A DNA stretch of 60,400 nucleotides from an uncultured Clostridia bacterium (GTDB taxonomy: Bacteria; Bacillota; Clostridia; Oscillospirales; Ruminococcaceae). The position numbers and the translations under genes were made by a program. Shown one piece after another: positions 1-60,400 of this stretch. The DNA lies in contig CANQPL010000015.1 of assembly GCA_947625735.1 (NCBI GenBank), forward strand, positions 1 to 60,400. Reading direction: 5' to 3'. The notes beneath the pieces were generated by a model. That model ran no database searches, was not told the origin of the DNA, and saw nothing but the letters and a program-made list of their open reading frames with translations. Position 1 is the first letter of the stretch, and each line of letters starts with the position of its first letter.

Positions 1-3000
1 TATTCGGTTTCTCTTTCGGGGGATAATCCCATACGGTCAAACTGCGAATGTCCCACTATAACGGCGTCCCAATCATTGGTGGCAATATTGGACAAAAGTT
101 TAAGTCTGTTCTCACGGTCAAAATCCTTTTTTGCAGCCACAAGAATATTGGCGTTAGGATACAGCTTTTTGAAGTCATTGCCGATCTGTTCAGTCAAGGC
201 ATTAGGAACGGCAAAAAGGGATTTATTATGTAAACCAAGCCGCTTACCCTCCATTGCTATCGCAACCATTTCATAGGTTTTGCCCCCGCCCACGGCGTGA
301 GCAAGGAGAGTATTACCTCCGTACAATGCCCTCGCTATAGCGTTTTTCTGGTGATCTTTCAGTGTAATGTCCGTGTTCATTCCGACAAAATTAAGGTGTG
401 AACCGTCATATTCACGGTAACGGAAAGAATTATACAAATTGTTATAAGTCTGAACAAGCTCCTCACGGCGGTCGGGGTCTTTGAAAATCCAGTCTGAAAA
501 TTCGGATTTTAAAAGATTGGCACAATGACGAACCGCCTTTGTTTCCTTTTCATTCGGAATTAAAATATATTTGCCGTTCTGATCTCTTATATCATTTCCA
601 AATATGTCTTTTTTCCTGTCCTTAACTTGCAGATCGCTGTTGTTCAAAATGCCCTCAATAATCTCGTAAGCATTTTTTCTGTTTGTACCATAGGTATTTA
701 TTGCCATATGATTTGTTTTTGCAAGTGACGATACGCCTTCGATCTTCCATGCTCCTGCAATACTGCTGTAAGAAACATTCAGGTTATCGGTTGATCTGGC
801 ATCAGGTTTCAGCTTCTCCACAATAAACTGTTTGATATATTTAGGATCTACCCAGTGGGAGCCGAGTTTTACAGAAATATCCTTTGCCTCAACTCTCGGC
901 GGCATAGCTGCCTTCAAGGCTTCATAGTTTTTCTCAAAGTCCTTTGAGTTTGAGCATTCTTCAATTTCTGACATTTTCTTGCGAATGTTACCCGATAAAT
1001 ATTTATCTGCTGTAACATATTTTTCTGTTTCCTGCGGGAGCTTGTATATCTGCCCTTCAAGTTCGGATATAAGCCTGTCCTTGTCCATACCGCAAAGATC
1101 AATCATAAAATCAAAATCGACTTTTCCTTTTTCCGCAACAGACAAAATCAGCGCTTCCTCCGCCGTGTCAACGTGTTCGGCGATGATCTTAGGCTTAACG
1201 GTATTCTTTGTAAAAATATCTGCTTTGCCGATAACCTTGTTGTTTTCGTCCTTGATTTCAAGTGCAGCAACAATGTTATACCCGTTATCATCTTGTAATG
1301 CCTTTGCGTTCTTGCGGTCTGAAATGTTTCCGTATCTGGCTGTAAATTCGTCATATCTCTTATTCAGCTTTTCTCTGCACTCGGCTATTTCGCTTTCAAG
1401 AGAATTATTACTGTTGTTAAGCTGTAGATTAAGCAGTTCGTGAACATTATCACGGAGATCTATCAAGCCGATTGCACGATTTAACCTGTCCTTCGGAACA
1501 TTAACTTTTGTCATGTTTTCTCCTGCTTCACGGTAATACAAATTGCCGTTATTATGATAATAGCTGAATTTTCTTGAGTTTGCGGGCGCAGGGATTTCAT
1601 CTTCGTTCTGTACGGGTACTTCAACCTCGGCTGCCCTGTATGTGCCTTTAATGTTTGAAACAGCCGCCGCAAGCTGCTCTTTCAGATTTGCTCCCTCAAT
1701 CGGAATACAGCTTGTATCATTTGCGTCATGCCCATACAGCTTGTTACCCGCAGTAATCTTTCCTAAAACCATTTCGGGGTGCTGAACAAAGTAGTTATTT
1801 ACCGAAAGGCCGTCTGCTGTTTCGGATTTTTTCAGCCACTCAACACTCTCAGGATCAATTTCAATGGGACGGTCACGCTTTTGCAGGAAAATAATATCCG
1901 TTGTGACTTCTGTTCCTGCGTTATCCTTAAATGCATTGTTAGGCAGACGAATTGCTCCCAAAAGTTCCGCCCTCTGTGCAATATATTTACGGATCTCGTC
2001 ATTTTCCTTGTCAAGAGTTCCCTTAGAGGTGACAAAGGCTATAATGCCTCCTGCATGTACCTTGTCAAGCGATTTGACAAAGAAATAATCGTGTATGTTC
2101 AGATTAAGGTCATTGTATCTCTTGTCATTCAGCTTATAATCCCCGAACGGCACATTACTGACCGCCACATCAAAGGAATTGTCGTGAAATTCTGTCTTTT
2201 CATATCCTTTTATCTGAATATTTGAATTGGGATAAAGCTGCTGTGCAATTCTGCCTGTTATGCTGTCAAGCTCCACGCCGTATAATTCACTGCCCTTCAT
2301 GCTTTCGGGAAGTCTGCCGAAAAAGTTTCCGATACCCATTGCAGGCTCTAATATTTTTCCGTTTTCAAAACCAAAATTATGTAAAGCGTCATATATGGCT
2401 GAGATAACTGTTGATGATGTATAATGAGCGTTCATTGTAGAATGGCGTGCGGCTGAATATTCTTCGGGAGTAAGTATCTCCTTCAATTCTTCGTATTCTT
2501 TTTTCCACTTGTCATTTACGGGGCTGAACGCCTGTGAGATCGCTCCCCAGCCTGTGTATCCGGAAAGTATCTGCTGTTCTTCGGGAGTGGCGGTACGATT
2601 TTCAGATTCTATTGTTTTCAGCAGCTTTATTGCCTCAACATTTGCCGCATATCGTGTTTTATCTCCGCCGACTGCACCGAATTTTTCATCTGTTATAGTA
2701 TAATTTTTGCCTTTGGTCTGTGCTGTGTCGGCATTTAGTAAATTATTGATTTTGTTATATATTTCCTTGAATTTTCCGTCAAACATCATGTCAATTGACT
2801 TATATCCGCCGTAAGTTATCTGCATTGCAGGAGAATTAAGCACCTTTGAATTAAAACTGTCATATCCGTTTGCGATTATCTGCTTTTCTGCCCTTTCAAG
2901 GAATTGCAATGCCTTTTCGGATAAGTCGGGATTACCGTTTTTTACACTTTCAAAGGCATTGTGTATTTTTTTGTTCCTGTCGTCTTTTTCATCAGCAATA

Positions 3001-5111
3001 TCGGTTTCCGAACGTTTGAGTACGGTATAATTGCTGTTCATAAAGTCGGATAATGACATTCTTTTTTCTTCGGATAAAAGTGTATCTGATTTTTGCATAA
3101 TAAGCATATCGTTTTCTATTTCGGCTATCGTATATACACTATCCTCCAATTCAACAATATCATTAACTCTCGGCTCATAATTCCCCATTGGGGAATTAAC
3201 TGTGTCGGGAATGTTTTCGCTGCTGTTTACATCAAGCTGCTGTTTTTCTCTTTCGGGATTTCCTAAATAAATGCCGTTTTCGGCAAGTTCACTCCTGCTG
3301 ACATTGTTTTCAATCAAAAAAGATAAATTACCCGATTTTTCCTCTTTTCCGATTACAACTTCTCCGTCATATATTCCTCGGTTTCCCGTAACGGTATATT
3401 CCTCTCCTTTATAAAGGAATTTATCACCGATAACAATATCATTTGCGGATATGCGCTTATCCTCTGCGGAGTTCCCCATTGGGGAATTATCAAGTTCATT
3501 AGATACCTCCGGAATATCTGCGTACTTTTCAAGCATTTCTATAAATGGTATATAATCGTCAATATTTTTTTGAAGTTCTTCCTCCGACATATTAAGATGT
3601 TTATAGTTTTTCTTCAAAGATTCAAGGTGGTTTTTTATATGCTGTAATATAGATCCCTCGCCGTCGCCCAGATCATAACGTCCGTTGTATTCCGCACTCT
3701 CCCCGTTCATCTCATAATTGATCGTAAAATCGGTCTTAAAGTATAAATCAAAACCAATTTCTTTGTCACTGTAGGTATTATGCTGCTGCATATCAAGTTC
3801 GCCTAAATACCTGTTAGCCTGAGAAAAGGGCATAGTTATCGGCAGATTGTGAATATCGGGGCTTTCTGTGTAGGTTATTGTCACTGTAGGTTCACCGTCA
3901 TACGGCGGAAGGGGAGCAGGCATTTCAATACGGTTGGGAAGTTTTTCTGCAAGATGTTCAATGTATTTTTTCATTTCCCCGGAAACGTCCTGCAAATATT
4001 CAATGCTCCTGTTCCCCTGAGTACCGCGGATATATGCCAAATCTTCGTTTCCTGTGCCATAATCATAATCCTTAATGAAATACATCTGAGGTTCTTCATG
4101 TGTCCATGGAATAGCCTTAATTCTGCTTGTATCTATGCTGCTGGATTTTGCTGTGTCTACAGACGGTTCGGGAGCAAGAACGGTAATATTATTCTTCTGA
4201 ATAAAATCCGCAGCTGCCCTTTCATCTCCGTCAATCCCGACAATTTTTTCGTTATTCATATGTAAATAAATATCATGTACGTCATTTTCAAAGCTGTATT
4301 CGATTTTTGCCTTAGTAAGTTCTTGTCCCTGATTTTCAATGTTATTAAGCCATTCGATCATATATCTGTTGGTATCTTTCTGTCCCGCTGAACCGTCCGC
4401 ATACTCACAGTATATTCTCATGCCCGAATTTTCAAATGAAACGGCATTAGCAGTTTCGTTTTCAAAATCAATTTTCAGAACAATATCGGGATCATACATC
4501 AAGCTGCCGTTCTGAGTATAGGTCTGCATAAGAGAAATACGGTTATCTGTCACCCATTGTGCGGAGAGAGGTTCAAAGCTGTCGCTTTCATAATGCTCGG
4601 AAGAATGTTCCTTATTCATAATCTGAGGAAACATTTCACAAAGTCTTTTGTAAATTCTGCGGTCAAGGGAATTGCTGCCTTTTTTATTTTTTTCGGCAGC
4701 AGGAGTTTCCTTTGCAGGAGCAGCCGAAACAAGCTCGCTGATACGTTCGGCATCCTTAACTATTTTGAATGACATAATAGGCTCTTTAGTTTCATACATA
4801 GAAGTGCAAGTCCCATTGTCAAAATTCCAATTTCCCGCTTTCCTCCAACTCATATGAATATCTCTGCCGTCCGTATTACCGTTCTCGTCTATTTTCTGAG
4901 ATGTAAATTCTGCTGTATTGACAGACGTTACTTTTCTGCGTTCTCCGATACATTCTTTGCGGGTATGATCGGTAATGACAAACTCCATATAGGCTTTAAG
5001 AAATTTTTTAAGTTGGTTCAAGTTCTTTATACTGTCAATGTACTCCGTTTTATTCTCTGTGCCGCTAACGGTTTCATTTTCTTTACTGTCAAGCAGATTA
5101 TGAAGTTCCTT
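1..5111 (-). CDS. Giant polyvalent protein: N6-adenine methylase plus SNF2-like helicase (partial, C-terminus beyond window)
   Basis: One uninterrupted frame of about 1,700 codons runs off the left edge. Order from the N-terminus: low-complexity/LPD-like regions, including a block ending GRYDLGDGEGS; a methylase motif I (EPAMGIGNFF, near 2310-2360) with motif IV NVPFGDY (near 2135-2160); then a helicase Walker A, AHAVGGGKT, near 279-300. This layout is that of the large methylase-helicase proteins of Firmicutes conjugative elements. They probably act on incoming or transferred DNA, as methylation and strand separation or anti-restriction. The palindromic repeats at 3179 and 3472 are read in frame as NSPMGN. 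The start is unclear: the frame follows a TAA at 5112-5114, and the first ATG is only near 4988, without a clear ribosome site. Confidence 0.85.
3179..3197. repeat. Near-palindrome copy 1 (in helicase gene)
   Basis: AATTCCCCATTGGGGAATT. Read on the minus strand as NSPMGN within a linker of the methylase-helicase. Confidence 0.85.
3472..3488. repeat. Near-palindrome copy 2 (in helicase gene)
   Basis: TTCCCCATTGGGGAATT, read as NSPMGN, 280 bp from copy 1 in the same gene. Confidence 0.85.
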
Positions 5112-5139
5112 TTACTCATCATCAAGGCTTACAAGCTCG

Positions 5140-8100
5140 TCAAATTTCCATTCCTGCAAGTCTTTCACACATTTCGTCAAGAGTATCAAATAATTCCTCT
5201 GCAACAGTAATGCCGTTATATTCCTTAACAAGCCGCAGATCCTCCAGATCGGCATAAACCTGAATTTCAAGCTCCGTTTCCTCGTCTGTCGTGTAAGCAA
5301 TGTCAATATGATCCATGTTTGAAAAATTTGCCGCAGTACCATACTCTTTTTCCGTAAACTCATTGATAAGGCGCATTTCCTTGTCCACAGGCTTTTCTAT
5401 AACATGAAATACGCCCGATTCATCAGCCGCATTTTCCAATTCGTTCTTTTCTGCGTCCGATACACTTTCTAAAACCAATACGCCTATTTCTTCCCGATAC
5501 TTGACAGAAAGACCGAACGAAAGAGCCATATCCCTTATTTTTTCAAGATTGTCCCTGACGCTGCTTTCAAATACAATGTCATAATAATTCTTGATGTCAT
5601 TTGCTTTAAAAAGTATCTCAAAGCCTTTGTTGTTCATATCCTCACGCCAACCGCTGTATGCAAGAACATCGCTTGTGCTGAGAATAATACCGCCGTGATC
5701 GGGAGCGTCAAGGTCGATCATAGCTATACGATTTTCGTCAATGTCGCTGATCTCTCTGCGCCTGCCCTCATAAAGAATAATATCGCCAACATTCAGATCG
5801 TCAACAGCAGGCTTTCTCTCCCGATCTTCAATGTCGGGTTCATCATAGCTGCGTATGGGGTTCTGTGCCTTAAATTCTTTAAGCAGCTTTTCTTCCTCTG
5901 CTGTAAGGGCGGAATGTTTTTCAAGAAAAGGAACGAAAACATCAAGAGTATTTCTTGCGCTATCCTTGCTTTCTTCGGTATTGTACGGATAGGAATTTGC
6001 AGCAATGACATTCTCATTAAACAGCCGTATATGATCGATAATGCTTCCGCCGCCTGTTCCCGAGCCGCTGCCTATGTCATATCTTACGCTGTAGTGGGTT
6101 TCTTCTCCGTCAATTACTGCATTTATTTCAAAGAACGATTTCTTATTCCAACCTGCTTTAAGCTCCGGAATATATCGTTCGGTGTGCAGCTTTTCATCAA
6201 GATATTTTACTACAGCATTTGCAAGTGCAAAGCTGATATTCTTATTATTATTTACAAAATCGCTGAGCAAATCACTTTCGGTGAACCATTCGCTATCATC
6301 TTCATATTTAAATTCAATTTCAAGAGAATCCGTTTTCTCCGATAAATTATTTTCAACAGAATTTACATTATTCTCCGCAGCAATGCTTTCCTCTGCGGAA
6401 ATACTTTCCGCAAATTTCCCATTGGGGAATTGAGGTTTGAGTTCTGCATTTTTCTCGGAAACGTATTCCTTAGAATGACGGATTCTTGCACCATTACCGT
6501 TAAGGAGCATAGAACATTCTGCGCCTATCCTTGACATGGCGGTAAAATCCTCAACTGTTTCGTCAAGCGTTTTACCTGTGGCAAAAGGAACATTGCCGTC
6601 TGCTGTTTTGATAGAAATATCAAGGTATATTCCCTCAGAGCCTCCGAAATTCGTACTGCACACAAATTCTGTCCAATTGTTCGGAATTTCTTCGTTTTCA
6701 TTTGCATAAGCGGATAGTCCGAAATAATCATCGGGGTAAAGGTTATTTTCTTTTAAATGCCGTTCAAGCTCAGAAAAAACCTCGCCATATGTCTTTGTTC
6801 CTGTCTGCTTAATCCGTCCGTTTTCGGGTTCGGAGTATTTGTCTATCTCAATGGTTTCAAGATAGTCATTGCGGGCAGAATTTTTCCTGACGGTTTCTTC
6901 GGCGGGCTGCTTGGTTATATTGCTTTCAAGACTTATTTCTTCGGTCGATCTCTGTTTGTCAAGCTGAACATCAATGCATTTTTCTTCCATAAATGATATA
7001 AAGCTGTCCACATTCGCAGCAGCATTGCTGTTTTCATATATCCCGTAAAAGGCAGAATATCCCTTAATGTCATGGTTGATATAGTCCTCGGCATATGCGG
7101 AAAATTCGGGGGAATTTATCTCGATCACGCTTTCACGGGAAAACTCATTCAGATATGAGATAAAGGCGTTCCTGCCCTGTTCCTCATTCTCCGCAGCAGT
7201 ACGGGCAGAATATGCGGCGAAAACATCATCGCCCGTTATGTATTTTTCTACAAATTCTCCGCTGCCGTTATCGCCGTCGGGATTGAAATATACCCACGAA
7301 AAGGAATTTGTATCTTTGTTGTATGAAACAAGATCAATATAAGTTTCACCGTCAAAAGGAAATTTACCGATAAGTTTCATATTTTCAGATACTCGTGTTT
7401 TTTCCTGCCGTTCCCTGTCAAGCTCTTTCCAGTTTTCAATTTCCTCGTCAATATTTGCAAGAGGAATTTCCTTTGACTGCGTATATGACAGGGCTTCGGA
7501 TATGCTCCCGAATGTAGGCGGCTTGTTGGTTTCGCTGTCATAATACACCGCAGCAGAACGGCGGTCAGCGGGATTGTACTGCATTATGAAATAAAAGTGT
7601 TCTTTTTCACGCTGACGGCAGCCTATTCTGTAAGACAGAGGGTGAAAAAAATCATTGTCGGGATTGACGAACATATCACGCACTGCATTCAGGTCAGTAA
7701 ATCCGCATACCTCGCCCGTGGCGTTTCTGCGGATATTCACAAAACCGTTGGAGTCCGCAACACGTTCATATCCTGCCTTGTGGAGTTCTTCAAGCAAGTC
7801 CATATTTTTTATGTTGTCGATCATATTGCGGACCGCTGCCGCATTTTTTTCTCCGCTGACAGTGATCGTTGCCTTATTCCCGTTGATTATGCCCGAAAAG
7901 CGATTATTAATGCTGCCCGATAAAATATCGGCTATCTTCCTTGCGGTTTCAGCGTCGGTTTCGATATATTTTTTATCACGGATATTTTTGTATTCGGTAT
8001 TACCGATAATAACACGCATTCTTTGCTCGTTTTCGGAAATTTCCCTTGCGATCATCTCCGCACGTTCGCTGTCTGCGCTGTTCACGGTAATAATGCTTCT

Positions 8101-8247
8101 GTACTCGCTGATTGTTGCGGAGTACGGGATATTTTCAGCATTGAGTTTTTTCGCTGCGGCATAGGCTGCCGCCTGCGACAGCCTGATATAATGCCTTTCG
8201 TTGGTGGGTATCTGTGAATAATAGTCCTTATTTATATACTCGGTCAT
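5140..8247 (-). CDS. Large polyvalent (LPD-type) protein of conjugative element
   Basis: A 1,035-residue acidic protein with no catalytic motif that I can identify. It is built of short alpha/beta modules joined by disordered Glu/Ser/Asn-rich linkers, the style of the large polyvalent proteins of phages and conjugative elements. The module VRYDIGSGSGTGGGSIIDHI closely resembles GRYDLGDGEGSILQHI in the downstream methylase-helicase, so the two giants share a domain. The palindromic repeat at 6413-6431 is read as QFPNGK inside a linker. The gene starts 4 nt after the OB-fold gene stop and is followed by the helicase gene in another frame. Role inferred: protein delivered or expressed early in transfer. 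Confidence 0.75.
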   Translation of the reverse strand: MTEYINKDYYSQIPTNERHYIRLSQAAAYAAAKKLNAENIPYSATISEYRSIITVNSADSERAEMIAREISENEQRMRVIIGNTEYKNIRDKKYIETDAETARKIADILSGSINNRFSGIINGNKATITVSGEKNAAAVRNMIDNIKNMDLLEELHKAGYERVADSNGFVNIRRNATGEVCGFTDLNAVRDMFVNPDNDFFHPLSYRIGCRQREKEHFYFIMQYNPADRRSAAVYYDSETNKPPTFGSISEALSYTQSKEIPLANIDEEIENWKELDRERQEKTRVSENMKLIGKFPFDGETYIDLVSYNKDTNSFSWVYFNPDGDNGSGEFVEKYITGDDVFAAYSARTAAENEEQGRNAFISYLNEFSRESVIEINSPEFSAYAEDYINHDIKGYSAFYGIYENSNAAANVDSFISFMEEKCIDVQLDKQRSTEEISLESNITKQPAEETVRKNSARNDYLETIEIDKYSEPENGRIKQTGTKTYGEVFSELERHLKENNLYPDDYFGLSAYANENEEIPNNWTEFVCSTNFGGSEGIYLDISIKTADGNVPFATGKTLDETVEDFTAMSRIGAECSMLLNGNGARIRHSKEYVSEKNAELKPQFPNGKFAESISAEESIAAENNVNSVENNLSEKTDSLEIEFKYEDDSEWFTESDLLSDFVNNNKNISFALANAVVKYLDEKLHTERYIPELKAGWNKKSFFEINAVIDGEETHYSVRYDIGSGSGTGGGSIIDHIRLFNENVIAANSYPYNTEESKDSARNTLDVFVPFLEKHSALTAEEEKLLKEFKAQNPIRSYDEPDIEDRERKPAVDDLNVGDIILYEGRRREISDIDENRIAMIDLDAPDHGGIILSTSDVLAYSGWREDMNNKGFEILFKANDIKNYYDIVFESSVRDNLEKIRDMALSFGLSVKYREEIGVLVLESVSDAEKNELENAADESGVFHVIEKPVDKEMRLINEFTEKEYGTAANFSNMDHIDIAYTTDEETELEIQVYADLEDLRLVKEYNGITVAEELFDTLDEMCERLAGMEI
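6413..6431. repeat. Near-palindrome copy 3 (in polyvalent gene)
   Basis: AATTTCCCATTGGGGAATT, one base off the core; read as QFPNGK, that is in a different reading frame from copies 1 and 2. Confidence 0.8.
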
Positions 8248-8250
8248 ATT

Positions 8251-8535
8251 TTAGTCCTCCTGTGTTTTAATGCAAATGCTGTTTGCACGGACGGCATGAA
8301 CGCACTTTACATTCCCGTTAATGCTTATTTTCTTAGTAAACGCTGTTCCGACAATTTCAACCGTATCGCCGGATTTTATACGTTTGTATGAAACATCATT
8401 GCCATGTGCGATTATCTGTACAGTACTGTTTGTACCGCTTTCCGTGACGGAAAAGATAATATCCGAGGTTTCAACATTCCGTATCGTCCGTGGAGTATTT
8501 GATATTTTTCCGATAACAACAGTGTTATTTTCCAT
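8251..8535 (-). CDS. Small OB-fold, SSB-like protein
   Basis: A 94-residue, beta-rich protein starting MENNTVVIGKIS and containing VTESGTNSTVQIIAHG and GDTVEIVGTA. This resembles the strand pattern of short OB-fold single-stranded-DNA-binding proteins carried by Firmicutes mobile elements. It lacks the acidic C-terminal tip of housekeeping SSB, although it ends KTQED. It lies directly upstream of the large polyvalent gene and just downstream of a methylase-like gene, consistent with a DNA-processing operon. Family membership rests on overall pattern, not on a diagnostic motif; another beta-barrel protein is possible. Confidence 0.5.
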   Translation of the reverse strand: MENNTVVIGKISNTPRTIRNVETSDIIFSVTESGTNSTVQIIAHGNDVSYKRIKSGDTVEIVGTAFTKKISINGNVKCVHAVRANSICIKTQED

Positions 8536-8577
8536 AGTTACAACTTCCTTTCAAGATATTTTTACCGTTAGAAAATG

Positions 8578-9129
8578 TCATGCAGTTTTCAATGGTCTTT
8601 CATATTTATTAAGCCTGCGGAGTTCAAGTTTTGTAGGCAGAAAATTTCTGCAAAAATACGCTGATCCGAAATGATTTCCTTTAGTGTATGTCTGCATATT
8701 ATTGTGGGTATGATAATCAACTCTTGAATCAAACACAAGCATTTGAATTTCATTCTTGAATATTTCATAACGCTGCTTGCCCTGAATACTGTTTACTGGT
8801 AAAAGCAGGGCAAACGGCTTGTTCAGCGCATACGCTCTTTTGAGTACAGCATTTTTCTTACTGAATGGCGGATTGCTTACGAGAATATCCCATTTGTCAG
8901 GCTCATACTCAAAAAAATCCTGTCCTTCTTTCAGACTGCTTCGTATTACCTTATATCCCTTTTCTGTCAATAACTGATAATATGCACTCCATTCCTCATC
9001 GAACGGACACCATATTATTTTGTCTTTAGGGAGAAATTCAAGCAGCGGTTCAATAGCATAAAAAGGTGTAAAAACCTCATCTCCTGCGCTTGTTCTGTCA
9101 CACGTTAAATATCCTATGTTAATTGCCAT
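8578..9129 (-). CDS. Phage/ICE-type adenine methyltransferase-like protein
   Basis: 183 residues. The sequence VSNPPFSKK carries the NPPF/Y catalytic motif IV of N6-adenine methyltransferases, and EVFTPFYAIEPLLEFL lies in the place of motif I/X. A canonical FxGxG S-adenosylmethionine loop is not obvious, as in many short phage-type homologues, so activity is not certain. It overlaps the preceding small ORF by 11 nt (ATG inside the end of that gene), indicating co-translation. Likely role: modification of element DNA against host restriction. Confidence 0.65.
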   Translation of the reverse strand: MAINIGYLTCDRTSAGDEVFTPFYAIEPLLEFLPKDKIIWCPFDEEWSAYYQLLTEKGYKVIRSSLKEGQDFFEYEPDKWDILVSNPPFSKKNAVLKRAYALNKPFALLLPVNSIQGKQRYEIFKNEIQMLVFDSRVDYHTHNNMQTYTKGNHFGSAYFCRNFLPTKLELRRLNKYERPLKTA

Positions 9130-9304
9130 ATTTTTCAGCCTTCAATTCCTTCGCCCACCTTTGCTTTCTGCAAGTGGGGGCAGTATTTTTTCTTGGTTTG
9201 CCCGGAGTGTTCCGGCTCCCGCCTCCGGTATCTGCTTCCTTTTGCCAACCGCAAGCTCTTAAAGACGTACCGCTTTCGGATTCAAGTATGTCCGTGCGGC
9301 TCAT
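9119..9304 (-). CDS. Small hypothetical protein, possibly coupled to the methylase
   Basis: A 61-residue basic ORF (MSRTDILESESGTSL... ending AKELKAEKYGN) filling most of the gap between two methyltransferase genes. Its last codons overlap the start of the downstream gene, which favours translation. There is no strong ribosome site before its ATG and I recognise no family. Two cysteines (CGW and TCRKQR) are not arranged as a clear metal site. It could equally be non-coding leader DNA. Confidence 0.35.
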   Translation of the reverse strand: MSRTDILESESGTSLRACGWQKEADTGGGSRNTPGKPRKNTAPTCRKQRWAKELKAEKYGN

Positions 9305-9347
9305 GATGTCGGTGCAGATTTCTTACAAATTCATTAGCGTTTTCAGT

Positions 9348-10991
9348 TCAATGGGTATTGCTCTCATGCATAAACACCTCCGCTATTCCCTCCAATACAT
9401 ACAGAATACATGGAAGTGCAACGCCGTTACCCCACATTCGATATTCGGGAGTATCTTTATGCGGAATTTCATCACACCACCAGTCGGGAAAGCCTTGTAA
9501 ACGGCAGCATTCAAGGGGCGTTATTCTGCGGACAATAAATCTGCTGAGATCAATATTTGATTCTACAGCAAACGGAGTATTATTTCCGCCCATTCCATAA
9601 GACGCAGCTAAAGTCGGTGCAACATCTATCGGACCTTTATATCTGCAAGCTCTCCCATGATTATCAAACAGACTAAGCTCAATATCGTTATCATCAATGA
9701 CCTGCGACATTACCGCATGACGGTCTATTGTATTGAGGGTATATGATTTTTCCTCAATAACGCCCTTACCATTGCCGCCGCTCTGTATTTTCCTGTCAAT
9801 GGTGTTTCCTGCAATGCAGAGTGCAGAAGTATTTGACATAACGCATGGCTCGTTCCCGTGTGACTGCGCTCTGAGCGTGGGGCATAAATCTTTTTCAACG
9901 GAAATGGAGCTGCCGCCCTGATCGTTAAGCACAACATCGGGAAGATATAAAACGGCATTGTGAAATCCTGCACTTGTACCGTTTACAAGGGTGTTGGAAA
10001 TATTATCATTCCTGAAGCACTGACTTTCCGCTTTTCTCTGCGGGTAAAAGCTGGCGCATAGAACGGGGCTGCTGCCCGACGCCGACAATGTATGACAGGG
10101 AGAGTTAAGCTGCGGATTACTGTGGTTTGTTTTAGATGTGATCTGCGTACTGTCAAAAAGAAGTGTTTCATGTAAACAGTGCAGGCTCTGTTCCGCTTGG
10201 AGCGTGGGGCTTATTCTTTCCGAATAGCCTATATTTCCTGCTTTGCTTCCTGCCCGTCCTTTGAATCCTGCCGCATAGCCTGATACTCCAGCACCATTTT
10301 TAACAATGGCGGTAATTCTTTTCCACGCATCTCGGCACGCACCAAAATCCCTTGACAAGCCCTCGCGCTTAAATAGTATTTCTGCGGCACATTCACTTCC
10401 AAAACTTCCGACAAGAAAGATACGCTTTCTTCTCTGGGGGACTCCCCAAAATTGGGCGTCCAGTACACGCCATGCAAGGCTGTAACCGTCTCCCACAATG
10501 CAGCCTGCTTTGTGCCATTTTCCCTTTTGAGGTTGAGGAATTGACACGTTTTCGTCTTGGATTTTGGAGAGTTCTTCGAGAACCGTTCTGAAGTCCTCGC
10601 CTTTGTTGGAGCTAAATGCTCCGGGGACGTTTTCCCATATGATGAATTTCGGATATTCTCCATTTGTAGCACCTCTCATTTCCTTTATTATCCTTACGGC
10701 GTCCATAAAGAGAACGGAGCGTTCTCCTTCCAGTCCTGCCCGTTTTCCTGCAACGGACATATCCTGACACGGACTTCCGAACGTTATAATATCAACGGGC
10801 GGTATCTCTGCACCGTTTATCTTCGTAATATCGCCTAAATGCTGCATACTCGGAATACGCTTTTCTGTAACCGATATACAGAACGGGTCAACCTTGCTTG
10901 CCCATAGCGGTTCTATCCCGCACATTATTCCCGCAAGAGGAAAACCGCCGCTGCCGTCAAAAAGACTGCCTAAAGTTAAATACTTACTCAC
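9348..10991 (-). CDS. DNA (cytosine-5) methyltransferase
   Basis: The C5-methyltransferase motifs occur in order: motif I FDGSGGFPLAG, catalytic Cys in GSPCQDMSVAGKR (motif IV), ENVPG (VI), QRRKR (VIII), and RLQGFPDWW with GNGVA (IX-X). Between VIII and IX lies a long, repetitive target-recognition region with recurring x-TL-x segments (SPTLQAE, CHTLSAS, CPTLRAQ, SYTLNTI, APTLAAS), as in multi-specific phage enzymes. I chose the GTG at 10991 because GGAGG stands 8 nt upstream and the codon overlaps the stop of the preceding gene. No cognate endonuclease is next to it, so protective modification is the likely role. Confidence 0.9.
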   Translation of the reverse strand: MSKYLTLGSLFDGSGGFPLAGIMCGIEPLWASKVDPFCISVTEKRIPSMQHLGDITKINGAEIPPVDIITFGSPCQDMSVAGKRAGLEGERSVLFMDAVRIIKEMRGATNGEYPKFIIWENVPGAFSSNKGEDFRTVLEELSKIQDENVSIPQPQKGKWHKAGCIVGDGYSLAWRVLDAQFWGVPQRRKRIFLVGSFGSECAAEILFKREGLSRDFGACRDAWKRITAIVKNGAGVSGYAAGFKGRAGSKAGNIGYSERISPTLQAEQSLHCLHETLLFDSTQITSKTNHSNPQLNSPCHTLSASGSSPVLCASFYPQRKAESQCFRNDNISNTLVNGTSAGFHNAVLYLPDVVLNDQGGSSISVEKDLCPTLRAQSHGNEPCVMSNTSALCIAGNTIDRKIQSGGNGKGVIEEKSYTLNTIDRHAVMSQVIDDNDIELSLFDNHGRACRYKGPIDVAPTLAASYGMGGNNTPFAVESNIDLSRFIVRRITPLECCRLQGFPDWWCDEIPHKDTPEYRMWGNGVALPCILYVLEGIAEVFMHESNTH

Positions 10992-11367
10992 TTTCAATTC
11001 CTCCGCTCTGTATCTTAATATCAAGCAAAGCCGCCGCTTCGGGCAAAGTCATTTTTTCGGTTAGGGAAGAGAGAAAAATATGTACATCTCTTATGGTAAA
11101 TCCGTTTTTTCTGCACAAATTATCAAGTAAACGGATTTCATCGTTATGGAGTTCGGTTCTGATCTTGGTGATCTGTTCGTCTATCTCCTTTGTTTTCTTT
11201 TCCGCTGCCGACTGTGCCGAAAATGCCTTCTCACGCTTTTCGCTGAGTGCTTTCAGCTTTTCATACAGCTTTTCTGTTTTGGTAAGAGTTTTTACCTCCT
11301 GCCTGTTTTCCGTCTGTATTTTCTCATCAGCCTGAGTTAGTACCTTGTTTGTATTTTCGGTATTCAT
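10984..11367 (-). CDS. Coiled-coil hypothetical protein
   Basis: 127 residues. A Lys/Glu-rich helical segment (about residues 25-80: EKLYEKLKALSEKREKAF and onward) is followed by a small C-terminal domain, CRKNGFTIRDVHIFLSSL. It starts in a 4-nt overlap with the upstream small coiled-coil gene, and its stop overlaps the GTG of the methyltransferase, so the three are translationally coupled. No family function is known to me. Comparable coiled-coil accessory proteins are common between primase and methylase genes of Firmicutes elements. Confidence 0.6.
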   Translation of the reverse strand: MNTENTNKVLTQADEKIQTENRQEVKTLTKTEKLYEKLKALSEKREKAFSAQSAAEKKTKEIDEQITKIRTELHNDEIRLLDNLCRKNGFTIRDVHIFLSSLTEKMTLPEAAALLDIKIQSGGIESE

Positions 11368-11567
11368 TTTCGTATAACTCTCCTTTTCTTCATCAGAATA
11401 TTGGCGATCCGGGCTTCGATAGATGATATATTTGAATTTATAACATCTATTTCCAACTGCTTGTCCGTCCGCTGACGTATATATTCGGATTTCCTGCTGT
11501 CAAGCTCGGCAATTTCCTTGTCAGCGGACGTATTTCGCTTTGAAGGATTGATTTCTGTCATTTGCAA
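11364..11567 (-). CDS. Small coiled-coil protein (DUF4315-like)
   Basis: A 67-residue charged helical protein with IAELDSRKSEYIRQRTDKQ followed by SSIEARIANILMKKRR. It resembles in size and composition the DUF4315-type coiled-coil proteins found in conjugative transposons. Its 5' end overlaps the 3' end of the primase-like gene by 47 nt, and its stop overlaps the next start (ATGA). Function unknown; assignment by size, coiled coil and context only. Confidence 0.5.
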   Translation of the reverse strand: MQMTEINPSKRNTSADKEIAELDSRKSEYIRQRTDKQLEIDVINSNISSIEARIANILMKKRRVIRK

Positions 11568-12810
11568 ACGCCTCCCTTGCTATTGAAACTTTCTGCTGAA
11601 CACGGTCGGACCACTGTGACATACGCTGTACGGTATCGGTAAAATTCTTCTTCGGATTCAAACGCTGTAAAAGTTCGTTAAAATCCTTAACACCGTTTTT
11701 ATGGCATTCGGTGAATACCATACATATGTCCAAAAAGTTCTTGCAGAAATTTTTACCCGCCTCGTCATTATCAACACATAGCACAACTTTCAGATTTCTA
11801 TGCAAAAGCGTTTCGACTGTGCTTAGCTTTAATCCGCCCATAGAAACAAATTCGCAGTTATCTGTATCGGGGTGCAGATGCATAAAGCTCATCATGTCGA
11901 TAGCACTTTCAAATACATATGCTTTTTCGGGATTTTCCGACTTTTTGTATTCAAAAAAATTATCGGCAGTTCCTGCGGCTGTGCCGTTAAAGGATTTCAG
12001 CTTCTTGCGTACTGCGTTATTGAGTTCATCAATATCGGTAACAGAATTTTTTACAGCTTCAGCAATACCGGAAATAGTCATAATATCCTCCGCACTTGCG
12101 GCAATGTTCGCCTCTGTTTCGTAAACATAGCCAACAAATTTTATCTGAGTTTCGTCTTTGAGTATTTCGCCTATTTTCTCTGCAATGTAGGGTGGGACTT
12201 TAAGAATCTGACGGTTTTCAATGTCCGAAAATTTTGTATTTCCGATCATGTATTTCTTACTGCCTGTTCCGTGAAATTCAGCACCGCAGGGCTTACTGTC
12301 CTTAACATCAAGAAATACCGCGTTTCCTTTATCGTCCTGATACAGCAGATTTGCATTTATAAGTTCACTAACTATCTTCGGGGAAATACATCGCTGCTTT
12401 GTAAGATAAGCAAATACCCGCTTATTGTCATTACCCTTTGCGGGCATGATAAATTCCTTGACAGGCTTTTCCCTCGCCTGCGGCAATTCCCCATTGGGGA
12501 ATTGTCTGTGCGCATATGATGTATGCTGAACGCTGTACAGGGAATAGGGCTGCTCTCCGTTTAATGCCATGCTCACCGCTTCGGGAAATTTAAGATCAAA
12601 GGCTTTTTTCAGACAATCTACAAGCCCTACGCCGCCTACTTGTCGGGAAAATATGTAATATTTCTGAGTAACTTCATCGACTTTCATTCCGCCAAAACCA
12701 TGTATGTGCATTTCACGCCCTTTTCTTTCGCAGGAATAACCATTACTGCGGAAAAATTCTGTAATGCTCTGTTGGTTTGCCCTTTCGATCTGTTCCTTGG
12801 TATAATACAT
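11521..12810 (-). CDS. TOPRIM-domain primase-like protein (DUF3991/Toprim_2)
   Basis: 429 residues. The N-terminal domain has the zinc-free primase-like pattern SITEFFRSNGYSCERKGREM... and YYIFSRQVGGVGLVDCL, typical of DUF3991. A C-terminal TOPRIM domain follows, with AYVFESAIDMMSF and KVVLCVDNDEAGKNF (acidic DxD-type metal site). It probably primes complementary-strand synthesis after transfer. The repeat at 12485-12503 is read as RQFPNGELPQ in the linker. The extreme C-terminus, RMSQWSDRVQQK, matches the end of the nearby GGDEF protein, an unexpected shared tail. Confidence 0.75.
   Translation of the reverse strand: MYYTKEQIERANQQSITEFFRSNGYSCERKGREMHIHGFGGMKVDEVTQKYYIFSRQVGGVGLVDCLKKAFDLKFPEAVSMALNGEQPYSLYSVQHTSYAHRQFPNGELPQAREKPVKEFIMPAKGNDNKRVFAYLTKQRCISPKIVSELINANLLYQDDKGNAVFLDVKDSKPCGAEFHGTGSKKYMIGNTKFSDIENRQILKVPPYIAEKIGEILKDETQIKFVGYVYETEANIAASAEDIMTISGIAEAVKNSVTDIDELNNAVRKKLKSFNGTAAGTADNFFEYKKSENPEKAYVFESAIDMMSFMHLHPDTDNCEFVSMGGLKLSTVETLLHRNLKVVLCVDNDEAGKNFCKNFLDICMVFTECHKNGVKDFNELLQRLNPKKNFTDTVQRMSQWSDRVQQKVSIAREAFANDRNQSFKAKYVR
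12485..12503. repeat. Near-palindrome copy 4 (in primase-like gene)
   Basis: AATTCCCCATTGGGGAATT, read as QFPNGE between the DUF3991-like and later parts. Confidence 0.85.
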
Positions 12811-12827
12811 ACAACCACTTTCCGCCT

Positions 12828-13850
12828 TTATTTCCTGCCGTCCATTTTTTTACGAAATTCCCTGTATTTTTTTGAGTATTCATAGGATTTTCCGAAAATA
12901 TTTATTGCCGCATTATACAACGCAGGCTCGTATTTCTGAATAACATTCAGCTCATCAATAAGATTGGGATTGAACGGACAGCCTACACAGCCTGTCCGTT
13001 TCATTCCGTATTCGGTATAGCAGCGGCTATGCGTTACATCAAAATGCTGTTCATAAATTTTCTTGTCATTGTCGTTATACCGGAATATAGGTCGGTATGT
13101 ATCGCAGTCTTTTTCCTTACTGTGTGAAAAGCAGCTTTTATAGTTAGCTGAGCGTATGCCGCCCTCTGATTTCCTTATTCCTGTGATGTCAAGATCAGCT
13201 CCGTTTTCTTTGATATAGCCTTTGGCAGCTTTCTTTTTTGCATACTCGCAGCATTTGTTTGATATGGGAAAATCGGGCGGATTTGCAATAATAAACTCTT
13301 TAAGCCATTTAAACTGACTGATAGAAAAGCGGCTGATCTTAACCTCACCTTTATCATCTGTGTATCTTGCATTGCACCACCACTGTAAAGAGGTCTTGCA
13401 CCTCGGATATTCCTGCATGAGTTCATGCAGCGGTTTGTCCTCCCATTTGAAATTATGCGCTTGCAATCTCATCATCTGTTCTGAAACGTATTTTGAGAGA
13501 AACGGAACGCCGTAATGATGTACACAAAAAGGAATGGATTTGACCGCCCTGATACGTTCGATTTTAATGTTGTATTTCTTTTCAAGGCAGTCAAGATGTT
13601 CCTTTGTGGCGTTATACTCAAAGCCCGTATCTATCCAGAAGTATTTGACTTCTCCCACATTATCAACGTGAGAAATAATGTCAAGCACAATATCGCTGTC
13701 GCTTCCTCCGCTGAGGCTCACAACTGCATTTCTGCTCCTGCTGAGAACGCTCTGCGCTTTTGCAAAGCTGTCAAGTATTGTATAGTTATTAAGTGTGAGA
13801 AGTTCATCTGCAAATTTCTCACTTATGCCCGATCTGTCATTTTTGTACAT
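12828..13850 (-). CDS. PP-loop ATPase, PAPS reductase/DndC-like family
   Basis: 340 residues. The PP-loop SLSGGSDSDIVLD (about residues 44-56) identifies the adenosine-nucleotide alpha-hydrolase fold of phosphoadenosine-phosphosulfate reductases and DndC. A cysteine set (CKTSLQWWC, NKCCEYAKKK, TGCVGCPF) could bind an Fe-S cluster or zinc. Start supported by GGAGG. It lies among DNA methylases and the primase rather than sulfur-assimilation genes, so a nucleic-acid modification role is more plausible than sulfate reduction. No other Dnd genes are in view. Confidence 0.75.
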   Translation of the reverse strand: MYKNDRSGISEKFADELLTLNNYTILDSFAKAQSVLSRSRNAVVSLSGGSDSDIVLDIISHVDNVGEVKYFWIDTGFEYNATKEHLDCLEKKYNIKIERIRAVKSIPFCVHHYGVPFLSKYVSEQMMRLQAHNFKWEDKPLHELMQEYPRCKTSLQWWCNARYTDDKGEVKISRFSISQFKWLKEFIIANPPDFPISNKCCEYAKKKAAKGYIKENGADLDITGIRKSEGGIRSANYKSCFSHSKEKDCDTYRPIFRYNDNDKKIYEQHFDVTHSRCYTEYGMKRTGCVGCPFNPNLIDELNVIQKYEPALYNAAINIFGKSYEYSKKYREFRKKMDGRK

Positions 13851-13875
13851 TTATAATTCCTCCGATCTGTATTTT

Positions 13876-15558
13876 TTATCTTCCCTTGTTTCTGTCATAG
13901 GTCTTGTTCTGACGTTCTGCCCTTGACTGAGCCGCTTTGACCTGTACTTTGTCGGACCACTTCGACATCTTTGAAACGGTTTCAAGAAAACCTTTATTTT
14001 TTACTCCGTCAACAGTAACAACGGAATTTTTGCCGTCATATTTTGCGGAAAACTGTACGCCCTGTTTTTCGGCATATTTTGATATTTCATATGCAGTCTT
14101 GGCGTCTGCGGAAATATACGTCTTATTTGAGATCTTTAAGTATTCGTTCTTATTGTAAAAGGCAGGCGGTTTCTTTGCTGTAGGTTCTGCCGTCTGCTGT
14201 ACCTGTTCATTCATTACATTTTCATGAAATGCTGCATTATCGGTTATTTCTTCTATATCGGCAGTGGATAATTCAATAGGTGTATTTTCCCGCTCCGGTG
14301 TATCATATCCGCACTTATTACAGATAGCCGAAATAAGGCTGTCCGTTTTTTCGGATAACTGCGGATTCTTTTCGGAAAAATCCTGCAATGCGTCAATTAC
14401 GCTGTAAAATTCCTCGCTGCTTTTGCTGTTAAGACAAGCAAGTATGCTGTCCTTGGCTTTATCGGGATTATCCCCGCAAAGGATTTCGGCAGTCCTAAGC
14501 GCAAGGTAGGATTTATATATGTTGTCATCATAGACAGCGACCTGATTTCGCCCGCTGTCCTTCGCCCTGTACAGCGACTTGTCCGCTCTGTTTAAGTCAT
14601 CTTCAAAAATCGCTTTTACATTTTCCTGCGATATGTCGCCATAGGTGCGAATATCGCATACTCCCATTGAAACAGTGACTTTGATTTCCTGCGGCTCTCC
14701 GTTAAGTGATACATTATGTACAGCATTTTCTATCTGCTCCCGCAGCCGCTCGGCAGCGGCAACCGCTTTGTCATATTCGCAGTTAAGAATACATACCATT
14801 TCTTCACCGCCGAACCTGAAAGCGCAGTCCGCTCCGTTCCGTGTTCCCTCGTTCAGAATGGCAGCAACATTTCTGAGAACGGTATCGCCCGCCTCATGTC
14901 CGTATGTGTCGTTTACGTCCTTAAAATGGTCTATATCACACATAACCACACTTACGTTCTTTCCCTCTTGCAGACTGCCGCATAGGGTATCGGTGATATA
15001 CTCGTTAAGCCCCTGACGGTTTTTTAATCCCGTGAGTTCGTCCGAAATACGTCCCTGATGTTCAAATTCCTTTTTCAAAGCAAGCTCAACGGTATTTATT
15101 ATCTGACTGCCCTTTTTAAAGCCCTCAAAATCGTTTTTGTTAAAGCCCTTTTCCTTTTGCGCAACTATAACTCCCATTGAATTGCCCTTTGAGGTCACAA
15201 GAGGGATAAAGGCAGTTTTATCCCTGAATTGTGTTTCCTGCCCTACAAATATCTTTTTCAGAACATCTGCCGCTTTACTGTTCTGCCAATTCCTGTGATC
15301 GTTCTGAGAAAAGAATTTATCGCTTGTATTGTCATAGCAGTAAAAAGCCGCCTTGTCGCAGCCCGTAAGCTGCTTTGTAACGCTTTCGATCTCGCTCATT
15401 GCCGTTTCAATGGATTGACTTTCAGTAATGGCAGATACAAACTTATTTATCGTATCGACTTCCTTTTCAAGTGATATGACTTTTTCTTCCAGGGACGCAT
15501 TTTTATGTTCAAGAGCTTCTATACGGTCAAGCAGCCCCCTGACTTCCTGCTCATTCAT
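13876..15558 (-). CDS. Diguanylate cyclase-like protein: coiled coil, GAF-like, GGDEF, element-specific tail
   Basis: 560 residues. A coiled coil (about 5-40) and a GAF-like sensor (about 45-165) precede a GGDEF domain (about 170-330). The GGDEF domain has DELTGLKNRQGL, DIDHFKDVNDTYGHEAGD and the signature RFGGEEM. GGEEM differs from GGEEF only in the last residue and keeps the metal/catalytic acids, so c-di-GMP synthesis is plausible. No clear RxxD inhibitory site is visible before the signature. The C-terminal ~90 residues end MSKWSDKVQVK, matching the primase tail. No transmembrane segment, so cytosolic. A c-di-GMP enzyme inside a conjugation operon is unusual. Confidence 0.85.
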   Translation of the reverse strand: MNEQEVRGLLDRIEALEHKNASLEEKVISLEKEVDTINKFVSAITESQSIETAMSEIESVTKQLTGCDKAAFYCYDNTSDKFFSQNDHRNWQNSKAADVLKKIFVGQETQFRDKTAFIPLVTSKGNSMGVIVAQKEKGFNKNDFEGFKKGSQIINTVELALKKEFEHQGRISDELTGLKNRQGLNEYITDTLCGSLQEGKNVSVVMCDIDHFKDVNDTYGHEAGDTVLRNVAAILNEGTRNGADCAFRFGGEEMVCILNCEYDKAVAAAERLREQIENAVHNVSLNGEPQEIKVTVSMGVCDIRTYGDISQENVKAIFEDDLNRADKSLYRAKDSGRNQVAVYDDNIYKSYLALRTAEILCGDNPDKAKDSILACLNSKSSEEFYSVIDALQDFSEKNPQLSEKTDSLISAICNKCGYDTPERENTPIELSTADIEEITDNAAFHENVMNEQVQQTAEPTAKKPPAFYNKNEYLKISNKTYISADAKTAYEISKYAEKQGVQFSAKYDGKNSVVTVDGVKNKGFLETVSKMSKWSDKVQVKAAQSRAERQNKTYDRNKGR

Positions 15559-15582
15559 AAAATCATCTTCCTTTCTTTTCAG

Positions 15583-15599
15583 TTCCCCATTGAGGAATT
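15583..15599. repeat. Near-palindrome copy 5 (intergenic, degenerate)
   Basis: TTCCCCATTGAGGAATT, one mismatch breaking the stem, in the short gap upstream of the GGDEF gene start. Confidence 0.7.
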
Positions 15600-15600
15600 A

Positions 15601-15915
15601 TCATATTACATAACATTCATCATCAAAGATATAATCCTCTGTTTTTTCATTCCGAAGTATTGCCGCCTCTGCAACCTCGTCAATACCTTTCTGAATGTTG
15701 TCGATCTGCTGTGCAAAAAAGTTATAGTATTCTGCCTTGGTTATGGTGTACTCGGCTTCGGAGCAATAGAGTTTTCTTTCCTCGTCCGTTGTTTCATAAA
15801 CGCCCTCAATGTCCGACATATACTTTTCAAAAAAATCCTTGGTGTGTTCATCTCCGTCAATGCCGTATATCCGTATGATAACGTCGCGGCAGTATTCCTT
15901 TATAAATACTTTCAT
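15601..15915 (-). CDS. Acidic hypothetical protein
   Basis: 104 residues, strongly acidic (DGDEHTKDFFEKYMSD, ETTDEERK), ending DYIFDDECYVI. The ATG is preceded by GGAGGG at a good distance and the gene is 3 nt from the stop of the upstream ORF, so it is very likely expressed. No family recognised. Small acidic proteins in such elements are sometimes anti-restriction (DNA-mimic) factors, but nothing here proves that. Confidence 0.55.
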   Translation of the reverse strand: MKVFIKEYCRDVIIRIYGIDGDEHTKDFFEKYMSDIEGVYETTDEERKLYCSEAEYTITKAEYYNFFAQQIDNIQKGIDEVAEAAILRNEKTEDYIFDDECYVI

Positions 15916-15918
15916 GTG

Positions 15919-17346
15919 CTATCCCTCCGTACTTGAACCTCTGTTCAGTTTTTTCTCGGCAATTTCCTTTTGCTTCTGCTCGGTAACCGCCTGCTGTTTG
16001 TTCTGCTGCGCCCGTTGTGTTTTCACTTCCGACTTTAACTCGCTGAGTGTCCGAATAAGCCTGTTGCTTTTACGTCTTTCCTTCATAATGAGATACTGCT
16101 CCTTAATGATCCTTTCGGCGTACTCCCGTTCGGTCGGCTCAATTTCTTCCATGAAATTATCTGGAATGGTTATTTTCCCGTCAATGACTTTTATCTGTCT
16201 GCTGCGGGAGCAAAGCTGAATTATTCCCCATATTTTATTGAAGTCGAAAAGCATTACATGAAATTTCTCGTTATCAAGACTTTCAAGTCCCGACTTTTTT
16301 ACAAGATACAGCGCTTTTTCGGAATTATGGTATACCTCGATAACCGTCCCCTCGTCAAGCGGAATTATGCTCCTGAATTTATCTACGGCTTTTCTTATAA
16401 GCTCCTTGTCCGTATAATCTGCAAAAACATCAAGGTCAATTTCCTTTGCGTGATCGGCATTAAGGTTATCGGTAATGCTGCCGTCCGCAGCCGCCGCATA
16501 ATCGAACCAGTTTATTTTATCTCCGCAAACGTGACGTTTTCGGTTATAGCTTTTTACGGTAAAATGCAGCTTGATCTTTTTGATATATTCCTCATATCTG
16601 CTTTCGTATTTTTCGTCTATCGGCAGCGAATTTTCCTTTGCAAATTTAATAAAATCCTTGCCGTATGGCTTGTCATATACTGCGGAATACCGCAGCAGCC
16701 GTTTAAGATTAAGCGGAAAAGGATAATACTGTGATTTGACATCTCCCTTTTTTACTTCCTCGTTTTCAAGAAGATACTGCGGATTTTCCTCTGTCCTTAT
16801 GCTGTCATCTTTGGTGACAGTTCCGAATTGTTCTCCCAGATCAATGAGAAATTTGTAATAATCAGAATCCGTAACTTTCGCCAGTCCGTCAACAAGAGAA
16901 ATATGAGGAAGTCCCGCCAGCTCCTGCGCTTCGGCAAAGCTGATCGGCTGCATCTCGGCATACTTTTTGGTATTAGATGAGCATAACAGAATACTTTCGA
17001 TCTGCTCATTAGAGAGGTTGTCCTCGGCATTGGAATTTTCGTCTGTAATAACGGCGTTTTCAGCGGCTGTAATATCATCAAAAAAATCGGATTTATTTGT
17101 GATAATAAGTTGTAAAGCGGTTTCCTCTGAAATTACTCCTGCGCCGTAAAGGAATAAAAGCCTGTCAATTTTTTCGCTGTGGGTTTCCGCTTTTATCTGC
17201 ACGGCAGCGTCCTCCGACAATACCTGCACCTCTACGTCCTTCGGCATTTCAATTCCGAAAACCTTGGATATTACCGCATACCTGAACATCATCGAATAGA
17301 CCCTGCCGCCCTTGCCCGTCACTTTATATGCGTTAATATGTATCAC
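15919..17346 (-). CDS. Hypothetical protein of conjugative-element core
   Basis: 475 residues, soluble, with a charged coiled-coil C-terminus (EREYAERIIKEQYLIMKERR through QQNKQQAVTEQKQKEI). The start is a GTG overlapping the topoisomerase stop (GAGTGA). Recognisable features are a mid-region YYPFPLNLKRLLRYSAVYDK and helical repeats; no catalytic motif. Position between topoisomerase and GGDEF genes suggests a DNA-processing accessory role, but the function is unknown to me. Confidence 0.6.
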   Translation of the reverse strand: MIHINAYKVTGKGGRVYSMMFRYAVISKVFGIEMPKDVEVQVLSEDAAVQIKAETHSEKIDRLLFLYGAGVISEETALQLIITNKSDFFDDITAAENAVITDENSNAEDNLSNEQIESILLCSSNTKKYAEMQPISFAEAQELAGLPHISLVDGLAKVTDSDYYKFLIDLGEQFGTVTKDDSIRTEENPQYLLENEEVKKGDVKSQYYPFPLNLKRLLRYSAVYDKPYGKDFIKFAKENSLPIDEKYESRYEEYIKKIKLHFTVKSYNRKRHVCGDKINWFDYAAAADGSITDNLNADHAKEIDLDVFADYTDKELIRKAVDKFRSIIPLDEGTVIEVYHNSEKALYLVKKSGLESLDNEKFHVMLFDFNKIWGIIQLCSRSRQIKVIDGKITIPDNFMEEIEPTEREYAERIIKEQYLIMKERRKSNRLIRTLSELKSEVKTQRAQQNKQQAVTEQKQKEIAEKKLNRGSSTEG

Positions 17347-19280
17347 TCCTTTTCCTCACGGATATTGACATAAGTGCCTGTGTCCGCCATGGTGTACTTT
17401 GTTTTTATGGTTTCGCCGTTTATCTTCTTTTTCTGCTTATAGACAGACTTTCCCGCAAGAAAATCCCTGACATTGGCTGCTGTTATCTCGATACCGTTAT
17501 ATTTATCCTGCTTCCATACGGTAAAGCCGCAGCCGTTCTTTCCGCTTTCACAATAAAAATTCCTGCTGCTCTCAAAAATTGTCTTTCCGCAGCGGGGGCA
17601 TTTTCCTACAGCGGTTTTCTCGGTCTTAACTCTTTTCAGATTTACATATTTACCCGTATCGTCAAGAGTAAAATCTGCCGTGTAAGCAGTACCGTCCTTT
17701 GTGGTCGCCATGAATTTTACCTGCTCGCCTTTGAGAAGTTTAACGGCGTTTTCGGGATAAATACCGTCCTTAATATTTATCTGATCCTTCCATAATGTAA
17801 AGCCGCAGCCGCCTTTCCCGCTTTCGCAGTAGTAATTTTTCTTACCCTCATAAACATTTTTTCCACACCTCGGACAAATTCCTATGAGCTTCCGCTTGTT
17901 GTCCGCATTGCCGCTGTGAACGAGCTGTCTGTGCCTTGCAGGGCTTTTTTCAAAAGCGATAACGGAATTTACAAACTCCTTGACTTCCTCTAAAAGCCGT
18001 TCTGCTGCGCTGTGATCGTTCTTTATTTTAGTGAAAACATTCTCCCATTCCGCTGTGCGTTCAAGGGATTTGACGTTATCGGGGACAGAAGATATAAATG
18101 CTCGTCCAAAATCTGTGGCAACGATATTCTTTCCGTTCCTTGCAAGATAGCCTGCACCGATAAGCTGCTCTATAACCTCGGCTCTGGTGGCTTCCGTTCC
18201 GATACCCTTACTGCTGACTGCCGCCTTTAACTCCTTGTCCTCGATACGGTTATCAATATTATTCATTACCGATAAAAGCGTATCGTCCGTGAAATGCTTC
18301 TTAGGTTTAGTTTCACATTCCTTTATAGAAATGTCCCTTGGTGTAAAGGTGCTGCCCTCGGCATATTCAAGATACTCTGCTTTTTCCTCCGCTGACGTAT
18401 CAAAGGCTTTCCAGCCCATAACAACGGGCTTTACGGATTTAAGGGTGTAGATAATATCCTCGCACCAAAATTCGTAATTGGTTTCTATGCAGGTATATTC
18501 CTTGTCTACGGCGCATAGCAGACGGTTTACCACAAGCCCGTACACTTTCTTTTCCGTATCGGTCAGACTGTCAATACCCGCCGTATTTGCTTCGGGAATT
18601 ATAGCGTGGTGATCGTGTCCGTCCATGTTCTTATTGCTTACGATACGTCCGTCAAGGTTAAGTCCTGCGGATTTAAGGCTTTTTGCCCGTTCGGAATACT
18701 CCGATCTGTTTTCAAGAACATTTATTATCCCGATAACCTTTTTCTGCAAATCCTCCGAAATATAATTGCAGTCTGTTCTCGGATATGTTATCAGCTTTTT
18801 TTCATAAAGGCTCTGCGCCGTATCAAGGGTCGCTTTTGCTGTAAGTCCGTACACACGGTTTGCCTCTTGCTGTAATGTTGTCAGACTGTGCAGCAGGGGA
18901 CGGTTTATCTTCTTTTCCGCAGAAACGGCAGACAAAACGTTTGCGGATTTTCCTGCGCTCGCTGCCCGTACCTTTTCGGCTTCCTCCGCAGTATTCCATA
19001 CCTCCTGCGATACTGCGCTGTTATCCATTACAAGGCGGTATGTGACAGACTTTTCAAAGCTGTCGATCTCGCTGTCACGCTCTGCCACAATTGCAAGGAC
19101 GGGAGTTTTGACCCGCCCTATCCTGTGGGGGTAACTGTCCATTGCTCCGTAAAGCCTTGATAAGTTCATACCGATTATCCAATCGGCTTTTTCTCTGGTA
19201 AGGGCGGCGTAATACTCGCCGTCAAAATCGCTGTCGGGCGGCAGATTTTTAAGACATTCGGTTATTGTCTCGTCCGTCAT
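17343..19280 (-). CDS. topB: DNA topoisomerase III, active-site and zinc-ribbon part (frameshifted from TOPRIM part)
   Basis: 645 residues. Carries the topoisomerase IA body: LSRLYGAMDSY, GRVKTPVLAIV, the catalytic tyrosine in KLITYPRTDCNYI, and SSKGIGTEATRAEVIE. Two C-terminal CPRCG/CGF zinc-ribbon repeats of the element-borne TopB type follow. It begins with ATG in a 4-nt ATGA overlap with the TOPRIM part. Reading the preceding DNA in this frame gives KPVKRLWTNSM, the normal TopB continuation, so the two ORFs are one gene split by a one-base deficit in an A5 run (plus-strand T 19308-19312). Whether it is made as two chains, by frameshifting, or not at all cannot be told from sequence. Confidence 0.85.
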   Translation of the reverse strand: MTDETITECLKNLPPDSDFDGEYYAALTREKADWIIGMNLSRLYGAMDSYPHRIGRVKTPVLAIVAERDSEIDSFEKSVTYRLVMDNSAVSQEVWNTAEEAEKVRAASAGKSANVLSAVSAEKKINRPLLHSLTTLQQEANRVYGLTAKATLDTAQSLYEKKLITYPRTDCNYISEDLQKKVIGIINVLENRSEYSERAKSLKSAGLNLDGRIVSNKNMDGHDHHAIIPEANTAGIDSLTDTEKKVYGLVVNRLLCAVDKEYTCIETNYEFWCEDIIYTLKSVKPVVMGWKAFDTSAEEKAEYLEYAEGSTFTPRDISIKECETKPKKHFTDDTLLSVMNNIDNRIEDKELKAAVSSKGIGTEATRAEVIEQLIGAGYLARNGKNIVATDFGRAFISSVPDNVKSLERTAEWENVFTKIKNDHSAAERLLEEVKEFVNSVIAFEKSPARHRQLVHSGNADNKRKLIGICPRCGKNVYEGKKNYYCESGKGGCGFTLWKDQINIKDGIYPENAVKLLKGEQVKFMATTKDGTAYTADFTLDDTGKYVNLKRVKTEKTAVGKCPRCGKTIFESSRNFYCESGKNGCGFTVWKQDKYNGIEITAANVRDFLAGKSVYKQKKKINGETIKTKYTMADTGTYVNIREEKE

Positions 19281-19687
19281 TGAGTTTGTCCATAACCGCT
19301 TGACAGGTTTTTGCAGTTATTTGCGTTATAAATATGACGAAAAATAAGCTCGCCCTCCCGTCCTGCGTCTGTAGCGCAAATTACCTCGTCCACTTCATCA
19401 AGGCTCAAAAGATGAGAAATAAGGCTGCGGAGAGCTTCGTTATTTTCATTTTCGGGGAGAATGCGAAATTCTGGGAAGATCGGCAGCTCATCAAGCACAT
19501 ACGACTTGCTGTACCCGTAGTCCTGCGGAAGTCCCATCCCGTATAAATGCCCTCTGGCGTTTACGACATAATAATCGTTACCCTTATAGCAAAACTCTTT
19601 TCCCTCACCGTATATTTTTTCTCTTGCACCTACAACATGGGCTATTGTCTGTGCGGTACTCGGCTTTTCACTTATGATCAGTTTCAT
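19277..19687 (-). CDS. topB: DNA topoisomerase III, TOPRIM part (5' piece of split gene)
   Basis: 136 residues starting MKLIISEKPSTAQTIAHVVG with the TOPRIM acidic motif ATDAGREGELIFRHIY. AAAGGA precedes the ATG. After IYNANNCKN the frame leaves TopB homology and stops at TGA. One extra A in the AAAAA run at 19308-19312, or a -1 slip there, would restore a full-length enzyme. TOPRIM alone supplies metal binding but not the catalytic tyrosine. Possible explanations are genuine inactivation, a sequencing/assembly homopolymer error, ribosomal slippage, or reinitiation at the ATGA. Confidence 0.85.
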   Translation of the reverse strand: MKLIISEKPSTAQTIAHVVGAREKIYGEGKEFCYKGNDYYVVNARGHLYGMGLPQDYGYSKSYVLDELPIFPEFRILPENENNEALRSLISHLLSLDEVDEVICATDAGREGELIFRHIYNANNCKNLSSGYGQTQ

Positions 19688-19707
19688 ACAAAAAATCCTT
19701 TCTTAAA

Positions 19708-20019
19708 TTATTGACTTTCCTTTAATTTCTGTTTCTGCTTACCTTTAACGATCATCAGAACGGCTGCTAATCCTAAAAATACAAGGATATGTGCTTTGCT
19801 GTTTTCATAAACGGTCAATATCAGATCTTCCTTTTCGGGTTCAGCCGTTTCCTCTGTTACTGTAATATTTTCATTTATATCTGCGGTTTCGCTTTTGTCC
19901 CGAAAATCGGTATAAATCTGAACCGCTATAGCAAGCAAAATCAAAAAAACTGTAAACAACTTTGCTTTAAAGAGGGGTACGTCCTTGTTTTGGTCGTACC
20001 ATTTTTTTATTTTATTCAT
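19708..20019 (-). CDS. Small two-TM membrane protein of conjugation operon
   Basis: 103 residues. One hydrophobic helix at about 18-36 (KLFTVFLILLAIAVQIY) and a second at about 76-92 (AHILVFLGLAAVLMIV) flank a Thr/Glu-rich extracytoplasmic loop. Its ATG lies inside the 3' end of the upstream large membrane protein gene (8-nt overlap, GAGG upstream), so they are coupled. Likely a small structural component of the transfer channel or cell-wall interface; no named family recognised. Confidence 0.55.
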   Translation of the reverse strand: MNKIKKWYDQNKDVPLFKAKLFTVFLILLAIAVQIYTDFRDKSETADINENITVTEETAEPEKEDLILTVYENSKAHILVFLGLAAVLMIVKGKQKQKLKESQ

Positions 20020-22816
20020 CAGGAATATCCTCGCTTTCTGCCTCCGAAATCGGCGTCTGAATATTCCAGTAGTTATTTGGAATATCGCCCTGTTCGGGGT
20101 CTGTCAGTATTTCATAAAATTCCTTTGCACGTTCATTGTCCGACGCTCCGAATTGACGGAAATCGCTTTCATCAATTTCAAGCTCATCACATATAAGTTT
20201 CAGATATTCGTCAATCATCTCGCTGCATTTATCACTGTCAAAGCCGTTGTCCTCGGCTTCGGTAAGCTCCATTATCTTACTTATAAGATCATCTTTTGAA
20301 ATACAATTCTCTATACTTCCGCTGAGATTGTCGTGATCGCCGTCGCAGTAATATTCCCATGAATAACCGCTTTCATAGCTTCCCGTCATTCTCCGCTTAC
20401 AGTTATTCCCTGCACAAGTATTGTTATGAGTAACCTCGGCGGTTATGGGTATGAATTCCGTTTCCTCAAAGAATGTCATTATATCTTCGGGGGTAATGTT
20501 GTAAACATACTCCGTTCCGTCCTCGCTCGTTCCTCCTGTCTGTGCGAGTTTCAGCGATTTGTATAGGGCTATCATTGCAAGCATTTCCTCTGCCGACAGA
20601 TCGCTTTGTATTTCAACATTATCGAAAAGGTTTGTGCCGGCAATGGGCTTTCCGTCAAATTCCTCGGAGTCCTTTACTCCGTTGGGACCGCCGCTGTCGG
20701 TAACTTCATAATGCTGTCTGTTTTCCTCGGCTGTCATGGTATCTTCAAGCTGTTCGATCAGTGCGCTGTATTCTTCCGCTGCCCCCTCCTGCGCCTGTGA
20801 GAGCGCATTTGTTATCGCCTGTGACATTGCGTTTGCAATAGCGTTAGCTTCCTCCGGGGTCTGTGCGCTTGCGATCATGGCTGAAAACTGCTGCTGTATG
20901 CTTTCAATGATGTACTGACATTTTTCGGATAAAAAACGGGAAAAGCTGAGTTCGTCTGCCGCACTCGGATAATCGTATGTCCCGCCGTACCAATCACCGT
21001 AATTGTTATAATAATAGGCTTGTGCAACATCAAGATAATTCCGTATCATCAGCGTGTAACCGTCCAGTACCTCGGCTTCGCTTTCCGCACTTATTTCGGG
21101 GTCGTTGCTGTCATCGCCCGCAAGGGAATATTCAAAGGGACTTAACCATGAAAACAGCGACGCTATGAGCGTTACCGCAACTATAATGATAAAAAAGACA
21201 ACAAATACTGTGCTGAACGCTGCTATTACCTTTATGAGCAGTTTGTTTTTACCGTTATAGGAATTGGTTTTCAGTAATTTCGGAACAAAAGGCAGTATCG
21301 CCTTATTTTCTTTCAGATAAATATTTTTCTGAATATTGCGTTTTGCCGCTTCTTTTTTATCCGCCGTCTTTATTTTGTAACGCTTTTGTTTTTCGGACCG
21401 TCTGTCGTTTTTTTCCTGACGGATATATTCACGCTCGATAAATCTGTATTGCTTTTTCCTGCGCTTTGTATTGGAAAAATCATCTTTATCGGTATGAACA
21501 AACAATCTGCGGGAAACATACCTCTTGACTTCATTGGCGGCTGCGGCAGTACCTGCGCCTGCGGCTGCACTTCCCACGCTGTCGGAATTATTGATTGTTT
21601 CTGCCGCCGTTCTGACTGCCCGCATTCCTGCGACATCATCAATTTTTATGTCTATCAGCTTTTTTATGGGATATGTCACGGCATTGACCGCATTTCCGCT
21701 CCTGACGGCAGATACATATTCGGCTGCGTCCTGTGCAGCTTCGGCAATGCCAACAGGCATATTCTCCTTGCGTTCGCTTGGATAATTACCGTCGCTGTCA
21801 TGCTCATAAAAATGATCGTAAGCATACTGCATTTTGTAGGCTTCCCTGATTTCATCGCTGACTGTCCCGCTGTCATATTTCTCCGAGGGAGCTTCTTCAT
21901 CTGACGGGGCGGCGGTATCACCGATCATTTCCTCGTTTTCCTCCAACATTTCCGCTGTATCAACGTCTGTCCGATCATCTTCGCTTACGTCTGCAACTGC
22001 CGCCGCTGCTATCTTCATTTCGTTCATTCGCTTGATATATGCGGCTTTTTTCATTCGCCGCACTATCTGCGGGTCGGTTTCCTTTTCTTTTTCCCGTATA
22101 ATATCGGGAGTGGCTGAAAAGACTTCATAACGATTTTCCGCTGTAGGCTGTTGGGAATAATCCTGTGTACTGCCGTATGAATTGCCATGTTCTGCATCAT
22201 TATCGTAAATCCCGCTTTCAGACTGTTCTTCCTCAACGGTGGCAAATCTTTCGGCGGCGAGCTTAGCAGCGGTCATTTGTCTTATATATGCGGCTTTTTT
22301 CAGCCGTTTATCGTTCTTAGGGTCTGCCGCTTTTTCCTCTTTCTTAGAATTATCCTTAGCTTCGGGTGCTTCGTCCTCCTGTGGGGCTTCGGCAGTATCG
22401 GTAATTTCTTCTGCGGCTGCTTCTTCTATTGCTTCCTCTGCGGTGGGTGCTTCTGTTTCGTTACGGCTTTCCGCTATCATGCTTTCCGCTGCCTGACGTA
22501 TAAGCTCCGCCTTTTTGTAACGCTCCGAGATTTCGGAATAATGTGCCTCTGCCGTATCGTCCGATATATGACTTACCGTATTATCAGACGGCATTTCTCC
22601 GCCGTTATTGTCTTTTTTATCAGAAACAGGAATTAAATCATCAGATCGCTCCGATATTTTTTCCTTTCGGCTGTAGTTCCCCATTGGGGAATTTTCCGGC
22701 AAATGCCGTTTGATCTTTTTATCGGCATACTGAGCGGCTTTCAGCTTTTGCACCGTTTCGTAAACAGAGGAAAGGGAGTGCTGCGCTCCCTGACCTCTCT
22801 TACGTTTTTTTGCCAT
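20012..22816 (-). CDS. Large transfer-channel membrane protein with long cytosolic N-terminus
   Basis: About 934 residues from the ATG at 22816 (MAKKRKRGQG), chosen because AAAGGGAG stands just upstream. The first ~550 residues are charged and disordered. They contain three related segments (YKKAELIRQAAESM, LKKAAYIRQMTAAKLA, MKKAAYIKRMNEMKIA). One TM helix (AFSTVFVVFFIIIVAVTLIA) follows, then a ~370-residue exported domain with CAGNNCKRRM and paired cysteines. It occupies the slot of the CD1107/CD1108-type mobile-element proteins next to VirB4. I see no NlpC/P60 or lysozyme active site, so it appears structural. The repeat at 22677-22693 is read as ENSPMGNYS. Confidence 0.7.
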   Translation of the reverse strand: MAKKRKRGQGAQHSLSSVYETVQKLKAAQYADKKIKRHLPENSPMGNYSRKEKISERSDDLIPVSDKKDNNGGEMPSDNTVSHISDDTAEAHYSEISERYKKAELIRQAAESMIAESRNETEAPTAEEAIEEAAAEEITDTAEAPQEDEAPEAKDNSKKEEKAADPKNDKRLKKAAYIRQMTAAKLAAERFATVEEEQSESGIYDNDAEHGNSYGSTQDYSQQPTAENRYEVFSATPDIIREKEKETDPQIVRRMKKAAYIKRMNEMKIAAAAVADVSEDDRTDVDTAEMLEENEEMIGDTAAPSDEEAPSEKYDSGTVSDEIREAYKMQYAYDHFYEHDSDGNYPSERKENMPVGIAEAAQDAAEYVSAVRSGNAVNAVTYPIKKLIDIKIDDVAGMRAVRTAAETINNSDSVGSAAAGAGTAAAANEVKRYVSRRLFVHTDKDDFSNTKRRKKQYRFIEREYIRQEKNDRRSEKQKRYKIKTADKKEAAKRNIQKNIYLKENKAILPFVPKLLKTNSYNGKNKLLIKVIAAFSTVFVVFFIIIVAVTLIASLFSWLSPFEYSLAGDDSNDPEISAESEAEVLDGYTLMIRNYLDVAQAYYYNNYGDWYGGTYDYPSAADELSFSRFLSEKCQYIIESIQQQFSAMIASAQTPEEANAIANAMSQAITNALSQAQEGAAEEYSALIEQLEDTMTAEENRQHYEVTDSGGPNGVKDSEEFDGKPIAGTNLFDNVEIQSDLSAEEMLAMIALYKSLKLAQTGGTSEDGTEYVYNITPEDIMTFFEETEFIPITAEVTHNNTCAGNNCKRRMTGSYESGYSWEYYCDGDHDNLSGSIENCISKDDLISKIMELTEAEDNGFDSDKCSEMIDEYLKLICDELEIDESDFRQFGASDNERAKEFYEILTDPEQGDIPNNYWNIQTPISEAESEDIPDE
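22677..22693. repeat. Near-palindrome copy 6 (in large membrane protein gene)
   Basis: TTCCCCATTGGGGAATT, read as ENSPMGNYS in the disordered N-terminus. Confidence 0.85.
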
Positions 22817-22839
22817 AGGTACATCTCCCTTTCTGTTGG

Positions 22840-25794
22840 TCATTCATCTTCCTTACTGAGCATTTTTGCGGTTTCGCTGAAATTCGTGGACATCTTCTCG
22901 TAAAGCTCCGTGTCCTTCGGAAATTCATCATAGAACGGTATTTTATCCTTACCGCCCAAAACCAGAATTCCGTGTCCTGCGGGAGTATCTTTGACGTACT
23001 TGATCTCGCTGTCCGTAAAATGCAGAATATCCTGCAATTTTGCGGCGTCGGTGGAATTTTGTTTGAGAAGTGCAAGAAATTCGGAATTACTGAGCATTGA
23101 ACGTGATTTTTCATCTTTCAGTAAGTCCTCAACATTTTGTGTAATTCCCGTGAGAACGCCGCCGTACTTTCTCGCACGTTTCCATAGCATTTTGAGATAA
23201 TCAAGGCAGTATTCGTCTGCAAAAAGCAAATGCGCCTCGTCAAAATAGATGTAGGTCGCTCTGCCCAAATCTCTATTGCGTGAGAGTCTGTTCCATATGT
23301 AATCAAGGATCAGCAGCATTGACTGTGTTTTCAGATTGCCGTTCAGATCACGAATATCATAGGAAATAAAGCGGTTATCGGTATCAACATTCGTCTGATT
23401 ATCGAAATACTTTGCCGAACCGTTGACGTACATATCCACGGTAACTATCAGCTTGTCCTGCATTTCCTTATTGATATTTTCAGTTTCCTCTTTCATACAT
23501 TCAAGGAATGTGCCGAGGGTAGGCATATCGGCGGGATCAAGGGTTTCAAGAACGCGGGATTTTATGTATGCCTTTCTTACGCACCTGTCAACAAAGGATT
23601 TTTCCTGTGCGTTCAGCGGGTGCTTAACGTCCATGCAGGAAATGAATGATGTGATAAGCTGACACTTGTCGGCTATAATATCAATTTCATCATCGTCAAG
23701 CAGACGGAAGTCAAAGTCAAAGGGATTGATATAGTTCTTTGAACCGTTTGCAAACCTGACAACAGTTCCGTTAAACGCCTCTGCAAGTTTCCAATATTCT
23801 CTTTCGGGGTCAATAATGATAATATCGGCATTTGTATTCCGCAGGAATACGTCAATAAGCTCACGTTTTACGAAAAACGATTTTCCCGCACCGGGGCAGG
23901 CAAGCACAAATCCCGCAGGATTTACAAGCCCTGTCATTCTGTCAAAGGTTATTATATTGTGGGAAAGAACGTTAAGACCGTAATATACGGAATTGTTCAT
24001 CTGCATTTCCTTGACGTTAAAGGGAATGAATATAGCCACGGATTCAGAGGGCATAGTTCTGAGCCAGCCGAATCTCCGCTGATAGCCGCAGGGCAGACAG
24101 TCATACATTCCGTCCTCCTGCTGCCAAGCCATTTCTCCCTTTACGCAGCCGGAGCGCTTCAATGTGCTTTCAATAATCTCCGCATTATTGCAGAGTTCTT
24201 CATATGACTTCGCCTTAATAAGAATCTGTATATTGGTGAGGAACAGCTTCTGATCGTGCATGGTAATTTTGTCGTAAACGCTAACCATGCTGTCACGCTG
24301 ATTTTTTATCCTCCGGGGCATTTGTGTTGAGAAATTACCGTGCTGTGCCGCCGCAACCTCACGCTTTGCCATATCTGTGTCAATTGCTGTGATCTGCCGC
24401 TGTACCAGCTTTCTTGCCGCTGCGCTGTCATAGGTTTCAATGTTCGTGGTTATCATTATTTCAATTCCCGTTTTCAGCAGATCGGTAAAAATATCGCTTG
24501 TAGCTGTAGCGGGATATTCACGGACATATATGACTTTCGCATAGGTGTCATTGAACATAAAATAATCCTTTTTAAAGTCAAAATAGTCGGGTGAACAGTA
24601 CAGCTTGTCCGTTCCTTTCTTAAAATCTTCCTCATAAAGTATTGGAACGGGACGTTCATTTGTGCCGATATAGAAGTCTTTGAGCATTTCCACACGTTCC
24701 TGCGACGTAAGCTCCCGCAGATCGGTATTTCCGATACGATTAAATGAATTGATCGCTGCAATATCAAGTGACTTGAATTTTCTCTTTGCGGTTTCTTCAT
24801 CGGCGGCTTTTATTGTAAGCGTGATATACATATGCTTTTGAATAGCATTCTGTCCCTTTTTGATATTTTCTTCGAGGACACGGTTATTGTATTCAAAGCG
24901 CAGATTGAAAAAATCGTCCGCCGTCTGTTTCATAAGTATTCGGTGACGAAATTCGTCAACGTTTACCATGCTGTTCCATAAGCAGATCTGACAATCAACC
25001 GTATCGTCAAGGATATTCATAAACTCAATGTACCTTTCAAGGTACGAGTATTGCTGTTCCTCGTCCGCAAGGTTGAAGTTTATATCGTCAAAGGTATATG
25101 CCTTTGAATACATTTTCCTGCCGAGATACCATATGTTATCGGACAATATCTGCTTGTACGGGATAGTGTCAAGTACCTTTTTGGATAAATTGCGTTTTTC
25201 CTTTTCGGATTTGACCTTTTTATCCCTTTTTTTTGAACGTCCTGCTCTGTTGGATTCAAGCCGCTCGGCGTCCCTGTCCTTGGCGTATTTTCTTCTTCCG
25301 GACTTTTTCCTGCTGACGCTTGCTTTCTTGGCGATAACTGCGGCTGCGGCGAACGCTCCAACTATTGCAGGAGCTATCAACTGATCGGGCGTAAGATCAA
25401 GCGGCTGTGTTTCGGCAGGAGCGGCAGCTTTAACTGCCGCTATGGTTTCCTGCGGTTCTGAAATTATTGCTGTAGTTTCCGGTGGAATAACGGGTATGCT
25501 TTCCTCTGTGATGATCTCGTTTTCCTCCGCTGTTTCCTCGGTCATTGTCGTTACTTCCGTTGTGACAGCTTCCGTTTCGGTTACGGTAGTTTCCTGTGTT
25601 TCTACGGTAGTTACTGCCGTTTCGGTAATTTCGGAAGTATCGGTTTCCGTTTCCTCTGCCGTATCTTCTGCCGTGATCTCTGAACCGCTTTCAAATCCTG
25701 CGCTTTCCATAGCCTCTGATACCGCCCTTGACGCTATCTCGGAAATAGCAGCCCCGCCGTCAACCGATGTTGTAATTTCGTTGTTTTCGGGCAT
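22840..25794 (-). CDS. VirB4/TraE-type conjugation ATPase with N-terminal extension
   Basis: 984 residues. The C-terminal ~750 residues are a VirB4 ATPase: Walker A in VLACPGAGKSFFVKRE, Walker B region YIYFDEAHLLFADE, and GGVLTGITQNVEDLL. It powers assembly of and transport through the type IV-like channel at the membrane. Unusually, the first ~205 residues form a Thr/Glu-rich segment (TETAVTTVETQETTVTETE), a hydrophobic helix (APAIVGAFAAAAVIA) and a basic stretch before the ATPase. This would tether it to the membrane. It is immediately downstream of prgI, the usual order. Confidence 0.9.
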   Translation of the reverse strand: MPENNEITTSVDGGAAISEIASRAVSEAMESAGFESGSEITAEDTAEETETDTSEITETAVTTVETQETTVTETEAVTTEVTTMTEETAEENEIITEESIPVIPPETTAIISEPQETIAAVKAAAPAETQPLDLTPDQLIAPAIVGAFAAAAVIAKKASVSRKKSGRRKYAKDRDAERLESNRAGRSKKRDKKVKSEKEKRNLSKKVLDTIPYKQILSDNIWYLGRKMYSKAYTFDDINFNLADEEQQYSYLERYIEFMNILDDTVDCQICLWNSMVNVDEFRHRILMKQTADDFFNLRFEYNNRVLEENIKKGQNAIQKHMYITLTIKAADEETAKRKFKSLDIAAINSFNRIGNTDLRELTSQERVEMLKDFYIGTNERPVPILYEEDFKKGTDKLYCSPDYFDFKKDYFMFNDTYAKVIYVREYPATATSDIFTDLLKTGIEIMITTNIETYDSAAARKLVQRQITAIDTDMAKREVAAAQHGNFSTQMPRRIKNQRDSMVSVYDKITMHDQKLFLTNIQILIKAKSYEELCNNAEIIESTLKRSGCVKGEMAWQQEDGMYDCLPCGYQRRFGWLRTMPSESVAIFIPFNVKEMQMNNSVYYGLNVLSHNIITFDRMTGLVNPAGFVLACPGAGKSFFVKRELIDVFLRNTNADIIIIDPEREYWKLAEAFNGTVVRFANGSKNYINPFDFDFRLLDDDEIDIIADKCQLITSFISCMDVKHPLNAQEKSFVDRCVRKAYIKSRVLETLDPADMPTLGTFLECMKEETENINKEMQDKLIVTVDMYVNGSAKYFDNQTNVDTDNRFISYDIRDLNGNLKTQSMLLILDYIWNRLSRNRDLGRATYIYFDEAHLLFADEYCLDYLKMLWKRARKYGGVLTGITQNVEDLLKDEKSRSMLSNSEFLALLKQNSTDAAKLQDILHFTDSEIKYVKDTPAGHGILVLGGKDKIPFYDEFPKDTELYEKMSTNFSETAKMLSKEDE

Positions 25795-25799
25795 TTATA

Positions 25800-26228
25800 T
25801 CACTTCCTCGTTTTATTTTTTCTTTTATTCGCCTTAGAAATTTTCCGTATTTCTCTGAGTTCCTTTTTGCGCTCCGCCTCTATTTCGGCAATATAAATCT
25901 CCCGCACCTTGTCGTGTATTTTCGTTTCGGCGGGAAGATATGTCATTTTCCTGCGCTGACAACCAAAATAGAAGTCCTTTACCTTAACGGCTATCTTTTC
26001 GATACCCATACCGTTGTATTTTAAAAATCCAACAGCGGCAAGGGGCGCAACTTCAAGGATTATGAGGTATATGAGAATATCTGACGTTACAAAATTTCTT
26101 CCGAAAAGAAAAGTAGCAACCGCAAGAATAAGCATGAGGACCACGCATGCAAGCTGTCTGCCCGTCATACCTAAGAAAAACTGCTCCTTGTATTCCGTAA
26201 CGTCCTGCGGTACGTCTGCTCGTATCAT
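25800..26228 (-). CDS. prgI: PrgI family conjugation membrane protein
   Basis: 142 residues. The N-terminus IRADVPQDVTEYKEQFFLGM with GRQLACVVLMLILAV is the PrgI signature. Two close TM helices (about 24-44 and 49-68) and a basic C-terminal tail follow. PrgI is the VirB3-like partner of VirB4 in Gram-positive type IV secretion. Adjacent to virB4 (5 nt) and to the VirB6-like gene (4 nt), all one operon. Confidence 0.9.
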   Translation of the reverse strand: MIRADVPQDVTEYKEQFFLGMTGRQLACVVLMLILAVATFLFGRNFVTSDILIYLIILEVAPLAAVGFLKYNGMGIEKIAVKVKDFYFGCQRRKMTYLPAETKIHDKVREIYIAEIEAERKKELREIRKISKANKRKNKTRK

Positions 26229-26232
26229 TTCA

Positions 26233-27069
26233 TCAACCTCCTAACGCACGTTTGGTAACTTCGCTTGCTTTTGAAATTGTTACTGCAAGCATTACCACGC
26301 ATAAAAGCGGCGTTGCAAACTGCATGATATGTATGAGAAGTCCGCCGCTGTCGCAGCTATCGGCAAAGGACAGTGTAAGCCCTGTGCTGATCTTGTTGTA
26401 TGCCATAAAGCAAACCGACAAAACTCCCCACTGCATAGATACAGCCGCAAAATTCTTGATAAATGCTATCCCTGCCGAACGTGCCTGCGAATTGACAAGG
26501 GTTGAGAGTGCTACGGGGGAAATGGTTACAAGTATTCCCGTTTCAAACACCACGCCCAGCATGGTTATCACTATCATGGAAAACAGGATAAACAGGACAA
26601 TTGCAACGATCAGCAGGAGAAACGCCATGCAGATATAGTTCAGATCGAGTATTCCGCCGTCCACATCTCCCGCTGTAGCCGCCGCATTGAACGCACTGCT
26701 TATTCCCGAAAATGCTTCCGAATATGACGTAAGCGATACCGATTTGAATATTCCCGATATTGCTCCGACAATATTACCAGTGTTCTGAATAATGATCTCG
26801 CTTACTACCAGCTTCATGGCGATTCGTAACGCTCCCTCAATACCGCCGTTAAAATCAACAGCAGCGCAGTAGGTAAAAGTCTCCATGCAGAAAAAAAGTG
26901 CCATCAGTGCTGCTCCCGCAGCGGTAAAAACGTCTATCGCCGTTCCGCATTCGCTGACAACATCAAATGACACAAGTACGTCAAGGATTGACGCGAACCC
27001 GTCAGCCTCCGTTTTTATCAGATTTACAGCGTCATCAAATGCCTGCTGCCACATACTCGGCTCTCCCAT
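26233..27069 (-). CDS. VirB6/TrbL-like polytopic channel protein
   Basis: About 278 residues from the ATG at 27069, which has GGAG upstream (an in-frame upstream codon at 27087 lacks a ribosome site). Five to six hydrophobic helices include the pattern YICMAFLLLIVAIVLFILF and VVFETGILVTISPVALSTL. The latter resembles the conserved core of VirB6/TrbL proteins. It would form the inner-membrane channel with VirB4 and PrgI. Ends VTKRALGG, a typical TrbL-like tail. Confidence 0.8.
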   Translation of the reverse strand: MGEPSMWQQAFDDAVNLIKTEADGFASILDVLVSFDVVSECGTAIDVFTAAGAALMALFFCMETFTYCAAVDFNGGIEGALRIAMKLVVSEIIIQNTGNIVGAISGIFKSVSLTSYSEAFSGISSAFNAAATAGDVDGGILDLNYICMAFLLLIVAIVLFILFSMIVITMLGVVFETGILVTISPVALSTLVNSQARSAGIAFIKNFAAVSMQWGVLSVCFMAYNKISTGLTLSFADSCDSGGLLIHIMQFATPLLCVVMLAVTISKASEVTKRALGG

Positions 27070-27138
27070 AATAATCGCTCCTTTCAAGTAACCGCAGCAG
27101 GCAAGCTGTCTGCTGCGGTGTTTTCGTATCTCCGGACA

Positions 27139-27540
27139 TTAACCGCCGAGGGAAATGGTAGAGGGAACAAGTGCGCCGACTGCTGCGATAATTGCGCCGC
27201 CGATGAGCGTCTGAAAACCTCGCGTCTTACCGTCTGCGTTATCGTCCTTAAAGCCTACGCCCGTCTGAATACCGCCGACAACGGCAACAAGTGTTCCGAG
27301 TCCGATAATTCCCGGACCCAGAATACCCATAATGCCGTCGATCATGCCCTGAGCAGTGGCGTCCGCTGCCGACGCTGTAACAGAGCAGGCGGTCACTGCA
27401 GCAGGAACGACAAGCATTGCCTTTCCGAGCTTCGTGTTCATCGCCTTGCCTACTGCATTTGCCGCAGTAAGCGTTGCTCTTGCGCCCGCTCCTGCGATTG
27501 TGTACTGTACCTTATTGATCGCATTTGTTACTCTGTTCAT
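27139..27540 (-). CDS. VirB2-like pilin/channel subunit
   Basis: 133 residues. A signal-like hydrophobic stretch (AMLVVPAAVTACSVTASAA, about 41-59) precedes two Gly/Ala-rich hydrophobic helices (ILGPGIIGLGTLVAVVGGI and TLIGGAIIAAVGALVPS). This is the size and topology of VirB2/TrbC pilins. It has a strong AAGGAGG site and sits at the head of the virB6-prgI-virB4 run. A hairpin lies in its leader at 27589-27640. Confidence 0.75.
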   Translation of the reverse strand: MNRVTNAINKVQYTIAGAGARATLTAANAVGKAMNTKLGKAMLVVPAAVTACSVTASAADATAQGMIDGIMGILGPGIIGLGTLVAVVGGIQTGVGFKDDNADGKTRGFQTLIGGAIIAAVGALVPSTISLGG

Positions 27541-27588
27541 GTTAATGAACCTCCTTAAAAAATTAAATTTTATATATCAAGGCTAAAG

Positions 27589-27640
27589 CTCCTGCTGTAC
27601 TTCAGGCACAAGTAAATTATTTTTTGCCAAGCAGCAGGAG
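27589..27640 (-). promoter_or_regulatory. Leader hairpin upstream of pilin gene
   Basis: CTCCTGCTG (27589-27597) pairs with CAGCAGGAG (27632-27640). It lies between the methyltransferase stop and the VirB2-like gene, in the pilin leader about 50 bp from the ribosome site. Could be an attenuator or RNA-stability element. Confidence 0.45.
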
Positions 27641-27665
27641 TCTTTGCCGTGACAGCAATAAAAAA

Positions 27666-27731
27666 GGAGCTTACTGCACGTTTGATGTGCTGTAAGCTCC
27701 GTTAGCTGTTCTGTACCGCCGTTTCGGTACA
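27666..27731 (-). repeat. 66-bp direct repeat copy A with terminator-like hairpin
   Basis: 64 of 66 positions match 28707-28772. It contains the arms GGAGCTTACTGCAC and GTGCTGTAAGCTCC (hairpin, one mismatch, followed by T residues on the minus strand) and codons for TETAVQNS plus stop of the methyltransferase. Confidence 0.85.
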
Positions 27732-28682
27732 GCTATATGTATTTTTCAGATTGCTGAAGATATGGGCGATAACGTCAACGGTCCAGCTGTTGCCTATTGC
27801 TTTGTATCTGTTGGAATTTGCAACTCCCGCCGTATAATTGTCGGGAAGTGTTTGAAGTCTTTCGGCTTCTATCGGCGTAAGTGTTCGGATATGATAATCG
27901 CCGTCGGGTAAGTCTATATTAAAAACTCCTGTCTTAGCTTCAAATCCGTTCAATTTAGAGAAAATTGTTACCGAATTTTCTTTTACGGAATATATTCGCT
28001 TGCCCTTGCCATTTTTACTTTCCCGCAGCACTGCCGCGCTGATCGGCTCTGCGATCAAAGAATTGCGGTGCTTAGACATTGTGTCATAAAAAGTCGGACG
28101 GTACGAACAAACCAAGCAGTAGCTTTTATCCTGCCACGTTATCCCACTGTCGATAATATCTTTAAGATAAATACCTCTGTCCTCCGGCTGAACAACATTC
28201 GGAATGTTCGTCCAATAGCAGCGTTTCCTGTGCTGTGCAGATACCAAAGCCGAATTTATCATTATCTCACGAACGCCAAGTCTTTTGGAGATTTCATCTT
28301 TTATATTCGGGTGAATGCTGTTGTTATTTTCATAAAGAAAATATTTACAGCCGCTTTCCTCTAACGCTCGGACATACTGCATAAACAGTTTAAAGCCCTC
28401 GCCGTTGCAGGAGGTTTCACGATTGCTCTTAGAAATGCTCCAATAGGTACACGGAGAACCGCCGATCAGCAGATCAAAACCCTTGAATTTGGTAAAATCT
28501 CCGTCAAATACATCTCCGTATCGCTCGATATGGGGATAATTTTTCGTGCTGATCCTGATAGGATTCGGGTCTGTTTCAAAAGCAGCATACCGCTCAACGG
28601 GTATTCCCGCTCTCTCCAATGCAAGCATACCGCATGAAATTCCGTCAAAAAGGCTTAATACCTTTATTGGCTTGTATATCAT
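27702..28682 (-). CDS. DNA (cytosine-5) methyltransferase, Dnmt3-like phage type
   Basis: About 326 residues from ATG 28682 (GGAGG upstream). Motifs: SLFDGISCGMLALERAG (I), GGSPCTYWSIS with catalytic Cys (IV), FLYENNNS (VI, ENN rather than ENV), AQHRKRCYW (VIII) and RYKAIGNSWTVDVIAH (X). The ENN variant is typical of small phage/ICE orphans. The last residues (TETAVQNS) and stop are encoded by a 66-bp repeat that also ends the next upstream gene. Likely role: self-protection of transferred DNA. Confidence 0.9.
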   Translation of the reverse strand: MIYKPIKVLSLFDGISCGMLALERAGIPVERYAAFETDPNPIRISTKNYPHIERYGDVFDGDFTKFKGFDLLIGGSPCTYWSISKSNRETSCNGEGFKLFMQYVRALEESGCKYFLYENNNSIHPNIKDEISKRLGVREIMINSALVSAQHRKRCYWTNIPNVVQPEDRGIYLKDIIDSGITWQDKSYCLVCSYRPTFYDTMSKHRNSLIAEPISAAVLRESKNGKGKRIYSVKENSVTIFSKLNGFEAKTGVFNIDLPDGDYHIRTLTPIEAERLQTLPDNYTAGVANSNRYKAIGNSWTVDVIAHIFSNLKNTYSCTETAVQNS

Positions 28683-28706
28683 CTTAATTTCCTCCAAAAA
28701 AATAAC

Positions 28707-28772
28707 GGAGCTTACTGCACGTTTGATGTGCTGTAAGCTCCGTTAGCTGTTGTGTGCCGCCGTTTCGGTACA
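28707..28772 (-). repeat. 66-bp direct repeat copy B with terminator-like hairpin
   Basis: Near-identical to 27666-27731, ending the small 58-residue gene with TETAAHNS. The hairpin probably terminates or pauses transcription between the two genes. Confidence 0.85.
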
Positions 28773-28919
28773 CCGTTTATTCTTTTCAATTCTGCTGATT
28801 ATCTTAGGTTTCTGCTCAATTATCTGAATTTCGTCCCGCTTTGCCTTGATAAGAACATCATTGCCCCTGTCAAGAGATTTTTTGATGATTTCCAGATCGT
28901 TTTTACTTATTTCTGCCAA
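28743..28919 (-). CDS. Small conserved-type hypothetical protein
   Basis: About 58 residues from a TTG at 28919, chosen because AAAGGA stands 9 nt upstream (an upstream TTG at 28928 sits too close to it). Sequence AEISKNDLEIIKKSLDRG followed by DEIQIIEQKPKIISRIEK resembles widespread short Firmicutes proteins of unknown role. Its end, CTETAAHNS, is nearly identical to the end of the downstream methyltransferase (CTETAVQNS) because both genes terminate in the same 66-bp repeat. Confidence 0.55.
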   Translation of the reverse strand: MAEISKNDLEIIKKSLDRGNDVLIKAKRDEIQIIEQKPKIISRIEKNKRCTETAAHNS

Positions 28920-28971
28920 ATAATTCAAGTCCTTTCAAATTTTAATTTTTAATTAAATTTCACAAAAACTA

Positions 28972-29001
28972 TTGACAAAGCAATAGCTTTTAGCGTATAA
29001 T
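28972..29001 (+). promoter_or_regulatory. Consensus promoter of abiF
   Basis: TTGACA (28972-28977), 18-bp spacer, TATAAT (28996-29001). A small inverted repeat, CTATTG (28969-28974) and CAATAG (28981-28986), overlaps the -35 box and may be an operator. Confidence 0.8.
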
Positions 29002-29007
29002 ATTAGT

Positions 29008-29055
29008 GATAGAACCCGACACGCCTCTCAACGATGCGTACCACGTCGGGTCATT
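29008..29055 (+). ncRNA. Leader hairpin, candidate abiF-associated RNA
   Basis: ACCCGAC (29014-29020) pairs with GTCGGGT (29045-29051); inside, ACGC (29021-29024) can pair with GCGT (29036-29039), leaving ACCAC unpaired. It begins about 10 nt after the predicted start site and ends before the abiF ribosome site. A structured RNA class upstream of abiF genes has been described; whether this one belongs to it needs a covariance search. Confidence 0.6.
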
Positions 29056-29074
29056 TTATTATCGGAGTGTTTTT

Positions 29075-29944
29075 ATGGATTTGAAAAATCATCAGCCGCC
29101 GTTGAATGTCGAAGAACAGGTTGAAAACCTGAAAGAAGTCGGTCTTGTTGTCAAAAATGAGGAATATGCAAAAAGTATTCTGAATGATATTTCATATTTC
29201 CGACTTGTTAAAGGTTACGGATTGGGATTAAAAAAACGCAATTCCAATTTTGACGGTACTGTAACCTTTGAACATATCGCTCAACTATATTTTTTTGACG
29301 CCAACTTGCGGCAGCTAATATCTGTTCTTGTTGAGAAAATTGAAATAAACTTTAGATGTCGGCTATGTAATTATTTCTGCTGCAAATACGGCGTTACCGG
29401 TTATGAAAATTCTTCATATTTTAAATGTGAGCAATATCACAACGAATTTATGGAAGAAGTCGATAAAGTAATTTTACGAAATCGCAACTCTCCTTTCGTT
29501 AAAAATTTTCAGAATAACTATTCTGAGGATAAATTGCCTTTTTATGCTGTGAGCGAATTAACAAGTTTCGGAACAATGTCGAAATTCTATAAGAATATGA
29601 TTAACTCGGATAAAAAAGAATTTGCAAAAAATTACGGTGTTGGATACACATATCTTGAAAGCTGGATCGAGCATATTGTTACGGTAAGAAATTTATGCGC
29701 TCATTACAATAGGATTTATAATTTCAAGCTGCCAAACAGACCTATGCTTTACAACCATGATAATGTTAATCCTAACACGATTTTTGCAACGCTTCTTTGT
29801 ATCAAGCGACTGCTCCCACGGGATAAACACTGGATCGAATTTGCCGATACACTGGAAATTCTTTTTGAGAAATATCCCGATGTGGACAAGCTCTGCATTG
29901 GTTTTCCCCAGGATTGGTATAACAAGCTGATAAACGAAAAATAG
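29075..29944 (+). CDS. abiF: Abi_2 family (AbiD/AbiF-like) abortive-infection HEPN protein
   Basis: 289 residues from ATG 29075, preceded by GGAG at 29064-29067. The N-terminus (NVEEQVENLKEVGLVVKNEE, then SYFRLVKGYGLGLKK) is characteristic of Abi_2, and the C-terminal HEPN signature RNLCAH (R205-H210) marks an RNA-cleaving toxin domain. It is the only plus-strand gene among the conjugation genes. It has its own consensus promoter (28972-29001) and a leader hairpin (29014-29051), and ends 4 nt from the convergent traG stop. Known for the family: phage-triggered growth arrest, and pairing with a small structured RNA. Likely cargo protecting the element or host. Confidence 0.85.
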   Translation: MDLKNHQPPLNVEEQVENLKEVGLVVKNEEYAKSILNDISYFRLVKGYGLGLKKRNSNFDGTVTFEHIAQLYFFDANLRQLISVLVEKIEINFRCRLCNYFCCKYGVTGYENSSYFKCEQYHNEFMEEVDKVILRNRNSPFVKNFQNNYSEDKLPFYAVSELTSFGTMSKFYKNMINSDKKEFAKNYGVGYTYLESWIEHIVTVRNLCAHYNRIYNFKLPNRPMLYNHDNVNPNTIFATLLCIKRLLPRDKHWIEFADTLEILFEKYPDVDKLCIGFPQDWYNKLINEK

Positions 29945-29947
29945 TCC

Positions 29948-32110
29948 TTAACTTGCATAAACACCGTCAATATCCTTTAGCCTGTCCCTGATATTGTCGG
30001 GAATATCGTCCATTAACTCCGCAGCCGACCTGATTATTTCATTATCGCTTGTAATGTAATCAATCTCAATTGTTCCGGCGGGGTCTATGGGATTTCCCTC
30101 ATACAAACAGGAGAAGTCAACGTATTCCGTTTCGGGTACAGTTTTTACATTTTCTTCAAGATAGAATGTATTGCGCTCTTTGTCTGCTTCGTCAAGCATA
30201 TGGTATCGTGGGTGATTTGTAATATCGAATTTTGCCGTCATAAATGGGTGCAGCCCTCTTACCATAACAATACAGTCGTTATTATCCATTGTTGCAAGCT
30301 CGTCTATGGTAGCAAGTTCACGCCCTAAAATTCCGTCATTGTATGATGTTGAGCCTTGTTTGGATTTCGTTTTGTTTATTGATAGCGTGTCAATGGTTTC
30401 CTTGCCAAGCTCCTTTGATAAATATTCATTGGTAAATTGGTCTTTACCTCCGAGATATATTATTGTATCGCAGTTCCCGGGCAACTCTTGCCATGACTTC
30501 TCGTAAAGCCGTTTTAATTGCGAGAGGTTTTGCAATATTATAACTGCCGATATTTCAAATTTTCGGCAAGTAGCAAGTACCTTGTCAAATTCCGGGATTT
30601 TGCCGATATTCGCATATTCGTCTAACAGACATCGTACATGATATTTAAGTCTGCCGTGATAATATGTTATCGCTCTGTTATACAAAGTATCAAACAATTG
30701 AGTGTACATCATAGCGGCAAGAAAATTGTATGTGGTATCGGTCGAGGGAATAATTATAAACAGGGCAGTCAATTCATCTCCCAGAGTTTCAAGATGTATG
30801 TTATCCGTAAAAGTAAGATTTCTCACATCTTCCAACTTAAAATGCTGTAGCTTTGTTGTGGTACTGATTAAAATTGACTGCATGGTTTTTCCCGCTGCCT
30901 GCTTAAATTCCTCATAATACTGCACCGATAAAGCAGTCGGAGAGGTTTCCTTGTGCTTATCGAACATAAGGTCAAGATCGGATTTTTCTTCCTCTTTGCC
31001 CTCAATAACTTTTGCTTTATGTATGAGATCAAGTACGGCAGCGAAATTCTGTTCTTCCTCGCTTCCTGTTTCTACAAGCAGAAAACATAGTGCAGACAGT
31101 AAAAGCCTTGTGGCGTCCGTCCAGAATTGATCTCCGCCGCTTGCCCCTTCTTCCTTTGTGTTGAGCATAAATGTGTTTATCATCTTGATAACATTATTGC
31201 TGTTAATATTCCCGTCATTGTCTTTAAGATAGTGGAACGGATTATAGTTTGAGGAATGCTTCATATCGTTGATATTAAACACTTTTATCTTATATCCCTT
31301 GCGCTCCAACATCTTACCGCAGGATTGCAGCAGCTCGCCTGACGGGTCTGTAACGACAAAAGATGTGTTGCACTGCATTATGTTAGGCTTGACGTAAAAG
31401 CGGGATTTACCTGTTCCAGAACCGCCGAGGATAAGCATATTGAGGTTAAGCATAGGCTTTATCTTCTCAACCGCTTTTCGCATTCCGGCAACTTTTTTGA
31501 TTGAAAGTTTTTCATTGCCGAGTACAACGCTTTCCGCTTCCTGCTCTCTTTCTTCCTCAAAATTTCCCATTGGGGAATTTTCTCGTTTAACAGGCTTATC
31601 GGATTTCTTTTTCTTCTTCTTCTTTGATTTTTTCTCTTTTTCGGTTTCGGCGTTCAGATCACGCTTTTTACGGTCAAGTACCAGAAACACATCGGACGCC
31701 GCTATGACATTATTGTAAAAATCATTTGTATCGGCAATAATGTCCTTTTCCTGCTGATTGCCCCAACGTGCTGAACCGTGTTCAGAACCTTTGCGGTGAT
31801 AGCGTTTACCGTTACCCGAAAGTTTCCATAATATCAGCAGCATACCGCCCATAATTCCGATAATCATTCCCTTTTTTGCAATTCCCGTTCCTTTGAAAAC
31901 TGCTCCGAACGCCCTTGCAAAAGCGGCGGGATTTGCATATTCGGAAAGAGAATTAAGTGCCGTTAGCCACTGTATACCTTTTTTCGTTGCTGTATCTTCA
32001 AGAACATATCCGAACCATGTACAGATCAAAACTGCGGCAACTGCGCCCACAACATATATTATCAGTTCTGCGCTGTCTTTCTTCTTAGGAACGCCAATAT
32101 TGCTCGCCAT
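29948..32110 (-). CDS. VirD4/TraG-type conjugative coupling protein
   Basis: 720 residues. Two N-terminal TM helices (about 17-35 and 82-98), then a basic linker (KKKKKKKSDKPVKR). The P-loop ATPase follows: LILGGSGTGKSRFYVKPNI (Walker A), VVTDPSGELL and RCLLDEYANIGKIPEF (Walker B), and VIILQNLSQLKRLY. It recruits the relaxosome to the channel. The repeat at 31561-31579 is read as ENSPMGNFEEE in the linker, so the insertion spares the folded core. A good AGGAAAGG site precedes the ATG. Confidence 0.92.
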   Translation of the reverse strand: MASNIGVPKKKDSAELIIYVVGAVAAVLICTWFGYVLEDTATKKGIQWLTALNSLSEYANPAAFARAFGAVFKGTGIAKKGMIIGIMGGMLLILWKLSGNGKRYHRKGSEHGSARWGNQQEKDIIADTNDFYNNVIAASDVFLVLDRKKRDLNAETEKEKKSKKKKKKKSDKPVKRENSPMGNFEEEREQEAESVVLGNEKLSIKKVAGMRKAVEKIKPMLNLNMLILGGSGTGKSRFYVKPNIMQCNTSFVVTDPSGELLQSCGKMLERKGYKIKVFNINDMKHSSNYNPFHYLKDNDGNINSNNVIKMINTFMLNTKEEGASGGDQFWTDATRLLLSALCFLLVETGSEEEQNFAAVLDLIHKAKVIEGKEEEKSDLDLMFDKHKETSPTALSVQYYEEFKQAAGKTMQSILISTTTKLQHFKLEDVRNLTFTDNIHLETLGDELTALFIIIPSTDTTYNFLAAMMYTQLFDTLYNRAITYYHGRLKYHVRCLLDEYANIGKIPEFDKVLATCRKFEISAVIILQNLSQLKRLYEKSWQELPGNCDTIIYLGGKDQFTNEYLSKELGKETIDTLSINKTKSKQGSTSYNDGILGRELATIDELATMDNNDCIVMVRGLHPFMTAKFDITNHPRYHMLDEADKERNTFYLEENVKTVPETEYVDFSCLYEGNPIDPAGTIEIDYITSDNEIIRSAAELMDDIPDNIRDRLKDIDGVYAS
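31561..31579. repeat. Near-palindrome copy 7 (in traG)
   Basis: AATTTCCCATTGGGGAATT, read as ENSPMGNF in the basic linker between the TM region and ATPase. Confidence 0.85.
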
Positions 32111-32118
32111 AGCTGTAC

Positions 32119-34326
32119 CTACCTTTCCTGCGCTGTAGGTACAGCTTTTGTCTGTTCCGTTGGATTTCCTTTTTCGGTACTGCCGATTTCCCGTACTTTA
32201 TGGACAAAACTTTTAAGTCCTTGTAAGGTAAGTTTTTTCGGATTCTGCGCCGCTTCCTCCGATATACCAAGAGATTTAATTATAGTTGCTTTTTCATCAT
32301 CGGACAGTCCCAGATCGGACAGCTTTGCGCCGTCAATTTTACTTTTCGGCATAAGCGCAGCGTTATCGTCCTTGCGTATTTCAACATAATTTGTAGATAA
32401 TGCCGTTACGGTAACGCTTTCGACTGTAACAGGTTGGGGAACATCAATAATATTTTCTTTGTTAAGCTCCCTGATAATTTCCGCTGCCGACATTTCGTCC
32501 TTAATATCAAAGCCTTTCAGCAGCGCAGTCTCCACATCTGACATTGATATACCCTTGTCGATCTCCATGTATTTATATGTATCTTCAATTTCCTGAACAA
32601 TAACAATACTGTCTGCTGTTGTATGATACATAAAGTCTTTAAGTTCGGGATTTTTGCTGTCAAAGGTCTTTGTGACGGTTTCCTCCTGCTTCTGTACGGT
32701 TTCCTCGATATTCTCAAAATCCTCTTTACGGTAACTGCCGATAACTCTGTCGGCGATCTCCTTTGCGGATAATTCGCTGTAGCCCATTTCCGTGAGAGTT
32801 GCAATAACTTCAAGGCGGGATTGTATCGGCATTATCGTAAACTGATTTGCGTTTTTATCGAAAACGCAGCATTTACTTCCGTTATCCTTTGGTATTTCTC
32901 CATGACATTCCGCCTTCCCGATCACTTGCTGAGATAACTGCGACTGTGCAAGATACTCTCCGATATTGGGAATATCTGCATATACGATCTCCGCTGTTTC
33001 ATGGGAATAGTTAAATATTTCCTTGTAATTGTCGGGCAGCTTGTTATTTATATCTTTAAGCAGCTTGTCCGCTGCCTTTGGGGAAATACCTTGCTTTAAA
33101 AGCTCTGTTCTGATCTCGCCCGCATTATTGATACCCAAACTTATGAGCCGATTCTGTTCCTCATTGTATAAGTCGATACGCCTGAAATTGTTGCCCGACT
33201 GATATATTTCGGTATCTTTATTTGCGTGCAGGTACTTTGTATTGTAGCTTTTAGCAAGCTCTGAGCCTGTCCGTGAGGATTTGAGTATCTTGTTTTCATC
33301 GTATATCTTGTATTCCTTTTCCATGTCAAGCTTCATGGAAATAGTCTTGCCGCCGTTTATGAGCTCAACGTCCGATTTGTTTATCCGCAGATAGTCAAGG
33401 GCGGCGGTATTGGGAACACGGACAAAATATGTGTTATTATCTTCCTCAACAACAAGTTTTGCAACGTCCATTGTTATTGTATCGTCCGTAACGTCTATGA
33501 GATACTTTTCGCTTTCGGCAAGACTGCTCTGATATTCGTCACGGGCTTTTTTTACAGCTTCCGCAAGCTGCGGAGAATAAAGTGCAATTACGCTGTTCTC
33601 ATACTGTGCGAATTTAACGTCCAAACCGTCCTGTGATACGGCAGCATATACCTCCTGCGCTTCCTCATATGACAGCTTTTCTGCTATGCGGTCAAGATTG
33701 TCAAGAGGTGCAGTCTGATCATACCTTGTGACTTCTATTCCTGCAAGCTGATTTTTCAGATCAATGCTCTCCTTGATAGCCGCCTCATACTGCCTGTTAA
33801 ATTCCTTTGGCACAACATTCATATATGTTCCGTCTGAGGATTTAAAGGAATAGACTGGTATATCATGACTTCTAAGTACATTTGCCGTCAGCCCCATATC
33901 CTCTGCGCTGATCTTCTTCGTACCGTCCTTAATGAGTAAAGATGTAGGATCGTCTTTCATCTGCTCCGCAGCAATATGCTTTAGGGCGGCGTTTACTTCA
34001 TTTATATACTGTGACGGTACGGCGATCACGGCGTTATTGCCCTCGGTAAGCTGCGTCGCAAAGAATGAACCGCCAATATCCTTTGCCGTATTCTCCAATT
34101 CGGCAAGTTTCTCCCTTGGGAGCGTAACATACTTAAAGTCAAGTCCTGCCCTTTTCAGCTTGTCAAAATCCTTTTTTGACAGACTGCCGAATTTGATCTT
34201 AGGCTGTTTGGGGGTCTTGTTCTTTTCCTTCGGATAGCTGTTTCGGTTACTGCTCATATTTCTTATTATTTCAAGCAGCTGCTTTAAAAACTCAATAAAA
34301 ACGATATTAGCGTCATCGCCTATCAT
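32119..34326 (-). CDS. DUF3801/PcfB-like relaxosome accessory, extended form
   Basis: 735 residues, soluble. The N-terminal ~120 residues (KFGSLSKKDFDKLKRAGLDF, YVTLPREKLAELENTAKD, FFATQLTEGNNAVIAVPSQY) resemble the DUF3801/PcfB fold. Proteins of this fold bind the relaxase and sit upstream of the coupling protein. Several related alpha/beta modules follow (for example VYAAVSQDGLDVKFAQYE), giving a length far above the usual ~150 residues. The start overlaps the lipoprotein stop (TAATGA) and the next gene is traG 8 nt on. Confidence 0.6.
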   Translation of the reverse strand: MIGDDANIVFIEFLKQLLEIIRNMSSNRNSYPKEKNKTPKQPKIKFGSLSKKDFDKLKRAGLDFKYVTLPREKLAELENTAKDIGGSFFATQLTEGNNAVIAVPSQYINEVNAALKHIAAEQMKDDPTSLLIKDGTKKISAEDMGLTANVLRSHDIPVYSFKSSDGTYMNVVPKEFNRQYEAAIKESIDLKNQLAGIEVTRYDQTAPLDNLDRIAEKLSYEEAQEVYAAVSQDGLDVKFAQYENSVIALYSPQLAEAVKKARDEYQSSLAESEKYLIDVTDDTITMDVAKLVVEEDNNTYFVRVPNTAALDYLRINKSDVELINGGKTISMKLDMEKEYKIYDENKILKSSRTGSELAKSYNTKYLHANKDTEIYQSGNNFRRIDLYNEEQNRLISLGINNAGEIRTELLKQGISPKAADKLLKDINNKLPDNYKEIFNYSHETAEIVYADIPNIGEYLAQSQLSQQVIGKAECHGEIPKDNGSKCCVFDKNANQFTIMPIQSRLEVIATLTEMGYSELSAKEIADRVIGSYRKEDFENIEETVQKQEETVTKTFDSKNPELKDFMYHTTADSIVIVQEIEDTYKYMEIDKGISMSDVETALLKGFDIKDEMSAAEIIRELNKENIIDVPQPVTVESVTVTALSTNYVEIRKDDNAALMPKSKIDGAKLSDLGLSDDEKATIIKSLGISEEAAQNPKKLTLQGLKSFVHKVREIGSTEKGNPTEQTKAVPTAQER

Positions 34327-35195
34327 TATTCGGACACCTCGCTTTCTGTTTCGGGTAAAGTGATTCTGTCGCTGTCGGTGCAGCCGTATGAAAAGGGCGA
34401 TTGATTAAACATCACGGTTATATCTGTATCTGTAGCCGCTGACCAACCATTCGGAACGGACAGCGGCAGAACGCGCCTTATTCCTATACCGTTTACGGTT
34501 GCAGCAGGATTTTTCTCGTCCTCGGTATAGTCCGAATAATTATATGACATTTTTGTTGTACTGCGAAGAATATCCCGCTGCCTGATCTCCAATTCTGAAA
34601 TACTCGCTGAATATTGGATCGTGTTGCCGTTTGCAGTATCAACCGTGAGCATATGTGTTGACATGACTGCCTGACGGTTTTCGCCGTTATCTATTCCGAA
34701 TATCTTTGCTTCCTTGTCCGAATAAGCGGCTGTGTTGTCATTGTGATTTTTGGTGTAATTTACTGCTGTAGACGTATAGCCCCAGTTATAGTAAAGCTGA
34801 TCGTGCGTTACGGCAAGTTCTCTGCATATATCCTCAACCGTACTGTTATTGTTTTGAGCATATATCTCCAACAGTCTGTCGGGATCAAGCCTGATAAGGT
34901 AGATCGCCTTTTCGTCCACATCACGGTTTATATTGATCGCCTCGCTGTAATAGATCTCCCACATATCCGCCGAGAGAAAAGTGTCCTTGTCAAGTCCTAC
35001 TGCGCGGGCGTAATACTGATATTCTTTTATATCGGGAAAATCTTCCTCGTCCGTCATGCTCTCGGAGAACCATTCGGCAATTGCCTTTATTTCCTTTTCC
35101 TGCTGACTTAAATTTTCGTCCTCTGCCGTCTGCGCTGTGCAGCCTGACATTATCATAGCCGCACATATTAAAGCGGTCAATTTTTTTTTAATCAT
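34326..35195 (-). CDS. Exported lipoprotein at head of conjugation operon
   Basis: 289 residues with a lipoprotein signal (MIKKKLTALICAAMIMSGC, lipobox MSGC, Cys19). The mature part is acidic with Tyr-rich segments. AVTHDQLYYNWGYTSTAVNY has a helix-turn-helix-like look but lies on the exported side. No enzyme motif recognised. GGAAAAGGAGC precedes the ATG and a TATAAT lies about 30 nt upstream (35227-35232), so this is probably the first gene of the leftward transfer operon. Possible role: surface component or exclusion factor. Confidence 0.6.
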   Translation of the reverse strand: MIKKKLTALICAAMIMSGCTAQTAEDENLSQQEKEIKAIAEWFSESMTDEEDFPDIKEYQYYARAVGLDKDTFLSADMWEIYYSEAININRDVDEKAIYLIRLDPDRLLEIYAQNNNSTVEDICRELAVTHDQLYYNWGYTSTAVNYTKNHNDNTAAYSDKEAKIFGIDNGENRQAVMSTHMLTVDTANGNTIQYSASISELEIRQRDILRSTTKMSYNYSDYTEDEKNPAATVNGIGIRRVLPLSVPNGWSAATDTDITVMFNQSPFSYGCTDSDRITLPETESEVSE

Positions 35196-35226
35196 TTGGG
35201 CTTGCTCCTTTTCCTGTGATAATTAT

Positions 35227-35232
35227 ATTATA
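35227..35232 (-). promoter_or_regulatory. Probable -10 element of lipoprotein/traG operon
   Basis: TATAAT on the minus strand (GGTATAATA context), about 32 bp before the ATG at 35195. The -35 region is weak, with no good TTGACA at 17 bp, so confidence is moderate. Confidence 0.4.
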
Positions 35233-35410
35233 CCATATCCTATTTTCGGAAAATTGTAGCCTAAATCCGCTCTTTTTTCTGATATTGTGGTGACCGGAGA
35301 GTTGAAGTGATTTAATATGATTTTATATGCGTTTCATGTTAATATATTTGTTATATATGGAATGTGCTAAAACATTATGCAAATTTTTTGTGAACAGATG
35401 GCATAAAAAA

Positions 35411-35520
35411 TCAGCGGTACTGTTTTTCACAATACCGCCAATTTTTTGCATATGCTGTTGTTCTTGTTTTGAAAACAATTCCCCATTGGGGAATTACTCT
35501 GATTCACTTGCTTCATTTTT
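35411..35520. repeat. Relic of the parB 3'-end sequence (direct repeat with 58474-58562)
   Basis: Hairpin GCGGTA...TACCGC, then ATATGCTGTTGTT, the near-palindrome and GAATTACTCTG occur in the same order and orientation as after parB. Reading leftward, 13 codons end in a stop at the same point as ParB. Roughly 80% similar over 90 bp by eye. Confidence 0.7.
35477..35495. repeat. Near-palindrome copy 8 (island left junction)
   Basis: AATTCCCCATTGGGGAATT overlapping a relic stop codon (35494-35496), the same position relative to a stop as in copy 9. Confidence 0.85.
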
Positions 35521-35580
35521 GTTGATTGAATAAAATTAGAATAAATTATTCACATATATAACCATACAACGCAAAAAAAT

Positions 35581-35862
35581 TCAAGTTAGTGTTCCTACAT
35601 AATTGTTAGAATACATTTCATTATAAACTACAGTGCAATTAGGAAATATTTGCTTTATTTCTGATTCTGACTTGCTGATCTGCTCTCCCCACAAGTCTAA
35701 ATATGTTATGTTCGAGAGAATATTTAACTGATCTAAATACTCTATCTGAGTATTATCCAAATGAAGTATTTCTGAATCCGCAAAACCCAATCTACTATTA
35801 TGACCGATATTTGCCTGATAATAGCAAAAAATCAATTGATTTTGGCTTGGAATTTTCTTCAC
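35581..35862 (-). pseudogene. Leucine-rich-repeat fragment
   Basis: 93 codons with an LRR core (SEILHLDNTQIEYLDQLN, then SNITYLDLWGEQIS) and the cap-like end IKQIFPNCTVVYNE. This resembles the C-terminal end of a longer Clostridia LRR protein. No signal peptide, and the candidate GTG start lies inside the inverted repeat at 35850-35882. It follows the subtilase stop by 93 bp. Probably a truncated remnant at the island edge, though a short secreted-less LRR protein cannot be excluded. Confidence 0.45.
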
Positions 35863-35882
35863 CCATTAAGTGAAGAAAATTC
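35850..35882. repeat. 13-bp inverted repeat (hairpin)
   Basis: Perfect arms GAATTTTCTTCAC (35850-35862) and GTGAAGAAAATTC (35870-35882) around a 7-nt loop. It sits 70-100 bp beyond the subtilase stop on the minus strand. Without a T-run it is not a typical intrinsic terminator; it may still mark the end of the island operon or be an operator. Confidence 0.5.
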
Positions 35883-35955
35883 AGGTTTCATAAAAGTTTA
35901 ATTTTTGCTATATGTTGCCTAAAATCAAATGCTTTCAAGTACGAACTTTGCGGAA

Positions 35956-38900
35956 TCAGGAATTATTCAGATACCATACATTTCCACTTTCATCTGTAAC
36001 TTTTCCTGTTTTTACCTCAATTTCTATCAGGCTTTGATAAACATTTGCACTGGGCATTCCTCCATTTGCTATTATTTCTTCGAGTTCCTCTTGTGGACGA
36101 GAATATCTGAGGATAAATTTTACATATTCTTTTTCTATAATATCCTCATAAGATAAGCAAACAAATTCGCCGCTTAATCTGGATTTTTCCTTATAATGCT
36201 TTGTAACTTGAGAACGTGCATACTCGATCCATTCTTCATCAACATATGTTTCTTGTTCTTTTGACGAAGAAGATTGTGTTATTTCAGTTGGTGTTGTCGT
36301 GGTTGTTTCTTCATTTTCTACAGATTGCCGCTCACTATCATACGAAAACTTGACTAATCCGGAAACAGAACGCATAGTATCAAGGTGAGATGATACAATG
36401 TCATCTGATGACAAAGGAGATTCGTTAAGGTCAATGTAAATATCAATGCCTTCCAGATTATGATACAAAATATATTCACCGTTTGATTCCGAAACACATA
36501 TTTCATTTTCATTGATAATCTTTGAATTTGCAATTGAACTATTGATTAAATCACCAATAATGACCCCCTGTATCATCTCACCACCATCAGCAATCTGAAT
36601 TGATTGTATTTTTGATGAGCCAACTAAATCATCAGATAATTGTTGAGGAATAAATACATACTTTAATTCAGGAACATAAAGTCCAACGCCACCATGTGTA
36701 AGACTTACCTGTTCACAATTGCTTTTGCCATATATTGCAATAACATCTTGAATTGTATAATTATAAAAATCTATAGCATACATCTTCTCTTTATGATGTT
36801 CAGTATTATCTGTTTTTGCAATTCCACTATCATTTTCAGCGTAAATAAATTTAACTAACCCACGCTCTGACATCATATCGTCAATGTGGTTTTGTACATT
36901 ATCGTTAGAACCAGACGGGGATTTGCTCATATTGACGTAAATCTCGGTCATTCCCGTTTTCTCTATATAACAGTAATAACCGTCAGTATCAGAAACAACA
37001 ATATTTTCGTCAGCAAACTTACCGTTGCTTTTCAAAATGGATTGCGCAACTGTATCGCCTATATATACTCCCTGAACAACTTGACCTCCGTTGCACACTA
37101 CAACACCGTCAATTGGTTTATCGGTGGTATAATCGCTTCTATTGGAGTAGAATTTGTAACCCATATAATTAACATCTACTTCATAAGCAACATCTAAATC
37201 CCCATATACTATAACACAATTGTCTTGTCCATACAAATGAACAATATCATCTATACTCCAACCATAAAAATCAACAGCGGACTTTTCTGTTATCTCTATA
37301 ACAGAATTATCTGTGCCGGCAGTCATTTTTGCCCATTCAATATAATTTACCCCTTCTAAAGTTGATTGTATGGGTTCGGCATACTTGAATGTTTTGTAAC
37401 CATCTGCAATAACACTTACATTATATAATCCATCGGGTAAGAATAATTCAAAATGCCCAAAATTGTCAGTTATAGCTGTATATACTTTACCTGTGCTCAA
37501 AGATTCTGCTGTAACCGTTGCTTGCGAGATTACCTTATCCTCATCATCTATATCGACAACATATGACATAACACCGCCATTATACTCTCTGGATTCTTCA
37601 GGATCTCCGCCATGGTAATTATCTGATATCCCAAGTGCAGCCCTTACAGCAATTTTAGCGTCAACTATTTTAACATCAGAGCTTTTAGTGCTAATTGAGT
37701 TACAAACAATCATTTTTACTGCTTCACCAGTCAAGCTACTGTCAGCTGCCCACACCATGGCTGCAACTCCAGCTACGTGCGGAGCCGCCATAGATGTTCC
37801 GGACCAATTTACTTTTTGAACGAAATTTATTTTATATGTATTGCCATATTTGTTATTTGCCATTGTAGAATATATTTTTTCACCTGGTGCAAAAATATCG
37901 ACACGATTTCCAACACATGAAAAGTTACTAATTGAATATTTTTCATCAACAGATCCTACCACAATTATTCTATTATAGACATCCGGATATTTTTGAGCAT
38001 TTATCGCACTAAAATAACTATTGTATTTTGCATCTACCCATAATACAGAAAACACATCTTCTTCACTGGTTTTATATTTTTTATTTGATTCATTGCCTGC
38101 TGAATTTACTATTACAAAATCATAACCCATATTTATCATCCTTTGAAGATAGTTAGCTAAAATGTCACTGTTTTTATCAACTTCTTTTCTGGTTTCATCA
38201 TTAATATCACGATATTGAATGTATACACTCAGTGGGATGCTTATTTCTTCTTTATCATTATTGGAAGGCAACGATACCATATTGCCAAAAGAAGCATTAA
38301 TAACTTTGACATTCCTAAGAATTAATTCCGCTAAAACAACTTTTACCCACATCGCAGATTTTATACGACCATATGACACCGCATATAAATTACCGTTTCC
38401 ATAAGGATATACCCCACAAATTCCCTTTTCATTATCAGAATTTGCTGCCATAGTACCTGCAACATGTGTGCCATGAGATTCATTTCCATCTTGTTTTACA
38501 GAAACATTATAATCGAGGAATTTATAAGCAAACCCTAAATCCTCGTGTTCCAAATCAAATCCATTATCAATTACCCCAATTCTAAGATTTTTATTTATTT
38601 TTTCAGAATTGTTTTCAAGGAGTTCCCATGCAGCTGGAGCATTTATTGCTTCAATTCCCCAACTTTTGCCTATACAGTCTGTTGAATTTTTTAAATCCTT
38701 ACTCCATTTGTTACCATATTTTATATCATCAACTTCAATATTCGATACATAATTTATACTTGCACTTTCTACTAAAGGCTCAGACATAAACTGACTTATT
38801 AATAAATTCAGTTCATCATATGAGTGTACATCTTTTAAAACAAGTTGATAATCGCCTGTTTTTTCTATGTACCCTACAATTTCAGCATTGTACTTTTCTA

Positions 38901-39171
38901 TAATGTCTTTAATTTGACTATATTCTATTCCTTCTTTAGCCACTATAAGTACTTCATTGTCTATATATTTAATTTGAGAAGAATTTTCTGCAATATGCAT
39001 CAAATCAATTGGCTTATAATAAATTTCTCCTATGTCCTCGTCAACTTCATCTGTATCTTTTACATAAGTTATATCGAATAAACTATCTCCCTTAGTAAGT
39101 ATTATTCCATATGTAACACAAACACCTAATGATACAACCAGTAGTAAGATATGAGTAATGATTTTTTTCAT
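35956..39171 (-). CDS. Membrane-anchored or secreted subtilisin-like protease with two novel repeats
   Basis: 1,071 residues. N-terminal hydrophobic signal/anchor (about 5-25), propeptide-like region (about 70-150), then peptidase S8. The catalytic Asp is in RIGVIDNGFDLEHEDLG, His in ESHGTHVAGTMA, oxyanion Asn in VNSAGNES and Ser in WSGTSMAAPHVAGVA; all are intact. A carboxypeptidase-regulatory-like beta domain follows (QATVTAESLSTGKVY). Two ~150-residue repeats come next, each with a IDFY/VDFY-type opening, an IYG/LYG..NC motif, QGVxIGD and a terminal GLVKFxY. A Thr/Ser linker and a C-terminal domain complete it. Last large gene of the island; it could mature the neighbouring surface proteins or attack outside targets. 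Confidence 0.88.
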   Translation of the reverse strand: MKKIITHILLLVVSLGVCVTYGIILTKGDSLFDITYVKDTDEVDEDIGEIYYKPIDLMHIAENSSQIKYIDNEVLIVAKEGIEYSQIKDIIEKYNAEIVGYIEKTGDYQLVLKDVHSYDELNLLISQFMSEPLVESASINYVSNIEVDDIKYGNKWSKDLKNSTDCIGKSWGIEAINAPAAWELLENNSEKINKNLRIGVIDNGFDLEHEDLGFAYKFLDYNVSVKQDGNESHGTHVAGTMAANSDNEKGICGVYPYGNGNLYAVSYGRIKSAMWVKVVLAELILRNVKVINASFGNMVSLPSNNDKEEISIPLSVYIQYRDINDETRKEVDKNSDILANYLQRMINMGYDFVIVNSAGNESNKKYKTSEEDVFSVLWVDAKYNSYFSAINAQKYPDVYNRIIVVGSVDEKYSISNFSCVGNRVDIFAPGEKIYSTMANNKYGNTYKINFVQKVNWSGTSMAAPHVAGVAAMVWAADSSLTGEAVKMIVCNSISTKSSDVKIVDAKIAVRAALGISDNYHGGDPEESREYNGGVMSYVVDIDDEDKVISQATVTAESLSTGKVYTAITDNFGHFELFLPDGLYNVSVIADGYKTFKYAEPIQSTLEGVNYIEWAKMTAGTDNSVIEITEKSAVDFYGWSIDDIVHLYGQDNCVIVYGDLDVAYEVDVNYMGYKFYSNRSDYTTDKPIDGVVVCNGGQVVQGVYIGDTVAQSILKSNGKFADENIVVSDTDGYYCYIEKTGMTEIYVNMSKSPSGSNDNVQNHIDDMMSERGLVKFIYAENDSGIAKTDNTEHHKEKMYAIDFYNYTIQDVIAIYGKSNCEQVSLTHGGVGLYVPELKYVFIPQQLSDDLVGSSKIQSIQIADGGEMIQGVIIGDLINSSIANSKIINENEICVSESNGEYILYHNLEGIDIYIDLNESPLSSDDIVSSHLDTMRSVSGLVKFSYDSERQSVENEETTTTTPTEITQSSSSKEQETYVDEEWIEYARSQVTKHYKEKSRLSGEFVCLSYEDIIEKEYVKFILRYSRPQEELEEIIANGGMPSANVYQSLIEIEVKTGKVTDESGNVWYLNNS

Positions 39172-39227
39172 ATAACTTCTCCATTCAATGGTATTATTTC
39201 TAATCTAAGTTCTCCTCAATATACAAA

Positions 39228-39307
39228 ATACTTCCCGCTATAGCAAATGCCTTGATATTAATGATTTTGTAGGCGATAGCTTTTACATTTGCAAAAGTGG
39301 GAAGTAT
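39228..39307 (-). ncRNA. Structured intergenic element with possible pseudoknot
   Basis: Between the giant adhesin stop and the subtilase start, outer arms ATACTTCCC (39228-39236) and GGGAAGTAT (39299-39307) pair. Inside, GCTAT (39237-39241) can pair with ATAGC (39276-39280), and GCAAATG (39243-39249) with CATTTGC (39286-39292); these last two cross each other. On the minus strand it lies in the subtilase leader. Could be a regulatory leader, a terminator, or a small repeat element. Confidence 0.35.
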
Positions 39308-39318
39308 ATTTTTCTTTA

Positions 39319-42300
39319 TTAACTGTTACTTCTTGCCGTTGCTATAATTATTAGCCCTATTAACAGTATGCCAACGTATGCAAAAAGAATTTTAACATCA
39401 ATCAAAATAGGAATTACTGGCTCTAATTCTTTTCCGTTTTGATCAGTAAGCTGCATACTTGTTTCGTCTATGTTCAAGATCGCTTGATAATCATCTGTTA
39501 TTGGCACGTTTACCTGCGATATTGTATTGACTAATTCATTACCGTCATAATATCCTCCGATGATGTTCATTAAGCCTACATCAAGCCCAATAATTTCAAT
39601 AGTATAGTCGTTTGGTACACATACAATATTAGAATCTGTTTCATCAATTCTATACATATAGGCTTCATAACCAGATTTTACACTGTTTGAATCTGATGAT
39701 AGTGAACCAACTAATTCACCAAATTCATTATAAACGTTTACTTGCACCGGACAACTGATTATAACAATTTTATGTTTCAACATATTTAAATTATAATTCA
39801 TAAGAACAGTTACATAATCGTAGTCATCGTTTCCTATCTTATAATCAGAATGACAGTGTAATTTTTTACGTATATAATTTGAATATTCGGCATACACTAC
39901 AGAATTTTCAGTATGCTTTGCAGCTTGTTCGTTTAGCCAATTATAGTATATTACATTTGCAGGATTTATAATTGCGAGTACAGCTTTTATTGCTGTGGTA
40001 CTCTCAAAAGTTTTTTCATATTCTGCAATATTTGAAGCAGCTTCCGCTTCAATATACATATACATTTTATATGCTTTATCATAATATTTAGCTGAGAGAT
40101 ATTGCTCATCAATGGTTTTACTTGATAACATTGCTTTTGCTCTGCTATCAAGAACCAAATACAGCACTTCGTTAAGAACGCCATACTCCTTAATCTTAGT
40201 GTATAAACTTTCACGGCTATTCATATCAAAAAGTTTATCACTAATTATAACACCATATTTAAAACCTTTCTGGACACCAGATAAATACGTTGAAATAGTT
40301 TCTCCAGAATGCAACGGAATACCGGTATCTCCTATATTCTTTTCAATAAATTGAATGAAATTTACAGTTTGACTTTCAATTACATCATCTATGAGATTAC
40401 CCGCAAATATTTCTGTAATGTTTTTTGCAACATTATTTACTATGCTGTTAATTGCAACAGAATCAGGATTAGAGTAATAATACATGGAAAACCTTATTGC
40501 ATTTTTTAAATCGGTAACTTCCCAACTATTGCCTTCAATATTATCTGCAACGGTATACATTTCTTTTAAAATATTTAAATATTCCTCACTCATATGCTGA
40601 TACATACGATATGCCGCAATCGTTTCAGCATTTTCAACTACATCTTCAAATGTAGTTACTGCTTTTTCAGTCCCTGATACTATTTCCGAAGTTAAACAAT
40701 AAGTGTCTAATAATGAATGATAAACTGCAATATCTGCCATATCCATGCCATGTTTACCACAGCATAATTTGATTTGTTCCGCGAAATTATGTAAATTTTC
40801 AGTAGAAGGACAATCTGTAAAATCATTTAATGCTTTATTAAAATCTTTCTCTAATGACAAATCTTCTGAAATGACATTTTTTAAGCATTCTTCTACTATT
40901 TTAGCCCAATCTATTAATCCTTCATATGATGATTCTTTTATAATTGAACTTGCTTTTTCATAACCTTCAACGCTGTTGAACATATCAAGCATTATCAGAT
41001 TATAGTCATTAGCTGATATTTCACCGTATATTCCCATATAATCCAAATTAACCGTTTTATCAGCAATTACTATTGATTTCCATATGCCATGTGTTACTTC
41101 CAATGAAGAATCTTCCACAGCATTTTTAACGGTTATTGTACTGTTTAGCATTTCCCATTCACGTTTTTCTGCGCTGGTAATATGTTGATCTATGTAATCA
41201 ATTTTATCAAATTCAATGTCTGCGGATAAATCTATTTCGGGATCATTGTCGCTAAATACTGCATAATAAGTAGTATCTGAAGATACAGCAGATAATTTAT
41301 CTGGTATAGTTATTACATATTCACTGTTGTCTGATTTAGTCCAACCAATAAATTTGCGGTTTAGTCCATACTCATAGTAATATCCTGTTGGTAATTCACC
41401 TTTATATTGCGGTATTTCACCAACCTTGCAAATTGATGTATCTATAACCTTTGTGCCATTATTCCATGTAATATTTACATAGTCGTTCTTATATATAGCG
41501 CAATAGGTAATATCGCCATTCACACCCGAGTATGAAGTATCGGTACTCGTAAACTCGGCTATGATTATGGTATCATCTGTTGACGGCGTTTTAGACCAAC
41601 CGACAAATTCACCCCCTGTTGCACTTACAGGTGTTCCCCATTTAGCTGTGTCATATGTAGGGCAATTTCCGACATTGTATTCTTCTTCATAAATTGTAAT
41701 ACCATTATCATTTACCCATGTTACAGTGTATGTATTATCTGAAAAGAGCAAATCCAAGTCCGGATATGTTACTTCAAGACTTGAAAAATAGCTTGACATA
41801 ATGCCGCCATTATTTTCAATCTGATTGGGATTTATCACTTTACCGTTATATTCGTAAGTAAAATACCTATTTGTAACACCATAATCATCAGTTATTGTAT
41901 ATTGAATGTGGCATACACCGTTTTCTCTTACAAAAAAATTCACAAAATCAATTTTTGAATTGATATTATCATTTGAAAGTTTCTCGATAATTTTACAATG
42001 AATTTCTATTGCGTTATCAAATTTTAAAAAATCCTCATATGATAACTTTAATCCGCCGTACTCTTTATATTTATGTTCCGAAGCTACATAATATATATAT
42101 GTATCCTTAAATGTATGTCCTATTCCAAAGCCATCTCCAAATGATACCGTATAATCATATGCTTCGCTTGTCAAACATATTTTATCTTCTTGCAGACTAA
42201 TTGAACCAAGCTGATCCTTGACAATACAACTAATTTCACCATTATACAGAGCAAAGATTGAGCCATATCTTCCTGTCCCAAGTTCTCTGTCTACTTGAAA

Positions 42301-43581
42301 TATAACGTGTGATTCAGATAAATAGCAAATCTCTTTAAGACTACAGTAATCAAAAAGATCGCTTGCTCTATACACCATTTTACAAATAGTTTTATTACTG
42401 TTGCAATACCAACACTCATAATATTGGCTATCATTTTGAATTACAGCTATCATTTCTTTTGAATTGTCATGATCCATGTCAAGATAAACGAAATCAATTA
42501 CTGCATATCCACTCTTGTTTTCTATATAACTTAATAAATCGTCCTGTGGTGATAAATTACTTGTAACATTACTTTCCCATTCACATATAAATGCTTTACT
42601 ATCATTTACAGTGTGGTTTCCAAAATCTCCGTCATTCCATGTATATTTATACTTATAATAGAACATAGCATAATCTTCACCACTGTTTTCACTATTCGGT
42701 TCGCCGAGATTCCAATTTACATAATCGGATTCGTAGCCGTCAATCCAGTGCCAATTTCCTTCATTGTAAGTATCTGTATATCCAAAATATGCACTTTTAT
42801 ATCCAAAATCTATCATCATGTCATATACAGCAGTATTTTCTTCCTCATTATTTATAACCGCTAAATGTCCACCTGCTTCACGACAGTATTCTTCTGCTTC
42901 TTCCCAAGTATCAGCTAATTCAGAATACACATAATAATAGTGATTATTGTATTCTTTTCTATTACTCGGTAAATCCCTTACCAACGCTAAATAATCAATA
43001 GTCTGAAAACTAATGCTATTTTCATCTGCATATCTATGTGCAGAACTATCATCACTTGCTAATATTGTCAAATTGGAAGTGTTATACATATCAATTTGGC
43101 TTACAGTATTTGCTGCAAATCCCAATCCCGAATATTCAATATCTGTATTAGGATTGTCTATTTTGCAGGTGGTCAAATTATTACAATTTAGTAATGCATC
43201 TGTCGCAATCATCTCTACACTTGATGGAATATCGATTCTTTCCATCTCATCGCAGCCAGCGAAAGCATAACGTCCAATATACGTTATCCCGTCATAAACT
43301 TTAATTTCTTTTATGCTTTTTCTCAGAGCAAACCACGGTGATCTATAATCATCATCTGTTTGATAATATTCATAATCATACATGGATCCGTTGCCATATA
43401 ATATTAATATGCCATTGTTATTGATTCCCCAAAAAACATTTTCACCACACTGACCGCTATATATGTAATCATCAGCAAATGCTTTTATACAAATGTTCAA
43501 CGGCAAATTTGCAAATATTCCAATACCAATAATAATTGATGTTAATAACGCAACTATTCGCTTAAAGAGATTAACTTTCAT
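39319..43581 (-). CDS. Giant surface protein: BspA-type LRR, C-type lectin, InlB-like repeats, C-terminal anchor helix
   Basis: About 1,420 residues from ATG 43581 (signal peptide MKVNLFKRIVALLTSIII..., cut near AFA). Order: BspA-like LRR (YIGRYAFAGCDEMERIDIPS), C-type lectin-like domain (TWEEAEEYCREAGGHLAVI, then WIDG...WNLGEPN and AFICEW), a beta-rich region, two InlB-B-like repeats (FVGWSKTP and FIGWTKSD), a ~450-residue helical region, a beta domain, and a C-terminal TM helix (FAYVGILLIGLIIIATA) with a short charged end. It probably displays binding domains outside the cell. No LPxTG motif, so it would be held by the final helix. Second-largest protein of the window. Confidence 0.85.
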   Translation of the reverse strand: MKVNLFKRIVALLTSIIIGIGIFANLPLNICIKAFADDYIYSGQCGENVFWGINNNGILILYGNGSMYDYEYYQTDDDYRSPWFALRKSIKEIKVYDGITYIGRYAFAGCDEMERIDIPSSVEMIATDALLNCNNLTTCKIDNPNTDIEYSGLGFAANTVSQIDMYNTSNLTILASDDSSAHRYADENSISFQTIDYLALVRDLPSNRKEYNNHYYYVYSELADTWEEAEEYCREAGGHLAVINNEEENTAVYDMMIDFGYKSAYFGYTDTYNEGNWHWIDGYESDYVNWNLGEPNSENSGEDYAMFYYKYKYTWNDGDFGNHTVNDSKAFICEWESNVTSNLSPQDDLLSYIENKSGYAVIDFVYLDMDHDNSKEMIAVIQNDSQYYECWYCNSNKTICKMVYRASDLFDYCSLKEICYLSESHVIFQVDRELGTGRYGSIFALYNGEISCIVKDQLGSISLQEDKICLTSEAYDYTVSFGDGFGIGHTFKDTYIYYVASEHKYKEYGGLKLSYEDFLKFDNAIEIHCKIIEKLSNDNINSKIDFVNFFVRENGVCHIQYTITDDYGVTNRYFTYEYNGKVINPNQIENNGGIMSSYFSSLEVTYPDLDLLFSDNTYTVTWVNDNGITIYEEEYNVGNCPTYDTAKWGTPVSATGGEFVGWSKTPSTDDTIIIAEFTSTDTSYSGVNGDITYCAIYKNDYVNITWNNGTKVIDTSICKVGEIPQYKGELPTGYYYEYGLNRKFIGWTKSDNSEYVITIPDKLSAVSSDTTYYAVFSDNDPEIDLSADIEFDKIDYIDQHITSAEKREWEMLNSTITVKNAVEDSSLEVTHGIWKSIVIADKTVNLDYMGIYGEISANDYNLIMLDMFNSVEGYEKASSIIKESSYEGLIDWAKIVEECLKNVISEDLSLEKDFNKALNDFTDCPSTENLHNFAEQIKLCCGKHGMDMADIAVYHSLLDTYCLTSEIVSGTEKAVTTFEDVVENAETIAAYRMYQHMSEEYLNILKEMYTVADNIEGNSWEVTDLKNAIRFSMYYYSNPDSVAINSIVNNVAKNITEIFAGNLIDDVIESQTVNFIQFIEKNIGDTGIPLHSGETISTYLSGVQKGFKYGVIISDKLFDMNSRESLYTKIKEYGVLNEVLYLVLDSRAKAMLSSKTIDEQYLSAKYYDKAYKMYMYIEAEAASNIAEYEKTFESTTAIKAVLAIINPANVIYYNWLNEQAAKHTENSVVYAEYSNYIRKKLHCHSDYKIGNDDYDYVTVLMNYNLNMLKHKIVIISCPVQVNVYNEFGELVGSLSSDSNSVKSGYEAYMYRIDETDSNIVCVPNDYTIEIIGLDVGLMNIIGGYYDGNELVNTISQVNVPITDDYQAILNIDETSMQLTDQNGKELEPVIPILIDVKILFAYVGILLIGLIIIATARSNS

Positions 43582-43650
43582 ACCATTATCCCCATTTAAA
43601 TAGATCAGGTTAAACAGCATAATCATAAATAATTTGCTGTACTGCCGGAA

Positions 43651-46122
43651 TCATTTTACATACTCACCATACACATCATCTTCTACACTGTATCTATCAT
43701 CATTAACATATAATTCAACACCTGTAACATATAAAGTAAAAGGCTCAGGATCATATTCAGCTTCAAAGAATAATTTTACATCAATGTTTGGATTATCAAG
43801 ATTTTCTATCACAAAATCCGTTTCAAAATATTTGCTATCTAATCCCCATTTACTTACAAAACCTTTGAATGTTTCGCCGCCAAGATAATATGTACTTTGA
43901 TCACTATTAGATAAGCTGTGTAAATATTTTTCTGTTCCGATTGCAATATCTTTAGCATATTCATCTAATTGAGCCTTAGATAATTGTATTTTTGACATTT
44001 GTGCAACATTGTACTGCGCCTTTTGAGCAATTACATAATTTGATTCAAGTGTAGCTACAGTATCACCATCCTCATAGTATAATTGATTTGAATTAAGTGG
44101 TTCAGTAGAATTATATAAAAGTTTGCCATCAGCACCCATTACAATGTTATCCATAAATACTGCTACGATTGCCGTTCCCGTTGAATAATAAGAGTTACAG
44201 TGAGCATCATAACTTACCTCATATATGCGAATATATTTATTGTAAATTTTATCTTCATCTAACGTACTTGATTGTTTGTAAGACAAAAAATACTCTCTTA
44301 CAACTTGTTGGTTATTTATTTTATCTAAATTACGATTTTGATGTACCCAATTACATTGATCATCAAACCATGGAGAATCGCAAACACTTCTTTTAAATAA
44401 ACTACTGCTATTTACTCCTTTATTTGCTTCCGCCTCAACAAAATCGTCCATAAGTTGATTCAACTCTGAAATATCAACGCCGTCAAGAGTATCAAGATAA
44501 TAGCTGACATTATCAACAACATACTCCTGTGTAGATTTTGAAAAGTTTATATTATTATCTATAGCTGCGCTTTCGTCCCATTTTGCCTCAACTGTTACGC
44601 CGTCGCCCTTACTCAAGGGTTCATCAGTAATTGAAAAAGAAACATATTTCCTCACCTCATCACTGCAACCTGATGTGTTTACCGAAGCCTTTAAATATGG
44701 AGAAGCTCCGTCGTATTCGATCACTAATCCGTCAAAAGGATTTATAGTCTTGCTGTAATCATCACTTTTTTCGATAACATTTTGTGTAGCATTATATTCG
44801 TAATTTTCATCGCTTAATATTACATTATGTTTATCTGAAACAACACTCAGGTTAGGATATGAACCAACAATGGGATCGCCGTTGCATTCTATTTTATCCG
44901 GTAATGAATCCAGATCGACATTATTAAAAATATTATTACGACACCAACATGATTTCACAGGAACACCATTCTCTATTTTAACGCACGCATATCCGCCGTT
45001 GGGCATACCCATAAGGTTAGATAATGCTTTTGGCAATTCCAAACCATTTTTCTCATATGAATCAGCTTGATTGTTCAAATCTGCAATATACCAGTTATCA
45101 TCAACTGTATTTCCCTTAACTTCACACTGAGAAATATATGTAGCTGCGTTTGTATACGCAAGTTTAGCATTTGAATTAGCTGTTGCCATTAACGCATTAA
45201 GCTGTTCTTCCGTATATGTTTTGTTCTCTGCTTCCGATTTATCTGTATCAATTTCGTTTATAGCATTATCTATTTCTTTTTCAAATATTTTGACAAGATT
45301 ATTATATATTTTTTTATCTGCGTCTATGGAAAATATATCAGATTCTGTGGCAATGCTTGATGATAGGCTTGTTTCCTGAGCAACACGGACTGAAACGGTA
45401 TTACTGTAATAAAATGAACCCGGATATACTCCGATCAATTTTTTCCCATTCTGCAATTCTTCCATATCCCAATTGTAATAAGTTTCTAAATTATCTTCGT
45501 CATTTATTTGCTTTTTTTCACTGGACCAATAAACACATATAGGCGCTCCAAATTCGTTGATATTTACGTTATAATACCCATTCCGCGCCTCAATGTTTAT
45601 ATATTTATTGATAAAAAGATTCATATCACTGTTTTTTCCATTATACTTGACTTCTTTATTAGACACAGTGTTAGAAATTTTATTGATATGTGTCCCAGAC
45701 TTAACCATACTATCATTTAAGGCACATTCATTGCAATATTGTTTAATAGCATAATATATTGAGGCTGCATTTGCATTTGCCACGCTAATATCATACATAA
45801 TGATAATATCTTCAAAAGTTGCGTTGTTAAGTGCTGAAATCTCAAATGTATTATCTGTTGCAATTGAATAGATAAGATTAACAGCTCTTATTCCACTTAT
45901 AAAATCACTTTCATCAGATTCTAATGCTTCAAGAAAATGATTGCATTGTATCTCATACAATGCCTGCCTTGACGATTTTGAGAAAGAATTGTAGTCAATC
46001 TGCTCATCATCAAATATTTTGGTTATTGAATTGCTCGCTTCTATGTCGATCAAACTGCACCCTGAACATAATATCAAAATGCACATTATAAGCCCTAAAA
46101 GTTTATAGCGATTCTTGATCAT
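43651..46122 (-). CDS. Large lipoprotein with duplicated pilin-like segments
   Basis: 823 residues. Lipoprotein signal KLLGLIMCILILCSGCS (lipobox, Cys22). Two segments look related: NANAASIYYAIKQYCNEC ending GAPICVYWS, and NSNAKLAYTNAATYISQC ending GVPVKSCW. Both recall the globular part of type IV pilins (Ala-rich helix, Cys, then xVxV-aromatic strand). The rest is beta-rich and of unknown fold. It lies 64 bp after the DUF2085 gene and 70 bp before the giant adhesin gene, in the same direction. Likely a surface partner of the neighbouring adhesin. Confidence 0.65.
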   Translation of the reverse strand: MIKNRYKLLGLIMCILILCSGCSLIDIEASNSITKIFDDEQIDYNSFSKSSRQALYEIQCNHFLEALESDESDFISGIRAVNLIYSIATDNTFEISALNNATFEDIIIMYDISVANANAASIYYAIKQYCNECALNDSMVKSGTHINKISNTVSNKEVKYNGKNSDMNLFINKYINIEARNGYYNVNINEFGAPICVYWSSEKKQINDEDNLETYYNWDMEELQNGKKLIGVYPGSFYYSNTVSVRVAQETSLSSSIATESDIFSIDADKKIYNNLVKIFEKEIDNAINEIDTDKSEAENKTYTEEQLNALMATANSNAKLAYTNAATYISQCEVKGNTVDDNWYIADLNNQADSYEKNGLELPKALSNLMGMPNGGYACVKIENGVPVKSCWCRNNIFNNVDLDSLPDKIECNGDPIVGSYPNLSVVSDKHNVILSDENYEYNATQNVIEKSDDYSKTINPFDGLVIEYDGASPYLKASVNTSGCSDEVRKYVSFSITDEPLSKGDGVTVEAKWDESAAIDNNINFSKSTQEYVVDNVSYYLDTLDGVDISELNQLMDDFVEAEANKGVNSSSLFKRSVCDSPWFDDQCNWVHQNRNLDKINNQQVVREYFLSYKQSSTLDEDKIYNKYIRIYEVSYDAHCNSYYSTGTAIVAVFMDNIVMGADGKLLYNSTEPLNSNQLYYEDGDTVATLESNYVIAQKAQYNVAQMSKIQLSKAQLDEYAKDIAIGTEKYLHSLSNSDQSTYYLGGETFKGFVSKWGLDSKYFETDFVIENLDNPNIDVKLFFEAEYDPEPFTLYVTGVELYVNDDRYSVEDDVYGEYVK

Positions 46123-46186
46123 AATATATCACAACCTTTCAGAATAATTTAATGCCATTGAAATGTATTGTGCCATTCCTTTGTTA

Positions 46187-46540
46187 TTAAAATAACGCAA
46201 GTATAGCATATAATATTGCATTAAATTCACAAGTTATAATTCCAAAACCGCCAATTGTCCCTGTGAGCAATCGCCGCATATTTGTTGATTTTAAAATGCC
46301 AACATATTGTACAAACCAATCAATGAACATAGTCGCACAACATAGTATGCTAAGACGAAAATCAAATAGGAAAAATGGTATTACAACTATTGCTAATAGA
46401 TAACCTATAACCACTCCCGTACACCTTGCACAAAGCGGAAATTGGCTTTTTTTATAGAAAAAACTCCTGTCGGCTCGTTGATGACAGCCTGTTTTTGCAC
46501 CTAACTTCATCAATTTGAGCCACATATCGTTATTATTCAT
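46187..46540 (-). CDS. DUF2085 membrane protein
   Basis: 117 residues. The N-terminal TGCHQRADRSFFYKKSQFPL followed by CARCTGVVIGY is the DUF2085 signature (CHQR...CARCTG, probable metal-binding cysteines). Three TM helices follow. The family is widespread in Firmicutes with no settled function. Here it is embedded 11 nt after a zinc-ribbon protein gene in the island operon, so it may take part in folding or export of the surface proteins. Confidence 0.85.
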   Translation of the reverse strand: MNNNDMWLKLMKLGAKTGCHQRADRSFFYKKSQFPLCARCTGVVIGYLLAIVVIPFFLFDFRLSILCCATMFIDWFVQYVGILKSTNMRRLLTGTIGGFGIITCEFNAILYAILALF

Positions 46541-46551
46541 AAAGTCACCTG

Positions 46552-47691
46552 TTAAATTATATTTGTGGAAATCAAATGCTCTTTAGCTTCTTTAATGCGC
46601 TTGAGCTTTTGGTTAATTTCAGCAGATTCCTTGCAATCTGCTGCTGATTGCTTATATATTTTACTTGCATATTTATCTTCCATTTTAGGCTTGATAAGTA
46701 TAGCAACACCAATCAATACAATGCCGATAATACCTGTTATAATAGCAGGGATTACATTGTCATTAAATGCAACAAGGAATATAACCGTTAATACAAGCAA
46801 CAAAAATGCCGCTATTGCTGAAATAAGAGCATACATCTTTAAAGGCTTGTTTTCCGAATATTCTTTCTTCAAGATAGCTTTGTGATTTTTTTTGATATTG
46901 TTCATCTCGTCACATGATGCTGAATAAAGTCTATCAATATTATCAACAATCTCATCGGCGGTGTCGGAAATAAGTTTGCTGTCCCGTTTGATTTTTTCCT
47001 TTTCACTATTTCCCGCATTTGTCTGAAATTTATTTCCGCAGTTACCGCATATCCAGTATTCTACTGTGTTTACTTTATTAGCGCCAAAGCTACCGCATAA
47101 AAGACCAATGGGTCCCAGAATCATGTAACCGCAGCAAGCGTCACTTCCATTAAATCCTCTTTTTTCTGTATTTGCTACAAAACTTAGATTATCTGAGCCG
47201 CATTTCGGACATTTCATTTTTTCCAGTCCGGAATACGCTGCGATTTTTTCCTTATATTTTATAGAAGTCTTGTTGAAATCGGGTCTGATCGTAACTCTAC
47301 TATGTAATGACGGTACGTCAATTACTCTGTCCTCTTTCTTAATTTCAATTTTACGTGTATTTTTCTTATTGATTGGAGAAACAGGTTTATTTTCTTCAAT
47401 CTTTATTTCCCTAAAGGTGCTTGGCTGAGATTTGATTGGCGTCAAATTGACATTTGCTTCTCTTGGAGGATTTACATTATTTACTGCTATGTTCTCCTTG
47501 GACACAGGTATTGCTTTTTTCTCTTGTATTTCTCTTGGCGGTTCTTTGATAATAACTTCGCTGTCACTATTATCCAGATCGTTTATGATTTTAAAACCGT
47601 AAGGTATTTCTGATTCAAATGGTTCACCGCAGTATCTGCATTTTTCTGCTTTGTCGGTATTGATTTTATTGCATTTTTCACATAGCTTCAT
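46552..47691 (-). CDS. Double zinc-ribbon, two-TM membrane protein
   Basis: About 379 residues from ATG 47691 (GGAGG upstream; 11 codons of upstream frame are discarded). N-terminal zinc ribbon LCEKCN...CRYCGEPF (Cys4, 7, 18, 21), a disordered Pro/Lys-rich linker, a second ribbon (MKCPKCGSDNLSF...YWICGNCGNKF) split by a Gly/Cys-rich hydrophobic insert (CCGYMILGPIGLLCGSFG), and two TM helices near residues 275-330. A cytosolic coiled tail ends it. The zinc-ribbon N-terminus resembles those of two other membrane proteins in this operon. Confidence 0.7.
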   Translation of the reverse strand: MKLCEKCNKINTDKAEKCRYCGEPFESEIPYGFKIINDLDNSDSEVIIKEPPREIQEKKAIPVSKENIAVNNVNPPREANVNLTPIKSQPSTFREIKIEENKPVSPINKKNTRKIEIKKEDRVIDVPSLHSRVTIRPDFNKTSIKYKEKIAAYSGLEKMKCPKCGSDNLSFVANTEKRGFNGSDACCGYMILGPIGLLCGSFGANKVNTVEYWICGNCGNKFQTNAGNSEKEKIKRDSKLISDTADEIVDNIDRLYSASCDEMNNIKKNHKAILKKEYSENKPLKMYALISAIAAFLLLVLTVIFLVAFNDNVIPAIITGIIGIVLIGVAILIKPKMEDKYASKIYKQSAADCKESAEINQKLKRIKEAKEHLISTNII

Positions 47692-47724
47692 TTTTGTTCC
47701 TCCGATCTGAATTAACAATGACAA

Positions 47725-49449
47725 TCAGTCACCCTTATATGTAAATTCAGTTTCTTTAAACATATCATAAAACCAACTATCATCGTAATAAGCTGTGGTT
47801 GTTACACTAAAATATTCTTCCAGCGTTATTATCTTAACCTTAGTACGATATACTTGACTCGTATCTGATTTCAATGTAGCAGTAATCGTTACTTCACCTA
47901 CGCTATAGGTACTAAATGTTGAACCTCTTGGAGTAAATCGTAATTTTCTTGTATTGTCTGATTCCCATATATAGTCGCTCCATTCGGTATTTTCAAGCGG
48001 CAAAACTGAATTACGCAAATCAAATGTTGTACTAACAGGCAGAATCAACGAACTTTCGTTATATTCTTCTTCTGTTTGCTGAGTTGGTATTTCAGACGGA
48101 ATAACAACTTCTTCAATAATCAAAACATCGTTGACAGTTACCTTGCAAGATTTATAGTTGCTTGGTTCATCATCAAAATATATTTTTATTGTAGCAGTAC
48201 CTGCATTATCTGCATATACTCTTAATTCTCTTGTATTGCCACTCCACGATCCTTCCCATGAAATTTTCGCAACATTGTCATCGCTTGAAATTGCACTGAT
48301 ATTGTGTGAACCGGTTGCCGTAACTGTAATATATTTTCTATCTCCTAATTCAAGGTTCAAGCTGTGTGTATTTATGGATAGACTTAATATCGGTGTTGTA
48401 GGAATTTGAGGAGTAGTAGTGGTAGGAGTAGTAGTGGTAGGAGTAGTAGTGATCGGAGCGGTAGTAGTGATAGGAGCAGTAGTAGTCGTTATTTTTTCAT
48501 GTGAGCTCACATAAATTGTTAAAACAGTATTTTCAGTTATTGTACTGCCCGATTTATGGCTTTGTTTAAAAACGACGTCCTTGTCAACACGGCTGTCATC
48601 TTCATAAACAATTTTATATGTAATTCCTAATCGGTTAAGCTCTGATGTTGCTTCTGACACTCTTTTATAAATCAAGTACGGTACAGAAATGCTTTTTAGA
48701 GTTGTAGTTTCCGGTAATATTGTTGTTTCTTCATGATTGCTTACATATAGAGTAAGCAATGTATTTTCTGAGATCATTGTTCCAGATTTATGGCTTTGCT
48801 TAAAAATGCAGTTTTTGTCTACTCGATTATCATCTTCATATTCAACTTTAAATGAAATACCCAACTGATTTAATTCGGAAACGGCGTCTGGCAGACTTTT
48901 GTAAAGCAAAGAGGGGACTTCTATTGTATTGACTGTGACAGCTTCTGTATAGGTTGAGGTATCTGTTTTGGTTTCCGGAACAGATGTAGTAGTATTATTG
49001 TCCGATTTTTCATAGGTAATAGCATTATTTTGCAAAGATACATTTGATGTGGTAATACTATTATTATTGTTTAATGCACCATAATTTATATTGCTCAATT
49101 TCATATTAACCACTATCAAAATGATTATCACGACTATGGGAATAACAACACCTATCCCTATGAACAAAGCTGCATGAGATTTTTCCTTTTCATTATCATA
49201 ATCGCTGATAGACCTGTCCGGTTCATAGCTTCTTGTATCCTTAAAAACAGGCTCTTTCTGATCTTTTAAATTGCTCTGATTATTATTTGACTTTTTTAAT
49301 CCTGACGAACTTGTAAACTGAACATCATTGACCTTTGTAGCAACATGATCCGCAGTATGCGGTTTCGGTTCACCGCATATGATACATTTATCGCCTGAAT
49401 TAAGCGTTTCACATTCAGGACAACGCCACAATAAAGCATTATTACTCAT
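47725..49449 (-). CDS. Zinc-ribbon / TM / double-PASTA / Ig-like receptor
   Basis: 574 residues. Cytosolic zinc ribbon LLWRCPECETLNSGDKCIIC (Cys10, 13, 22, 25), disordered linker, TM helix (about 93-116), then outside the cell two PASTA domains (about 177-238 and 254-316; VPSLLYKSLPDAVSELNQLG and the near copy). A Thr/Pro linker encoded by a DNA tandem repeat (48411-48486) and a BIG2/Ig-like region (ITVTATGSHNISAISSDDN) follow. In PknB/Stk1 kinases PASTA is fused to the kinase. Here it is a separate receptor next to a soluble kinase, implying a split receptor-kinase. Confidence 0.85.
   Translation of the reverse strand: MSNNALLWRCPECETLNSGDKCIICGEPKPHTADHVATKVNDVQFTSSSGLKKSNNNQSNLKDQKEPVFKDTRSYEPDRSISDYDNEKEKSHAALFIGIGVVIPIVVIIILIVVNMKLSNINYGALNNNNSITTSNVSLQNNAITYEKSDNNTTTSVPETKTDTSTYTEAVTVNTIEVPSLLYKSLPDAVSELNQLGISFKVEYEDDNRVDKNCIFKQSHKSGTMISENTLLTLYVSNHEETTILPETTTLKSISVPYLIYKRVSEATSELNRLGITYKIVYEDDSRVDKDVVFKQSHKSGSTITENTVLTIYVSSHEKITTTTAPITTTAPITTTPTTTTPTTTTPQIPTTPILSLSINTHSLNLELGDRKYITVTATGSHNISAISSDDNVAKISWEGSWSGNTRELRVYADNAGTATIKIYFDDEPSNYKSCKVTVNDVLIIEEVVIPSEIPTQQTEEEYNESSLILPVSTTFDLRNSVLPLENTEWSDYIWESDNTRKLRFTPRGSTFSTYSVGEVTITATLKSDTSQVYRTKVKIITLEEYFSVTTTAYYDDSWFYDMFKETEFTYKGD
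48411..48486 (-). repeat. 15-bp tandem repeat encoding Thr/Pro linker
   Basis: Units related to GGTAGGAGTAGTAGT (48421-48435, 48436-48450, then diverged copies) encode the PITTT/PTTTT linker between PASTA and Ig-like domains. The unit length is a multiple of three, so copy-number slippage would change linker length without breaking the frame. Confidence 0.75.
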
Positions 49450-49471
49450 AGCATAATCTCCTAAAATCTAA

Positions 49472-50458
49472 TTACAAATCTCCTGCCGGATAAAATCCGT
49501 AATTTTCCTCCGTGGTACTCTGTGTAGGTTCTGTATTTATTTTGAGCCATGTAATCGGTACACTTTCTGCCTTTTCTTCGATCTTTTCATCATTACCCTC
49601 AATAGAATTCAGCATACTGAAAACATTACTCAAATTGGGCCTTTGCTGCGGGTCACAAACAAGCATTGCCTCGATGATCTCTGCATAAGCAGTAGGAATA
49701 CTTTCATCGCATTTTAATACAGCACCGTCAAGAACTGCTTCAAAAGCGTAATCATATGAACTGTCAAATGCTGGAAGCTGACCTGTAAAATATTGGTGAA
49801 ACAACAGTCCCAAAGCAAAAACATCAATCTTTCGATCAATTTCATCTATTTTCTCTGCCATATATAAAAATGATTCGGGAGCAAAGTACACCATATCTCC
49901 GTGAAAATCACTGTCCGGATCGGGCAGCATATTTTCAAAAAAACTTGCGTCAAAATCAATCAGTTTAGCAATAAATTTACCTTTAGGCGTTTTCTTGTAC
50001 ATTATATTGTCATGCTTAATATCGCCATGAACAATGCCGTGCATATGTAAAGTATTAACACAATGAGTTATAATTTTACAAATTAAATGTTTCTGCTCGA
50101 TAGGCATTTCAGCTATCTCTGAAACACTGATCGGCAAAGCGTCAATTTTCTCCGTAACAATATAATACTTGGCTCTGAATCTGAAAAAATCCGTTATATT
50201 TACGATATTTCCCGTATTACACCTATTCAGAGCATTATACAGCTTGGTTTTCTCATAAACGTATTTATCACATATATTCAAACGGGATTTTACTACTTCC
50301 GGCGATAGTACATCTTTTTCAAAAGGATAGACAGGACTTAAAAATTCCTTTATAAATACCTCTGTACCGTCTTTTCGTGCAAATCCCCAACGTGAAAACC
50401 CACTGTTGTCATTTCTGAACTCGCCTATAAGAACATATCCGTTTATATTATCATTCAT
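49472..50458 (-). CDS. Soluble Ser/Thr protein kinase with island-specific C-terminal tail
   Basis: About 328 residues from ATG 50458 (GGAAGG 9 nt upstream). Hanks-type kinase: ATP-binding Lys37 in EVFIKEF, catalytic loop GIVHGDIKHDNIMY (Asp146, Asn151; HGD instead of HRD), metal-binding Asp168 in LIDFDAS (DFD rather than DFG), and YFAPESF. Catalytic residues are present. No TM or PASTA. The last ~30 residues (ITWLKINTEPTQST then TEENYGFYPAGDL) match the tail of the next upstream protein. It lies between PASTA-receptor and phosphatase genes, as in TerY-P-type triads. Confidence 0.9.
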   Translation of the reverse strand: MNDNINGYVLIGEFRNDNSGFSRWGFARKDGTEVFIKEFLSPVYPFEKDVLSPEVVKSRLNICDKYVYEKTKLYNALNRCNTGNIVNITDFFRFRAKYYIVTEKIDALPISVSEIAEMPIEQKHLICKIITHCVNTLHMHGIVHGDIKHDNIMYKKTPKGKFIAKLIDFDASFFENMLPDPDSDFHGDMVYFAPESFLYMAEKIDEIDRKIDVFALGLLFHQYFTGQLPAFDSSYDYAFEAVLDGAVLKCDESIPTAYAEIIEAMLVCDPQQRPNLSNVFSMLNSIEGNDEKIEEKAESVPITWLKINTEPTQSTTEENYGFYPAGDL

Positions 50459-50476
50459 ATTACTCAACCTTCCGAA

Positions 50477-51121
50477 TTACAAATCATCACCCGGAGTGAA
50501 AAATCCACTGTTAAATTCTTCAGTTGAATCGGTTTTATCATTCAATTTTATTGTAACTTCCGATACTGCTGATCCGATAACTGTCGATTTCCCCATCGTT
50601 GATTTTAATTTTACGCCTGTCGAGGGTGCTTTTGTTTCTGTAGGCTTTACTTTTGCAACTTTGACTGTTGCAGTTCTATCATAAATTGGTTCTTTATTAT
50701 ATACAGCTACATTATGACTTAAATATGTTTCTGAATTATCAACTGACTCTGTTTCCTCCTGTTCAGCCGAATAGTCGTATTCCACTGTTGTAGTTGATAT
50801 TGGCGTCTTATAAACATCTGTTTTCTCGTCAAGATTATTGGTAATGAATGCTTTTTCCTTTTTATTATAATCAATAGAAATGCCTATACCTGCTATTCCT
50901 GATATAACTATTGCTGCTAAAAGGAATATAAATGTTCCCGTGATTTTCAGCGTTACAGTTGCTCCCAAATCTTCAAGCCTGGATTTCTCCATAAGGCAGT
51001 CAATAACAGTATAAGCTGAAATAATTATACCAACAATAAATAGGATAATGAAAACTATTTTCATTATAAACATAGCAAGGTTGTTTTTTTTGAATTTTCT
51101 TTTAAGTGCTTGCTCTGTCAT
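50477..51121 (-). CDS. Two-TM protein with Ser/Thr-rich cytosolic tail, likely kinase partner
   Basis: 214 residues. TM helices at about 16-38 and 58-81 put both ends in the cytosol. The tail (about 90-214) is rich in Ser/Thr (TATVKVAKVKPTETKAPSTG, KLKSTMGKSTVIGSAVS) and ends DSTEEFNSGFFTPGDDL, clearly similar to the kinase end STTEENYGFYPAGDL. I recognise no family. A membrane docking platform or substrate for the kinase and phosphatase is the simplest reading. It lies 18 nt after the PP2C gene and 18 nt before the kinase start. Confidence 0.7.
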   Translation of the reverse strand: MTEQALKRKFKKNNLAMFIMKIVFIILFIVGIIISAYTVIDCLMEKSRLEDLGATVTLKITGTFIFLLAAIVISGIAGIGISIDYNKKEKAFITNNLDEKTDVYKTPISTTTVEYDYSAEQEETESVDNSETYLSHNVAVYNKEPIYDRTATVKVAKVKPTETKAPSTGVKLKSTMGKSTVIGSAVSEVTIKLNDKTDSTEEFNSGFFTPGDDL

Positions 51122-51138
51122 AATTCAACCCGCCTTTC

Positions 51139-52113
51139 TTATTTTTCTGATTTCTGATAACGATAATAATCCTTTTGATAATCCTGCCACAAAGATATTT
51201 TTGCGGCAGAATCGCTGTTTTCTAATGCTCTTATGTACTTTGATTCAACATATTCAATTCTGTTGCGGAAATATTTTTTTACTTCTTCAAAATCGTTATA
51301 TCCAAATAACGCCATGCACATAGTATGATCATCTCCCGAAATTTCTTTCAGAAGTGTTTTTAGATTATTTTCCCACTGATTGACATTATTTGAACGAAAC
51401 AGCGATTCAAGCAGCATATATTCAAATTGCATTGGAGTTGAGATATAGCCAAAGCAACCGTCTGTAGCTGTAAAAACAATACATGGCATTGAAAAAGTAT
51501 TTTGTACTGCATGAATCAAGTAATTTCCGTCTGACGATACTACATTTTTCAATACTCCGTCATCTGTAAGATTAGATAATGCGTCTGTGGAATCTAAATC
51601 ATCAACAGATATTTGTGCCAATCCTTTATTATCAAGCATATATACTCTTGAATCTCCTGCCCAAAGCGAAACAGTATTCAATTGACAATTTTTTACCGAC
51701 AAAAAAGCAGAAGCGATAGTTGTAGGGAATTTTCTTACCATTGATCCTTTTATCTTTATGGACGTTTCAGAATGTTTAGAAAAATAGCCTAATTCAGACT
51801 GTATGAACTCTTTTAATTCAGAATCAAATAGTATATTAGAAAACTTACCCTGTTCGCAAACATCATTAAACCATTTATTTAAAGCATAAGCTACAGCACG
51901 TGCGGCAATATATGCACCTGTTTTATTCTCGAATGAGGGATATTTAAGCGCTCCTAAGCCGCCGCAGCCGTCACAAACTGTTAGCATACCCGCAAATTCA
52001 TTGAATGAATAAAAATAACAATCTTCACCATTTTTGGGAATCATTTCACCGTTAATGGCTATAACAGTATCTAATAACTCTGTAATGCTTTTATCAGTAT
52101 GACTTTTTTTCAT
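51139..52113 (-). CDS. PP2C-type Ser/Thr phosphatase
   Basis: 324 residues. PPM/PP2C motifs: NGEDCYFYS, VCDGCGGLGALKYPS (DGxGG metal site), SLWAGDSRVYML, FTATDGCFGYIS and SGDDHTMCMALF. The metal-binding aspartates are present. Cytosolic. It sits between the vWA gene and the kinase module, so it probably reverses phosphorylation by the kinase. vWA, PP2C and kinase in one operon is the TerY-P triad arrangement described by comparative genomics. Confidence 0.9.
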   Translation of the reverse strand: MKKSHTDKSITELLDTVIAINGEMIPKNGEDCYFYSFNEFAGMLTVCDGCGGLGALKYPSFENKTGAYIAARAVAYALNKWFNDVCEQGKFSNILFDSELKEFIQSELGYFSKHSETSIKIKGSMVRKFPTTIASAFLSVKNCQLNTVSLWAGDSRVYMLDNKGLAQISVDDLDSTDALSNLTDDGVLKNVVSSDGNYLIHAVQNTFSMPCIVFTATDGCFGYISTPMQFEYMLLESLFRSNNVNQWENNLKTLLKEISGDDHTMCMALFGYNDFEEVKKYFRNRIEYVESKYIRALENSDSAAKISLWQDYQKDYYRYQKSEK

Positions 52114-52127
52114 ATCAGCTTACCAAC

Positions 52128-52814
52128 TCAAATGGAATTATAAATAGCATCAAGGATTTGACTGTAATCTACCTCTGACAAGCCTTCACCCGCTTCGGAC
52201 GGAAAATGAATAACATTATCCCAATTATTAGAAATAAAAGACCAGCCTGGTTCATCGGGTGTAAACAATAGCAATCGCTTTGCATTTTGATTCATAAAGC
52301 CTGGATTCTGACGATCTCCCCACCATGCAGTAAGCTCGCCCATATCTTTTGCCATATTTTTAGGATAGTTAGGCTCACCTTTGCCATATCCTAATTCATG
52401 TGTAGAAGCGTCCGACCATACAACTATTACCTGTCTTTTTTTCATGCCTTCTTCCGACCACTTTGACTTAATTGCATAAGCAAGTGCCTCTAATCCGTCC
52501 TCAGGATCATCACCGCCGCCTTTTGCCGAAAGGCTTCTCACACATTTTTCAAAATCATCAGCTTGTTCGGGCAGATTGAAAAAATTAGTAACCAGCATAG
52601 CAGCGTTTCCGTCTGCAACATAATCTCTGAATGCTACCACTCTCACACGGAGCTGGCTGATTGTCTTCCCTTTGCGGATCATACCGGCGCATACATCATT
52701 GTAAAAATTCAAAGCATTAGTTTTTACAATATCAATGATGTTATGCATACTTCCTGTTGCGTCGATCACGAATACAAGATCAACAGTATAAGTAATTTTG
52801 TAGTTGCTTCCCAT
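52128..52814 (-). CDS. von Willebrand factor A domain protein (TerY-like)
   Basis: About 228 residues from ATG 52814 (AGGAGG upstream; 13 upstream codons rejected). YTVDLVFVIDATGSMHN gives the MIDAS start (D-x-T-G-S), with further MIDAS parts VVAFRDYVAD and VVWSDASTHELG. No signal peptide, so an intracellular vWA like TerY, probably a metal-dependent scaffold for the kinase and phosphatase. In tight series with the phosphatase gene (15 nt). Confidence 0.88.
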   Translation of the reverse strand: MGSNYKITYTVDLVFVIDATGSMHNIIDIVKTNALNFYNDVCAGMIRKGKTISQLRVRVVAFRDYVADGNAAMLVTNFFNLPEQADDFEKCVRSLSAKGGGDDPEDGLEALAYAIKSKWSEEGMKKRQVIVVWSDASTHELGYGKGEPNYPKNMAKDMGELTAWWGDRQNPGFMNQNAKRLLLFTPDEPGWSFISNNWDNVIHFPSEAGEGLSEVDYSQILDAIYNSI

Positions 52815-52871
52815 AATAAAATTCCTCCTAAAGATAAAAAATACTATTTGCAATCTTAGTTATTACTCTAC

Positions 52872-53984
52872 TTATGTTACCATATCCATGATAATAGTAA
52901 TTGTTACGCCTGTGTCAGTATCTCCAGATATAATTAATGTATTATCATCGGGTACTTTGTCAATTTTTATTTTTCCTTCCTCATCAGTAAGTTGATAATC
53001 CGGTATTTTTATATAGCCTTCAGGTGGTTCTTCCATACGAATTGTATATGTTCCCATAGGAATGGTCAAACTATTATTTTCGTCACCAGATTTCCATGCA
53101 GCAACTTCGTCACCATTTTTGTCAAGTATTTGAATAGTAACATTTTTAATCTCTGTTTCGTTACTATCCTGCACAATGAAGTCAATATTCCATTTTTTAA
53201 GTATGAAATCATTTTCTTTTGGTTTATTAATAATAGTGATTGTTGTAATACCATTGTTTATATCCATTGTTATTGTATCATCATCAAAATCAATGTTTCC
53301 GTCATCATCTACCCTAAAGCCTGTATCTGAGATTGCCAAATAGAAATCATGCTCTTGTTCGTGTAGAGTGTACATTCCCGGAGCAATGGTTAAACTTTCT
53401 ATCTCTTCATCAGATTTCCACTCCTTAACTATCTCATTGTTTTCATTTAAAATTTGAATAGCTGCTCCTTTAATTTCTGTACCGTTTATATCCTGCACAC
53501 TGAATTTTAAGTTATAAACAGCAGGCTCATTGACTTCATTTTTGTCAGGAGCTGTTGAATAGTTTTCGAGTATCTCATCATTTGTATCATTACTATTGAT
53601 TGTTGTGTCATTCTTTTCGGTAATATCATAGTCTACATCATCAGTTGATATTGTGCTTTTTAATGAAAAACTTATCAACATACCAACGAGAATTATAATT
53701 ACCAAAATCAATACAGATATAACAACTTGTTGCTTTTTGTATTTTAATTGTATTTCATCTATGTTTAATGCTATGGTAGGTGTATTTATTGTGTTATTAG
53801 CAATAGAAACATCTTTAGACGTTTCTGAATAAATTACATTTGGTTTACTGATTTCGTTAGGAAAATTTTCAGGTACACCGCTATCTGTTAATATTGAAAG
53901 TGCGTTATTGCAATATTCACATCTTGTTGAACCTAATTTATTTTTCTTACCACACCATTTGCAGAACACATTTTCCACTTCCAA
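52872..53984 (-). CDS. Zinc-ribbon / TM / prealbumin-like surface receptor, first gene of island operon
   Basis: Up to 370 residues. The first codon is a TTG at 53984, but a GTG at 53969 giving MFCKWCGKKN is also reasonable. Zinc ribbon with Cys8, 11, 22, 25, linker, TM helix (about 86-108), then two Cna_B/SpaA-like domains outside (NLKFSVQDINGTEIKGAAIQ and NIDFIVQDSNETEIKNVTIQ; each ends GMYTLHE or GTYTIRM). No consensus promoter lies between this gene and the inverted repeat at 54089. Its expression may therefore depend on inversion of the neighbouring recombinase segment. Confidence 0.75.
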   Translation of the reverse strand: MEVENVFCKWCGKKNKLGSTRCEYCNNALSILTDSGVPENFPNEISKPNVIYSETSKDVSIANNTINTPTIALNIDEIQLKYKKQQVVISVLILVIIILVGMLISFSLKSTISTDDVDYDITEKNDTTINSNDTNDEILENYSTAPDKNEVNEPAVYNLKFSVQDINGTEIKGAAIQILNENNEIVKEWKSDEEIESLTIAPGMYTLHEQEHDFYLAISDTGFRVDDDGNIDFDDDTITMDINNGITTITIINKPKENDFILKKWNIDFIVQDSNETEIKNVTIQILDKNGDEVAAWKSGDENNSLTIPMGTYTIRMEEPPEGYIKIPDYQLTDEEGKIKIDKVPDDNTLIISGDTDTGVTITIIMDMVT

Positions 53985-54088
53985 TCAAAAATTTGATTTT
54001 TCCACTATGCCCAATATAACTCAAAGGAATATTCATTTTAGAGAAATACAATAATGCTATTGTGAAAATATTAAAATGCTCTATTAAA

Positions 54089-54114
54089 TTATCGTAGAGT
54101 ATAATCATCTAAGA
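54089..54114 (+). repeat. Left inverted repeat of cassette 1 (IRL1)
   Basis: 26 bp, beginning TTATCGTAGAGTATAATC and ending CTAAGA, perfect reverse complement of 55469-55494. Internally TCGTAGA and TCTAAGA form imperfect inverted arms around a 9-nt spacer, the layout of a tyrosine-recombinase crossover site. It lies 105 bp before the start of the island operon. Confidence 0.85.
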
Positions 54115-54117
54115 TAA

Positions 54118-54155
54118 AACGCCGCTAATCCCTTTAAAATCGGAATTTGCAGCGC
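54118..54155 (-). terminator. Probable terminator of recombinase 1
   Basis: On the minus strand CGCTGC ... GCGGCG arms enclose AATTCC/GGGATT-type inner pairing and are followed by TTTTATC. It lies just downstream of the recombinase stop, inside the cassette, so it would move with it on inversion. Confidence 0.45.
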
Positions 54156-54184
54156 TTTTTGACCATAATTCTGACGGCAGATAA

Positions 54185-55285
54185 TCAGAAAACATCACTC
54201 AATTTTTCCATATTGCTGCGTTTTAAGTCCATAGACGGGTGAACATAACGATTGAGCGTTATATTAACGTTTGTATGACCGAGAATCTCACTTAATGTTT
54301 TTACATCAAATCCTGCTTCAACGCAGCGAGTAGCAAATGTATGCCTGAGTGCATGAAAATTGACATTACTCAGACCGCATTCCTTAATATACTTTTTAAA
54401 ATGATATTCCAAAGTCCGAGGTTCAATAAATTTTTCGGCATTTCCCGTCAGCAAATAACATGACGGTTTCATGACAGAATAATACTTAAACAGTATTTCC
54501 GCTGCAAAATTCGGTATGGGAATATCCCTTAAAGAGCTTTTGCTTTTCGGTTCGGTGATTATAACCTCGGTTTTTGCACATTCGCTGTCGATCTGAACTC
54601 TCTGCATAGTTTTCCTTACCGACAGCATAGAATGAGGAAAGGAAATATCTTCTCTCTTTAATGCACACATCTCTCCGATACGGATTCCCGTACAAAGGCA
54701 CAGAAAAATTCCGATCTTATATAAATTGGGAGAATCAAGAAGATAATCCGTAAATAGCCGCTGCTCATCAACATTGAGAACACGCATTTGCCGCTTTTCC
54801 TGCCTTACCGATACAGACCGAAGAGTAAATGTTATGGTACAGCCGCTGTCAGCTGCAAATGTGAGTATCATTCTGATAACACACAAAATATCATTTTTGG
54901 TTTTGGAGGATAGTTCGGTATACTCACAAATAACCTGTTCCAATGATTTCGCATTTATCATTTCAATACGTTTATTTCCGAGGAGCGGCTTAATATAGCT
55001 GTTATACAGGTTACGATACTTGTTATAGGTGGATATTTTGCGTTTTAGTTTAACAGTAGTCAACCAGCCTTCGGCATAGAAACCCAAATTATCGTTGCTA
55101 TGCTTTTGCGATGTTTGTGCAATTAAAGCCTTCTTTTGCGTGATCATCTTTTCTTTTACCTCTGCATAGCTATGTGCATAGATCGATTTGTAGACCGCCC
55201 TTCCGTCAACATTATACGATTTTATATACCTCCCTTCCCAACGACCGTCCTTTCGTTTGTAAATATTTTCTCCTCTGCGCGGCAT
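54185..55285 (-). CDS. Tyrosine recombinase 1 (invertase-type integrase)
   Basis: 366 residues. N-terminal RRGENIYKRKDGRWEGRY arm-binding-like domain, SAM-like core-binding domain (about 65-165), and catalytic domain with Arg in TGIRIGEMCALK, HALRHTFATR (His/Arg) and LGHTNVNITLNRYVH (His and nucleophile Tyr). All catalytic residues are present. AGGAGG precedes the ATG. It is wholly contained between perfect inverted repeats and about 40-45% identical by eye to recombinase 2. Predicted action: inversion of its own cassette, switching the adjacent promoter. Confidence 0.92.
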   Translation of the reverse strand: MPRRGENIYKRKDGRWEGRYIKSYNVDGRAVYKSIYAHSYAEVKEKMITQKKALIAQTSQKHSNDNLGFYAEGWLTTVKLKRKISTYNKYRNLYNSYIKPLLGNKRIEMINAKSLEQVICEYTELSSKTKNDILCVIRMILTFAADSGCTITFTLRSVSVRQEKRQMRVLNVDEQRLFTDYLLDSPNLYKIGIFLCLCTGIRIGEMCALKREDISFPHSMLSVRKTMQRVQIDSECAKTEVIITEPKSKSSLRDIPIPNFAAEILFKYYSVMKPSCYLLTGNAEKFIEPRTLEYHFKKYIKECGLSNVNFHALRHTFATRCVEAGFDVKTLSEILGHTNVNITLNRYVHPSMDLKRSNMEKLSDVF

Positions 55286-55410
55286 GATACCCCTCCTGAC
55301 TTTGACTGAAAAATTGACGGCGAATAACTGGATACAACACCTTTTTTTACCTAAAATTACAATTTTGTGGATAAAATTCTATGTATTTCGCCATATTTCC
55401 TTGTGGACTA

Positions 55411-55440
55411 TTGACAATTATATTACATTTATTGTATAAT
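55411..55440 (+). promoter_or_regulatory. Outward promoter P1 of cassette 1
   Basis: Perfect TTGACA (55411-55416), 18-bp spacer, perfect TATAAT (55435-55440), pointing right. The start site would be near 55447, 22 bp before the right inverted repeat. In this orientation transcription meets a terminator at 55501-55531. After inversion it would read left into the kinase/phosphatase island. Confidence 0.8.
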
Positions 55441-55468
55441 ATAAAGGCAAATTGACGAAAAAATATTG

Positions 55469-55494
55469 TCTTAGATGATTATACTCTACGATAA
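55469..55494 (-). repeat. Right inverted repeat of cassette 1 (IRR1)
   Basis: 26 bp, TCTTAGATGATTATACTC continuing to CGATAA, exact reverse complement of IRL1. Beyond the 26 bp the flanks differ, so the repeats are discrete sites rather than the ends of a longer duplication. Confidence 0.85.
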
Positions 55495-55500
55495 AAATTG

Positions 55501-55531
55501 CTTCCGATTTCACCGATTCGGAAGTTTTTTT
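55501..55531 (+). terminator. Intrinsic terminator facing promoter P1
   Basis: CTTCCGA (55501-55507) pairs with TCGGAAG (55518-55524), followed by seven T residues. It lies 6 bp past the right inverted repeat and would stop P1 transcripts after about 80 nt. On the other strand the hairpin plus ATTTTT may also terminate the nuclease gene. Confidence 0.75.
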
Positions 55532-55557
55532 AATTTATTAAAGTATTAAATAAGCAT

Positions 55558-56577
55558 TTAAGGATCACATTTCCCGCAAGAGGAATACCCCTCGGCAATC
55601 AATTCCTCACGATCACCTATAAACTTCATTTTGTTTTTAACGCTCATCTGCTCCACACTTGGACAGCTCGGATAATGAAATTTCTTTGTATTGGTATTCA
55701 CTATGTATGTTATCTCCGAAAGAGTTGAGGTCTGAATCTCTGTAACCGTTGTTTCGGCTTGTGTAACTGTCACATTTTCATTAAATTCACTCTCGCCGTT
55801 TGCATAATTTATCGCTATATCGGGCTGAACGTTATAGCAGAATACATTGAAACATATTCCTGCTCCGCTGTCCTCTACGGAATACCCCTCCATGAGAACA
55901 CCGCTTGCCAACAGATCATCACCGTCAAACATAGGGGTTACACGATATAAAACATGATTACCTGTTTCATTCACATAATCGGCGGTCATATTTTCAAACG
56001 GCAGCATACCCTCGATATTGAGATACCGTGTACCCGTAATGAGATTTCTTTCGTTGGCATTTTCGCCGCTAAGCTGATAACCGATCAAGTGACATCTGTT
56101 ATACAGATACTTCCCGTCAACATTATCATACTTAACCGTGTGCCAGCCTGTAGGCTTAATGCTGCCTATGCTGCCGCGTTCCTCTATAGGCATTATATCT
56201 TTGCCAATACAAGCATAAGCGACGCCACATCTGCCCATATCGTCAAGGTCGGAATAGCTTTCAAATGATCTCTCTGTCAGATCGGATCGGCTGAAAAATG
56301 GTACATTATCATTTATAACCGCGTATGCCTCTCCGCTGTATGTTGGAATGTCTGATAATGATATATACTCAATTGCAGGGATAATTGCGGTTTCTGCCTC
56401 TGCCGTGATCTGATATGAAGTATCTTCCGTAATTGCTGTATCGGTTTCAATATCAGCAGCAGAAACAATTTCTATGCTTATAGGATAATCATGAGTTGGC
56501 TCGGTGCAGCCTGAAAAGGTGACAACTATTCCTGCACATAGCAGAAGTGCCGTTATGCTCTTAACTAACTCTCTCAT
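55558..56577 (-). CDS. Secreted DNA/RNA non-specific nuclease lipoprotein with C-terminal Ada-like metal-binding domain
   Basis: 339 residues. Lipoprotein signal LLLCAGIVVTFSGC (Cys24). Nuclease domain about 65-250, with GWHTVKYDNVDGKYLYNRCH and LIGYQLSGENANERNLITGT; NRCHLIG corresponds to the DRGH-type catalytic motif of Endonuclease_NS_2 enzymes. After a Thr-rich linker, TNTKKFHYPSCPSVEQM and YSSCGKCDP form the Ada-like cysteine motif common behind Firmicutes surface nucleases. It overlaps the upstream 136-residue gene. Likely degrades DNA outside the cell, for nutrition, competition or biofilm. Likely transcribed only when cassette 2 is inverted. Confidence 0.85.
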   Translation of the reverse strand: MRELVKSITALLLCAGIVVTFSGCTEPTHDYPISIEIVSAADIETDTAITEDTSYQITAEAETAIIPAIEYISLSDIPTYSGEAYAVINDNVPFFSRSDLTERSFESYSDLDDMGRCGVAYACIGKDIMPIEERGSIGSIKPTGWHTVKYDNVDGKYLYNRCHLIGYQLSGENANERNLITGTRYLNIEGMLPFENMTADYVNETGNHVLYRVTPMFDGDDLLASGVLMEGYSVEDSGAGICFNVFCYNVQPDIAINYANGESEFNENVTVTQAETTVTEIQTSTLSEITYIVNTNTKKFHYPSCPSVEQMSVKNKMKFIGDREELIAEGYSSCGKCDP

Positions 56578-56971
56578 AGATCACCTCTGTTATCCTGTCA
56601 TGAGAATATCCTTGAAAATCCTCTGTCCGAACGATCTTCCAGTTGTCAGACAACGATATTCCGAATTTCAAGTCGCTCGGATATTTCCTGTTCCATTTAT
56701 AAAGGATAATCCTGCTTACTTTGTCCTCATATGGTCTTATATCAACGTCCTCAACAAAGCAATAATCATCATCGAGGGCGTTTTCAAGAAAATAGCTGTC
56801 CGTTCTGATCTGAGGATAATCGCCGAACATTTCCCTTGAATATTCATTCATCAGAAGAGTACAGCCGCTTGTAATGTTCAGAATCCTCTCACGCAGCTTA
56901 ACGTCCTGCGATTGACGGCGATGATTGAACAGAATACCGCCGTTATCGTCGGTGCAAACTATCAATATCAT
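56561..56971 (-). CDS. Conserved-type hypothetical protein coupled to nuclease
   Basis: 136 residues: MILIVCTDDNGGILFNHRRQ, then LRERIL and LYKWNRKYPSDLKF, ending ITEVIYERVS. I recall similar proteins beside surface nuclease genes in Clostridia, sometimes annotated ribonuclease Z. No metallo-beta-lactamase HxHxDH motif is present, so that name is not supported. GGGAGG precedes the ATG and the stop overlaps the nuclease start. It is the first gene left of cassette 2, 76 bp from its inverted repeat. Confidence 0.6.
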   Translation of the reverse strand: MILIVCTDDNGGILFNHRRQSQDVKLRERILNITSGCTLLMNEYSREMFGDYPQIRTDSYFLENALDDDYCFVEDVDIRPYEDKVSRIILYKWNRKYPSDLKFGISLSDNWKIVRTEDFQGYSHDRITEVIYERVS

Positions 56972-57046
56972 ATAATTCCTCCCGAAAAAGTTTGATTATG
57001 CGCTGAAAATGTGTCATACTATTTATACAGGGGTTTTGCACAAACT

Positions 57047-57070
57047 TTTCGCAAAATTAACCGTTTTGCG
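57047..57070 (+). repeat. Left inverted repeat of cassette 2 (IRL2)
   Basis: 24 bp, TTTCGCAAAATTAACCG then TTTTGCG, exact reverse complement of 58442-58465. CGCAAAA/TTTTGCG arms around a 7-8 nt asymmetric spacer give the form of a recombinase core site, and the spacer fixes its orientation. Confidence 0.8.
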
Positions 57071-57141
57071 GAATTTCCTGCACAAATATGAAATTATCAA
57101 GGTTCGCCGAGGGAATATGACAAGAAAATTGACGTTTTAAA

Positions 57142-58239
57142 TCAAGCGGCAAAGCTATCAGAGAATAATTTCATGCAGGACTTTTTCCTCTCAATTGAGG
57201 AATGAACATACCTGTTAAGCGTAACCTGCACCGAGCTATGACCGAGTATCTCCGACAGAGTTTTAACATCAAATCCTAACGCTATACAGTTTGTAGCAAA
57301 CATATGACGAAGTGCATGGAAGTTTACATACGGCAGTTTTGCCTTTTTGAGAATGCTTTTAAAACGATACTGCATTGTGCGAGGTTCAACGATCTTACTG
57401 CTTCCGGACAGAAGAAAACAATCGTCAGCGGCTTTAATTTCACGCAGATATGGCACAATAAAATCGGGTAAGGGTATCTGACGGACAGAGCTTGCGCTTT
57501 TCGGAGAGGTTACGATCAGGCGCGTACCGCCGTCACTGTTGGAAATTCTCTGAACGGTCCGATTGACGGTCAGAATGCTTTTTTCTAAGTCAATATCCCG
57601 CCATTTCAAGGCACATAATTCTCCTATCCTTATACCCGTGGCTGCGGACAGAAGTATTCCAACATTGGAGCTGTTCGGATCATTCGCAAGAACAGATCGG
57701 AGCTGCGACTGATCCGCAGCCGACAACATCTTCATTTCAGGACATTTTTTTGACTTCGGCAGAGAAACGCACTCGATCCTGTTGACATAGCCGTAATTTC
57801 TTTGAGCAAAGATAGCAACGGATTTTAGCAGTACAACAATATCCGATATGTATTTTTCGGACAGGTTTTCGGAGATCTTCACGGATATAAATGCATTAAG
57901 GCTGTCAGCCGTCAGCTTGTCATACTTAATCCCCGAAAAATAGGGTAAAATATGTTTTTTCAACTTCATAGTGTAGTTTGCAAGAGTTGATTCCTTGACC
58001 TTGTTCTTTACGGCAACAAGCCATTTGTTTATGATCTCTCCGACCGTACATTTGCAGTGACGATCTGTATTGTCAATGAACTCCGCACGTTTTTTGTCAA
58101 GACGGTTCTTGACGGCTGAATAACTTTTTCCGTACACAGATGAATATTTAGCTTTGCCGTCTGCGGTATATCCGCTCTTATAGCGTCCCTCCCAGCGTCC
58201 GTCCTTTCTCTTATATATGTTTAATCCTCTTTTGGCCAT
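57142..58239 (-). CDS. Tyrosine recombinase 2 (invertase-type integrase)
   Basis: 365 residues. KRGLNIYKRKDGRWEGRYKS start, core-binding domain, and catalytic residues in TGIRIGELCALKW, HALRHMFATN and LGHSSVQVTLNRYVH. TTGGAGG precedes the ATG. Paralogue of recombinase 1 with the same N-terminal signature but different crossover sites, so the two switches are probably independent. Enclosed by 24-bp inverted repeats. Confidence 0.92.
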   Translation of the reverse strand: MAKRGLNIYKRKDGRWEGRYKSGYTADGKAKYSSVYGKSYSAVKNRLDKKRAEFIDNTDRHCKCTVGEIINKWLVAVKNKVKESTLANYTMKLKKHILPYFSGIKYDKLTADSLNAFISVKISENLSEKYISDIVVLLKSVAIFAQRNYGYVNRIECVSLPKSKKCPEMKMLSAADQSQLRSVLANDPNSSNVGILLSAATGIRIGELCALKWRDIDLEKSILTVNRTVQRISNSDGGTRLIVTSPKSASSVRQIPLPDFIVPYLREIKAADDCFLLSGSSKIVEPRTMQYRFKSILKKAKLPYVNFHALRHMFATNCIALGFDVKTLSEILGHSSVQVTLNRYVHSSIERKKSCMKLFSDSFAA

Positions 58240-58375
58240 AATAAATCCTCCAATTTGACAAGATTTTTGACGGTAAAAAAACCGTTTTCGGGTAATTTAC
58301 AAAAAAATATCAAGTAAAAAACGTCTTAACCGCAATTAAATGACCGCAGAACGGCATGAAAATGTCGATTTTTAC

Positions 58376-58404
58376 TTGACAAATGCGATAAAATAAGGTA
58401 TAAT
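58376..58404 (+). promoter_or_regulatory. Outward promoter P2 of cassette 2
   Basis: Perfect TTGACA (58376-58381), 17-bp spacer, perfect TATAAT (58399-58404), pointing right into the inverted repeat and the 3' end of parB. After inversion the same promoter would start near 57101 and read left into the genes at 56971 and 56577. Confidence 0.8.
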
Positions 58405-58434
58405 TAACTTAATTTAACGCATAGAAACAAAAAA

Positions 58435-58469
58435 GCCCTTTCGCAAAACGGTTAATTTTGCGAAAGGGC
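58435..58469 (-). terminator. Hairpin overlapping IRR2; terminator for parB
   Basis: GCCCTTTCGCAAAA (58435-58448) pairs with TTTTGCGAAAGGGC (58456-58469). On the minus strand it is followed by TTTTTTG, a good intrinsic terminator for the parAB transcript. The recombination site is built into this hairpin. Confidence 0.7.
58442..58465 (-). repeat. Right inverted repeat of cassette 2 (IRR2)
   Basis: 24 bp, CGCAAAACGGTTAATTTT then GCGAAA, exact reverse complement of IRL2. The flanking bases differ from those of IRL2. Confidence 0.8.
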
Positions 58470-58471
58470 AA

Positions 58472-58508
58472 AAATCGGCGGTACTGTTTGTCACAATACC
58501 GCCGATTT
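58472..58508. terminator. Second hairpin downstream of parB
   Basis: AAATCGGCGGTA (58472-58483) pairs with TACCGCCGATTT (58497-58508). A decayed version occurs at 35414-35438, where it again precedes the near-palindrome and a stop codon. Confidence 0.6.
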
Positions 58509-58535
58509 ATCATATATGCTGTTGTTTTGGCAGCG

Positions 58536-58553
58536 ATTCCCCATTGGGGAATT
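58536..58553. repeat. Near-palindrome copy 9 (parB 3' end)
   Basis: ATTCCCCATTGGGGAATT overlapping the parB stop codon. Confidence 0.85.
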
Positions 58554-59568
58554 ACTCTGTTTCATTGATTTCACGGTCGAAATACATCTGCAAGGCTTCA
58601 TCAATAATACTGTTGATGTTCTCGTCCGTTTCGTCCTCCTTAAAGTATTTACTGAACACTTCTGCGCTCAATTTACGCTGTTTTAGCTTCTTAGGCTTGT
58701 CCGACATTCCTTTGTAATATCCTTCAAGCATTATGGCTGCCGCTTTTTCGTCACCGTCAAAGCTCTCGAATAACTCTCTGAGTGCAGGAGCAGCTTTCAT
58801 ATTTATCCGTACTGCCTGATATTCGGTTTCATTCTGTACGATTGTTTCCTTGAAATATTCAAAAATGGCTCTCTGTGCCGTTTCGGATATGTATGATAAT
58901 TCTACTCCTGCTCTGACGAGCATCAGGGATAAATCTATACTTCTTTTCAGATCATCTGTCAAAGTGTTTATACGTATCAGCCTTGCAATGGTGTTTTTGG
59001 ATAATCCGTACTCCGTTCCCACGGCTGCAAGTTTGCTTTTGCCTTTACCGCTGACATATACCGCTGTTTCGGGATTTTCTTCATCTTCCTGCACTCCGCC
59101 CTCCATGTTCCGCAGCTCGTCACTGATCGCCGCCGCCTTTTCTGCACTGAACATTTTAGAGTGACTTAACGCCACAACTGCCGCCTGTTCCGTTGTACTA
59201 AGATCATTAAAGCCCCTCTGCATAAGATTAGTTTCTATGACGTACATCTCGGCTTCATCATCGGAAATATTGCTCTTGATTATACAAGGAACCGCTGCAA
59301 GCCCCGCTATCCTTGTGGCATTGCACCTGTTATGTCCTGCCAATATTTCAAATTTATTCGGATCATCGGTTGAGCGGACAATAATAGGCATTAGTATTCC
59401 TTTATCCTTTACGCTCCGGACCATATCTTCAAGCCGCTCGCCTTTGTAAAGTTTGAATTTATGATTATGGTAGGGGATAAGGCTGCTTATACTGATCGGC
59501 GTTACCGTATTTGCCTGAACGCCGCCGATTGACGGCGTTCCGAGCATACTTGATATATCAAATTTCAT
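58552..59568 (-). CDS. parB: ParB-family partition protein
   Basis: 338 residues. ParB/Srx-like domain with EILAGHNRCNATRIAGLAAV (box II-like GHNR in place of GERR) and ETNLMQRGFNDLSTTEQAAV, then an HTH (GTEYGLSKNTIARLIRINTL) and a C-terminal region. Its start overlaps parA (ATGA). It would bind centromere-like sites and keep the element in dividing cells. No obvious parS iteron array is visible inside this window. The stop lies in the near-palindrome at 58536-58553. Confidence 0.88.
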   Translation of the reverse strand: MKFDISSMLGTPSIGGVQANTVTPISISSLIPYHNHKFKLYKGERLEDMVRSVKDKGILMPIIVRSTDDPNKFEILAGHNRCNATRIAGLAAVPCIIKSNISDDEAEMYVIETNLMQRGFNDLSTTEQAAVVALSHSKMFSAEKAAAISDELRNMEGGVQEDEENPETAVYVSGKGKSKLAAVGTEYGLSKNTIARLIRINTLTDDLKRSIDLSLMLVRAGVELSYISETAQRAIFEYFKETIVQNETEYQAVRINMKAAPALRELFESFDGDEKAAAIMLEGYYKGMSDKPKKLKQRKLSAEVFSKYFKEDETDENINSIIDEALQMYFDREINETE

Positions 59569-60311
59569 TGCCGCATTCTCCTTTCCACTTCTTCGGCGAA
59601 TGCCTTGTACTCGCTGCCGATCTTTGAACTGTTTTTAAAGCATAATGCTTTACGATCACGGCTTGAATATGCTGCTGTTACCGAACGTGAAATGCTGATC
59701 GGGAATACCAACCCGCTGAATGTTTCCTCGTAAACAGTCAGCGTATCTCTCGTCATGGCTGTGTTGTCTGCCATAGTGGGGAGAATACCGAGGAATTTCA
59801 GATTTGGATTTATACCGTTCTGAACCTGTTCTATAATGTTGATTATTGCCGTCAACGCTTTTTTGGAAAACTCCTGCGTTTGTGCGGGGATTATAACACC
59901 GTCCGCCGCAGCAAGGGCGTTAAGAACAAGTATGCCTAAAGACGGCTGACAGTCAATTATTATGTAGTCGTACTCGTCCCTGATCTGTGACAGCAGACGT
60001 TTCAGAACCGACTCACGTGCCATAACAGGAGCAAGGTAAAATTCCGCACCCGCAAGGCTTATGTCTGCGGGGATAAATTCGATACCGCCGTTCTTGTCGT
60101 TTTTTCGGATTATATCATGCAGATCGGCACTTTTGCCCGAAACAAGCTCCTCCATGAGATTGTTAATTGTAATACCCTCGTCCTCGGTATATCCCATGTA
60201 AGCGGAAGTATCACCCTGCGGGTCAAAGTCTGCAAGCAGTACCCTTTTTCCGCTCATTTGAAGTGCTGCTGCAAGATGTACAGCAGTAGTGGTTTTAGCC
60301 ACTTTATGCAA
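59565..60311 (-). pseudogene. parA: ParA-family ATPase, 5'-truncated
   Basis: 248 codons open from a TTG. The body is a normal ParA: VLLADFDPQGDTSAYMGY, YDYIIIDCQPSLGILVLNAL, VIIPAQTQEFS. The usual start (about ten residues ending KGG, then GVxKTTT) is missing: only VAKTTTAVHLAAAL of the P-loop remains. A 30-bp perfect palindrome replaces the upstream sequence and an in-frame stop lies just beyond it. ATP binding should be lost. Either a real rearrangement or an assembly fold-back. Confidence 0.8.
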
Positions 60312-60328
60312 AGCTTTGCATAAAGTGG
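60299..60328. repeat. 30-bp perfect palindrome at parA break
   Basis: CCACTTTATGCAAAG followed directly by its reverse complement, centre AGCT at 60313/60314. It begins exactly where ParA homology stops. To its right (60329-60400) I see only AT-rich DNA with a repeated TTATGTAAAG (twice) and no gene. Confidence 0.85.
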
Positions 60329-60400
60329 GTTATGTAAAGTAAGTAATTATGTAAAGAAATTGATCTAAACGAAGTAAACAAGTCCATAAATCGACCAATT

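Follow-up and report, generated by a model that had tools for sequence, protein, structure and literature searches.

A 1.4-kb segment, cassette 1, of the window (the whole 60,400-nucleotide stretch of DNA from an uncultured Clostridia bacterium that we analyzed) has the complete anatomy of a self-encoded invertible promoter, and it is quite probable that it turns on the operon to its left when flipped. The segment carries an intact gene for a tyrosine recombinase, perfect inverted repeats at both ends and an outward promoter-like site, and cassettes of the same design occur elsewhere in this genome and in other genomes. From the sequence, we infer that this copy inverts, that the promoter-like site would function as a promoter and that the target island has no other promoter. 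If this is true, such cassettes would represent a missed layer of gene control in these bacteria, present as several independent copies per genome in many genomes.

Anatomy of cassettes 1 and 2

The repeats of cassette 1 match in inverted orientation at 26 of 26 nt, with 97% identity when extended to 29 nt (Table 1). With up to 3 mismatches allowed, a 25-nt portion of this repeat was found only at its two sites in the window (0 in shuffles), and the same two sites were the only ones in the 3.0-Mb genome assembly. Exact inverted 20-mer pairs at most 5 kb apart occurred in only three places in the whole window: at cassette 1, at another cassette (57047/58446), and in a hairpin close to the end of the contig. 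The outward promoter-like site of cassette 1, which scores 12/12 and points out through the right repeat, was the best among 22 sites, while shuffles averaged 20.6; it stands out by its quality and position, not by the number of promoter-like sites. Beyond the right repeat, positions 55500 to 55525 fold into a hairpin of -10.7 kcal/mol (z -3.9; -8.4 kcal/mol on the opposite strand) followed by TTTTTTT. This hairpin also lies beyond the end of the nuclease gene and stands between cassettes 1 and 2. A pattern-based scan of the region returned no terminator, since its loop limit of 8 caused it to miss terminators. On the other side, the hairpin ahead of the left repeat folds with -20.9 kcal/mol (z -4.4) and likely terminates the recombinase transcript before the repeat. 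From the left repeat to the operon start at 53984, a minus-strand promoter scan found no site of at least 9/12.

These results bear out most of what the sequence-only reading of this DNA had described, that is, the perfect 26-bp repeats, the single tyrosine recombinase gene between them, the perfect TTGACA-18-TATAAT promoter, a terminator beyond the right repeat and no consensus promoter ahead of the operon. Its placing of the -10 box at 54143-54148 after inversion is arithmetically correct, and we agree that the drawn orientation is OFF, as the promoter would meet the terminator-like hairpin. That reading had described a single switch. Cassette 1 is real, but cassette 2, the arm-type motifs and the hairpin at 54116-54158 had been missed, and the genome contains six complete cassettes.

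Cassette 2 (57047-58465) has the same design and lies in tandem with cassette 1. Its 27-nt repeats match at 96%, and the hairpin in the path of its promoter is situated beyond the parB gene. Upon inversion, its -10 box would come to lie at 57108-57113.

Table 1. Features of the two cassettes and their predicted target operons in the window
Feature	Coordinates	Strand	Remarks
Cassette 1 left inverted repeat	54089..54114	+	Exact 26-nt reverse complement of right repeat
Cassette 1 right inverted repeat	55469..55494	-	Exact reverse complement of 54089-54114
Cassette 1 tyrosine recombinase, 366 aa	54185..55285	-	Phage_integrase PF00589, 4e-25
Cassette 1 outward promoter-like site, TTGACA-18-TATAAT	55411..55440	+	12/12; divergent from recombinase gene
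Terminator-like hairpin and T-run	55500..55532	.	Met by outward promoter in drawn state
Hairpin and short T-run	54116..54158	-	Between recombinase stop and left repeat
Cassette 1 arm-type motif, GCCGTCA-N8-GTCA	55303..55321	-	Directly before recombinase start
Cassette 1 arm-type motif, GCCGTCA-N8-GTCA	54160..54178	-	Directly after recombinase stop
Predicted target operon of cassette 1, ten genes	39319..53984	-	Gaps of 0-64 nt
Cassette 2 left repeat	57047..57073	+	27 nt; 96% match to right repeat
Cassette 2 right repeat	58439..58465	-	Perfect match to core pattern
Cassette 2 tyrosine recombinase, 365 aa	57142..58239	-	42% identical to cassette 1 enzyme
Cassette 2 outward promoter-like site, TTGACA-17-TATAAT	58376..58404	+	Faces hairpin 58472-58508 (OFF)
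Cassette 2 arm-type motif	58256..58274	-	Before recombinase start
Cassette 2 arm-type motif	57118..57136	-	After recombinase stop
Predicted target operon of cassette 2	55558..56971	-	136-aa protein and DNA/RNA non-specific endonuclease

The recombinase resembles arm-binding integrases

Residues R202, K247, H311, R314, H337, and Y347 of the cassette 1 recombinase are invariant among the six enzymes of its own genome, and we take them to be the catalytic residues. The enzyme has a predicted arm-binding-like N terminus followed by core-binding and catalytic domains. In the predicted model (mean pLDDT of 85.7), the N terminus comprises three strands and a helix (E8-10, E16-24, E30-37, and H40-62), and PMC8138268 gives three strands and one helix as the arm-binding fold of the IntTn916 subgroup. 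Both by sequence and by fold, the top PDB match was Tn1549 Int; this fold comparison covers mainly residues 61 to 366, with the N-terminal domain barely covered in the VIA-align list, and the arm-binding assignment of the N terminus is a prediction from the model. Overall, the recombinase resembles IntTn916-type arm-binding integrases, and it is a tyrosine recombinase, not a serine recombinase of the kind that defines Hin-type invertases. It had no match at an E value of 0.001 to the NCBIfam tyrosine-type DNA invertase models NF007370 and NF007371, against which its sister scored 20 bits (cutoffs of 221 and 222). The gene lies between inverted, not direct, sites, on a contig that also has conjugation-type genes, and we infer that the enzyme acts on the repeats that enclose it.

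Related cassettes in the same genome

A search of the genome with the cassette 1 recombinase gave 15 matches, six of which are complete cassettes. Their inverted repeats are 19 to 45 nt long and differ in sequence from one cassette to the next, and each carries an outward promoter site scoring at least 11/12. All six are drawn OFF, the promoter pointing away from the gene that starts by the other repeat, which is unusual if both states are equally common. Judging by eye, the targets of the other four are presumably a LytTR-like response regulator, a secreted protein, a Sel1-like repeat protein, and a Wzz-like polysaccharide protein.

Scanning the genome with the core pattern revealed a 342-bp inverton devoid of recombinase (C61:5272-5613), with repeats matching at 22 of 23 positions, a promoter site of 12/12 and, by eye, arm motifs at both ends. 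Two further cores were located at contig edges (C8 and C60). As the reversed pattern gave 9 forward matches versus 20 for the real one, the rows with 3 mismatches are no evidence on their own.

Related recombinases in other genomes

A profile built from the six recombinases matched 270 of the 396 genomes of the taxonomic family at 1e-30, mostly with only five candidates scored per genome; a separate contig scan yielded only five relatives. We assembled a set of loci from those returned by the searches and 80 regions from the top of the profile list, excluding seven listed matches in that range that were fragmentary, had stops in their frame or, in one case, sat at an edge. Inverted repeats with a score of at least 17 enclosed 101 of the 165 recombinase ORFs, whereas only 7 of 999 mismatched flank pairs reached that score in a control. 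With falling model score, the repeat-enclosed share went from 16/16 through 59/75, 23/31, and 2/9 to 0/18 (149 loci with enough flank). The enclosed segments measure 1.1 to 1.8 kb. An outward promoter of at least 11/12 was present in 56 of the 101 cassettes (shuffle mean of 0.6, maximum of 2) and an inward one in 2; these cassettes are not independent, since some are near copies of one another.

The other 64 ORFs had no repeat with a score of 17 or more, and 29 of those loci have a model score of at least 300. Contig ends leave less than 500 nt on one side of 13 of these 29 loci but do not limit the other 16, so some relatives seem to lack enclosing repeats. When a tree was built from 152 recombinases, the 100 that have repeats all lay within one clade of 135 (support of 0.98); the clade with the best fit counts 132 tips, of which 32 lack repeats, and all 20 recombinases outside it are devoid of them. 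Further copies with flanking repeats came from plasmid and faecal phage-labelled records (for example, Vescimonas, Enterococcus raffinosus, and E. faecalis), the E. raffinosus copy preceding an operon with secA2 and secY2. Among IMG/VR loci, 7 of the 16 tested reached a repeat score of 17; these 16 were drawn from 79 loci, the best 80 matches having been kept. The exact repeat of cassette 1 had no match in the viral contigs searched.

Evidence for inversion among related cassettes

Comparison of similar loci indicates that inversion has occurred among related cassettes, turning at the repeats, because in two clear pairs the cassettes are inverted relative to matching flanks. Loci L082 and L083, from two genomes, have cassettes that are 89.8% identical on the same strand, whereas one flank matches on the opposite strand (92.6% over 1,345 nt); the other L082 flank consists of 135 nt only and has no match. 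The second pair, L125 and L136, is located on two contigs of one genome. Here, the cassettes are 83.1% identical on the same strand and both flanks are inverted, one with 91.9% identity over 923 nt and the other with 81.2% over 706 nt, the latter followed by ∼200 unaligned nt and then a 39-nt match at the repeat. L062 and L063 display the same inversion pattern with flank matches of only 33 and 72 nt. Together with the inverted repeats around 101 of 165 recombinase ORFs and the outward promoters well above shuffles, these pairs support the inverting-promoter mechanism that had been proposed from the sequence alone.

Apparent inversion was also seen for L108 versus L141 and for L059 and L081 versus L086, where the DNA identity of 65 to 67% makes for weak support. 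We did not count L181 and L180, which look inverted versus L055 and L056, because the left repeat is missing from L181 and a contig end truncates L180.

The orientation of flanking genes classified the 101 cassettes as OFF (43), ON (13), with gene starts on both sides (27) or with neither (18). A terminator-like hairpin was present within 200 nt on the promoter side of 25 of 41 OFF cassettes and on the other side of 7 of 41 (41 of the 43 were tested); the corresponding numbers for ON cassettes, 5/13 and 7/13, form a weak pattern. When flank genes were compared by protein (at least 55% identity and 120 bits), 29 locus pairs had them on the same side and 18 on opposite sides, these pairs not being independent. 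On the 3' side, contigs ended 23 to 175 nt outside the repeat for 7 of 93 cassettes and further out for 6, and on the 5' side none of 15 ended within 200 nt of the repeat. Contig ends are thus not a clean sign of mixed orientations, given the lack of 5' ends near the repeat, and we discarded them as such.

The drawn state might instead be the productive one, the leftward recombinase transcript reading through the left repeat into the operon and a flip uncoupling the two. Indeed, the recombinase gene faces the operon start as drawn, and 43 of the 56 clearly classified cassettes share this layout. In cassette 1, however, a transcript leaving the recombinase gene would run into a strong hairpin with a short T-run (-20.9 kcal/mol) before it reached the left repeat, and inward promoters are rare in the family, as mentioned above, so we regard read-through as unlikely and favor the outward promoter as the switched element. 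A hairpin after the recombinase gene was rejected as a general trait, as only 15 of 93 regions passed the cut; read-through is accordingly a weaker rival at cassette 1 than for many cassettes.

Core sites, arm motifs and proposed mechanism

The repeats of related cassettes have two palindromic half-sites with a spacer between them. For half-sites of 10 nt, the best-scoring spacer length was 7 nt, at which 56 of 101 cassettes had at least 8/10 matches (5 in shuffles). We propose a spacer length of exactly 7 nt, and only propose it, since lengths of 5 and 9 share the same centre, as odd lengths do, and score nearly as well (50 and 45 cassettes). In the left repeat of cassette 1, the proposed core comprises a half-site at 54090-54099, a spacer at 54100-54106 (TATAATC), and an inner half-site at 54107-54116; the half-sites have 7/10 palindrome matches, compared to 8 to 10 in its five sister copies.

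A GTCA-N7-9-GTCA motif on the sense strand was found before the recombinase start in 41 of the 101 cassettes, after the stop in 32 and at both places in 19, with shuffle means of 0.4, 0.2, and 0, respectively. None of the 101 cassettes had the motif on the opposite strand. A looser version of the arm motif occurred on either side in 52 of 76 cassettes whose recombinase has the N-terminal domain and in 4 of 25 without it (Fisher p of 5e-6, relatedness ignored).

These features suggest the following mechanism. The recombinase would bind the half-sites around the short spacer in each repeat, while its N-terminal domain would bind the GTCA-N8-GTCA arms beside its own start and stop codons. It would then pair both repeats and exchange strands within the spacer, thereby inverting the 1.4 kb of DNA bounded by them. 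As drawn (OFF), transcription from the promoter would run into the terminator and recombinase transcripts would be stopped by the hairpin at 54116-54158; in the inverted (ON) state, the relocated -10 box would read left into the ten-gene operon. Cassette 2 would do likewise for the nuclease operon, and differing spacers would prevent cross-recombination between the cassettes of one genome.

Another integrase could in principle recombine the repeats in trans, the embedded gene being dispensable or non-cognate. The 342-bp derivative on C61 would need trans action if it is still flipping, and PMC11892184 reports Clostridia invertons with an invertase up to 5 kb away. Spacers are, however, mostly private (the 82 cassettes whose core has at least 7/10 matches carry 75 different 7-nt spacers) and the cassette 1 repeat is unique in the assembly, which suggests that recombinase and sites are paired in cis. 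We therefore consider recombination of cassette 1 in trans very unlikely and retain its own recombinase as the enzyme that would flip it.

Possible portability of the cassettes

The 19 cassette pairs with the highest similarity (at least 78% identity over >900 nt) fell into three groups: in 12, a flank is common to both loci and lies the same way round, in 4, the flanks match in inverted orientation, and in 3, no match extends more than 39 nt outside the repeats. In the last group, homology between L083 and L095, both from the same genome, runs exactly from repeat to repeat (92.6%) with >1.2 kb of flank on each side. L082 and L095 are 86.7% identical, homology ending within 3 nt of the repeats (one L082 flank is short), and for L125 and L132 (90.5%) it ends within 39 nt. 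The cassettes may thus be portable; either they move or the DNA around them is exchanged.

These observations raise the possibility that cassette 1 is a small mobile element or the remnant of one, fixed in orientation and with an incidental promoter. Its Tn916-like integrase and terminal inverted repeats would fit such an element, as would the end of homology at or near the repeats, with different flanks, in 3 of the 19 pairs; moreover, at least one relative, L181, no longer has a left repeat and would be locked in one orientation. Yet a tyrosine recombinase acting on inverted sites yields inversion, not excision, inversion at the repeats is apparent in related loci, the outward promoter has been kept far above shuffles, and the same-orientation flanks of 12 of the 19 pairs argue that most of the similar copies stay put. 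A fixed element is therefore unlikely, and we prefer the promoter switch, although the two readings are not exclusive and a portable switch is possible.

Since homology stops at or near the repeats in three comparisons, we tentatively put forward a wider view, which we hold to be possible rather than probable. The cassettes would constitute a mobile class of their own, IS-sized (∼1.4 kb) self-inverting promoters, based on an arm-binding Tn916-type integrase, that spread to unrelated operons as private ON/OFF switches, with the 7-nt spacer serving as the address by which several switches in one cell are kept separate. Recombinase-less derivatives such as the 342-bp one on C61 would flip in trans, and conjugative elements, the present one included, would employ the cassettes to phase-vary their cargo.

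Comparison with known inversion systems

The FimB/FimE and Clostridium difficile RecV switches resemble the cassettes in that a tyrosine recombinase inverts a promoter or leader between short repeats. In those systems, including the well-studied C. difficile switches, the enzyme is encoded outside the segment and is not known to have an arm-binding domain, whereas the cassettes carry an integrase inside. The fim-type comparison drawn in the sequence-only reading is thus imprecise, holding for the tyrosine enzyme and the inverted sites but not for the enzyme's resemblance to IntTn916-type arm-binding integrases or the position of its gene. A single C. difficile RecV serves several sites, according to PMC5903667.

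With its recombinase gene lying within the invertible segment, the arrangement comes nearer to a Hin system that uses a tyrosine recombinase than to fim. In Hin/fljBA, inversion of an outward promoter switches the neighbouring operon. The cassettes share the recombinase inside the segment, the outward promoter and the neighbour operon with this system; they differ from it in their enzyme, which is a tyrosine instead of a serine recombinase and is predicted to have an arm-binding domain, in their palindromic cores and arm-type motifs and in being present several times per genome, each with its own spacer. PMC5903667 places the Hin gene inside the invertible segment in Salmonella and also describes, at a fimbrial locus of Providencia stuartii, a putative 844-bp invertible segment enclosing a recombinase ORF. 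The latter segment likewise adjoins a surface-structure operon, but it has 14-bp imperfect repeats and concerns one fimbrial locus, while the cassettes are 1.1 to 1.8 kb long with longer and mostly perfect repeats and face many unrelated target operons.

In PMC11892184, inverton group 139 of Clostridia is linked to invertase group 35, a tyrosine-type recombinase/integrase, proximity being defined as overlap or a distance of up to 5 kb. Two examples of group 139 with coordinates enclose ∼206 and ∼228 bp, and by these two examples the layout differs from that of the self-enclosing cassettes. Members of the IntTn916 subgroup (Tn916 and Tn1549) move conjugative elements, whereas the cassette gene shares a 1.4-kb segment with a promoter and is enclosed by inverted sites. 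PMC8138268 ties the arm-binding domain to mobility, and its presence in a switch is for this reason unexpected.

Invertible promoters are already known, and so is a recombinase inside the segment, as in Hin and as reported for P. stuartii. We found no report of arm-binding, self-enclosed, multicopy cassettes in the open-license literature, and, with respect to that literature, a predicted arm-binding integrase self-enclosed in multicopy invertible promoter cassettes is apparently new. The cassettes make testable predictions about orientation, spacer exchange and arm sites, and they could serve as independent promoter switches.

Target operons and genomic context

On this DNA, which likely belongs to a conjugative element, the predicted targets include surface proteins, a nuclease and an operon for signalling that contains vWA, phosphatase-like and kinase genes. 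Genes 1 to 5 of the cassette 1 operon encode a SpaA-domain protein, a vWA protein, a protein weakly matching PP2C-type phosphatases (22 bits versus a cutoff of 230), a protein without Pfam match, and a Ser/Thr kinase; genes 6 to 10 encode a PASTA protein, a zinc-ribbon-like protein, a DUF2085 protein, a large protein without Pfam match, and a C-type-lectin/LRR protein. Searched in 20 congeneric genomes, the kinase was found only in its own and in none of the 19 others, so there was no orthologous island locus for comparison. By PADLOC, the kinase resembles several defence kinases, the best being mad6 (2e-24, partial match). We do not call the island a defence system, as the kinase had no convincing partner among the eight proteins tested.

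The contig encodes ParA, ParB, VirD4-like, and VirB4-like proteins and is therefore likely part of a conjugative element. A 61% identical recombinase is encoded on G013:C65, where the contig ends inside the gene and leaves the repeats out of view; the genes beside it had no DNA match to the window. In the target operon of cassette 2, the DNA/RNA non-specific endonuclease has, judged by eye, a lipoprotein-like leader.

Contig ends and partial elements

Contigs ended 23 to 175 nt beyond the 3' repeat, on the recombinase stop side, in 7 of the 93 cassettes (loci L080, L131, L138, L144, L082, L124, and L145), and 6 more had a contig end on this side farther than 175 nt from the repeat; on the 5' side, none of the 15 contig ends lay within 200 nt of the repeat. 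The contig ends near 3' repeats are possibly assembly forks created by mixed orientations. In the window's own genome (G000), a core site stands at or near the beginning of two contigs, and on one of them, C8, a promoter-like TTGAAA-17-TATGAT, recognized by eye, is directed through the core toward a gene. This arrangement would be the ON state of an additional, cut-off cassette.

The same genome contains a 342-bp inverton devoid of recombinase, which has the repeats, arm motifs at either end, and a TTGACA-17-TATAAT site, and is flanked by a surface-protein-like gene on one side and an rplU-like gene on the other. This inverton is perhaps a deletion derivative that would depend on a recombinase acting in trans.

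Coordinates of additional features
Feature	Location	Coordinates
Contig start with core site, L260	G000:C8	local 1-291
Contig start with core site, L261	G000:C60	local 1-28
Recombinase-less inverton, L259	G000:C61	5272-5613 (local 2273-2614)
Congeneric cassette with facing operon, L267	G008:C59	local 1460-5555
Conjugation-type region	window, minus strand	1-39000
Perfect hairpin	window, near contig end	60299-60328

Wider window

All genes of the conjugation-type region share one strand and include VirB4-like and VirD4-like genes, a topoisomerase, two cytosine methylases, a GGDEF protein, and a subtilase, a set that likely belongs to a conjugative plasmid or integrative element. The perfect hairpin near the contig end overlaps the start of the ParA frame, which may be cut or rearranged there.

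Relatives in other genomes

The congeneric cassette is full length, encodes a recombinase 51% identical, and faces a different operon; one of the proteins encoded there begins with a P-loop-like sequence, MLGARRAGKTS. In another genome, the inverted repeat of the L088 cassette (G157:C48) is 181 nt long, with 178 identical positions, and runs into long open frames at both sides, as if the cassette selected between two target genes. Recombinase relatives also occur on Enterococcus megaplasmids: in E. gilvus (L051), the gene precedes a WxL operon, and a strong repeat was not found at this locus; in E. raffinosus (L053), it precedes an operon with secA2 and secY2, and the repeat measures 18 nt.
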